Virus record (IMG/VR): IMGVR_UViG_3300031857_000743
Coordinates: 1 to 33,641 of that record
Source of the DNA: a virus
Length of the DNA stretch: 33,641 nt
Strand: one strand, 5' to 3'
In this document: positions 1 to 33,641 of the stretch, one piece after another
Layout: each line of letters starts with the position of its first letter
Position numbering within the stretch: the stretch's first letter is position 1
Translations under genes and position numbers: made by a program
The notes under the pieces: generated by a model
What the model was told of the DNA's origin: nothing
Database searches by the model: none
The model's input: the letters and a program-made list of their open reading frames with translations, nothing else

Positions 1-630
1 TAGAGAAGATCCTTGATATACCCACTCTTCTGGTGTGTAAGTTCCAGTGCCGCCAGAGGATACCACATAGTCTGTAGCAATTGCCTGTTTATCAGCAATG
101 CGATCGATCTCTGACATACCTGTATTCAAATACTCGCCATTATACTTGAACGCTTCGACAGTTAACCCGTACATATATGGGTTTCGAGCATCTTTACCTA
201 ACTGGAAGAAGTTCTTTTCTTCTTCAACAAATTTAATTTCCATCAATTTAAATTGCACAGGAAGATAAATTAGATCACCTTCTTTCGGAACATTGCTAGT
301 TACTTTTGATGCAGAGGTGACATATCTTTCAAATGTTCTTCTTGCCATGCACAATTTTGCAGTTTCTTGAATCTCAAGACCAAACTTTCCGAAGAATTCT
401 TTATTGCCTTCGTAGTCTTGGAATGACTCAAGATACATCTCAATCTTAAATGCTTGTGAGAATGTTTTGACTGGATCATCACCAAAGAGTTCATCGATGG
501 ATGATTGAGAATCTCTTGGAATATAGTAAACATCTATTCCATGATTTTTGATTGATTCGATAATCAAATCTTCCAAAAGGTGCTGTTCAACAGTAGCCTT
601 TTGATTGTTGAAGTAAACAGATGTTGCCAT
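1..630 (-). CDS. 14: Neck protein gp14 (T4-like), 3' end cut by the window
   Basis: The reading frame opens with ATG at 628-630 and stays open for 210 codons to the window edge, so the C-terminus is missing. The N-terminus reads MATSVYFNNQKATVEQ and is followed by LLEDLIIESIKNHGIDVYYI, the pattern I know from gp14 neck proteins of T4-like cyanophages. Further on are an EMYLESFQDYEG segment, LIYLPVQFKLMEIKFVEEE, and a LTVEAFKYNGEYLNTGMSEID stretch typical of the family. gp14 joins gp13 to close the DNA-filled head and connect it to the tail. The gene starts 1 base after the gp13 stop, so the two are translationally linked, as in T4. The family assignment is by remembered similarity plus synteny and is strong. 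Confidence 0.88.
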   Translation of the reverse strand, partial: MATSVYFNNQKATVEQHLLEDLIIESIKNHGIDVYYIPRDSQSSIDELFGDDPVKTFSQAFKIEMYLESFQDYEGNKEFFGKFGLEIQETAKLCMARRTFERYVTSASKVTSNVPKEGDLIYLPVQFKLMEIKFVEEEKNFFQLGKDARNPYMYGLTVEAFKYNGEYLNTGMSEIDRIADKQAIATDYVVSSGGTGTYTPEEWVYQGSSL

Positions 631-631
631 T

Positions 632-1393
632 TTAGCCCACTAACATTTGAGGTGGTTCTTCGTAGACATCTCGAAGATCGATCTCTAGTTTTTCGATTGC
701 AACAGATGCTTCGTCATAAATGGTTTGCCCATTAATCACGAGTCCACCAGGAAGAACATAGTTGCCGTATTTCTTTAAGTTTGTTCCCCATTGTTGTTTA
801 AACAACTCAGTTGCATACTTCTTTAACCAAGTGTCATCAAAAACTTTGCTATAAACTTCTGGGTCTACTATGCGATTTGCTTGAAAACACATATAGTTCC
901 CAGGAATAAATTTACCGCTCCAGCCAGTTTGCACATGCACTCTATTTGTCTTTTTATTATAGGTATATGGCATTTCTCCAGTAACGATCATGTCTAACAT
1001 TGACAGATGTTCGCGGGCAATAACATAGTAAGTATATGAGGAGGCTGTTAAATTATAGAAATCGTTGAGGCGAAGTTGATAATTGATATCAAAGATGTTA
1101 AATCCAGCAGATGAAGTTGATGATTGAGTAGAGCCAGTAAATGGAAATACTCTCGAAACTCCAACGATTGAATCGGCGAGCTGCACATACTTGTTTAAGA
1201 TATCTGCATTCGTGAGTTTGTGAGCGAGATATGTGGTCTCAGTGCCATCGTAATGAAAGTCGCGATACTTCTGCAGCGCGTCATCGATACGATCTTCTAA
1301 TTGATCTTCGTCGACATTAATATCGATTACTGGAAACCCAAGTTTGCGAAGGCAGTAATCCTTGAGTTCTTGTCGAGTGCTTGGTTTTGCCAT
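632..1393 (-). CDS. 13: Neck protein gp13 (T4-like)
   Basis: This 253-residue protein has the hallmark N-terminus of cyanophage-type gp13: STRQELKDYCLRKLGFPVI, then DINVDEDQLEDRIDDALQKY and RDFHYDGTE. gp13 forms part of the neck ring at the head-tail junction and is needed for head completion. Later segments include an aromatic-rich middle and KYATELFKQQWGTNLKKYGN, also typical. The ATG at 1391-1393 has an AGAGAGG-type ribosome binding site 10-15 bases upstream. The gene lies immediately before gp14 and after the sugar-enzyme operon, and it marks the end of the variable gp8-gp13 interval. I am confident of the family and consider the length normal. Confidence 0.9.
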   Translation of the reverse strand: MAKPSTRQELKDYCLRKLGFPVIDINVDEDQLEDRIDDALQKYRDFHYDGTETTYLAHKLTNADILNKYVQLADSIVGVSRVFPFTGSTQSSTSSAGFNIFDINYQLRLNDFYNLTASSYTYYVIAREHLSMLDMIVTGEMPYTYNKKTNRVHVQTGWSGKFIPGNYMCFQANRIVDPEVYSKVFDDTWLKKYATELFKQQWGTNLKKYGNYVLPGGLVINGQTIYDEASVAIEKLEIDLRDVYEEPPQMLVG

Positions 1394-1420
1394 TGAGATA
1401 GAACCTCTCTAATTATTGTA

Positions 1421-1428
1421 TATTTAGT
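1421..1428 (-). promoter_or_regulatory. Weak late-promoter-like octamer upstream of gene 13
   Basis: On the minus strand the octamer reads ACTAAATA, differing from the T4 late consensus TATAAATA at two of eight positions. It overlaps the stop codon of the upstream glycosyltransferase gene and lies about 30 bases before the gp13 ATG. The location fits a late promoter for the neck genes, but the match is weak in this AT-rich DNA. Confidence 0.3.
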
Positions 1429-2173
1429 TCTCTATCAACTTCCCGTCTCGAGAGGAATACACCAAGTCTGGATCCATATGAGCAAACTTTTCCCAGTTCG
1501 GTTCACCCTGCAAAATTCTCTTTCCGATAGATTCTTCGCCAATGTGTTCGATTAAATTTTCCCCGTTTGTTCCCTTGAGTTGAGCAGAATACATCTGATG
1601 GAAGTGATCAAGATATACCATAATCATTCCTTCGTTAATATTAAACCCCCAATACTCTCTGAATGGGTAATCTACGATTGATTTTCTATACAAACTAAAG
1701 ATGATAGGAAATGTTTTAGTGTTTTTACTATAATAAAACTTCTCAATTTTCGTATCAGTCTCCTCAATCTTCGGTGGCTCTTCGTGGAAATACCATTGCT
1801 GCCGTTGCAAAACAACTGATGCAATTTTCTCGTCAGAGTTGAGAACTGTTAATAATTCATCGATATGAATCGGTGATGTGAGCAAAACATCATCCTCTTG
1901 ATGAATGATATAGTCATAATCTTGCGTTTTGAGCCATTCAAAAAAGTTACTCCAAGTTACTGATAAACCTTTATTTTCGGTATTCAACCATAAAAGTGTT
2001 TTATGAGTTTTCGCGAGCAACTGAAAGATTGAGTCATTTCGAGTTCTTGGATAATCGTCGACGATAAGGCGAGTAACCTCATGACTTCCATAATCTAGAT
2101 TCTTAAGAGAATCTAGAGTCTTCGTTAGGTATTGCAAACGATTGCAAGAAAATATCACATGTAAAATTTTCAT
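1424..2173 (-). CDS. GT2-like (GT-A fold) glycosyltransferase
   Basis: This 249-residue protein has the layout of a GT-A nucleotide-sugar transferase. The N-terminal strand and helix KILHVIFSCNRLQYLTKTLD is followed by a LIVDDYP strand near residues 36-42, and by an acidic HQEDDV motif at residues 91-96 where the metal-binding DXD-type motif belongs. The segment NTENKGLSVTWSNFFEWL (about 65-81) resembles the conserved NxGxxxAxN region of GT2 enzymes. It would transfer a sugar from a nucleotide donor in the infected cell; acceptor and sugar are unknown. The start codon overlaps the upstream stop (TAATG), so it is the last gene of a four-gene operon with two other sugar enzymes and an oxygenase-like protein. 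Tail-fibre or capsid glycosylation, or modification of host surface sugars, are all possible. Confidence 0.7.
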   Translation of the reverse strand: MKILHVIFSCNRLQYLTKTLDSLKNLDYGSHEVTRLIVDDYPRTRNDSIFQLLAKTHKTLLWLNTENKGLSVTWSNFFEWLKTQDYDYIIHQEDDVLLTSPIHIDELLTVLNSDEKIASVVLQRQQWYFHEEPPKIEETDTKIEKFYYSKNTKTFPIIFSLYRKSIVDYPFREYWGFNINEGMIMVYLDHFHQMYSAQLKGTNGENLIEHIGEESIGKRILQGEPNWEKFAHMDPDLVYSSRDGKLIEN

Positions 2174-2730
2174 TAGTATTCTGTGTTGAAAAAGAAGGTT
2201 TGAAATAATCTTCCGTTTTCGAGATTGTTTCCGAAATAGTCCAATGAGGCATGATAAAGGTTTCCGCGATACATCACGATTCGATTATATTTGTTTGCAA
2301 CATAATCGACCATATCCCACTTTGTATAGTCATAGCCATCAAAATGAGGAGCAGTGTTATCTGCTCTGAAATAGTCGCCCGTTTCCTTATATCGATACAA
2401 AGCAGTTCCAGCAGAGAGAGGCGCATTCGGTGTTAGATAGCACACAGCAGCCCAAGAATTATAACTATCAGCATGAATCCAAGTGCGATCTTTCGCAGTG
2501 CAAATTTGAAATGCTCCAGTATAGCCAGAATATTCCATCCAATCGGTGATCTGCCCTCCAACATTAAAGATGATTTTTTGAATTGCATCTTTTAGATCGT
2601 CTGGAAGATATGGTTTTGTTCTTACTCCAGGATAATTTCCCGACACCTCAAATGGTTGAGACAATGCATAACTTCGCACACCATCTGGGTTTTGATAAAA
2701 ATCGTCAGTAACAATTAAATTTGTTTTCAT
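2173..2730 (-). CDS. 2OG-Fe(II) oxygenase-like protein (DUF6445-like)
   Basis: This 185-residue protein carries the residue set of a double-stranded beta-helix 2-oxoglutarate/Fe(II) dioxygenase. The HxD iron motif is in TWIHADSY (His86, Asp88), a distal His160 lies in NLYHAS, and an Arg174 in GRLFQTFFF could hold 2-oxoglutarate. Between them are AAVCYLTPNAPLSAGTALYR (start of the core strands) and NRIVMYRGNLYH, which match my memory of the DUF6445 family. The substrate is unknown. The ATG follows an AGGTGAG ribosome binding site (2733-2739) and a 7-base gap from the upstream gene. It lies between two glycosyltransferase-like genes in one operon, which suggests hydroxylation linked to a sugar-modified substrate. 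It is distinct from the second oxygenase at 13810-14412. Confidence 0.68.
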   Translation of the reverse strand: MKTNLIVTDDFYQNPDGVRSYALSQPFEVSGNYPGVRTKPYLPDDLKDAIQKIIFNVGGQITDWMEYSGYTGAFQICTAKDRTWIHADSYNSWAAVCYLTPNAPLSAGTALYRYKETGDYFRADNTAPHFDGYDYTKWDMVDYVANKYNRIVMYRGNLYHASLDYFGNNLENGRLFQTFFFNTEY

Positions 2731-2737
2731 AACTCAC

Positions 2738-3490
2738 CTAGTAATACATAAATCGACCAGAAGTTCCATCCCATCCGCAAACTATCCAGTCTGTTTCAAT
2801 AACATCTTTTTCATATGGACGAGTAAAGTAATATGACAAAGTTTCAATATCATAATGTTTCATTGGGGCTTGATTTAGCAAATGAATTGTTGCTTCATTT
2901 ATATCAATCATTTTATCTAATTGAGTGCCGCCGAATGCATATAACACCGTGCAATATTGATGTATGCGATTATTGTTTTGTTCTGCTCGACGATCAATAA
3001 ATGAATAGTTCCAAGAATCATCCCAGTTGAAATTAAGCGGTCGTTTGAAAAATAATTTGTTTAAATTTTCAACATTAAACAGCGCATCATTTAAATGAAA
3101 GTAAAAGTATCTTCCGCAAGTTTTAATCACATAATCATATTGTTTTATTTCTTTTCTAAACTTCTTATAGAAGGTATTTAATAACAACGATTCGCATAAA
3201 CTTTTATTCGGATGCGTATTAACAATTTCAAATGCTTCTTGATCTAATTCTTTTAGTGGTATAAACTCAGTGTTCTTAAAGAAACGAAATGTGTCTTGAT
3301 ATTCTTTATAGATGTCTGATGAATCAACAACAACTATTTTTGCCTCTGGAAATGCAGCTTGTATTGAATTGACAGTAAAGATTGTTTGACGAAATCTTTC
3401 TTCGCTCGAAAAGATTGTGCGAACAGGGCTATATGTTAAGGGTGCATTGCGCGTTTGAATTGAGGATCCGACAATAAAAAGATTATTCAT
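2738..3490 (-). CDS. Putative GT-A-like glycosyltransferase
   Basis: This 250-residue protein has an N-terminal half compatible with a nucleotide-sugar-binding Rossmann-like fold. FSSEERFRQTIFTVNSIQAA (about residues 27-46) is followed by a KIVVVDSSD strand and loop (51-59). This arrangement occurs in phage proteins I remember being annotated as glycosyltransferases. A later Asp-Trp-Asp-Asp run and HYDIETLSYYF could contribute acidic residues, but I see no clear DXD motif. The gene overlaps the upstream GT4 gene by 8 bases and is followed 7 bases later by the oxygenase-like gene, so it sits inside a sugar-modification operon. The function rests on weak similarity and context. An alternative is a non-enzymatic member of this fold. 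Confidence 0.5.
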   Translation of the reverse strand: MNNLFIVGSSIQTRNAPLTYSPVRTIFSSEERFRQTIFTVNSIQAAFPEAKIVVVDSSDIYKEYQDTFRFFKNTEFIPLKELDQEAFEIVNTHPNKSLCESLLLNTFYKKFRKEIKQYDYVIKTCGRYFYFHLNDALFNVENLNKLFFKRPLNFNWDDSWNYSFIDRRAEQNNNRIHQYCTVLYAFGGTQLDKMIDINEATIHLLNQAPMKHYDIETLSYYFTRPYEKDVIETDWIVCGWDGTSGRFMYY

Positions 3491-4478
3491 AGAATTTATT
3501 CTTTATAACTTTTTCTAGATATCGACGATGCTGCTCGTGGATCTCCTCATCAGAGAAATTCAATCCCCATTCTCTACAATCAAATGGAGCAATCTTATCA
3601 ATACTCTCAATTGCGGTTAATAGGGATTTAAAATCTCGCACACGATATCCTGTTTGTCCCTCAAGAACAATCTCTGGAAATGCACCCCAATCAGTTGTAA
3701 TCACAGGAGTTCCTGATAGATTAGCCTCAATGATCATATTGCCGAATGGCTCAACATAATGCGTCAAACCAATCAATGCCTTTGCATTTTTTAATAGATG
3801 TTTTCGTTGTTCTGCATCAGCAACACCAAAGACCTCAACATGATCTGGAACTTTCTCATATCCCAATGCTTTGAGCGATCCAGGACCAGCAATGATAAGT
3901 TTTTTACCCCTCTTTTCTGTTGCTTGAATTGCAAGATGAATACCTTTCTCTTCGCATACTCGACCCAAAAATAAAAAGTAATCGTCTTTCTTTTCATTGT
4001 ACTCAAATTCACTGATTGTAAATGGATTACCAATTACATCATCGAACCAAGAAGGGCTCATGAGCATTCCGCGCTCGCCATAAAACATATGCATATTTGC
4101 ATATGAAGTGAACACACGATATGGCGCAAAGATGCCATTGGCTCTATATCCAATAGAAGGTTCAACTGGTTTGCAGTTTGGATTCATCTCACATGCGAGT
4201 TGATTGTCAACGCCAAAGAAACAAACAATCAAATCACCATCGCTTGCTCTCTTGCGAATTTCTTCGCCAGCAATCTCATTAAATCGTTTTATTTCTTTTG
4301 GTAATGTTGGAATATCGATATGCTCGCAATCGACTTGTGCGCCTGGAACTCCATAATGAATCATATGGAAATGCGGCGATAAATGTTTGATATATTTGTA
4401 TGCGTGGACAGCAAATGGGTCCACACGATTCATCAACCCTGTTGGATTGCGAGGATTTACCAATACATGGATTTTCAT
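3483..4478 (-). CDS. GT4-family (GT-B fold) glycosyltransferase
   Basis: This 331-residue protein is a recognisable GT-B glycosyltransferase. The C-terminal donor-binding half holds FLFLGRVCEEKGIHLAIQA (about 168-186), KLIIAGPGS (193-201) and HVEVFGVAD (213-221). It also has the EX7E motif in EPFGNMIIEA (Glu243, Glu251), followed by GTPVITTDWGAFPEIV, which contacts the nucleotide sugar. The N-terminal half has a less conserved acceptor domain. At 331 residues it is slightly shorter than many GT4 enzymes but appears complete. It is the first gene of the 4478-1424 operon, preceded by a GATAAATA late-promoter-like site. The sugar and acceptor cannot be read from sequence; virion-protein glycosylation fits its place beside fibre genes. 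Confidence 0.85.
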   Translation of the reverse strand: MKIHVLVNPRNPTGLMNRVDPFAVHAYKYIKHLSPHFHMIHYGVPGAQVDCEHIDIPTLPKEIKRFNEIAGEEIRKRASDGDLIVCFFGVDNQLACEMNPNCKPVEPSIGYRANGIFAPYRVFTSYANMHMFYGERGMLMSPSWFDDVIGNPFTISEFEYNEKKDDYFLFLGRVCEEKGIHLAIQATEKRGKKLIIAGPGSLKALGYEKVPDHVEVFGVADAEQRKHLLKNAKALIGLTHYVEPFGNMIIEANLSGTPVITTDWGAFPEIVLEGQTGYRVRDFKSLLTAIESIDKIAPFDCREWGLNFSDEEIHEQHRRYLEKVIKNKFYE

Positions 4479-4505
4479 AACAAACTCACAAAAGATAATT
4501 TAATC

Positions 4506-4513
4506 TATTTATC
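4506..4513 (-). promoter_or_regulatory. Late-promoter-like octamer for the glycosyltransferase operon
   Basis: The minus strand reads GATAAATA, one base from the T4 late consensus. It overlaps the stop codon of the upstream heptad-repeat fibre gene and lies about 30 bases before the GT4 start codon, a normal distance for a short late leader. Confidence 0.5.
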
Positions 4514-6302
4514 GCGCATCCTTCATCGTCAAAGTTCCCCAATATGTTGAACCACCATCATAAGTGATGAAGGTCCACAAGTCACGAGCATTTGCTGCAG
4601 TCGTTGCTGGAGGAATTGACCCACCCGCCCAGTATACTGTATTCGCAAATGTTGGAGAATATCCACCAGTAGCATTTTGCATAATCAACAATGAGAATTG
4701 TTGAGCAGTACCAGAAGATGGAGCATTGATAAAGGTAAATTGAGCACTGGCTGTCATCACAGCGCGGAAGTAATTTGATACTGATAAGTCGCAAGTATTT
4801 GCAGCGTTAACATTCGTATTGGCTTGCAAGAAATCTTTATATGCTTTCAATGTAATAGAAGTTGCGCCACTAATAATATTGTTAGCAGCACCATAAGCAC
4901 TATTTGCCTGAGCATATGCAGAATTTGCTTGGGCATATGCTGCATTTGCTTGACCATAAGCAGTATTTGCTTGGGTTCGTGCAGTGTTTGCCTGACCATA
5001 AGCGTCATTCGCTTGTCCATAAGCAGTATTTGCTTGACCATATGCATTTTGTGCTGTTGTTTGGGCAGTATTAGCAGCACCATAAGCATCATTAGCAGTT
5101 GTGCGGGCAGTGTTTGCCTGACCATAGGCATCATTTGCTGTGGTTCTAGCAGTATTTGCTTGCTCATATGCACCATTAGCAGTATCGCGTGCTGTATTAG
5201 CCTGAGCATAACCAGCATTTGCTTGAGCATAAGCGTCATTAGCAGTTGTTCTAGCAGTATTTGCTTGGGCATATGATAGATTTGCTTGTCCATATGCAGT
5301 ATTGGCTTGTCCACGAGCAGAGTTTGCTTGATCATATCCAGAATTAGCCTGAGCATATGCATTGAGTCCATTCGTGTTGGCAGTATTAGCGGCATCATAT
5401 GCATCATTGGCTGTACCGCGAGCAGTGTTTGCTTGGTTGCGAGCAGTATTGGCTTGATCGTGCGCGAGTGTTAGATTTGCTTGAGTTGCTGCGGCATTTC
5501 CAAGAATGAGCACACTATTAGCATTAATTGTATTAACACGAAGATTGCCGAGACGATAATTGTTGTTGGCAATATCAATAATATTATTAGTTGGTTCTAA
5601 TTCGTAATTATCAAAAATTTGAAACTCATTAAGAGTGTGTATACGGACCATACCAGCATGCGTTGCTGTTGGTCCGCGATCAAAGTGTCCAACGAAGCCA
5701 ATATCAGTAGCATCACCAGTTGCGTTTGCAGACAATAGAATGATTGCGTCATTGACTGATAGATTGCTTACATTGATTGTTGTAGCATTACCAGTAACTA
5801 CGAGATTACCACTAATTGTCACATTACCAGTGATTGTTTGATCACCAGAAGATCCAACTTTGCTATTTGCGGCTGCATACGCATCATTAGCAGTTCCGCG
5901 AGCAGTATTTGCTTGGTCTCGAGCAGAATTCGCTTGACCGTATGCTGCATTGGCTTGTACATAAGCGGCATTCGCCTGATCATAACCATTATTTGCCTGA
6001 GCATACGCAGAATTTGCTTGGGCATATGCATCATTGGCTGTGCCGCGAGCAGTGTTTGCCTGAGCATATGCGGCATTTGCTTGTCCATAACCTGTATTCG
6101 CTTGATCGCGAGCAGAGTTTGCTTGCGCATAGGCATCGTTCGAAGTAGTGCCGCCAGTTTGCGCGAGTACAACTAAATCAACACCGTTTGCTAGAATAAA
6201 CGATGAGGAGTTTACAGTTGACGCATTTACAGTTGAGGTTAGTACACTGGTATCGACAGTGACATTACCGTAAATTCGCGAGCCGCCTTTTAATTTTGCC
6301 AT
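4509..6302 (-). CDS. Alanine-rich heptad-repeat tail fibre protein
   Basis: This 597-residue protein is largely built of seven-residue units such as AYAQANT, AYGQANS and ARTTAND, at residues 57-147 and 272-474. Spacing of Ala and Tyr/Arg every seven residues suggests a long, probably trimeric alpha-helical coiled coil. A beta-type module (about 148-270) containing TITGNVTISGNLVVTGN interrupts it. The C-terminal 111 residues (487-597) are a separate domain with NAPSSGTA, GGYSPTF, YWAGGSIPP and a final LTMKDAR. That domain closely matches the C-terminus of the fibre at 19367-22285, so it is probably a shared tip or assembly domain. The N-terminus (MAKLKGGSRIYGNVTVDTS) may attach to the virion. 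A late-promoter-like site precedes it. Fibre function is inferred from architecture and location; the receptor is unknown. Confidence 0.75.
   Translation of the reverse strand: MAKLKGGSRIYGNVTVDTSVLTSTVNASTVNSSSFILANGVDLVVLAQTGGTTSNDAYAQANSARDQANTGYGQANAAYAQANTARGTANDAYAQANSAYAQANNGYDQANAAYVQANAAYGQANSARDQANTARGTANDAYAAANSKVGSSGDQTITGNVTISGNLVVTGNATTINVSNLSVNDAIILLSANATGDATDIGFVGHFDRGPTATHAGMVRIHTLNEFQIFDNYELEPTNNIIDIANNNYRLGNLRVNTINANSVLILGNAAATQANLTLAHDQANTARNQANTARGTANDAYDAANTANTNGLNAYAQANSGYDQANSARGQANTAYGQANLSYAQANTARTTANDAYAQANAGYAQANTARDTANGAYEQANTARTTANDAYGQANTARTTANDAYGAANTAQTTAQNAYGQANTAYGQANDAYGQANTARTQANTAYGQANAAYAQANSAYAQANSAYGAANNIISGATSITLKAYKDFLQANTNVNAANTCDLSVSNYFRAVMTASAQFTFINAPSSGTAQQFSLLIMQNATGGYSPTFANTVYWAGGSIPPATTAANARDLWTFITYDGGSTYWGTLTMKDAR
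4881..6134 (-). repeat. Tandem 21-bp (heptad-coding) repeats
   Basis: Within the fibre gene, two arrays of 21-base units code for A-Y/R-x-x-A-N-x heptads (5862-6134 and 4881-5489), separated by a non-repeated beta module. Units vary in synonymous bases and at the variable heptad positions, so the array is old or actively diversified. It could change length by recombination. Confidence 0.8.
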
Positions 6303-6334
6303 TTTTGTTCTCTAAACTGATGATACGCCAAAGG

Positions 6335-6342
6335 TATTTATT
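6335..6342 (-). promoter_or_regulatory. Late-promoter-like octamer for the heptad fibre gene
   Basis: The minus strand reads AATAAATA, one base from TATAAATA, in the 46-base gap between the LamG gene stop (6349) and the heptad fibre start (6302). Its position inside one of the longer gaps here supports a real promoter. Confidence 0.45.
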
Positions 6343-6348
6343 TTGTCT

Positions 6349-7203
6349 CTAAAACCCAAATCGTGATTTGGTTTGATCGTAATTATGCTTAACTTCATCA
6401 GCAGATAGTGTAACATTATATGCTAATGCTTGAGCGATTCTTCCATTAAGTAGATTTCCATTTGCACTAAAACAGGCTACATTTGTCGATCCATCTCCAG
6501 ACAATGCTGTAGTCCAAGAATAGGTGCTATCTTGTACACCATTTACATACAAGGTAAAACCGACTGCAACATCAAAGGTCACAGCAACATTATACCAAGT
6601 ATTTAAATTAAATGTTGCAGTAGAACCATTTGCCATAAAATTAGTAAATTCTACATGCCCAGAATAAACTCTGTTTGTCGATGTACCGAAATATAAAAAA
6701 TGTCCACTATTGCTACTTAATAGATTGTTATCAGTATATCCATTCAAATAAAACCAAACCTGCTTCGAATAATTGTTTGCACCAAGAACTCTTCCAGTGC
6801 CCGTACCGTATTGATTTGAGCCATTAAATGTAAAGTATCTTGGTGCACTGTTTGTAAATGTTGGGCTGTTATAGAGAGTAACATTGTTGGCTGCTCCTGG
6901 TGCAATATCGTACCAAGTTGATCCAGAGTTTGGATAACTGTCATTCTCTTCTGAGTCTAATTGAAGTGTTAATCCTCTTTGAACCACACTAATTTCATCA
7001 AAGTAGTTTGCAACTTGCAGCAGCCCATTACTATGAACTCGTTTTGCGAGACCATCCGTCACTGGGCTGATCGTTACTTCATCAAACTCACCTGCACCAT
7101 AAAAAGCAGCGTTTGAAGAAATACTTGATCCTGCTTGATCGTCAAGGATACCACTTACTCGTAGTATTCCAGTATTATCTAATGTTTCAAACGCTAGTGC
7201 CAT
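6349..7203 (-). CDS. LamG / concanavalin-A-like lectin domain fibre protein
   Basis: This 284-residue protein has a short virion-type N-terminus, then a LamG_3-like beta-sandwich at about residues 78-284. Typical elements are GLTLQLDSEENDSYPNSGST followed by W-Y-D, then YFTFNGSNQYGTG, LNTWYNVAVTFD, FTLYVNGVQDS and a closing GRIAQALAYNVTLSADEVKH segment with a YDQTKSRFGF tail. Marine phages often use such domains for carbohydrate binding. The gene starts 1 base after the collagen-like gene stop, so the two are probably made together and the lectin may cap or accompany that fibre. Carbohydrate specificity is not visible. The fold assignment is strong, the adhesin role is inferred. Confidence 0.8.
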   Translation of the reverse strand: MALAFETLDNTGILRVSGILDDQAGSSISSNAAFYGAGEFDEVTISPVTDGLAKRVHSNGLLQVANYFDEISVVQRGLTLQLDSEENDSYPNSGSTWYDIAPGAANNVTLYNSPTFTNSAPRYFTFNGSNQYGTGTGRVLGANNYSKQVWFYLNGYTDNNLLSSNSGHFLYFGTSTNRVYSGHVEFTNFMANGSTATFNLNTWYNVAVTFDVAVGFTLYVNGVQDSTYSWTTALSGDGSTNVACFSANGNLLNGRIAQALAYNVTLSADEVKHNYDQTKSRFGF

Positions 7204-7204
7204 A

Positions 7205-10200
7205 TTACAAGAATACCGTATCTAATGTTCCAGTTCCTGTATTATAGTATACAACAACCTTTACAGTTCCAGTCGTATTTGCATATGCAACATTATTTGC
7301 AGCAACAATCGTATTTGATGTGAGAGTGCTTGTTGTTTTTGCAAATGTTAAGTTCGAGCTCGCACCAACACTGCCACCATCATTAAAGATGACTTGTGTG
7401 TCAGACCCTGCCACTGGACCAGTTGGTCCTTGTGGACCAGCAACACCTTGCGGACCTTGTGGACCTTGTGGTCCAGCAACACCCTGTGGTCCTTGCGGAC
7501 CTTGTGGACCAACATCACCAGTTGAACCAATCGGACCTTGTGGACCTTGAGGACCAGTATCACCTTGTGGACCTTGTGGTCCAGCGACACCTTGTGGACC
7601 CTGTGGTCCTTGCGGTCCAGTTACACCTTGTGGTCCTTGTGGTCCTTGTGGACCAGTATCGCCAGTAACACCCTGTGGACCTTGCGGACCTTGCGGACCA
7701 GTAGCACCTTGTGGTCCCTGTGGACCTTGTGGACCAGTATCACCAGTCAATCCTTGCGGACCTTGAGGACCCTGTGGTCCTTGTGGACCTTGCGGACCAA
7801 GCCCACCTTGTGGTCCCTGCGGTCCTTGAGGACCAGTAACTGAATCTCCCTGTGGTCCTTGTGGTCCTTGTGGACCTGCCACATTTGATGCATCGCCCTG
7901 TGGACCAGATGGTCCTTGTGGACCTTGTGGACCAAGATTACCTTGAACACCTTGTGGACCTTGAGGACCAACAATACCTTGAGGACCTTGAGGACCTTCT
8001 GGTCCTTGTGGACCTTGCGGTCCAGTTACACCTTGCGGACCTTGTGGTCCTTGTGGTCCTTGTGGACCCTGTGGACCTGCAGCACCAGTTTCACCAGTAA
8101 TACCTTGAACACCTTGCGGACCTTGTGGTCCCTGCGGACCTTGTGGACCCTCAACACCTTGCGGTCCTTGTGGTCCAGCAACACCCTGTGGACCTTGTGG
8201 ACCAAATACACCCTGTGGACCTTGAGGACCAGGAACTGTAGAAGCGTCGCCTTGTGGACCCTGTGGTCCTTGTGGACCTTGAGGTCCTTGTGGTCCAGCA
8301 ACACCTTGTGGTCCTGTTGGTCCTTGTGGACCTTGTGGACCTTCAACACCTTGTGGACCTTGTGGTCCTTGAGGACCATGATCACCTTGCGGACCTTGTG
8401 GACCAGCGACACCCTGTGGACCTTGCGGACCAGCGACACCCTGTGGTCCTTGTGGACCTTGAGGACCTTGTGGACCTTGTGGACCTGGGACATTTGAAAC
8501 ACCAGATGGTCCTTGTGGTCCTTGTGGTCCCTGCGGACCTTCAATACCTTGCGGACCTTGTGGACCCTGTGGTCCTTGTGGTCCTTGCGGACCCTGTGGT
8601 CCTTGTGGTCCTTGTGGACCGAGATCACTGATATTAATTGTACCAGCCATTGCCGCATGATTTTGGCAGACATAGTACAATGTGCTTGGTGCATTATACG
8701 GAACTTCGAAGAATATTTGACCGACATCGTCACCATTATTTGAGACGCCAGTATTATAAACATCACCAGAACTATATGCACCAGAAACAGTTTGAATCCA
8801 GAATGGATGACCAGATGCATTTACATCAAAAATATAAGTGAAACCGCGCAACAATGAAAGTGTTGGATCGTTTGCACCATCAATCACAAAATGATTTGTG
8901 CCACTATTTGTTACATCATAGGTTCTTGCGCCAGCAACACCTTGTGGTCCCTGCGGTCCTTGTGGACCTTGTGGACCTTGTGGACCTTGTGGACCAACTC
9001 CACCTTGTGGACCTTGCGGACCAGTTGAACCTTGCGGACCCTGTGGTCCTTGTGGTCCTTGTGGACCAACAATTGGACCAGCATCAATCCAACTTGAACT
9101 GCCTGAATTCCAAACATATAAGTGACCATCAGCAGTTACAATATATGCATCGCCGTCTGATGCGCCACCAGGAAGATTTCCTACAGTACTGACGGTGCCA
9201 AGAACTGTAATACCAGAACCTTGTGCACCAGATGGTCCCTGCGGTCCTTGTGGACCCTGTGGACCAACTCCACCTTGTGGACCTTGTGGACCAGTATCAC
9301 CTGTTGAACCTTGAGGACCTTGTGGTCCTTGAGGACCAGTTGGACCATGCGCACCAGTTGGACCTTGAGGACCAGTATTACCTGTTCCTCCTTGAGGTCC
9401 TTGAGGTCCTTGAGGACCAGCACCCTGTGGTCCTTGTGGTCCTTGTGGACCATAATCGCCAGTTAAACCTTGAATACCTTGTGCGCCTTGTGGACCTTGA
9501 GGACCAGTATCACCAGCGACACCTTGTGGACCTTGCGGACCAAACACACCTTGTGGTCCCTGCGGTCCTTGTGGACCCTGTGGACCCTGTGGACCATGAT
9601 CACCAGTTAGACCTTGAGGACCTTGTGGTCCTTGTGGACCAAACACACCTTGTGGTCCTTGTGGTCCTTGCGGACCAATATCACCTTGAGGACCTTGAGG
9701 TCCACCAGCACCTTGTGGACCTTGCGGACCAGCACTACCTGTCGCGCCCTGCGGACCTTGTGGACCTTGTGGTCCTTGAGGACCCATTGGTCCTTGTGGT
9801 CCAACAATTGGACCAACATCTGTCCATCCAGAAGTTCCAGTATCATAAACATATAAGTGTCCATTTGCGAGAACAATATATGCATCACCGTCAGCTGCGC
9901 TGCCTGGCAAATTACCAACATTTGCAACAGTTCCTTGAATAGTGATACCAGAACCTGCAGCACCTTGTGGACCCTGCGGTCCTTGTGGACCTTGTGGACC
10001 TTGTGGACCAGCGTCACCAACAACACCTTGCGGTCCTTGCGGACCAAAGTCGCCCTGCGAACCTTGTGGTCCTTGTGGACCTGATGGACCCTGCGGACCA
10101 ACATTTCCTAATGGACCAATGTCACCTTGTGGACCTGTTGGACCTTGTGGACCTTGTGGACCCTGTGGACCCTGTGCACCAACAGCACCTTGTGGACCTT

Positions 10201-10429
10201 GCGGTCCAGTTACACCTTGTGGTCCTTGTGGACCAAACACACCTTGTGGTCCTTGTGGTCCTTGCGGACCAATAACACCTTGTGGTCCCTGTGGACCTTG
10301 TGGTCCTTGCGGACCTTGTGGACCACCAGAAGGACCTGTTGGTCCAACAGCACCCTGAGGACCTGATGGACCCTGTGGACCAGTTAAACCTTGTGCGCCA
10401 CGACCTGTTGCAACTCTAACTGTAGTCAT
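7205..10429 (-). CDS. Collagen-like tail fibre protein with embedded globular modules
   Basis: This 1074-residue protein is mostly Gly-X-Y triplets, dominated by Gly-Pro-Gln, from about residue 11 to 1003, so it should form a collagen-type triple helix. Three globular insertions interrupt it. Two are near-duplicate modules of about 49 residues (160-208 and 405-453) containing [11 protein letters not shown] or its variant and DGDAYIV..GHLYV. The third is a cupredoxin-like domain at 501-603. The last ~71 residues, from [16 protein letters not shown] to the end, are a non-collagenous cap. The register slips in at least two places (GPSGGPQG near residue 35, QGAGPQG near 337). The ATG overlaps the upstream stop as ATGA, and a lectin gene follows after 1 base. 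Proline is abundant but mainly in the X position. Bacterial and phage collagens are usually fibre stalks, which fits this cluster. Confidence 0.88.
7421..10399 (-). repeat. Collagen-coding 9-bp tandem repeat array
   Basis: The array consists of Gly-Pro-Gln and related triplets with three globular interruptions. Gly, Pro and Gln synonymous codons alternate along it (for example GGA, GGT and GGC; CCA and CCG; CAA and CAG), which lowers exact DNA identity between units. Such arrays can still change length by slippage or recombination. Confidence 0.85.
8621..8929 (-). other. Cupredoxin-like domain inside the collagen-like fibre
   Basis: Residues 501-603 form a compact non-collagen domain. [20 protein letters not shown] is followed by PFWIQT, then a Gly/Asn-rich loop, then [20 protein letters not shown] and AMAGTI. 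His541, Cys588, His591 and Met594 (Cys-x2-His-x2-Met) reproduce the order of type-1 copper ligands in cupredoxins, with short ligand-loop spacing. Related domains occur in other marine phage proteins as I remember them. Copper binding is possible but unproven. Confidence 0.6.
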
Positions 10430-10761
10430 TTCGTTACCTGCGGTAGAACTGTTATAATGCCTTCAACGAGGCGCGTTGTAACATTTGAATTGTCTATTTG
10501 CTTTACATCAAACAAGTAACGACCAGCCTTAATGTTGGAAGTAGTGGCTGCATTTAAACTTAATATAACATTTCCAGTTGATGTGTTTGCGACTGTCACA
10601 GTTAAATTCGCTGTGACAGAGGAAGAATAGAATGATTTGCGCATTGAGGATGTAAATGAGTAATTAGCAATGTTCAGAACACTGCCATCATCCTTAATCA
10701 AGTCTAGATCAACGGTAAAATCTGCACCCTGGTCCAGATCCAATTCTATAAACTGCGCCAT
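10426..10761 (-). CDS. Small beta-rich virion protein upstream of the collagen-like fibre
   Basis: This 111-residue protein begins [20 protein letters not shown] and contains alternating strands such as [20 protein letters not shown] and a closing [10 protein letters not shown]. Small immunoglobulin-like or BppU-N-like phage proteins starting with a Gln-Gly-Ala-x-Phe motif are commonly found next to tail fibre genes, where they may help attach a fibre. I do not recognise it firmly. It is the first gene of the collagen unit, has a perfect TATAAATA promoter-like site and an AGGA ribosome binding site, and its stop overlaps the collagen-like gene start by 4 bases, indicating translational coupling. 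Confidence 0.6.
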
Positions 10762-10786
10762 TTATGAAATCCTATTATTATTGCTC

Positions 10787-10794
10787 TATTTATA
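10787..10794 (-). promoter_or_regulatory. Late promoter (exact TATAAATA) for the collagen-like unit
   Basis: The minus strand carries an exact TATAAATA in the 67-base gap between genes, 25 bases before the start codon at 10761. This is the T4 late promoter consensus recognised by gp55 with gp33 and the clamp. It lies in a small perfect inverted repeat (CTATTT, 3-base loop, AAATAG at 10786-10800), which may be incidental. It is the best promoter candidate in the window. Confidence 0.7.
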
Positions 10795-10828
10795 AAATAG
10801 GGGTTTCGCAGAGCAGAATGGTGTCTTT

Positions 10829-11374
10829 TTAGTTTACTTCGATAACGACTACTGTTACAGGAGTAGAATTGGCAGTAATCGTCTTTGTTATAGTATTCCC
10901 TGCAGGGTATACATCGACGAATATCTTTCTCGAATTTATTGTTAACTTCTGCTCTCCGTTAACAAGAAAATCCTCTCCGTAAACAAACAAAAATGTTTTC
11001 TTATCACTAGTATGAGAGATCGATTCATTAACAACATTCGCTGCTTTAAATGTACACTGAGAAGTTGTTACATTTTCGGTAGTAATCTGAACAAATGCTC
11101 CGTCAATAACACTTGCATTTACTGATTTAGTATAGTCCCATGGTTCGATATATGAAGACCAGGTATTTGTATAAAGATTATTCGCAAGATAAACATCATT
11201 GTCCTCATTCGTACATTTGGTTGTCCCTGCGAGAGCCAGTAAATAATTCATTGTGTTAGAGGGGAAATATTGAAAGGTTGCGTCTTTATCGAATGTTATC
11301 GTGCAGCCTTCTGCTGAGACTGAACAATTACCCGATTCATATATCTTAAATTTCGCTCTCTTTATTGCACTCAT
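10829..11374 (-). CDS. Unrecognised beta-rich protein in the modification operon
   Basis: I do not recognise this 181-residue protein. It looks beta-rich and soluble, with no signal peptide or membrane segment. Four cysteines lie at about residues 17, 24, 54 and 107, in GNCSVSAEGCTITF, TTKCTNED and TTSQCTFKA. The C-terminus has repeated Thr-Val strands (NTITKTITANSTPVTVVVIE). It starts 2 bases after the GT60-like gene and precedes the late promoter of the collagen unit. It is therefore the last gene of the oxygenase operon and could be a small structural protein or a substrate of the neighbouring enzymes. Neither role can be shown from sequence. Confidence 0.55.
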   Translation of the reverse strand: MSAIKRAKFKIYESGNCSVSAEGCTITFDKDATFQYFPSNTMNYLLALAGTTKCTNEDNDVYLANNLYTNTWSSYIEPWDYTKSVNASVIDGAFVQITTENVTTSQCTFKAANVVNESISHTSDKKTFLFVYGEDFLVNGEQKLTINSRKIFVDVYPAGNTITKTITANSTPVTVVVIEVN

Positions 11375-11376
11375 CT

Positions 11377-12336
11377 TTACTCTCTATTTGGAACTTCCCA
11401 ATCGACTTCTACACTCGGATCTGCCTTCAGATGCCTAGAGAGTGCTCGTTCCTCTAATTTTCTATTTATATAATCGACACCCGAATACTTGCGGAAAGCC
11501 TCGAGTTGCTCCTCGTCGAGAGAATAGAGATAATTGCTGAGTTCCTTTTCAGACCTTTCTTGATTCATTCGAAGTCGATGTGCATTTGCCACTGGGTTGA
11601 CAGTTTGTTTCGTCTCGTAATTTGAAGAGCGAAGATAGTGATAAACCTTTGCTCGACGCATATGATAGATCTTATATCCCTTTACGAAAGAACTGATAAC
11701 GAACATCTGCTCTTCGCCTTCGAAGAAGATATTTGTATTGTATCCAACCTCGCGGACCCATTTGGCAGGAGCAAAGAAGTTCCCAGCGCAAATGTGGCGA
11801 GATGGAGCAACTACATCTCGAGCAGGAACCCATGGACCATGAGCATGAAGTCTCATATTCTTATCGAATTGATAGTATCCAAGATTGACTGAAATGTCGT
11901 CAGTCAATGTATGCTTGGTAATTCTATCACCATCAAGATCAAAGTTCTTTGTGCCACAGGTCAAGAGAACTTTATCATGTCCTGCAACTTTACAGGCTTG
12001 CATATAATCAAGAACTAGATAATTGTCCCAACCTTTATCAAAGAGCATATGAGAATCGATTTGATACTGAAACTCTTCTTCATAGATTTGCATCGCATTG
12101 ATACCGCGAGCCCAAACTACACCGTCAGAATATTCTGGATCAATTCGTTTATAACGAACTCGTTTGTGAGTTGCTAGATGCGGATACTTTGTCTTTAAAC
12201 TATCTTCTAATGCAGTTTGTTCAAAAACGCCATAAACAATTTGATTGCGACCAGATTCATTTTCCATGGCACTTTCAAGAGTTGGTGCGAGTAGTTTGTC
12301 TCTATATGAGCAAACATTTACAAATATCTTTTTCAT
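11377..12336 (-). CDS. GT60-like polypeptide GlcNAc transferase (Gnt1/PF11397-like)
   Basis: This 319-residue protein matches the GT60 pattern of Dictyostelium Skp1 GlcNAc transferase and relatives. It has an N-terminal IFVNVCSYRDKLLAPTL (4-20), GVVWARGINAMQIYEEE (72-88), and QIDSHMLFDKGWD (92-104), where Asp94-Ser-His96 stands in for the DXD metal motif. CAGNFFAPAKWVREV (183-197), FFEGEEQMF (204-212) and HMRRAKVYHYLR (225-236) complete it. In the family, UDP-GlcNAc is the donor and the acceptor is hydroxyproline (Skp1) or Thr (trypanosome mucins). The C-terminal ~80 residues, from about 250, look helical. The ATG overlaps the upstream stop (ATGA), within the operon led by a 2OG oxygenase. 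The family is recognised by motifs, while the phage acceptor is unknown. Confidence 0.78.
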   Translation of the reverse strand: MKKIFVNVCSYRDKLLAPTLESAMENESGRNQIVYGVFEQTALEDSLKTKYPHLATHKRVRYKRIDPEYSDGVVWARGINAMQIYEEEFQYQIDSHMLFDKGWDNYLVLDYMQACKVAGHDKVLLTCGTKNFDLDGDRITKHTLTDDISVNLGYYQFDKNMRLHAHGPWVPARDVVAPSRHICAGNFFAPAKWVREVGYNTNIFFEGEEQMFVISSFVKGYKIYHMRRAKVYHYLRSSNYETKQTVNPVANAHRLRMNQERSEKELSNYLYSLDEEQLEAFRKYSGVDYINRKLEERALSRHLKADPSVEVDWEVPNRE

Positions 12337-13076
12337 TCAAAATCCTTGATCAATTTAAATTTCTTTCGGATCATAAAATATCTTCTGTAAAAATTCGTTT
12401 CATGAAACCATTTAGACACTTTACTACAATCTTTTTCGTATTGTGTTGCTGGTCCATAAGAAGCAACAATATCTTTAGATGTGATAAATGGAATTACCTG
12501 CAGTACAGGATCACCTGCTTTAATTTCAACCTCGCAAGGTCGTTTTGCTGAGAAAATAAAATTAATAACTGTGAATCCATTATAGTCAACAACTCCAGGA
12601 TAAACATAAAGATCATCTAAAAAGTTAGAATGGAAAAAGGCAGGAAGGAGTAAACACGAAACCTTACCATATCCATGAATTCTCCATGCTCCAGGGCAAT
12701 TCCAAATTGTATTTTCTATTCCACCTTCTGGAGTATATGCACCATCAGTAATATCTCGCGCCATTTGTTGTGGTTGTTTTACCATCGTTGCTCGTTTTAG
12801 TGCATCTTCACCTCTGCTACCAGCAATAACTACTGTTCCTGCTTTGTTTGCTTTGATGTGAAAATTAGTCCATGCTGGAATAATATATCCCAAACGAGCA
12901 TAATCATGCATTCCAGGACATCCTGGAAATCTATAGTCACCAAATTTACTCTCTTGATGTTCCTTAAGAGGTTTCAACTCTTTTGCGAGAACTGGAGGAT
13001 AGTGTGGGTAGACTGTTCCTTCTACAGTGTCAGCAAATTTGAAGTCAATATCATTTTTTCGAAACCAATTAACCAT
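12333..13076 (-). CDS. DUF6065-like protein, paralogue B
   Basis: This 247-residue protein shares order and motifs with its upstream neighbour. Both have an ARLGYIIP / MSLGYMIP segment (here 60-67) followed by a D/NxHI strand. Both then have an invariant-looking region ending CPGAWRI (127-133, cf. TAPGWS), LLLPAFFHSNF, YPGVVDYNGFTVINF (159-173) and KAGDPVLQVIPF (186-197). This is the pattern I associate with DUF6065, found in marine phages and some bacteria. The fold may be a beta-sandwich or double-stranded beta-helix; I see no HxD iron motif. It starts 2 bases after paralogue A and its stop overlaps the GT60-like start. The C-terminal RRYFMIRKKFKLIKDFE is basic. Molecular function is unknown. 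Confidence 0.62.
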   Translation of the reverse strand: MVNWFRKNDIDFKFADTVEGTVYPHYPPVLAKELKPLKEHQESKFGDYRFPGCPGMHDYARLGYIIPAWTNFHIKANKAGTVVIAGSRGEDALKRATMVKQPQQMARDITDGAYTPEGGIENTIWNCPGAWRIHGYGKVSCLLLPAFFHSNFLDDLYVYPGVVDYNGFTVINFIFSAKRPCEVEIKAGDPVLQVIPFITSKDIVASYGPATQYEKDCSKVSKWFHETNFYRRYFMIRKKFKLIKDFE

Positions 13077-13078
13077 AA

Positions 13079-13816
13079 TTAATCCCTCTTTCTCAATTCA
13101 TATGTATAGTGATGTGTTCTCATGCCTTGAGTTTGCTGAATTTTTTCAATAGTTTTCATTTCTTTCGCAGTCATTTTTCGCACTTTTGGTTTTTTCGGAA
13201 ATGAATCTCTCTTGATTGGGATAGCAGTAATGATTGGTGTCCCTGCGGGTAGATGTATATCTGCATCATAGATTTTTAAAACTGCTGGAAAATTAACTTC
13301 CTTTGGATATACATCTGTATCTACAAACCCAGACAAACAAGTAAATGGTTGGTCAAAATGATTTAGCGGTGGTACAAAAAGAGTTGACCAACCTGGAGCT
13401 GTTTTGATCACCCATCGATTAATAAATTTGAGTGCATTTCCATGTTTGATGCCTAATTTGTTTTTTCCACCTAATTGAATTGCATCATGAAACTCACAAG
13501 CAACTATCCCTGGAGGGTTTTTGACTTCAATTTGAGTGTTATCGTGATTGCTGCGAATATGAAGATCTGCTACGAGCGGAATCATATATCCAAGAGACAT
13601 TGCATCCAGCATTGGCAAACACTTTTTTGCACTCATAAGTTTGCTACCAAATGCGTCTCTTTGGTCTTCTGGTCCTTCACAAGTAGGCGCAAGATCTTTA
13701 AACCACTCTGGAAGATTTTTAATCGCTGCTTTTGGTTCTGGAATAAGATCTTCTAGATTTGGATGGCAATAAAACTCTATAATCTCATTACCAAACATTC
13801 TTTTCAAATTTAACAT
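13079..13816 (-). CDS. DUF6065-like protein, paralogue A
   Basis: This 245-residue protein has the fullest DUF6065-like pattern in the window. An N-terminal EFYCHPNLEDLIPEPKAAIK is followed by NLPEWFKDL, KKCLPMLDAMSLGYMIPLVA, FINRWVIKTAPGWSTLFVPP, CLSGFVDTDVYPKEVNFPAV and LPAGTPIITAIPIKRDSF. I chose the ATG at 13814-13816, which overlaps the oxygenase stop by 7 bases. A longer reading to 13840 would need a TTG start and a larger overlap, and an ATG at 13796-13798 is also possible. The C-terminal ~40 residues are Lys/Thr-rich. Function is unknown. Its place between a 2OG oxygenase and a GlcNAc transferase suggests a role in the same modification process. Confidence 0.68.
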   Translation of the reverse strand: MLNLKRMFGNEIIEFYCHPNLEDLIPEPKAAIKNLPEWFKDLAPTCEGPEDQRDAFGSKLMSAKKCLPMLDAMSLGYMIPLVADLHIRSNHDNTQIEVKNPPGIVACEFHDAIQLGGKNKLGIKHGNALKFINRWVIKTAPGWSTLFVPPLNHFDQPFTCLSGFVDTDVYPKEVNFPAVLKIYDADIHLPAGTPIITAIPIKRDSFPKKPKVRKMTAKEMKTIEKIQQTQGMRTHHYTYELRKRD

Positions 13817-14412
13817 GATCTTTCGCCCATCACCCAACAAACAAGAGATTTACGAGTTCCTTTAGTTACAGGTGCAACTCGATGGGGCATCCAGGATGCA
13901 AAGAAAATTGCATCGCCTCTTTTTGGTTTAATTGTCATTGGCTCATCAACACGACCATGAAGAACGCATTGAAATTCACCACCCTCATAATCCTCAGGAT
14001 CGGTTAACACTATGGTTGCGCTAATTTTTCTTTCAAATTTGGAATAAGTATTGCCAGCATCGATATGCCAGTCATAGTGCTGCTTATTTTTTGCTTTGTA
14101 GACAGTATATTGAAAATTTTCAAATCCGTCAATTTCATACATGAAATGATCATAATTGACCATCGCTGTCAAATGAGCAAATTTTTGGAATAGCCAGTCT
14201 GAGTTTTGTTCGTGGTTAATCCACATAACATCGCTGTCGCGAACTTTTTTATTTACTTGACCTGCACCACCACCGCCACCAACTCCACCTCGTTGGAACT
14301 TTTGCAGATCTTCAAGATCAATGATCTTGTCTATTTCTTCTTGCGTAAATGCTTCATTTGCGATACAAAATTGATTCAATTCGCGTACATATTTTTGTAC
14401 AGGATATGGCAT
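13810..14412 (-). CDS. 2OG-Fe(II) oxygenase, prolyl-4-hydroxylase / PiuC-like
   Basis: This 200-residue enzyme belongs to the prolyl-4-hydroxylase-like 2-oxoglutarate/Fe(II) oxygenases. The iron ligands are His116 and Asp118 in HYDWHIDAG and His177 in SWMPHRVAPV, and Arg187 in TKGTRKSLVCWV should bind the 2-oxoglutarate carboxylate. YTVYKAKN, ISATIVLTDPEDYEGGEF and KPKRGDAIFF are the usual beta-helix strands. A Gly-rich stretch (GGVGGGGGAG, 42-51) lies in the N-terminal part, where relatives have a shorter loop. A GAGGTGA ribosome binding site (14416-14422) precedes the ATG. It heads the operon that contains two DUF6065-like genes and the GT60-like transferase. Substrates in relatives include proline in proteins, and proline hydroxylation is an inference here. 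T4-like marine phages often carry such enzymes. Confidence 0.85.
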   Translation of the reverse strand: MPYPVQKYVRELNQFCIANEAFTQEEIDKIIDLEDLQKFQRGGVGGGGGAGQVNKKVRDSDVMWINHEQNSDWLFQKFAHLTAMVNYDHFMYEIDGFENFQYTVYKAKNKQHYDWHIDAGNTYSKFERKISATIVLTDPEDYEGGEFQCVLHGRVDEPMTIKPKRGDAIFFASWMPHRVAPVTKGTRKSLVCWVMGERSC

Positions 14413-14450
14413 AAATCACCTCAAAACAATTGCAACTTCAAATTATAAAC

Positions 14451-14458
14451 TATTTATG
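14451..14458 (-). promoter_or_regulatory. Late-promoter-like octamer for the oxygenase-GT60 operon
   Basis: The minus strand reads CATAAATA, one base from the late consensus, in the 80-base gap before the oxygenase gene and 38 bases before its ATG. The rest of this gap (14413-14492) shows no clear terminator hairpin. Confidence 0.5.
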
Positions 14459-14492
14459 AAAAATTATCAAGTATTTCTCTACGGATTTTTAC

Positions 14493-17042
14493 TTACTCAA
14501 GCGTCACATTTACTTGTCCACCTGGAGGAACAGTCACTGGATAGTTACTATTGTCAGGATAGTCATAGTATGAGACGACAGTTGGAGAAACTGTTGGGGC
14601 AGTGCCAGGATTCCCAGCAAATCCAGATAGATCAACAGGACCGCCAGGAAGATATACACCAAGAACTGTTGTTGGGGTTCCAACATTTCCTGGAGTATAT
14701 GCAGTTACTGGTCTTGCAGCTTCTGGTTGATTGGCAATTGGGTAAGCGACATTATAATTGGTGTTATAATTGACAGTCCATGCGGTTGATGGACGAGCCG
14801 CTTCTGGTTGCGTTGCGATTGGATACACAACATTATAATTTGAATTATAATTAATCGTCCATGCAGTAGCAGGTCGGGTTGCTTCTGGTCGGTTAGCAAT
14901 TGGATACACAGTATTATAGTTAGTGTTATAATTAATCGTCCATGCAGTCACAGGTCGATTTGCTTCAGGATAGACTGTATTGTAATTTGTTGACCAAGTT
15001 GTTGCTGGACGAGCTTGTTCTGGTTGTGTGGCAATTGGGTATGCCACATTATAATTAGATGTCCAAGCAGTTACTGGTCGAGTGGCTTCTGGTCTGTTTG
15101 CAATTGGGTAAGCGACATTATAATTGGTGTTATAGTTGATCGTCCAAGCATTTACTGGTCGAGTGGCTTCTGGATATGCAACATTATAGTTAGTGTTATA
15201 ATTAATCGTCCAAGCATTTACAGGTCGATTTGCTTCTGGATAGATTGTATTATAGTTCGTTGACCAAGTTGTTGCTGGACGAGCTTGTTCTGGTCTATTT
15301 GCAATTGGATAAGCAACATTATAGTTTGTTGACCAAGCAGTTACTGGTCGACCCGATTCTGGCTGAGTTGCAATCGGATAAGCAACATTGTAATTGGTGT
15401 TATAAGTGATAGTATATGCAGTTACTGGTCGACCAGACTCTGGTTGATTTGCGATTGGATAAGCAACATTGTAATTGGTATTATACAAAATAGTGTATGC
15501 ATTGATCGGTTGATTCGCAATCGGATATGCAACATTATAGTTTGTATTATACAAAATAGTGTATGCATTAATTGGCTGATTTGCAATCGGATATGCGATA
15601 TTATAATTGGTATTGTAGTTAATTGCATATGCAGTTGCTGGTTGAGTACCAATCGGATACGCAACATTATAGTTTGTGTTATAGTTCGCATTATTGCCAA
15701 CAGGTGTGCAAACAAATGCGGTATAGGTTTCAACAACCAGTGCTGGAAAGAAGTAATAAAATGTTTCTGATTGATAGAATGGTGATGGGCAACCTGGCTG
15801 CGCTGGATCTCCTGCACCGCTGTAGTAGAAACTGCCGCTGTTACTATTATAAGTATAACTATTACTATAATGATTAAAACTATTTGCTGGATTGTAGTTT
15901 GCAACTGGTTGATTTGCAACTGGATAAACAACATTATAGTTTGTTGACCAAGCAGTTACTGGTCTTGCAGCTTCTGGTCTATTCGCAACTGGATATGCTA
16001 CATTATAGTTTGTTGACCATGCAGTCACTGGGCGACCTTGTTCTGGTCTATTCGCAACTGGATATGCTACATTATAGTTTGTTGACCAAGCAGTTACAGG
16101 TCGACCTTGCTCTGGACGATTTGCAATTGGATACGCGACATTATAATTTGTGTTATAGGTTATGCTATACGCCGTTGCTGGTCGACCAGATTCTGGCTGA
16201 TTCGCGATCGGATATGCAACATTATAGTTGGTATTATAAGTGATTACCCAAGCATTCGCTGGTTGGTTGGCAATTGGATATGCAACATTATAGTTTGTAT
16301 TATAGTTGATAGTCCATGCATTTGCAGGCTGATTTGCGATTGGATATGCCACATTATAATTAATAGACCAAGTAGTTGCTGGTCGCGCTGCCTCTGGACG
16401 ATTTGCAATCGGATATGCCACATTGTAGTTAATAGACCAAGTAGTGGCTGGTCTTGCAGCTTCTGGTTGGTTGGCAATCGGATATGCCACATTATAATTC
16501 GTGTTATAATTAATCGTCCAAGCTGTTGCTGGTTGATTCGCTAATGGATAAGCAACATTGTAATTTGTATTATAATTGATCGTCCAAGCGGTTGCGGGTT
16601 GATTCGCGATCGGATACACGACATTATAGTTAATGGTCCATGCAGTTGATGGACGAGTGGCTTCTGGCTGATTCGCAATCGGATACGCGACATTATAGTT
16701 TGTATTGTAATTGATCGTCCAAGCAGTGGAAGGACGAGCAGCCTCTGGTTGATTCGCCAAAGGATAGGCTACATTATAATTCGTGTTGTAGTTGATGGTC
16801 CAAGCAGTAGATGGTCGAGCGGCTTCTGGTTGATTCGCGATCGGATATGCGACATTATAGTTGGTGTTGTAATTGATTGTCCAGGCAGAAGAAACTGGAG
16901 CATTACCTGAACCGCCACGACCTGTGACAGTCCCTTTATATCGACCATATGGGATTGTTAAAGAGGAAGGTGCATTAAAAGTTTGCGATCCACGGGAACC
17001 ACCACCCAACCAACTTTTACCTAAATCCGTACTTCTTGGCAT
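14493..17042 (-). CDS. Asn-Tyr-Asn / Ala-Tyr-Pro repeat fibre protein, paralogue B
   Basis: This 849-residue protein starts with a glycine-rich TFNAPSSLTIPYGRYKGTVT and GRGGSGN cap (20-47). It is then made of 22- or 27-residue repeats (NYNTNYNVAYPIANQP, optionally EAARP or ESGRP, then xTAW). A unique island at about 390-455 splits the repeats. It contains FNHYSNSYTYNSNSGSFYY and the only two cysteines of the protein (Cys418, Cys445). After more repeats it closes with TPTTVLGVYLPGGPVDLSGF, a Ser/Thr/Pro linker and YPVTVPPGGQVNVTLE. Both ends and the island layout match the adjacent gene at 17121-19361. A GGAAAG ribosome binding site and an AATAAATA promoter-like site precede it. A virion fibre or adhesin role is inferred; no known repeat family is recognised. 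Confidence 0.72.
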   Translation of the reverse strand: MPRSTDLGKSWLGGGSRGSQTFNAPSSLTIPYGRYKGTVTGRGGSGNAPVSSAWTINYNTNYNVAYPIANQPEAARPSTAWTINYNTNYNVAYPLANQPEAARPSTAWTINYNTNYNVAYPIANQPEATRPSTAWTINYNVVYPIANQPATAWTINYNTNYNVAYPLANQPATAWTINYNTNYNVAYPIANQPEAARPATTWSINYNVAYPIANRPEAARPATTWSINYNVAYPIANQPANAWTINYNTNYNVAYPIANQPANAWVITYNTNYNVAYPIANQPESGRPATAYSITYNTNYNVAYPIANRPEQGRPVTAWSTNYNVAYPVANRPEQGRPVTAWSTNYNVAYPVANRPEAARPVTAWSTNYNVVYPVANQPVANYNPANSFNHYSNSYTYNSNSGSFYYSGAGDPAQPGCPSPFYQSETFYYFFPALVVETYTAFVCTPVGNNANYNTNYNVAYPIGTQPATAYAINYNTNYNIAYPIANQPINAYTILYNTNYNVAYPIANQPINAYTILYNTNYNVAYPIANQPESGRPVTAYTITYNTNYNVAYPIATQPESGRPVTAWSTNYNVAYPIANRPEQARPATTWSTNYNTIYPEANRPVNAWTINYNTNYNVAYPEATRPVNAWTINYNTNYNVAYPIANRPEATRPVTAWTSNYNVAYPIATQPEQARPATTWSTNYNTVYPEANRPVTAWTINYNTNYNTVYPIANRPEATRPATAWTINYNSNYNVVYPIATQPEAARPSTAWTVNYNTNYNVAYPIANQPEAARPVTAYTPGNVGTPTTVLGVYLPGGPVDLSGFAGNPGTAPTVSPTVVSYYDYPDNSNYPVTVPPGGQVNVTLE
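14700..16886 (-). repeat. 66-81 bp tandem repeats coding NYN...AYPIANQP units (gene B)
   Basis: Long stretches repeat units of about 22 or 27 codons, broken by the non-repeated island at roughly 15678-15875. Neighbouring units are highly similar at DNA level but differ at synonymous sites and in whether the EAARP/ESGRP/EQARP block is present. Unit gain and loss by recombination is likely, and exchange with the similar array in the adjacent gene is possible. Confidence 0.82.
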
Positions 17043-17094
17043 TATCTTTCCAAAATTTGCGTGAAGACACGACTCTGCAATCAGAGCATGTACT

Positions 17095-17102
17095 TATTTA
17101 TT
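17095..17102 (-). promoter_or_regulatory. Late-promoter-like octamer for repeat fibre gene B
   Basis: The minus strand reads AATAAATA in the 78-base gap between the two repeat fibre genes, about 53 bases before the downstream ATG. The leader also holds a short CTCTG-CAAT-CAGAG hairpin (17073-17086) of unknown meaning. Confidence 0.45.
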
Positions 17103-17120
17103 CGTTTTTATTCTTAGGTT

Positions 17121-19361
17121 TTATTCAATCTGAATATCAACATATCCACCTGGAGGCACTGAGACTGGGTGTGTCTGATAGTCTGGGAAACTCCAATAGA
17201 CAACTTCTGTTGCTGGAACATAAGGAGCAACTGTAGAAACTGGTCCTCCAGGAAGATATACACCAAGAACTGTTGTTGGGGTGCCCACAGTTCCAGGAGT
17301 GTATGCGGTTATCGGCTGATTTGCGATCGGCTGAGTTGCAATCGGATATGCGATATTGTAGTTTGTACTATAGGTTGTTGCTGGGCGACCAGACTCTGGT
17401 TGATTCGCGATCGGATAAGCAACATTATAGTTTGTAGTGTAGTTGATAGTCCAAGCAGTAACTGGTCTGTTGGCTTCTGGATATGTGATTGTATTGTAGT
17501 TAGTATTATAGTTAGTCGCCCATGCATTTACGGGTCGATTCGCGATCGGATATACACCAGCGTTGTAATTTGTTGACCATGCATTAGAAGGTTGATTGGC
17601 AATTGGTTGATTCGCGATCGGATACACACCAGTATTGTAATTAGTTGACCAAGTTGTTGCTGGCTGATTGGCAATTGGTTGATTCGCGATCGGATACACA
17701 CCAGTGTTGTAATTAGTTGACCATACTGTTGCTGGTTGGTTAACAATTGGTCTTGCTTGTTCTGGATAAACACCAGCATTATAGTTGATTGTCCATGCAG
17801 TTGCTGGTTGAGTAGCAATTGGATAAATTAGATTATAGTTGATTGTCCACGCAGTTATCGGTCGATTTGCTTCTGGTCCATTTGCGACATTATAATTGAC
17901 TGTCCATGCAGTTGCTGGTCGATTTGCAATTGGATAAACACCAGGAGCATAAGTTACACCATAATTAATTGTCCATGCAGTTGCTGGTCGATTTGCAATT
18001 GGATAAACACCAGCATTATAATTGACCGTCCATGCAACTGCTGGTCTTGCTTGTTCTGGTCTATTTGCAATTGGATAAACGCCAGCATTGTAATTAATTG
18101 CCCAAGCAGTGGATGGTCTCCCAGATTCATTTCCAGGTACTGTATCGCATGTGCTTTGTGAATAAGTATAGTAATATACTAGATAGCCACCTGGACTTAT
18201 GAACGATAAATTATCTTGTCCTGGAAAAGTAGTGGCATAGGATACATATCCAGGAAGTGGAGACATTGTGCCATTTTCGCTTGGTGGACATGGACCAGTT
18301 CCATACACATTCCAAGATTGACTACCTGACCCAAAATTTTGTTCATCAAAGAAATATTGATTTATTTGACCAGTCCATGTTGTATTTGGTGCATTATATG
18401 TGATAGACCATGCAGTAATTGGTCTGTTGGCTTCTGGATAGACAATAGCATTATAATTAGTGTTGTAATTGATAACCCATCCAGTCACAGGTCGATTTGC
18501 TTCAGGATAGACAATAGCATTATAGTTTGTAGTCCATGCATTTACAGGTCGATTACCAGCATTATATGCAGTGACTGGATATGTTAATGCATTATAATTA
18601 GTCGTCCATGCAGTTACTGGACGAGCTTGTTCTGGATAAATTAAATTATAATTAATTGACCAAGTTGTTGCTGGTCGAGTGGCTTCTGGACCGTTTGCAA
18701 TATTATAGTTCGTTGACCAAGTTGTTACTGGACGAGCTTGTTCTGGATATGTGAGAGCATTATAGTTGATAGTGTAGTTAGTTACCCATGCATTTGCTGG
18801 TTGGTTGGCTATTGGATATGTGATTGTATTATAATTGGTGTTATAGTTAGTCGCCCATGCATTTGCTGGTTGGTTGGCTATTGGATATGTGATTGCATTA
18901 TAATTGGTACTATAATTTGTAACCCAAGCAGTTGCTGGTTGGTTGGCTATTGGATATGTGATTGTATTATAGTTTGTTGACCAAGTTGTTGCTGGCTGAT
19001 TTGCGATTGGTTGATTTGCAATTGGATAAACACCAGCGTTATAGTTGATTGACCAAGTTGTTGCTGGTCGAGTGGCTTCTGGCTGAGTTGCAATCGGATA
19101 GATGACATTATAATTTGGTGAGTATGTAATTGTCCAAGCAGTAGCTGGTTGATTTGCAATTGGATAAGCAACATTATAATTGGTATTATAATTTGTAACC
19201 CAAGCAGATGCTACTGGTGAGTTTCCAGATCCACCACGACCTGAAACTTTAGCAACATGGCGACCATAGTCGATTGTAATGCTTCCTGGAGCATTAAATG
19301 TAGTTGTGCCTCTAGACGGTCCAACTATCCATGTTTTATTTAACTCAAACGGTCTTGGCAT
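17121..19361 (-). CDS. Asn-Tyr-Asn / Ala-Tyr-Pro repeat fibre protein, paralogue A
   Basis: This 746-residue protein is a tandem paralogue of the next gene. It has the same N-terminal cap (TTFNAPGSITIDYGRHVAKV then SGRGGSGN) and repeats such as AWTINYNAGVYPIANRP and TTWSTNYNTITYPIANQP. A unique island (about 330-412) holds its only two cysteines, Cys358 in GPCPPSENG and Cys405 in QSTCDTVPG. The closing segment is TPTTVLGVYLPGGPVS... ending HPVSVPPGGYVDIQIE. The island sequence is unrelated to that of paralogue B even though its position and bracketing cysteines are similar, so this may be the specificity part. The ATG follows the beta-repeat fibre stop by 5 bases, so both are probably co-transcribed. 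Fibre or adhesin function is inferred. Confidence 0.72.
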   Translation of the reverse strand: MPRPFELNKTWIVGPSRGTTTFNAPGSITIDYGRHVAKVSGRGGSGNSPVASAWVTNYNTNYNVAYPIANQPATAWTITYSPNYNVIYPIATQPEATRPATTWSINYNAGVYPIANQPIANQPATTWSTNYNTITYPIANQPATAWVTNYSTNYNAITYPIANQPANAWATNYNTNYNTITYPIANQPANAWVTNYTINYNALTYPEQARPVTTWSTNYNIANGPEATRPATTWSINYNLIYPEQARPVTAWTTNYNALTYPVTAYNAGNRPVNAWTTNYNAIVYPEANRPVTGWVINYNTNYNAIVYPEANRPITAWSITYNAPNTTWTGQINQYFFDEQNFGSGSQSWNVYGTGPCPPSENGTMSPLPGYVSYATTFPGQDNLSFISPGGYLVYYYTYSQSTCDTVPGNESGRPSTAWAINYNAGVYPIANRPEQARPAVAWTVNYNAGVYPIANRPATAWTINYGVTYAPGVYPIANRPATAWTVNYNVANGPEANRPITAWTINYNLIYPIATQPATAWTINYNAGVYPEQARPIVNQPATVWSTNYNTGVYPIANQPIANQPATTWSTNYNTGVYPIANQPIANQPSNAWSTNYNAGVYPIANRPVNAWATNYNTNYNTITYPEANRPVTAWTINYTTNYNVAYPIANQPESGRPATTYSTNYNIAYPIATQPIANQPITAYTPGTVGTPTTVLGVYLPGGPVSTVAPYVPATEVVYWSFPDYQTHPVSVPPGGYVDIQIE
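17300..19208 (-). repeat. Tandem repeats coding NYN...YPIANQP units (gene A)
   Basis: Units of about 17-27 codons repeat through most of the gene and are more divergent in length than those of gene B. They are interrupted by a unique island at about 18125-18375. The repeat consensus is shared between the two genes, which suggests duplication of the whole gene followed by separate array evolution. Confidence 0.8.
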
Positions 19362-19366
19362 AGCGA

Positions 19367-22285
19367 TTATCTCGCGTCTTTAACAGCCAATGTTCCGATA
19401 AACGAAGATCCGCCATCAGTTGTTGTAAATGTCCACATATCAAGTTTATTTGCTCCAGTAGATGCTGGAGGAACGAGACCGCCAGCCCAGTAGATTGTAT
19501 TACCCCATGCTGGCGTGTAACCACCAGTACCATTTTGCAACACAAGTAGTGTTACGGTCATTGCAGTTCCAGAAACTGGAGCATTTGCAAAGGTGAAGGT
19601 TGGTGTTCCTGATAGTGTATATTTAAACCAGTTTCCACCATTCAAGTCAACACTTACTGCACCAGAAACAGTCGAAGTATTTAAGTAATCCTTTGTTGAC
19701 TTCAATGTGCCAGTAATATTTCCAGAAACATTAAGGCTCTGAGAAACTGTCACATTTGTCGCAAGAGTAGTTGGTGTTGTGAGCGTACCAACTGAAGATA
19801 TCGATGCAGTGTTTAATGTGAACGCAACATTGGAACGATTACTGAATGATCCGTGAGCACCAGCAGCAACATTAATTGATGCAGAGTTATTGAAGTTGAC
19901 ATTAGATTTTTCAAGAACAACCGCATCATTTGCGTAAACTGCAACAGTATTTGCTGCAAGATTAGAAGAAGCATAAGCATTTTTCGCAATATCAGCTGCA
20001 CTCTTAACTGCGGTCAAAGATCCTGCATTTGTAGAATCAGTTGTAGTAATTGAATCAGAAAGATTCTGGCTAGTTAAGATAGTATAGTAAGTTCCTTCAG
20101 TGCTATTTGCAGTTACACGCCAAACATTACCAGCTGAAGTATCAAAACGAATCCAAGCATTTCCATTTGCGGTAGAACCAAGATTCAATCCAAAGTAACC
20201 ATCTTCTCTTGATCCTTGACCGACGCGAAGGCGATATGCTGATCCACTAGTTTCTGCAGGAGCAGCAATTGGATTGGTTACTGTTAGATCTTGAACAAAT
20301 AGTGTAGTAATATTAGCACAAGAAACATTCGTAAGAGTTGAGACATATAGGTAAGCAGTGTTTAGATTGGTTGTTGCATTAATTTGTGGTGCTAGAACAT
20401 TATTCTTAGCAACAAGATTATTTGCATAAACATTAGCAGATTCGACCGCAACACCATTACCTGTTGTTACATTAGATACTGTAATTACTTGAGAAACAAT
20501 TACATTCGCAGCAGAAACATTACCACTGCTTGTATTTTGCGTTACGACTAGATTTCCTGTCGTCGTATTTTGCGTGATTGCGATGTTTCCAGCAGAAACA
20601 TTTTGAGTTAATACTGCATTCGAACCAGCAAAATTTGCTTTCGCAATTATGTTATTACCGTAGATGTTTGCAGATTGAACAGCAACACCGTTTCCAGTAG
20701 TTACATTAGATACTGTGATCACTTCGGAAACAATCACATTTGCAGCGATGACATTTCCAGAGGTTGTGTTCTGTGTCAATACTGCATTGGTTCCAAGAAC
20801 ATTTGCCTTGGCTACGATATTATTACCGTAAATATTTGCACTTGCTGCAATAATACCATTGCCAGTCGTTGTATTTGAAACACTAATCGTATCAACTGCT
20901 GTGACATTTCCGCGCGATTCTAAATTACCAGTGCTCGTATTTCCATTAACATAAACATTACCAGCAGTCACATTCCAAGAAACAGTTGCATTATTGCTCA
21001 CAGCAAGGTTATAAACTGCAACATTGTTTGTTACATTAAGTGTTCCAAACTGATTTGCATTTGCTAGTATAAAAGTATTTGGAGTGATATTAAATGTTGC
21101 ACCCTGTGAAACATTCGCAATATTAACATGCCCACCAAAGAAGTAGGTATTTGGATAGACATTAAATCGCGCATCACCATGAGTGTTTGAGATGATCGTA
21201 TTTGGTGCACTGATTGCAACGAGACGATTATCAACATTCAATGTGCCGACAGTTGTATTTGATACAAGAACATTAGCAGCAAAGAAGTTTGTATTAGTTG
21301 CAACATTAACCGTACCACCTGGACCGATGTTTGCGAATGTTACATTCGCCGCAGTAAGGAAGGTATTTGAGTTAACGCTGAATGTGCCGCCGACAGTCGT
21401 ATTAGAAATATTAACATTCGTTCCAACGAAGTTCGCATTTTGAGCATGGACATTGAATGTCGTTGTCATTGCAGTATTTGCAATGTTTACTTCACCACCG
21501 TGGAAGAATGTATTTGGGAACACATTGAATCTTGCGCTTGAATGCGTATTCGCATAGATTACATTTGGTGATGTGACGAGTACAATTCGATTATCAACAT
21601 TAAATGTGCCAGTGGTAGTATTTGAAATGACAACATTCGTTCCAAAGAAGATCGCATTTTGCGACTCGACGATAAACTTAGAAACGGGGTCATTGTTTCC
21701 GATATAGACATTGCCAGAGTTGACATGAGTCAATCGATTGTATACATTTAAAGATCCAGAACCAGTATTTTGCACATTAACATTTGCGCCAAAGAACCAA
21801 GTATTCGCAGGATGAACATTCATCGTTGCCTGTAAACTTGTATTCGCAATATTATAAACTGTTGTGTTGACAGTTGTTAATTGATTATTAACATTTAATG
21901 TTCCGAATTCGGCATTAGTTACAGAAACATTTGCGCAGAAGAATGTCGTGTTGGTGTTACTCCAAAAACGATCAGCCGAACCCATACGACGGAACCAAAT
22001 ATCACCAGCATCGACATACACATGACCTGTGGTATTATCGACTTCGATATCCTTTACAGTAAGAGTTCCGTCAATATTTGTGTCATCATACACATCAAGA
22101 ATAACACCACCAGAAGAATTGGATAGTGTGATTTTGCCATTTGTTAGTTCAATGCTTCCTCTAGTTTTAATGAAGTCGCCACGAGCAATCTCGTTGACAT
22201 CGTTTGCCATGAGATTGTCGGTGATGCGCCACTGATTAAAGGTGCATGCACTAGTTGTAATTCCTACATTAACTGTATTTGCCAT
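19367..22285 (-). CDS. Beta-repeat tail fibre protein with shared C-terminal domain
   Basis: This 972-residue protein begins MANTVNVGITTSACTFNQWR and a section with NIDGTLTVKDIEV that looks like a virion-proximal module. Most of the protein is repeats around FFGANVNVQNTGSGSLNVYN and VITVSNVTTGNGVAVQSANI, rich in Asn, Thr and Val, suggesting a beta-helix or repeated beta-prism shaft. After a short Gly/Ser-rich segment (about 720-860), the last 110 residues (863-972) form a domain with NAPVSGTAM, GGYTPAWGN, YWAGGLVPP and a terminal LAVKDAR. This domain matches the C-terminus of the heptad fibre at 4509-6302. It lies between a 75-residue coiled-coil gene and the first NYN-repeat gene with gaps of 2 and 5 bases. 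The tail fibre role is inferred. Confidence 0.75.
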   Translation of the reverse strand: MANTVNVGITTSACTFNQWRITDNLMANDVNEIARGDFIKTRGSIELTNGKITLSNSSGGVILDVYDDTNIDGTLTVKDIEVDNTTGHVYVDAGDIWFRRMGSADRFWSNTNTTFFCANVSVTNAEFGTLNVNNQLTTVNTTVYNIANTSLQATMNVHPANTWFFGANVNVQNTGSGSLNVYNRLTHVNSGNVYIGNNDPVSKFIVESQNAIFFGTNVVISNTTTGTFNVDNRIVLVTSPNVIYANTHSSARFNVFPNTFFHGGEVNIANTAMTTTFNVHAQNANFVGTNVNISNTTVGGTFSVNSNTFLTAANVTFANIGPGGTVNVATNTNFFAANVLVSNTTVGTLNVDNRLVAISAPNTIISNTHGDARFNVYPNTYFFGGHVNIANVSQGATFNITPNTFILANANQFGTLNVTNNVAVYNLAVSNNATVSWNVTAGNVYVNGNTSTGNLESRGNVTAVDTISVSNTTTGNGIIAASANIYGNNIVAKANVLGTNAVLTQNTTSGNVIAANVIVSEVITVSNVTTGNGVAVQSANIYGNNIIAKANFAGSNAVLTQNVSAGNIAITQNTTTGNLVVTQNTSSGNVSAANVIVSQVITVSNVTTGNGVAVESANVYANNLVAKNNVLAPQINATTNLNTAYLYVSTLTNVSCANITTLFVQDLTVTNPIAAPAETSGSAYRLRVGQGSREDGYFGLNLGSTANGNAWIRFDTSAGNVWRVTANSTEGTYYTILTSQNLSDSITTTDSTNAGSLTAVKSAADIAKNAYASSNLAANTVAVYANDAVVLEKSNVNFNNSASINVAAGAHGSFSNRSNVAFTLNTASISSVGTLTTPTTLATNVTVSQSLNVSGNITGTLKSTKDYLNTSTVSGAVSVDLNGGNWFKYTLSGTPTFTFANAPVSGTAMTVTLLVLQNGTGGYTPAWGNTIYWAGGLVPPASTGANKLDMWTFTTTDGGSSFIGTLAVKDAR

Positions 22286-22287
22286 GT

Positions 22288-22515
22288 CTATTTCTCGCCA
22301 CTAACGGCTTTTAAAATTTGGGAAAGCATACCCTTAATGTCTGAAACTTCAGACTTCAGGTTATTTAGGTCGTCGTCTATTTGCTTTTGACGGCGCAACT
22401 CCGCCATCTTTAATTCGTGTTTTGAGACAGCTGCTTTGTTTGTATTTAAAACCGCAATTCCTCTCTCATCTTTCACAAAATCAGGATTTTCTTTAACCCT
22501 TGCCCTGACTTCCAT
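22288..22515 (-). CDS. Small coiled-coil protein
   Basis: This 75-residue protein has a charged N-terminus (MEVRARVKENPDFVKDERG), an AVLNTNKAAV segment, and a helix from about residue 33 to 72 with heptad-like hydrophobic spacing (KMAELRRQKQIDDDLNNLKS then DIKGMLSQILKAV). I recall similar small proteins next to T4-like marine phage baseplate genes, but not a function. It sits 2-3 bases from both neighbours, so it is certainly in the same transcript. It could be a short oligomerisation or assembly factor for the adjacent fibre, which is inference only. Confidence 0.72.
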   Translation of the reverse strand: MEVRARVKENPDFVKDERGIAVLNTNKAAVSKHELKMAELRRQKQIDDDLNNLKSEVSDIKGMLSQILKAVSGEK

Positions 22516-22518
22516 ACA

Positions 22519-25500
22519 TTAACCCTCTGGAGTTGCAATCACACGAAGATTTCTAATCTTTGGTACTAATGATGCATCGGTTGTTGTTAAGACGACCTTA
22601 ACAGCAAACGACTTAAATTTACCGCCGAGTGGATAAGTTGTTCCATTTTCAACATAAGCGAGTCTATTTTCAAGCAGATCTGGTCTAAACTCTAATCCAA
22701 TTAAAGATCTTGCGCTCTTAGAATATGTATTCTTTACCTTTTGCATTAACTGCCAGCTCTTATCTGCAAAACGATCGTTATCTTCTACAGACTTAACCTT
22801 ATAATAAACATTAATATCTGTTCCTGTTGGGCGAATTGCGTCCATAAACACTCTCATGTCACCAGACTCGAATCCATCTTCAAGAACGATTTCGCGACTA
22901 ATATATTTGGCTTGAATATTACCGCCAGACTTACCTGTCTCGCCAGCAATAACTGCTGTTGCATTCGCGTTTGGTGTAGCATTACCAGATACGATTTGAA
23001 TTGTTGGAGTAGTTAGATAGCCACTGCCTGGATCGGTGATAACAACATAATTAACTCTATCATCACCATTAGTATTTGCGACAGCAAAGCCAGTTGCACC
23101 AGAACCACCACCACCAGAAATGTTAATTGCATAGAATCCAATATTTGCATTATTTGCAAAGATATACTGGCGATATAGTGCAGCATTTGCTACTAGTGTA
23201 GAAACACTAGTTCCAAATACATTTTCTTGTGCATTAGAAACATTTGCTGCAGTTATTGTTGCATTATATCCAGTACCATAACCTAATAGAGAGATGGTTG
23301 TATTTGGGATACCTGCATTATCGACGAGATACTTCGATGCTGTCAAACCAAGTCTTTCAATGTTTACAATTGGCGAAATGTCTGGGTCTGGTGTAGACAT
23401 CGTTAAACTCAATATAAAACTATTTGCATCTCCCTTGAGCAACTTACGGCGATTGATAGAAGTCTTATTTGACTTATCAAGTAATGCGCCATATTCAAGT
23501 GGCGAGAATTTAGTCAATTCAACACCGCTTGCACCCTCTTGAGTTGTGCCGCTACCATTTGCATATATTCCACGGAGGCTATATGAAAGATCGGTAACAG
23601 GGAAATCAAGATCAGAAGCAAGCAAGATAACTTTATCAACATAGTTGTTTGCTTCTGGAGCAGAGTCTAGCGCAAACTGAGCAGTACCATCACCAGAGTT
23701 GTGGAATACAGCCTTATTAATCACAAACATCAAATCTTGATTTTGATATGGTGTCCAAGTTGATGAGTTTTGTGAGCGGAAGAATGAACCAGCATATGGC
23801 TGTTCAGAAATGCGTCGAGATGGTGTTACACCAAGAACATCGGCACCAATTTCTGCAATGAACACCTCATAATCTGGAGAGTCAGATCCAAGAACGAGTG
23901 CGTATTCTCGAGATGGTTCTAAGAACACTGGATCATCGAAAGTAAACTTTGTAACCGTTGCTGAGTTTCCTGTGCTTGGAACATTAGAAATCTTAACATC
24001 TTTACACTGAATTGTTTTAGCGGCAAGATAGTTCTTTGTTGGATAACCATTTTGAACTTCTGCAATCTTCAATGTAATTGGAAGCTGCATTGAACCAAGT
24101 GATGTCAATGGCTTGCTCTTAAAGAATAGATCCACAGAAGTTACGAACATACCGTAGTCTTGTTTATTCGCATTAATTTTTGGTTTTGGCGTAAAGAATG
24201 TTTGAGACAAACCATCGCCAAGATTAATACGAGGTGTCGTTGATCCAGTAGACGCAGTTGTTGGATTCTTTACAGCATCACTATTATATGATCGCTCTGA
24301 CGGAGCAACAGGACGAATTAGTGCATCAGCATCAACCTCAGGCATTGGCTGAAGTGTTGGTGTTGTCTGAATTCGCTGTGTTGTTTTTAGAATACCACTC
24401 GACATAAACGAACCAGCGGCACGCATTGCGTAATCTGGATCATCAACTGTAGAAGTATCAGTAATTGTTAGAACACGATTACCTGTCTTAAATTTAAATC
24501 CAGGGAATGCTGGAACCTGAAACACGCCAGCTAAACAGCTGGTGTCATCGACAACAAAGTTGCCGATAGAATAATGTGTATTTGAAGAGTAATCTAGGTC
24601 AAGTGCTGAATCAAGAGTTACAGTTCTTCCACTTACAGCTGTAATTAGTTTTAAAGATCCAGCTGATGTTCCAGAAGTAAAGTAAATCAAATTGCCAGCA
24701 GCACCTGAGGTGTTTGCACTGGTTGGAAGCAATACTTGCGTCAATCCAGAATTTAATGTATTTGCAAGAACACCAGAGGTATGAGTGTATGATGTGATCT
24801 TAATATTTGCAGAGTTTGCAACACTCTTAACATAAGAACCAACTGGGAATCCTGTTTCATTAAATGTTTGAATATGAAGTGGTTTTGGTGAAGCAGTATC
24901 AGTAATACACCACAATCTGACATTTGCATTCGTGCTTGTGCTTGTAGCATTGGCAAGCATATAGCCATCAATTGGCTTTAAAGCAATTCTTCCGTCTGTT
25001 AAATTAATATATTCAATATGTGCACGGAATGATGCAAGATCATATCTTGCTGCACCGTCAGCTGTTTGATATACAAGGTCGCCAACTCTAAACTTTGACG
25101 AGTAATCTGCTAGAGTTGATCCAGAAGTTGCCACAACATTTAAGTTGTGGAAATTTTGATTTAGATAAACAACATCGTCACCGCTTGTTGCGATAACTTT
25201 CGCAAACACTTTGTCGCCTAATGCACCAGTAGCGATTACACCCTCGCCTGGATAGAAAGAGTCAGAATTATCATATTCAGTAGCACTGATAATTGATAGA
25301 TTTGCATATGTGACAAAAGATCCATTCTCAACGAAAATTGAGGCAGAAGGGTCAAAATTGCCTGATTGAGAGCGAAGAACAAAAGAACTATTTCCAGAAA
25401 AGTAAGTGTCTACAATTGCAGAAAATGTATTTGATGCGCTTGAAGTTCCTTGGTAAACTAACTGCCCAGAAGTAGGCGCAGTAGAAGAATTTGACGAGAA

Positions 25501-25695
25501 AGCAATAACTTTCTTTGCGTCAATTTCTACCTTATTTGCAACCTGACAAAATCGATTTACTGCAATGTCATCAAAAAAGATTGATGCTATCTTACCTGGC
25601 TTTAGATTTCTACCAGTAAATTCGATATCTCTTGTGCGCATATATGGCACAAGATTTGTATCGACAACTACTGTTCCAAACTCTGTTTTAATCAT
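22519..25695 (-). CDS. Large virion structural protein (cyanophage-type, baseplate/fibre region)
   Basis: This 1058-residue protein opens with a GTVVVDTNLVPYMRTRDIEF strand region and GRNLKPGKIASIFFDDIAV, a pattern I know from large structural proteins of T4-like marine phages. A later NYVVITDPGSGYLTTPTIQI segment is the common GxGY...P beta motif. The C-terminus has FMDAIRPTGTDINVYYKVKS, SFAVKVVLTTTDASLVPKIR and NLRVIATPEG, again typical. It would form part of the baseplate periphery or fibre attachment. The start has a CTAGGAAA-type ribosome binding site in the 19-base gap. It follows the DUF4815-type gene as it does in related genomes. The exact T4 equivalent is unclear. Confidence 0.72.
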   Translation of the reverse strand: MIKTEFGTVVVDTNLVPYMRTRDIEFTGRNLKPGKIASIFFDDIAVNRFCQVANKVEIDAKKVIAFSSNSSTAPTSGQLVYQGTSSASNTFSAIVDTYFSGNSSFVLRSQSGNFDPSASIFVENGSFVTYANLSIISATEYDNSDSFYPGEGVIATGALGDKVFAKVIATSGDDVVYLNQNFHNLNVVATSGSTLADYSSKFRVGDLVYQTADGAARYDLASFRAHIEYINLTDGRIALKPIDGYMLANATSTSTNANVRLWCITDTASPKPLHIQTFNETGFPVGSYVKSVANSANIKITSYTHTSGVLANTLNSGLTQVLLPTSANTSGAAGNLIYFTSGTSAGSLKLITAVSGRTVTLDSALDLDYSSNTHYSIGNFVVDDTSCLAGVFQVPAFPGFKFKTGNRVLTITDTSTVDDPDYAMRAAGSFMSSGILKTTQRIQTTPTLQPMPEVDADALIRPVAPSERSYNSDAVKNPTTASTGSTTPRINLGDGLSQTFFTPKPKINANKQDYGMFVTSVDLFFKSKPLTSLGSMQLPITLKIAEVQNGYPTKNYLAAKTIQCKDVKISNVPSTGNSATVTKFTFDDPVFLEPSREYALVLGSDSPDYEVFIAEIGADVLGVTPSRRISEQPYAGSFFRSQNSSTWTPYQNQDLMFVINKAVFHNSGDGTAQFALDSAPEANNYVDKVILLASDLDFPVTDLSYSLRGIYANGSGTTQEGASGVELTKFSPLEYGALLDKSNKTSINRRKLLKGDANSFILSLTMSTPDPDISPIVNIERLGLTASKYLVDNAGIPNTTISLLGYGTGYNATITAANVSNAQENVFGTSVSTLVANAALYRQYIFANNANIGFYAINISGGGGSGATGFAVANTNGDDRVNYVVITDPGSGYLTTPTIQIVSGNATPNANATAVIAGETGKSGGNIQAKYISREIVLEDGFESGDMRVFMDAIRPTGTDINVYYKVKSVEDNDRFADKSWQLMQKVKNTYSKSARSLIGLEFRPDLLENRLAYVENGTTYPLGGKFKSFAVKVVLTTTDASLVPKIRNLRVIATPEG

Positions 25696-25714
25696 GTTCT
25701 TTTTTTCCTAGAAA

Positions 25715-28700
25715 TCATTTCTTTTTAAATTCTAAATCGTCATACTCGAATCGCATATTATGGTGGAGAATATACGCTCCCTCAGTTTCACCAGCCCAGA
25801 AACTATTGTTTCCAGTATCGATACCACGAACAAATTTCTCACCGAGGTATTCAACACTTACAACTTCTTTCCAAGCAGACTCATTGTCTTTATTTACACC
25901 AATCATTTGCCCAATCAAATTTGGTGCCTTCATCACACCATTATTTAAGGTTGGTATTGGAGCGGTTGTTGAGCAGACGAGAGATGTTCCGCATTCAGTT
26001 GTAATTCTTACGCATGGTTGCCATTCAATTCCGCTATGAACAACCTTACCAACGACAGTTTCAAGCGAGACTTCGTTAGCAAGAAGAATATCCATACCAT
26101 CCATGAGCATATATGCTTGCGTGACAGGATTACCATTGTAAAGTTTTTGCTCAATAAGAGGAACAAAACTTTCTAGAACAACACAGCCGCCACCACCAGT
26201 ACGAATTGGCTGTTTTACAACAACCACTGGCTCTGGTTCTGGAGGTGGTGGTTCGATTGGGATCCAAATCGGCACCTCTGGCGGAACACCGATATCGATG
26301 ATCTCTGGTGGAGGTGGTGGAGGTGGTGGCGGTTCCCATGGTAGTGGTGGTGGCTCTGGTGGAAGAGCTGGTGGAGGTGGCTCCACTGGTTGTGGATCAA
26401 CAATAATTGGTGGAGGTGGATGCTTGACAATAATCTCATCAGGTGGTAAAGGTGGCGGTGGAAGAACCGCAGGTTCACGAATGATGATCGTTTCCACATT
26501 TCTTGTTGGGAAGATCTGCTCAATTGTAATTTGTGGTTGTTTTTCAATAATCGTTTCTTTAATTACTGTCGTGTGTTCAATGCGAACTCTTTCTGGAACA
26601 GTAATAATTTCTGGCTTGAGTTGATTGTCAGTCCAAAAATCAGTTTCTGGAGCCATTTCTACAATGCCATTGAACTGACCAAACAAGAATGGTTGTACAG
26701 ATACCGCCTTATCTGAAACAAGGTTTTGAGAAATTGCTGGTGTTTCTGTGAAGTTCAATGAAATTGTTTTCTTATTCAACTTCATATCAGCCAATACTTT
26801 ATTCTTAAATGCAAGCGGTAATGTAGTTGTTCTTGGTGTTAAGAAACCTTGATCAAGCGCACAACTAAATCCTGGATCTTTAAAGTCAGCAATCGAGAAG
26901 TTGCGGAAGTTTTCACCAACAATACCAAACTTTTCTTTTTCTGTGTTATCTTCGTACAATGTCTTATCATTCATGGCTAGATTTTCAACATTGTTTAGCG
27001 AGACAAAGAACTCGAGTTTTTGCACTCTTTTATCAATACTTGAAATGTCTTTCATAGTAAAGCGTCGATTTTCATTATATTCTGTTCGAATATCTTGAAC
27101 ATCATTAACATATGGAGGCAAGCGCAATGTATACATGGTCATTGCGTCATCGTCATCCTTTGGAATAGATGGAATAACTGCAGACTTACCCTTAATTACT
27201 CGGAACTCTTTATCTTTTGACAACACAAGTTTGTCAATACGAGGTAGGTAATAGTCAAATGACAACTCAGTTGTTGAATCTGGGTGCGGGAAGTTTGGAA
27301 CATTGAATGTATCTGCAACATCACCAACTGGTCGAGATGGACGGAAATCTAAACAGTCTCGTAGATACAAAATGTTTCCATTTGTATCTGTATATACTGG
27401 AATTAAATTATCGTCATATTGATCTGCGCCATATGAAGACGGACCGAAGAATGATAGTTTATTCGTAGAAGAATAAATGTGGTGGTAGAAGTTTACATGA
27501 ACAAGGAGTTTACCAGAAGGTGTACTGTAGCCCTGCTTCAAAATTATTTTTGCATGGTCATATTTGTCGTCGCGCTGACCATAGTCAAAAACAAATCTTT
27601 CAGTAATGTCTTCAACATTATCAACATCTGGATAATGCGTTGTGTTGCCCATGAGAACTTTATTGACCTTTACCACATCTGGAAGGAACAATGAAATTGA
27701 ATCGCCTGGACGGACAGCGTTATATGTTGGATTTGAAAGCCAAATTAAACCATTTGCAAGATTTAGTGATGCAACATGTCCAAGATTTGTTATGGAAACC
27801 TCAGTATTTTGAGTAGCGTTTGATGATGGGTATGTGAACGGATCTGCGCTAAAAGAGGAATCTGCATAATATGTCTTTGTGCGAATTAGATCTTCAGCAT
27901 CATTAACCTTAACACGAATAATTGCATCAATTGATTGTAATAAAGCATCACCAGTATCAATTGTAATCTGGCTTGATGTGACAGTCACATTCGCTGATGT
28001 AAGATTTAATATTGCACCATTCGGAGTAGTTGAACCACCATTATCGCGAACTGCAATCACAAGGTTTTGACGAATAGAGCTTGTTGTTCCTGACCACGGA
28101 ATTGTTGCTGTTGAGAGATCACCTGCACCGATAATGAAGACACCAGGAGAACCGACCGAAACTGTTTTATTTAAAATAGCCTTGTCGTGCTCATAATCAA
28201 CATTATTGATTGATGTTCTTGCAACAAATGTTCCAGGAAGCTGGTAAATGAACACCTTGTCTTGTGGTTCAGACAATACAACATCGCCGCTGATGAGTTT
28301 TGAATCAATGGCAACATTCATTGCTGTATTAACATTTGCAAGCAATGAATTTGCGACGGCAAGACCAGAAACTATACACTCAGCGTCATCTACACCAAAG
28401 TTTAATTGGAATACCGTATTTGAATCTGGCACACCTAGATTATCAAATGGACGATCTAATTGGAGAGTGGCATAATTTGATTGCCACCACGAGTTTGCAA
28501 TAGTTCTTGTTTGCCCACCAACATTTTGTGTATGTGCAGTTTGCTTATAGACAAGCACTGGATTTGATGCAGAGTTTGCTAATGCATAAGAGAATATTGA
28601 GTTAACGACGAGATTTCCTGTATCAACTCTAACAACTTCTTTTGCAAAGTCGCCAACACGAATAATATCACCAACAGAGATCTTACCTGCAAATGTTCCA

Positions 28701-30217
28701 CTAGAGTTTGCATTCACATTAAATGCGTTAGCATATGATGCATAAACATCAGCAACTGCATCTAGTTTAATTGGAAGAATTGTTAGTGAAACATTCGAAT
28801 ACAATCCATTTGTTCTCGGCATAAATTGACCAGAGGCAACATTGATCGTATTTGAAGTGTGTGTTCCAGCGGCACGCAATACTTTAGGAACAATGTTAAC
28901 ATCTGTCAAATAAATTCTGTATACACCATTACCGTCGACAATTGATTCAGTGCTATTGTCTTCGCGAACAAAGTCGCGAACTCTTGCTGTACCGATCTTT
29001 GTATTCTGATAGATAAATCCATTTGCAGCAGAACTGCCGAGACCGACATTGATTTGTGTTGCAGTACCACAGTGAATATCAACCTTTTCCATGGCAGCAA
29101 TGTTAATAAAGGCATTACCCTGCCCTGGAGATACAATTGATGTTACATAAAGATAATTTCCAGAAGAGGTGTCAACATCAACATCAACAATTGATTTTAC
29201 ATCAGCTGCGCTTCTTGGTTTTTCAACATCAATCTTAACTTGTCCGAGGGTTTCGAATTCAAAACCCTTAACATATGCTTTTCCTGGCTCAATGATGATT
29301 GTATAGTTATTTGCATCAGTGCCATCCATTACGGATGCGCGGAATGGGCGAACAGTATAGTCACCAGATTCGTCGAAGGTGCGACGAGCAAGAGTTTTTT
29401 CTAACTCTGCATAGATTGGATATTTGACTTGTTTGGTGATAATACCATTTTCAAGACGCATTAATTCGAAGAATTGTGCTTCGTCAATGATAGAATCAAG
29501 TGGACGAGTTGAGAGTGTTAGATTAAACTGATAACGATCGCCGCCTGGAGCCTGATAGTTAAATGATCCTTGAGCAGGGTCTAATAGGGTCGTATCAATT
29601 TCACTATCAACAATTGTATCATTAATCTCAAGACCGATCTTAACATTCGCAGTTACATCATAAGCCGCTGCGACAACTGTCTGATCAGAGACTTGAACAA
29701 AGAATCCGTCGACATAAAACACGCCTTCGTTAATAGAAACAACTGTGGCTTGACCACTAGCGTTAGAAGCAATTAACTGGGCTTGTGTGGTTGATCCAGC
29801 AATTTTAATCACATCACCGTCTTGGAATTCAAGACCAGTCAAATACTTAACAACAAGAGTAGGAATGCCGTCGGTTGGAAAGTATGTTGCAAGAACTTTT
29901 GCTTGAACTGATCCTGAAGTGTTTCGAACAACCTTGCGATCAAAATCTTCGATTTCAATATCGACATTATTAAAAGTTTCTAGGAGCTTGATGTGTCGAA
30001 CTTTGTTATCGAGAGTTAAATTACCACCAATAACTGGGGAACCGTCTTGGAAAACATGGTCACCGAATTGCTTAATCTGATTCTGTAGAATAGACTGTAT
30101 TTGCGTAAGTTCACGAGCCTGGACTGCCTTTCCTGGCTTGAAAAGAATGCGCATATAGTTATTATCTCGCGCATTATCATCAAAATCATCATAATACGGT
30201 TCAATATTAAATTCCAT
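25715..30217 (-). CDS. DUF4815-type baseplate structural protein with polyproline linker and C-terminal Hint-like domain
   Basis: This 1500-residue protein starts MEFNIEPYYDDFDDNARDNN and YMRILFKPGKAVQARELTQI, then QSILQNQIKQFGDHVFQDGS, which is the DUF4815 pattern of T4-like marine phage structural proteins. The central region has beta-rich modules, including one of the GDxIxVxxxxxxV type also seen in gp8. Residues 1248-1344 are proline-rich with a run of nine prolines. From Cys1345, in GGGCVVLESFVP, a ~143-residue Hint-like domain runs to His1485-His1486-Asn1487, followed by 13 residues ending FKKK. The gene lies 10 bases after gp8 with a CTAGGTAAAA ribosome binding site. The body is surely structural; the Hint assignment is by motif and less certain. 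Confidence 0.8.
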   Translation of the reverse strand: MEFNIEPYYDDFDDNARDNNYMRILFKPGKAVQARELTQIQSILQNQIKQFGDHVFQDGSPVIGGNLTLDNKVRHIKLLETFNNVDIEIEDFDRKVVRNTSGSVQAKVLATYFPTDGIPTLVVKYLTGLEFQDGDVIKIAGSTTQAQLIASNASGQATVVSINEGVFYVDGFFVQVSDQTVVAAAYDVTANVKIGLEINDTIVDSEIDTTLLDPAQGSFNYQAPGGDRYQFNLTLSTRPLDSIIDEAQFFELMRLENGIITKQVKYPIYAELEKTLARRTFDESGDYTVRPFRASVMDGTDANNYTIIIEPGKAYVKGFEFETLGQVKIDVEKPRSAADVKSIVDVDVDTSSGNYLYVTSIVSPGQGNAFINIAAMEKVDIHCGTATQINVGLGSSAANGFIYQNTKIGTARVRDFVREDNSTESIVDGNGVYRIYLTDVNIVPKVLRAAGTHTSNTINVASGQFMPRTNGLYSNVSLTILPIKLDAVADVYASYANAFNVNANSSGTFAGKISVGDIIRVGDFAKEVVRVDTGNLVVNSIFSYALANSASNPVLVYKQTAHTQNVGGQTRTIANSWWQSNYATLQLDRPFDNLGVPDSNTVFQLNFGVDDAECIVSGLAVANSLLANVNTAMNVAIDSKLISGDVVLSEPQDKVFIYQLPGTFVARTSINNVDYEHDKAILNKTVSVGSPGVFIIGAGDLSTATIPWSGTTSSIRQNLVIAVRDNGGSTTPNGAILNLTSANVTVTSSQITIDTGDALLQSIDAIIRVKVNDAEDLIRTKTYYADSSFSADPFTYPSSNATQNTEVSITNLGHVASLNLANGLIWLSNPTYNAVRPGDSISLFLPDVVKVNKVLMGNTTHYPDVDNVEDITERFVFDYGQRDDKYDHAKIILKQGYSTPSGKLLVHVNFYHHIYSSTNKLSFFGPSSYGADQYDDNLIPVYTDTNGNILYLRDCLDFRPSRPVGDVADTFNVPNFPHPDSTTELSFDYYLPRIDKLVLSKDKEFRVIKGKSAVIPSIPKDDDDAMTMYTLRLPPYVNDVQDIRTEYNENRRFTMKDISSIDKRVQKLEFFVSLNNVENLAMNDKTLYEDNTEKEKFGIVGENFRNFSIADFKDPGFSCALDQGFLTPRTTTLPLAFKNKVLADMKLNKKTISLNFTETPAISQNLVSDKAVSVQPFLFGQFNGIVEMAPETDFWTDNQLKPEIITVPERVRIEHTTVIKETIIEKQPQITIEQIFPTRNVETIIIREPAVLPPPPLPPDEIIVKHPPPPIIVDPQPVEPPPPALPPEPPPLPWEPPPPPPPPPEIIDIGVPPEVPIWIPIEPPPPEPEPVVVVKQPIRTGGGGCVVLESFVPLIEQKLYNGNPVTQAYMLMDGMDILLANEVSLETVVGKVVHSGIEWQPCVRITTECGTSLVCSTTAPIPTLNNGVMKAPNLIGQMIGVNKDNESAWKEVVSVEYLGEKFVRGIDTGNNSFWAGETEGAYILHHNMRFEYDDLEFKKK
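25757..26185 (-). other. Hint-like (intein/BIL-like) C-terminal domain
   Basis: The domain starts at Cys1345 after a Gly-rich turn and has VRITTECGTSLVCSTTAPIP as a block-B-like region. KEVVSVEYLGEKFVRGIDTG and NNSFWAGETEGAYILHHN follow as the closing strands with the C-terminal His-Asn. The residue after Asn1487 is Met, not Cys, Ser or Thr, so classical splicing is unlikely. The usual His of block B is not evident (TTAP is there instead). Self-cleavage or a purely structural role are open. Confidence 0.58.
26186..26476 (-). other. Polyproline linker coding segment
   Basis: Residues 1248-1344 of the DUF4815-type protein contain many Pro runs, including WEPPPPPPPPPEIIDIG with nine consecutive prolines. 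It joins the structural body to the Hint-like domain and probably forms an extended stiff linker. Polyproline runs slow ribosomes and usually require EF-P. They are also potential prolyl hydroxylase targets. Confidence 0.8.
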
Positions 30218-30227
30218 GTCTTTTTAC

Positions 30228-32234
30228 CTAGAATGATAGGATAATTTTAATCTGGTCGATCTGATTGTCTAGTCGAACAACATTTTTGCGATTCTCAGTA
30301 TATAACAAAGTACCACTAAATGGCTTAATTTCCGAGTTGGCAATTTCTATGATTGGAATAGAAATCCCTGAAGATTCGCCTTTTATCGCTTCTTGGACGG
30401 CAAAAGTACCAGTTATATTATTTATATACAAATAGTTATCGTTTGGATCCCAGTGAGCAACATTAGCAACACCAGATGCATTGATAACGGTAGAACCAAC
30501 ATAAACAGTTTCGTCTTGCACGAAGTTCGATACACCTGGATCAGCAACAAACAAACGAGTCGTTGCTCTTAAATTGTTAGAATTTGCGTATCGAGTCGTA
30601 TTATTCGCAAATCGATATATTGGATCCTGGATGATCGAAACTTGATTAAAGTCAAATAGTTGGGCGACCTGACTTACTGGAATTGTTTCGTTTTCGGATC
30701 TAACCAATTCCGTAGAAATCATTAAGGTGTGACACCCTAGTTCCTCGAATGGATTAGATCCATGACCACCATGAGGAGAGAACTGAATATTAAACTCAGC
30801 ATTTGAGCGAGTAATTACTGCAGTTTGAGTGCAAGCTGCACTATTTACAGCAGCATTCAACGAGAGCTGTGTTGAAGAAACAGTAACAACATTTCGCGAT
30901 TCTGCATTAACAGTGACAATGTCGTTTGGAAACACATTGGCTAAGAAGTATGGATTGTTCGAGAGATTAGCTGTGACTATCGAACCAGAAACATTAACTG
31001 TTCCTGGTAATGTAACAGTACCAAGTTTATCGTTATCATCGACTTCCACCGTACCGAGAGTGTAATTATTACCACCAGCCAAGATCGTAACACCAGTGAT
31101 TACACCACTCTCAACTCTTGCCATCAGATTAGCATTTGCTCCGTCAGTTCCCGTGACGGATATGATGCGAGCAGTATTAGAGTTTCCTCCCGCAACATGA
31201 CCAGAACCACCCCATAAAACCTCAATAATGTCAATTGCACCGTCAACCGATCCAGCCACCACAGCCTGATCAGTAATTACAGGCATCCACTTTTGATTAA
31301 AGAATTTTTGTTTTAAACCAGAAGGGATCGTATACAAATATTTCCATTTGTATCCATCTCCTGTCAAAATAAATGGACTTTCTGGTAACTGTCCATCAAT
31401 ATCAATAGTTGGCTCTACTGTCGAAACAGCATTATTATTGTCAAAGATACATTTAAACACCTGATCACGACTATTGCGAATATAGAAATTATTTGCAGTC
31501 AGTGGATAGGTATTGGAAACCGTAGAAACAGTAATATTAGAATTTGAATAAGTTAGCGCAGCATTTAAAGAAATAACTTTGCTGCTTCGAATTGCAACAA
31601 TTTCTCGGTCGTCAGTATTAATTCTTACGACATCTCCCACTGAACGAGCAGTGAAGTCTGCAGAGTTTGCGACAAGAGTTTTGGTATTCTTAACAAGAAC
31701 GATTGACCCACCAGTGTTTGTGTTTGCAAAATTGCTACTTACTACCAAATGATCATTGTTTGTGACAGAAACAACCGTTTTTGTAGCAAGGTTGACTGCA
31801 ATTTGATCACCAGGAAAAATATAATTTGAGAAAGAAGTTCCACTACCAACAACAACATTTGATGCTGTGATATTTACTGTTCCTGCTAGTGTAGTATTTG
31901 CATTTGCGTTCGCAGTACCGATATTATTAATATCGATATAATTAAACATATTCACATGATCTTCATATTGGTCATAGGTTATTCCAGAAGCCCAATCTCT
32001 ACGAGCAACAACTAACTGCATATCGCTAGATTGAATTTTCTTTAATCCAATAAGATTTCTATAGATTGAGTTAATATCAATTGTAGAATAAAGAACAGGA
32101 TCCACATCTGTCACAGAGGAACCAAATTCTACAGATCTTCCAATACCAATATAGACATTGGCATCATTTGAGAACTGTTCTTTGATGTCCTCTGCAAGGA
32201 ACTTACCGAAATATGGCGAGATTAATGCTTTCAT
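30228..32234 (-). CDS. 8: Baseplate wedge protein gp8 (T4-like) with inserted repeat modules
   Basis: This 668-residue protein has gp8 landmarks. VYIGIGRSVEFG lies near residues 27-38, IQSSDMQLVVARRDWASGIT at 67-86, FYIRNSRDQVFKCIFDNN at about 250-267, STVEPTIDID and GDGYKWKYLYTI at about 292-303. The strongest is FSPHGGHGSNPFEELG at about 483-498. gp8 is a wedge component that changes conformation when the T4 baseplate contracts. At 668 residues it is about twice T4 gp8 (334). Two insertions explain much of this: residues ~102-247 and ~405-477 hold beta modules (GDxIxVNxxxRxVxxV) like those repeated in the upstream protein. The gene is 3 bases from its upstream neighbour. Confidence 0.85.
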   Translation of the reverse strand: MKALISPYFGKFLAEDIKEQFSNDANVYIGIGRSVEFGSSVTDVDPVLYSTIDINSIYRNLIGLKKIQSSDMQLVVARRDWASGITYDQYEDHVNMFNYIDINNIGTANANANTTLAGTVNITASNVVVGSGTSFSNYIFPGDQIAVNLATKTVVSVTNNDHLVVSSNFANTNTGGSIVLVKNTKTLVANSADFTARSVGDVVRINTDDREIVAIRSSKVISLNAALTYSNSNITVSTVSNTYPLTANNFYIRNSRDQVFKCIFDNNNAVSTVEPTIDIDGQLPESPFILTGDGYKWKYLYTIPSGLKQKFFNQKWMPVITDQAVVAGSVDGAIDIIEVLWGGSGHVAGGNSNTARIISVTGTDGANANLMARVESGVITGVTILAGGNNYTLGTVEVDDNDKLGTVTLPGTVNVSGSIVTANLSNNPYFLANVFPNDIVTVNAESRNVVTVSSTQLSLNAAVNSAACTQTAVITRSNAEFNIQFSPHGGHGSNPFEELGCHTLMISTELVRSENETIPVSQVAQLFDFNQVSIIQDPIYRFANNTTRYANSNNLRATTRLFVADPGVSNFVQDETVYVGSTVINASGVANVAHWDPNDNYLYINNITGTFAVQEAIKGESSGISIPIIEIANSEIKPFSGTLLYTENRKNVVRLDNQIDQIKIILSF

Positions 32235-32237
32235 TGT

Positions 32238-33641
32238 TTATCCAAGATCTTTAGTTAGAGTTACGACCCTATAGTCATATGATTGATTCGTGGTCAAATA
32301 TTTATCTTGCGCTGCATTAGTGAATGCAGATGTGACAGTTAGAGTATCATTATTAGTGATTGATGCAATAACTCGAGTTTCATTATTTACAGTGATACTC
32401 ATTCCGACTGCAACATTACCAACAAAGTAAGTTACATTTGGCGATGTCGTATTACCCGTAACGACAACACTACTTGATAGTACATTTACAGTTCCAGGTA
32501 AAGTTTGACCAATGAAGTAGTTTGGAATCACATGATAAACTAATCCAGACACATTCGCTGGAACAGCGATATTTAATGTGATGTTATTAGAAGATATCGA
32601 GACAACATTTGCGTTTTGTACTGTGGCTCTTCTGTATAAGGTTGTTCCAGTTGCAGCATCTTCAAATGCGGAGTTAACATTCATAACTGTTCCGCTTGCA
32701 ATATTTACAACTTGTCGAATCTCATTATTTACGGTGACGAAATCGCCAACAACCAAGTCTGCGCTGAAGGCAGTTGCAGTTCCCACAACCTTACCATTTT
32801 GTGTAAATACCTGCACCGTTCCTGTTTGAGCCTTATAGACATTTGCAACTGCAATATTAAAGGACAGATTATCACCTGCAACAATCATATCAGAAATAGC
32901 GTTCACATTGCCAGAGATTTGAACGATAGTATTTTGAAGTTTATGAATAGAGTTTCCTGTACCAAAATAGATAAATGGTGCATTAACCGTTATATGAGTT
33001 CCATCAGTTACCGTTATGACTTCGCGAGTTTGATTATTTACCGTAATAATATCATTTGCAGCGAGCTGTCCTGTGAAGTTCGTACCAGCACCAAGAATAA
33101 TATTATTTTGTTTATAAATCGATGCACCAGTTGCATGATGTGTATAGTTAGCATTCACTTGTAGAGTTGTGTCGTTTGTAACTACCGTAACCCGACGAGG
33201 CTCATTATTGATTGTGATTATATCGCCAACATTAATTTGTGGATCAAAGTTTGTTCCAGATCCTGTTACAACATTTGAACGAAGATATAGCAATTGAGTA
33301 TTTGCTGGATATGTAAATGCAGCATTCACCTCAAGTCGATCTGCTGCACTGACGAAAGTTACCTCACGGATTTCGCTATTCACAGTAATAATATCACCAA
33401 TATCAATGTCTGTGTCAAAGGAAGTACCACTACCGAGAACGACTACATTCGAGAGAAATGCTACATTGTCGGTTCCTGCATTACTGAATACAGCATTTAC
33501 AAGCAAATGTTGGTTATTTGTAATCGAAGTAATTCGTCTTACTTGATTATTAATTGTTAGAATGTCATTTACAAGAACTTGTGTTGTGAACGATGTAGCA
33601 TTACCGACAACAACATTAGTTGTGTAGACATTAACTGTTCC
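32238..33641 (-). CDS. Multi-repeat beta-module structural protein, 5' end outside the window
   Basis: The frame is open from the window edge for 468 codons to the stop; an internal TTG at 33506 should not be taken as the start because the repeat pattern continues upstream in frame. About six clear and two degenerate copies of a ~55-60-residue module occur. Each has a VVxGxGTxF strand, a GDxITVNNExRxV core (for example VGDIITVNSEIREV and VGDIITINNEPRRV) and an LxVNxAF ending. The C-terminus reads YDYRVVTLTKDLG. It lies where gp7 sits before gp8 in T4, so it could be the C-terminal part of a gp7-like baseplate protein, or an independent fibre-like protein. Identity cannot be set from this fragment. 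Confidence 0.72.
   Translation of the reverse strand, partial: GTVNVYTTNVVVGNATSFTTQVLVNDILTINNQVRRITSITNNQHLLVNAVFSNAGTDNVAFLSNVVVLGSGTSFDTDIDIGDIITVNSEIREVTFVSAADRLEVNAAFTYPANTQLLYLRSNVVTGSGTNFDPQINVGDIITINNEPRRVTVVTNDTTLQVNANYTHHATGASIYKQNNIILGAGTNFTGQLAANDIITVNNQTREVITVTDGTHITVNAPFIYFGTGNSIHKLQNTIVQISGNVNAISDMIVAGDNLSFNIAVANVYKAQTGTVQVFTQNGKVVGTATAFSADLVVGDFVTVNNEIRQVVNIASGTVMNVNSAFEDAATGTTLYRRATVQNANVVSISSNNITLNIAVPANVSGLVYHVIPNYFIGQTLPGTVNVLSSSVVVTGNTTSPNVTYFVGNVAVGMSITVNNETRVIASITNNDTLTVTSAFTNAAQDKYLTTNQSYDYRVVTLTKDLG
32290..33641 (-). repeat. Tandem beta-module repeats (~165-180 bp)
   Basis: Repeats encode the GTxF...GDxITVNNExRxV...LxVNxAF module. Two similar pairs are inserted in gp8 (31494-31931 and about 30800-31020), and one diverged copy is visible in the DUF4815-type protein. 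The modules are diverged at DNA level, so recent expansion is not implied. Confidence 0.75.

Follow-up and report, generated by a model that had tools for sequence, protein, structure and literature searches.

A Phage Operon Combining a Prolyl-Hydroxylase-Like 2OG Oxygenase and a GT60 Glycosyltransferase With an Adjacent Candidate Repeat-Protein Substrate

Organization of the Locus

The stretch of DNA analyzed here (33,641 nucleotides; hereafter the window) belongs to a phage known from environmental DNA and carries genes for a 2OG-Fe(II) oxygenase and a GT60-family glycosyltransferase within one minus-strand operon. The open reading frames (ORFs) of the first-pass annotation were reproduced, all on the minus strand, as are all genes of the window described below. 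An Asn/Pro/Tyr-rich repeat protein of 849 amino acids with NYNVAYPIANQP repeats is encoded at positions 14493-17042, and a tandem paralogue of 746 amino acids, which matches both the C-terminal profile (105 bits) and the N-terminal profile of this family, at 17121-19361. The 849-amino-acid protein's gene is followed, after a gap of 81 nt, by a contiguous module consisting of the genes for the oxygenase (13810-14412; 200 amino acids), a DUF6065 protein (copy 1; 13079-13840; 253 amino acids), a second, divergent protein of the DUF6065 family (copy 2; 12333-13076; 247 amino acids) and the GT60 enzyme (11377-12336; 319 amino acids). The operon ends with a gene for a 181-amino-acid protein (10829-11374), which found no match in Pfam, PHROG and NCBIfam and shows 27-40% identity in more distant relatives. 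The surroundings are tail and fiber genes, including that for a tail-fiber-associated protein of 111 amino acids (10426-10761; phrog_1084, 74 bits; phrog_3304, L-shaped tail fiber assembly, 70 bits), which overlaps the start of the gene for a collagen-like fiber of 1074 amino acids (7205-10429; PF01391, 342 bits).

The fiber had been thought to have its own late promoter. A T4-like motif of this kind, TATAAATA, does exist at 10787-10794 on the minus strand, but it lies 5' of the 111-amino-acid gene rather than of the fiber gene, and motifs of its type are present in the window at a near-chance number (3 matches vs. 2.36 expected). A search of 50,697 phage records found no counterpart of the operon DNA, the GT60 protein or the repeat protein of the window, although the low-complexity filter of BLAST may hide the repeat protein. 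A PF00124 photosystem gene, which would be a sign of a cyanobacterial host, was found in none of 24 records, these being fragments.

The Oxygenase and the Glycosyltransferase

The oxygenase matches PF13640 with 66.1 bits, well above the cut-off of 27, and PHROG 61 with 133 bits. His116, Asp118, His177 and Arg187 are found where the first-pass annotation had placed them; the first three are invariant in an alignment of 40 rows, the window included, and Arg187 lies outside the invariant and nearly invariant columns. The best match of its predicted model (pLDDT 91) in the PDB is the P4H of Pseudomonas putida (Z 21.5, rmsd 2.8, 180 aligned residues), and the matches listed further include Trichoplax PHD (Z 20.9), PHD2 (Z 20.5), an algal P4H with (Ser-Pro)5 (Z 19.6), a viral collagen P4H (Z 18.9) and Dictyostelium PHD (Z 17.6). 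By this model, the protein is an enzyme with the prolyl-hydroxylase fold, nearest to the peptidyl prolyl hydroxylases (P4H/PHD), in agreement with the identity proposed earlier. By sequence, it resembles the PiuC/PKHD enzymes and the cyanophage 2OG oxygenases of PHROG 61, PiuC being the closest solved structure (E 2.6e-06). However, a plain PiuC/PKHD assignment was rejected: the protein is below the cut-offs of all four NCBIfam models (NF003974, 65.4 vs. 143; NF003975, 43.4 vs. 180; NF003972, 32.3 vs. 399; NF003973, 32.0 vs. 336), and its model resembles PiuC (Z 18.7) less than the P. putida P4H.

The glycosyltransferase scores 90.9 bits with PF11397 (cut-off 21), and the motifs QIDSHMLF, GVVWAR and AGNFFA are present, as had been claimed. 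The outcome named beforehand as refuting, a GT60 score on a par with those of unrelated GT-A families, did not occur: the only other Pfam match listed is that to LisH (12.4 bits), below its cut-off. Q92-I-D-S-H96 and W75-A-R77 are invariant in an eight-row alignment including the window; we take QxDSH and the AR motif upstream of it to be the family motifs of GT60. No solved structure was related to the enzyme by sequence at E values up to 1, and a literature search found no paper on GT60 glycosyltransferases of bacteriophages.

The DUF6065 Pair

Both DUF6065 genes, which the first-pass annotation did not mention, sit between those for the oxygenase and the GT60 enzyme. Copy 1 matches PF19541 (32 bits; cut-off 26.6) and phrog_7084 (156 bits). 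Copy 2 has no Pfam match of its own; its link to the family comes from phrog_7084 (52 bits), and it can be aligned with copy 1. A model was predicted for copy 1 alone (pLDDT 85.2), and dUTPases make up all 50 PDB matches listed for it (best Z 10.4, rmsd 3.2, 120 aligned residues), which assigns it a predicted dUTPase-like fold. The residues D92, G150-x-S152, D174-x-D176 and G200-x-P202, which are conserved in DUF6065 proteins (those shorter than 200 amino acids being left out of the count), are within the dUTPase-matched region. Judged by eye, the conserved Asp and Ser residues may correspond to dUTPase motifs I-IV. DUF6065 differs from the dUTPase superfamily, however, in its low identity (9-16%), the absence of a dUTPase Pfam match and its longer chain.

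Among loci of at least 4 kb selected for DUF6065, a 2OG gene was present in 14 of the 17 with a GT60 gene vs. 21 of the 86 without one. DUF6065 is a third component of the 2OG-GT60 module, with a putative role. A search of a literature library found no paper on it.

Recurrence of the 2OG-GT60 Pair

The contiguous order 2OG-DUF6065-DUF6065-GT60 was found in 29 loci, which form five clusters at 60% GT60 identity and in which GT60 identity to the window goes down to 38%. Two further loci (L052 and L135) were dropped as repeat copies of contigs already counted, and several of the scans behind the locus counts are samples, not censuses. The two activities are also linked outside the phage module. 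In the alphaproteobacterial ORFs L345 and L300, GT60 and 2OG domains are fused in one chain, and in seven SAR86 genomes, with one PF13640 gene each, a gene matching the oxygenase profile adjoins the GT60 gene (Pfam-checked in one of them). In the bacterial count as a whole, 17 of 116 loci were marked by the oxygenase profile, an upper figure because the profile had drifted: L305 and L313 were marked although they contain no Pfam family. Pfam searches on six of the 17 (L261, L300, L305, L313, L345, and L367) found a 2OG domain in four. The phage modules, the bacterial fusions and the SAR86 neighbors support the view that 2OG-GT60 pairing is a recurrent unit. The linked pair that characterizes a Skp1-type pathway is thus present in the 29 modules and the L345 and L300 fusions. 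The two-step scheme originally proposed is supported as far as both enzymes and their recurrent pairing are concerned, whereas the collagen-like fiber as their substrate is unsupported (see below).

Mere proximity would be an alternative explanation, as marine phages are rich in 2OG and glycosyltransferase genes near their fibers. 2OG genes are common in cyanophages, with 371 phage records matched, mostly of Synechococcus phages, and the Phold paper describes EGLN3-like oxygenases as widespread in phages of marine bacteria (PMC12774648). Yet, a four-gene order fixed in five clusters, the 2OG-GT60 fusions and the co-occurrence of 2OG and GT60 genes among the DUF6065-selected loci (14/17 vs. 21/86) make a chance assembly very improbable.

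The Asn/Pro-Rich Repeat Protein

Directly upstream of the module, in 29 of 29 cases and with a gap of 10-81 nt, lies a gene whose product belongs to a single family of homologous, mostly repetitive proteins rich in Asn, Pro and either Tyr or Phe; in the window, the members of this family are the NYN/AYP proteins. A profile of the C-terminal part of this family matched 43 of 6,876 ORFs, i.e., the 29 module genes and 14 tandem paralogues and nothing else. The linkage is reciprocal: each of the 14 loci retrieved with the NYN protein lies on a contig to which GT60 had already led, and in a search by the NFN repeat alone, PF11397 and PF13640 were both present in 23 of 23 new records. The 29 and the 23 are not independent counts, because related phages share whole neighborhoods, and the five clusters are the fairer number. 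The upstream protein of L073 has 6% Pro and is repetitive only weakly.

Since the repeat gene directly precedes the module in the relatives found, the repeat protein, rather than the collagen-like fiber, is the likeliest target of the enzymes. The NYN/AYP proteins, previously listed as an alternative substrate, are now favored. Pro is about as frequent in the module repeats as in the mucin-like repeats that precede oxygenase-free GT60 genes (11.2 vs. 13.1%), whereas the median Thr/Ser content is lower (15.4 vs. 33.3%), the latter set having been selected for Thr/Ser-Pro richness. As Thr, which constitutes 7-15% of every module repeat, and Asn are also common, modification of Asn or direct modification of Thr is possible. 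Tyr was considered as well but is an unlikely target, because Phe replaces it in repeats of the L176/L182 type (Tyr about 1%).

The Collagen-Like Fiber as a Substrate

The first-pass annotation had proposed that the prolines of the downstream collagen-like fiber are hydroxylated and then receive GlcNAc. In the window, the fiber gene is 948 nt downstream of the GT60 gene, and of the 19 loci that form the window's cluster, 17 have a G-X-Y fiber downstream, although in L008 it comes only after 5 kb. A viral collagen prolyl hydroxylase is among the structural matches of the oxygenase, and Mimivirus has been reported to modify its own collagen by hydroxylation and glycosylation (PMC8968730). The gene order in relatives tells against this substrate, however. 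The fiber accompanies the module in the window's cluster only and is missing from the other clusters where room permits: no fiber is present downstream in L123, L145, L169, L176, L198, L211, L229, and L244 (2.9-9.5 kb examined), L182 has only an opposite-strand frame, 6.9 kb away, and L229 has an ORF containing 25 triplets on the upstream side instead. L073, L243, and L005 offer too little room for a judgment. Moreover, the 239 G-X-Y triplets that form runs in the fiber contain Pro 172 times at X and never at Y, which bears out a caveat raised from the start; classical collagen prolyl 4-hydroxylation requires Pro at Y. The T4-like late-promoter motif may, as a weak indication, also part the fiber from the operon. 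Given this gene order and the restriction of Pro to X, the collagen-like fiber was downgraded to an improbable substrate.

GT60 Genes Without an Oxygenase

A nearby oxygenase is the exception among the viral GT60 genes sampled: of 105 loci of at least 4 kb collected by the GT60 motif, 10 contain one within 3 kb. GT60 genes without an oxygenase or DUF6065 directly follow a gene for a Thr/Ser-Pro-rich repeat protein in 22 of the 80 viral loci where this could be assessed, as compared with 0 of 81 genes downstream of GT60 and 35 of 985 other ORFs. The target of trypanosome GT60 enzymes is Thr. Together with the presence of Thr in all module repeats, these data speak for a reading in which the two enzymes act separately on the repeat protein, the oxygenase on Asn or Pro and the GT60 enzyme directly on Thr. 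However, an upstream Thr/Ser-Pro repeat and an adjacent oxygenase are mutually exclusive in the set compared (0/45 vs. 35/157, among related sequences), the pattern that provision of the acceptor by the oxygenase would predict. This comparison uses 46 + 184 rows for the oxygenase and 36 + 174 for the repeats, the rest of 248 being omitted; labeled rows or rows with room were scored, loci of the window's clade fetched by similarity were included, and duplicates and GT60 domains covering <55% of the profile were dropped. Moreover, the reciprocal test failed, with GT60 beside the Thr/Ser-Pro repeat in 2 of 57 viral loci with room and any GT60 match in 7 of 118 repeat loci. Such repeats are common without GT60, and the association is therefore one-way. 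Separate action of the two enzymes thus appears rather unlikely. A literature search found no paper on bacteriophage mucin-like proteins together with a glycosyltransferase and a tail fiber, nor on PiuC.

The neighborhood of the GT60 gene in XacN1, a cultured phage, includes genes for DNA polymerase, RNase H, a NUDIX protein and a carbamoyl transferase, and in RAS14, the genes around it are annotated as hypothetical only. In the regions examined of these two phages, no ORF passed the repeat or the Thr/Ser-Pro test, and the profiles of the oxygenase and DUF6065 found no match. The DNA polymerase and NUDIX genes of XacN1 and the dUTPase-like predicted fold of DUF6065 would fit nucleotide chemistry, in which case the target could be a nucleotide, DNA (compare hydroxylated and glucosylated bases) or a host factor, and the repeat gene a mere neighbor. 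This is quite improbable, as the oxygenase is a PF13640 protein with a model like prolyl hydroxylases, TET and JBP are absent among the matches listed, the operon sits amid tail and fiber genes, and its tie to the repeat gene is strict.

Proposed Function of the Module

The families of the enzymes, their predicted folds, the gene order with its conservation and the 2OG-GT60 fusions are the solid part of what follows. Probably, though with modest confidence, the locus is an operon for the modification of a virion protein, in which the repeat protein is the substrate of first the oxygenase and then the GT60 enzyme, with assistance of the DUF6065 pair. The low-complexity repeat protein (14493-17042) and its paralogue (17121-19361), a second candidate substrate, would be made just before their own modifying enzymes. 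The targets of the prolyl-hydroxylase-type oxygenase would be repeat residues, most likely Pro. As in the Skp1 pathway, the GT60 enzyme would then attach a sugar, most likely α-GlcNAc, to the hydroxyl so formed, yielding what we infer to be a virion glycoprotein. The DUF6065 pair, of which at least one member has a predicted dUTPase-like fold, may hold the substrate or handle nucleotides.

A wider and more tentative reading, possible but less probable than the foregoing, is that phages and some bacteria have a self-contained system of hydroxylation followed by glycosylation, in which the oxygenase creates the acceptor sites on a dedicated surface protein of low complexity that is rich in Asn and Pro. 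The product might be a virion coat akin to the hydroxyproline-rich glycoproteins of plants, the system might derive from a simpler, mucin-type GT60 system acting on Thr/Ser, and the DUF6065 pair with its dUTPase fold might represent a new class of helpers for protein modification.

Comparison With Known Systems

In protists, a 2OG-GT60 pair is known to produce GlcNAc attached to hydroxyproline (PMC6939170). If the proposed function is true, this chemistry would extend into prokaryotes, in a phage and a bacterial version and as a small operon with an adjacent candidate substrate. It would also provide a compact enzyme set for the production of glycosylated repeat proteins, account for some of the many 2OG oxygenases in marine phages and offer a first lead on DUF6065.

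In the Skp1 pathway of Dictyostelium and Toxoplasma, PhyA/P4HA is followed by Gnt1, a GT60 enzyme that transfers α-GlcNAc to the hydroxyproline of Skp1 (PMC6939170). The phage module likewise combines a 2OG enzyme of the prolyl-hydroxylase fold with GT60, and the structures matched by the oxygenase model include that of Dictyostelium PHD (Z 17.6). In contrast to that pathway, the module, known from genes and models, belongs to a phage operon next to the gene for a low-complexity protein, has two DUF6065 genes between the enzymes and would act on many repeats rather than on one Pro.

The substrates of the Trypanosoma cruzi GT60 enzymes are mucins. The polypeptide α-GlcNAc transferase of this parasite is a GT60 member too (PMC6939170), and the oxygenase-free viral GT60 genes, which often follow Thr/Pro-rich mucin-like genes, resemble this system. 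The module of the window differs by the addition of the oxygenase and DUF6065 and by repeats that are poorer in Thr/Ser. The collagen enzyme of Mimivirus is a lysyl hydroxylase. This virus was reported to hydroxylate and glycosylate a protein of its own, i.e., its collagen (PMC8968730), which is the likeness to the phage module; in the window, in contrast, the enzymes are a PF13640 oxygenase and GT60, and the conserved neighbor of the module is not collagen.

Gene order and identity of the enzymes

The window, a 33,641-base IMG/VR virus record, carries tail genes of the T4 type, among them genes for a head-tail adaptor and a Gp8-like baseplate protein (30228-32234). On its minus strand, two Asn/Pro/Tyr-rich repeat proteins (17121-19361 and, second in transcription order, 14493-17042) are followed by a 2OG-Fe(II) oxygenase (13810-14412), two proteins of the DUF6065 family (13079-13840 and 12333-13076), a GT60 glycosyltransferase (11377-12336), a 181-aa orphan protein, a 111-aa fibre-associated protein and, lastly, a collagen-like fibre (7205-10429). 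The motifs and coordinates given for the oxygenase and the GT60 enzyme in the first-pass annotation were correct on checking, and both identities were confirmed by Pfam profile searches (PF13640, 66.1 bits; PF11397, 90.9 bits), as was the pairing of the enzymes; the two DUF6065 genes between them had been missing from its account of the operon. Downstream of the fibres lie genes for a GT group 1 (3483-4478) and a GT2 glycosyltransferase (1424-2173), which are retained in near relatives whose locus extends there; as a lead, these enzymes could extend the glycan. A DUF6445 protein (2173-2730, 53.7 bits), also retained in relatives, adjoins the GT2 gene, and its start looks similar, by eye, to 2OG oxygenases.

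In an AlphaFold model of the oxygenase (pLDDT 91, from a 40-row alignment), the nearest structures are peptidyl prolyl hydroxylases, namely the P4H of Pseudomonas putida in complex with EF-Tu (Z 21.5; rmsd 2.8 over 180 aligned residues), Trichoplax PHD (Z 20.9), PHD2 (Z 20.5), algal P4H with (Ser-Pro)5 (Z 19.6), the PBCV-1 viral collagen P4H (Z 18.9) and Dictyostelium PHD (Z 17.6); the Z for PiuC is 18.7. PiuC is closest when sequence alone is compared, and scores against the NCBIfam PKHD models were below the cut-offs. PMC12774648 reports that EGLN3-like 2OG oxygenases are found widely among phages infecting marine bacteria and, on that account, an oxygenase of this type is by itself not new. 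Prochlorococcus phage P-SSM2 (L529, 19526-31840; L numbers denote the viral, bacterial or phage loci compared) has an annotated PiuC gene flanked by tail-fibre-like genes; a fibre-like gene there matches residues 499-603 only of the window's fibre.

Distribution of GT60 and its link to the oxygenase

Searching IMG/VR with a DNA pattern of the GT60 motif QID-x-H-x2-F-x3-WD yielded at least 120 stretches. Since a motif-bearing protein is encoded by 80/80 stretches among the matches listed, and all five singly scanned loci (L031, L035, L068, L073, L082) exceed the PF11397 cut-off, GT60-type proteins are common in uncultured viruses. A search of cultured phages (50,697 records) gave no match to the window's GT60 and three to a GT60 of the 415-aa type (XacN1, CM1, RAS14).

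The same motif was found in at least 117 bacterial and archaeal loci, 116 with a GT60 ORF. An oxygenase profile marks 17 of these 116 (10 labelled SAR86 in their record titles); a Pfam run on six of the 17 confirmed the 2OG domain in L261, L300, L345 and L367 but not in L305 and L313. PF13640 occurs 44 times in 28 such genomes of about 102.6 Mb (summed rounded sizes), or 0.43 per Mb; at that density, chance alone would place about 0.4 such genes in 116 loci of 8 kb. PF13640 is present exactly once in each of seven SAR86 genomes, and a divergent 2OG-GT60 pair is present in SAR86 loci L261, L264, L272, L282, L307, L310 and L319. Two large ORFs from alphaproteobacteria fuse the domains in one chain: that of 1,313 aa (L345:780-4721) contains GT60, AhpC/TSA, 2OG_3 and 2OG_4 domains, and L300:1-6299 has eight GT60 stretches and a 2OG domain, with an AhpC/TSA match just below the cut-off. 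Mapped on a tree of 248 GT60 domains in which the window's clade is over-represented, the adjacent-oxygenase trait, present in 46 of 230 scorable rows, requires a minimum of 11 changes.

In L082:495-4502, L068:6230-9847 and L367:478-6284, GT60 shares its chain with a domain of the GDP-fucose protein O-fucosyltransferase type (PF10250). In viral L082 and in L367 (Saprospiraceae), the gene next to this fusion encodes one 2OG domain and has another 2OG match below threshold.

The DUF6065 pair

The predicted model of the first DUF6065 protein (pLDDT 85.2) has a dUTPase-like fold; dUTPases make up 50/50 PDB entries among the matches listed (best: Z 10.4, rmsd 3.2, 120 aligned). Residues C74, D79, G84, D92, S152, D174, G200, P202 and P208 are kept at ≥87% in 215 aligned members. 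Of 103 loci selected by DUF6065 and 4 kb or longer, 35 have a 2OG gene within 3 kb, 17 have GT60, 14 both and 65 neither. The co-occurrence of 2OG and GT60 exceeds chance (Fisher p 1e-5, relatedness ignored). DUF6065 thus occurs outside the module as well. DUF6065 matched 52 phage records in all, including HF1/HF2-like haloviruses; profile search of one such halovirus region found neither GT60 nor oxygenase. Multi-gene arrays of 2OG oxygenase and DUF6065 with no GT60 in the locus occur in L156:4664-13139, L220, L206 and L235; an FFPPFFPFFP polyproline-like repeat protein precedes those of L156 and L220, and a similar one lies near that of L235.

Candidate substrates

In every examined locus with contiguous 2OG-DUF6065-DUF6065-GT60 genes, we read the gene that immediately precedes the oxygenase. 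These 29 full modules form five clusters (60% GT60 identity, single linkage), with GT60 identity to the window down to 38%, and one protein family occupies the upstream position in 29/29. An iterated C-terminal profile from the window's repeat protein recovered, from 6,876 ORFs, all 29 upstream genes, 14 tandem paralogues and nothing else; the N-terminal profile matched 23/29, and each of the six missed ORFs reaches within 2 bases of the available locus end. Repeat cores diverge strongly between loci (NYNVAYPIANQP in the window's clade, NGPANYNAPT and YNIVPGN in L169, NGPQNFNAPT in L176, YPYAGTNP in L145, PGTPATYNAPV in L198), and all of them share Asn and Pro; the weakest case, L073, shows little repetition and 6-7% Pro. 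A reverse search with the window's repeat protein gave 14 loci, 14/14 on contigs already found through GT60. The Phe-type (NFN) pattern gave 27 stretches, four previously found and 23 new, with PF11397 and PF13640 each in 23/23 of the new records; given how closely these phages are related, we take this as evidence of linkage and not as 23 separate events.

The first-pass annotation had favoured the collagen-like fibre as the substrate. A G-X-Y fibre lies downstream of the module in 17/19 loci of the window's cluster (L123 has none and L005 is truncated; the best one of L008 lies 5 kb from the module). Among loci of the remaining four clusters, L145, L169, L176, L198, L211, L229 and L244 have none downstream, L182 has G-X-Y only in a frame on the opposite strand, and the downstream sequence of L073 and L243 is too short to score. 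The fibre is thus associated with one cluster only and, of the 239 triplets in the window's fibre, 172 have Pro at X and none has it at Y. These data do not support the fibre as the substrate; the neighbouring repeat proteins are better candidates.

A further 102 viral GT60 loci lack both the oxygenase and DUF6065. Here, the ORF that immediately precedes GT60 is strongly Thr/Ser-Pro-rich in 22/80 with room, compared with 0/81 directly downstream and 35/985 other ORFs (upstream vs. other, Fisher p 5e-12, relatedness ignored). Such upstream repeats and an adjacent oxygenase are mutually exclusive (0/45 vs. 35/157). Median Thr/Ser content of the repeats is 33% without oxygenase, in a set chosen for such richness, vs. 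15% in the module; Pro content is 13% vs. 11%. The exclusion and the Thr/Ser difference fit a GT60 that acts on Thr/Ser where plentiful, with the oxygenase providing hydroxyls where they are scarce. The reverse test failed, with GT60 alongside Thr/Ser-Pro repeats in 2/57 loci, and the regions examined around the XacN1 and RAS14 GT60 genes contain no repeat gene. The proteins encoded directly upstream of viral GT60 in these 22/80 loci, among them L031, L048, L062, L065, L067, L072, L074, L075, L087, L092, L102, L112, L114, L117, L130 and L137, have mucin-like Thr/Pro repeats (TPTPTPTNTPT); possibly, the combination represents phage mucin-type O-glycosylation.

Proposed mechanism

In the module, the repeat protein would be translated first; the oxygenase would then hydroxylate it, probably on Pro, and GT60 would afterwards add a sugar to the hydroxylated protein; the DUF6065 proteins may hold the substrate or handle nucleotides. 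We found no phage 2OG-GT60 unit described in the literature searched, which excludes most subscription journals. From the analysis presented here, such two-step hydroxylation-glycosylation chemistry is plausible in phage, with a clear precedent in Skp1 (PMC6939170).

Follow-up and report, generated by a model that had tools for sequence, protein, structure and literature searches.

A phage baseplate protein carries at its C-terminus a Hint domain of an apparently undescribed, unnamed family with a reduced active site. As sequence comparisons indicate, this module has changed carriers, and in two unrelated ones it marks the point at which one ancestral polypeptide has become two adjacent genes. 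The finding adds an undescribed-looking, reduced-site Hint family to the structure of contractile-tail phages and links intein-type chemistry to sites where virion proteins split into two genes. Its interest lies in this mobile family at broken virion proteins, more than in the trimming of a tail in one phage.

The carrier protein and its C-terminal domain

The window, that is the whole stretch of DNA analysed, is a 33,641-base virus record whose tail and baseplate region lies on the minus strand, as do all the window features given below. The carrier ORF (25715..30217) encodes 1500 residues and represents the N-terminal half of a VrlC/DUF4815 baseplate protein (DUF4815, E 6.9e-61; phrog_358, E 3.6e-200, profile positions 6-1115 of 2056). 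Both this match and the adjoining baseplate wedge gene (30228..32234; phrog_438 baseplate wedge subunit, E 2.3e-67) identify it as such. The VrlC core occupies residues 2-1205 (26603..30214), the stretch aligned to phrog_358, and the BLAST alignment with the unsplit VrlC of Mosig reaches residue 1276. A direct reading of the sequence then gives a Pro-rich stalk or linker (residues 1206-1340; 26198..26602), followed by a Gly run (1341-1344; 26186..26197) whose last member, Gly1344, is the -1 residue according to the sequence and the family alignment. An earlier note on this DNA had described a Cys after a Gly run, and indeed TGGGG precedes Cys1345, whose codon starts at 26185.

By the ORF coordinates, positions 25757..26185 are exactly Cys1345-Asn1487, a Hint domain of 143 residues without a homing endonuclease insert. 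It closes with AYILHHN (residues 1481-1487), and a C-terminal tail of 13 residues follows (MRFEYDDLEFKKK; 25718..25756), with no +1 nucleophile and a Lys at its end. Met1488 comes directly after AYILHHN, as had been claimed, but it is the first of the 13 residues and not an addition to them. A separate gene for the C-terminal half of VrlC (22519..25695) begins 19 bases past the stop of the Hint ORF; it matches phrog_358 profile positions 1322-1586 and further stretches, and corresponds to residues 1367-2042 of Mosig VrlC. The C-terminal position on a baseplate protein put forward in the earlier note thus holds (residues 1345-1487 of the 1500-residue DUF4815/VrlC protein); the portable family, and the fact that the carrier is half of a split VrlC, had both been missed.

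No Pfam, NCBIfam or PHROG model covered the Hint domain when it and its relatives were scanned, and a single-sequence search of the PDB placed the NpuDnaB intein first with a weak score (E 0.39). A profile of 20 relatives searched against the PDB gave the PhoCDC21-1 intein (8e-5) and the gp41-1 intein (1.1e-4) on top, and the same two inteins led, more weakly, with a second profile (6.3e-4 and 0.028). An AlphaFold2 model built from 39 window and IMG/VR sequences (pLDDT 88.4, pTM 0.84) returned 53 PDB matches at E<=0.001 in Foldseek, the best 50 of which were all inteins, BIL domains or Hedgehog Hint domains. The NpuDnaB intein led (E 3.5e-7, TM 0.75/0.84), and the Clostridium BIL 2lwy and the Tetrahymena BIL2 were within the top ten, while the closest viral structure models were unnamed or 'uncharacterized'. 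The profile search and Foldseek rule out a chance resemblance. Residues 1345-1487 are, on these profile comparisons and the predicted structure, a Hint domain and a member of the Hint superfamily; the earlier note had made this identification and asked for an HHpred-type check, and Hint matches were found by both routes.

A Hint family with a reduced active site

Relatives of the domain were seen in phages of Xanthomonas, Stenotrophomonas and Erwinia, and about 70 loci from IMG/VR also have them; a scan of genome contigs with only two peptide patterns gave none in cellular genomes. The domain is C-terminal in every complete relative, with 4-23 residues after the His-Asn across the family. The column counts below are based on 30 clusters, below 75% identity, formed from 58 distinct sequences. 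Seven columns only are invariant: Cys1345, Val1346, Gly1410, Ser1416, Pro1420, His1486 and Asn1487. They include the block A nucleophile (Cys1, 26183..26185) and the block G His1486-Asn1487 (25757..25762), both present in 30 of 30 clusters. A member found later (L189) keeps Cys1, the Ser and the His-Asn, and has Arg for Pro1420. Literature text searches found no paper on this phage Hint family, which is not proof of absence.

Alignment with inteins shows that in the block B segment (CGTSLVCSTTAPIP; residues 1409-1422; 25952..25993) the invariant Ser1416 is followed by Ala1419 in place of the catalytic His. The earlier note was right that this His is missing, and the observation extends to the whole family: position 1419 is Ala in 24 clusters, Thr in six and His in none. 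No cluster has the block-B His, so that the lack of it characterises the family, and its decay in one phage is ruled out. The position aligned with the block-F His is variable, with His in 2 of 30. Around the domain, the -1 residue is always small (Gly in 25 of 30 clusters, otherwise Cys, Ala, Thr or Ser), and the +1 residue is Val in 13, Ile in seven, Ala in four and Lys in two, with the others single; in the window it is Met. The tails are otherwise variable but contain a Lys among their last four residues in 26 of 30 clusters, versus 27% of other ORFs, a comparison that ignores relatedness.

We therefore describe the family as an A-type-BIL-like Hint variant and do not file it as a BIL because, on sequence, it has the Cys1, the C-terminal His-Asn (both 30 of 30) and the lack of a conserved +1 nucleophile, but not the block-B Thr/Ser plus His (the Ser is invariant, the His is replaced by Ala or Thr). 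The His-Asn ending is part of the A-type BIL definition, and a +1 residue that is mostly Val, Ile or Ala is as in BILs (PMC4031507). The A-type BIL of Clostridium thermocellum (PDB 2lwy) shares the Hint fold (Foldseek E 6.2e-7); the phage family differs from it also by its fixed C-terminal place on virion proteins.

The class 1 mini-inteins (NpuDnaB 4o1r, gp41-1 6qaz, PhoCDC21-1 6rpq) have the same fold with blocks A, B, F and G in the same order, but the phage family lacks, as a rule, a +1 Cys/Ser/Thr, as well as the block-B or block-F His and a real C-extein: in the window 13 residues precede the stop, and across loci the next gene lies in varying frames. A class 3 intein, without Cys1 and with a block-F Cys and a WCT motif, does not fit a family in which Cys1 is invariant; in the window the block-F segment (VRGIDTGNNSFWAGE) has no Cys. 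The Hedgehog Hint/Hog protein (1at0) resembles the carrier in fold (E 3e-4) and in having an N-terminal part followed by Cys1; the phage family differs in its His-Asn ending and in lacking a sterol-recognition region, as in the window only 13 residues follow the Hint domain.

A second, different Hint domain occupies the same C-terminal slot in some relatives of one carrier family, a virion-type protein that we label G2 (L162 3799-4227, L164 5776-6204, L173 5803-6231, and L166). It has a GGGC start, SANH or SPNH in block B, DAH in block F, and SHN-Val followed by a 12-residue tail, and it shows a weak match to PT-HINT (PF07591), unlike the present family. The two share the G2 slot, the GGG-Cys start, the His-Asn-Val and a short tail, but the block-B and block-F His are retained in the second domain only. 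This domain is also found on contigs of 200 and 335 kb, and a Lak phage locus (L223, from 2001) contains a distant relative ending HN-Ser, as in inteins.

Two further records contain unusual members. In the Xanthomonas phage PhiXhv-12, a stand-alone Hint-like protein of 139 residues (XYR92700.1; L013 3423-3842), without Cys1 and His-Asn, begins at the stop of a Hint carrier gene and could be a decayed copy or a partner. In the Stenotrophomonas phage DLP6, an unannotated Hint carrier ORF (L002 1206-1652) lies at the record start and runs off the record end, near the terminal repeat.

Autoprocessing as the preferred reading

The reading that we favour, with moderate confidence based on the sequences and the structure model, is that of an autoprocessing Hint module of A-type-BIL layout, attached through a Pro/Gly-rich stalk to the C-termini of virion proteins. 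Cleavage at the Gly-Cys bond at the stalk tip is the likely reaction, and ligation a possible one. Once the domain has folded, Cys1 would attack the Gly1344-Cys1345 bond in an N-S acyl shift, and the stalk would then end in a Gly thioester, open to hydrolysis or to transfer to an amine; Asn1487 could cyclise, dropping the 13-residue tail. That the phage may cut the C-terminal tail while the baseplate is assembled had been suggested in the earlier note. Something else would have to make up for the missing block-B His, unless the reaction is slow or waits for assembly to trigger it. The baseplate would be left with a processed stalk end that has lost its Hint. Ordinary class 1 splicing would need a +1 nucleophile and is therefore not to be expected. 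A-type BILs mostly cleave, and for their splicing it has been proposed that the freed amine attacks the thioester (PMC4031507). The presence of the module on unrelated tail proteins, in two of them at a break, suggests that phages may use intein-type chemistry to finish or join virion parts.

Several observations argue for autoprocessing. The fold is Hint by profile and by structure, Cys1345, Ser1416, His1486 and Asn1487 are four of the seven invariant columns, the -1 residue is always small, the +1 residue is BIL-like, and the Hint domain found in the same G2 slot looks canonical in its block-B His, block-F His and His-Asn. An N-terminal Cys/Ser and a C-terminal Asn/Gln/Asp are the sole residues found in all class 1 inteins, and the block-B His is substituted in several of them (PMC7664689). 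The conserved set thus fits an active site that is reduced but may still work. Arguments to the contrary are the family-wide absence of the block-B His and of the block-F helpers, and the finding that the Ssp DnaB intein with Gly at -1 needs its block-B His (PMC6333167). Should the phage family prove active, nature would have combined in it a Gly at -1 with a missing block-B His, which did not work in the Ssp DnaB intein, and compact tools for cleavage or ligation could be developed from it. Virions of phage XacN1 have been analysed by mass spectrometry (PMC5852040), and the part of that paper's text available to us does not mention the Hint protein ORF231; in the available part of the LucasX paper no mass spectrometry was found.

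Module exchange between virion proteins

The N-terminal parts of the carriers fall into several families unrelated by BLAST: VrlC/DUF4815, G2, a group that includes a baseplate hub protein (phrog_13211), fibre-like proteins with Ser/Thr/Pro stalks, and isolated cases. At their ends the carriers have long stalks rich in Pro, Thr/Pro or Gly. We conclude that the module changed carriers because the domain tree indicates it: the VrlC label has to change 3 to 5 times on it, and the copy that L025 has on VrlC (row L117) clusters with hub-type copies with support 100/99. No partner gene was found that all carriers share, the neighbours following the carrier protein. Some large phages have two Hint copies, and in two phages of about 170 kb (L097, L098) one of the two ends with a longer Cys-rich tail.

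This mobility has to be weighed with a first alternative, in which the Hint fold has been turned into an exposed stalk tip that serves for binding or as a structural element, with Cys1 and His-Asn kept for folding. The long stalks, the swapping among carriers, as would be seen for a display domain, and the loss of the block-B and block-F catalytic helpers are all compatible with it. However, it is precisely the two nucleophiles and the penultimate His that never vary, in a domain where much else does, and some relatives have a canonical-looking Hint in the same slot. We regard such a non-catalytic role as improbable, though it is the strongest of the competitors to autoprocessing.

Broken carrier chains

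VrlC is a single chain without Hint in the unsplit phages examined (Mosig, 2045 aa; ORM_20, 1722 aa; ECML-4, 1612 aa). VrlC/DUF4815 proteins of Kyanoviridae and Kuttervirus phages correspond to the carrier, both window halves being homologous to them, but where they are unsplit, one chain of 1612-2045 aa is found that lacks the domain. The N-terminal half in the window covers Mosig VrlC up to 1276 and the next gene covers 1367-2042, and both match phrog_358 in different parts of the profile. The same holds more generally: VrlC is broken at the Hint in all the module carriers examined, with both halves kept as adjacent genes. The breaks fall at 1276/1367 on Mosig VrlC and at 1477/1531 in phage DLP6, and there are therefore at least two break positions in VrlC.

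The second carrier for which a break could be traced is G2. Of 80 G2 relatives, 40 form one chain with a protein for which the Hint carriers have a gene of its own downstream; in 32 this protein is encoded by a separate adjacent gene, and three relatives bear the present Hint family. A rule by which the split always goes with the Hint is rejected for G2, many split loci having no Hint; the domain is therefore not required for the split. From the stop to the following start, distance and frame differ among loci, so that no common readthrough product is expected, and programmed frameshifting or readthrough into the gene of the C-terminal half is ruled out as a general route.

The breaks bring in a second alternative, argued by analogy: that the module is a portable, self-activating and ATP-free ligase at broken virion chains, passing the Gly thioester to a Lys or other amine of another polypeptide, so that the chains would be joined covalently. 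The acceptor could lie on the separately encoded half of VrlC, on a neighbouring subunit or on the host surface, or it could be the Lys at the C-terminus of the module itself. The Tetrahymena BIL2 indeed joins a ubiquitin-like domain to a Lys through an isopeptide bond (PMC8616854), and in its light the tail Lys is a lead for transfer, as is the adjacency of the halves in the broken VrlC and G2 carriers. BIL2 of BUBL1 (PDB 6y75, 6tmm) shares the Hint fold (E 1.3e-6) with the phage family, together with a candidate Lys acceptor, but it is placed between ubiquitin-like domains and works with His69 and zinc (PMC8616854), and the phage family has no such His; the isopeptide chemistry is known for BIL2, whereas the phage acceptor is a candidate from its sequence. 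Moreover, the G2 split also occurs in phages that have no Hint domain, the carriers share no partner gene, and the Lys statistic takes no account of relatedness. Ligation as the function of the module seems to us rather unlikely, slightly more so than a non-catalytic tip. If true, it would mean that separately encoded baseplate pieces are covalently joined, or that the stalk is anchored on the host surface or on some partner.

A third alternative, a self-releasing C-terminal chaperone for the stalk, would give the module a role like that of the intramolecular chaperone domains of tailspikes. The C-terminal place on tail proteins would suit it, and phage tailspikes are known to have C-terminal chaperone domains that cleave themselves (PMC8326128, PMC3742443), but fold and chemistry differ from those of the tailspike chaperones, and we regard this role as doubtful. 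Finally, the position at the break of an ancestral single chain could recall the relic of an intein once inside the VrlC gene and later separated from its C-extein when a stop codon and a further start arose, but the occurrence on several unrelated carriers with module exchange, the two or more VrlC break positions, the strict conservation and the 143 residues without an endonuclease insert make this very improbable.

Other genes of the tail region

The tail region also contains a 2OG-Fe(II) oxygenase gene (13810-14412), and another lies directly after a Hint carrier in PhiXhv-12 (L001 5441-6046). One idea, suggested by gene content, is that the oxygenase may hydroxylate Pro-rich or collagen-like virion proteins. 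A collagen-like protein of 1074 residues made largely of GPQGPQ repeats is encoded at 7205-10429, and two proteins of TAWTINYNTNYNVAYPIANQP-type repeats at 14493-17042 and 17121-19361; Pfam matches to the latter two (MuB C-terminal, NIPSNAP) look spurious. Three glycosyltransferase genes (1424-2173, 3483-4478 and 11377-12336) are found amid the tail genes.
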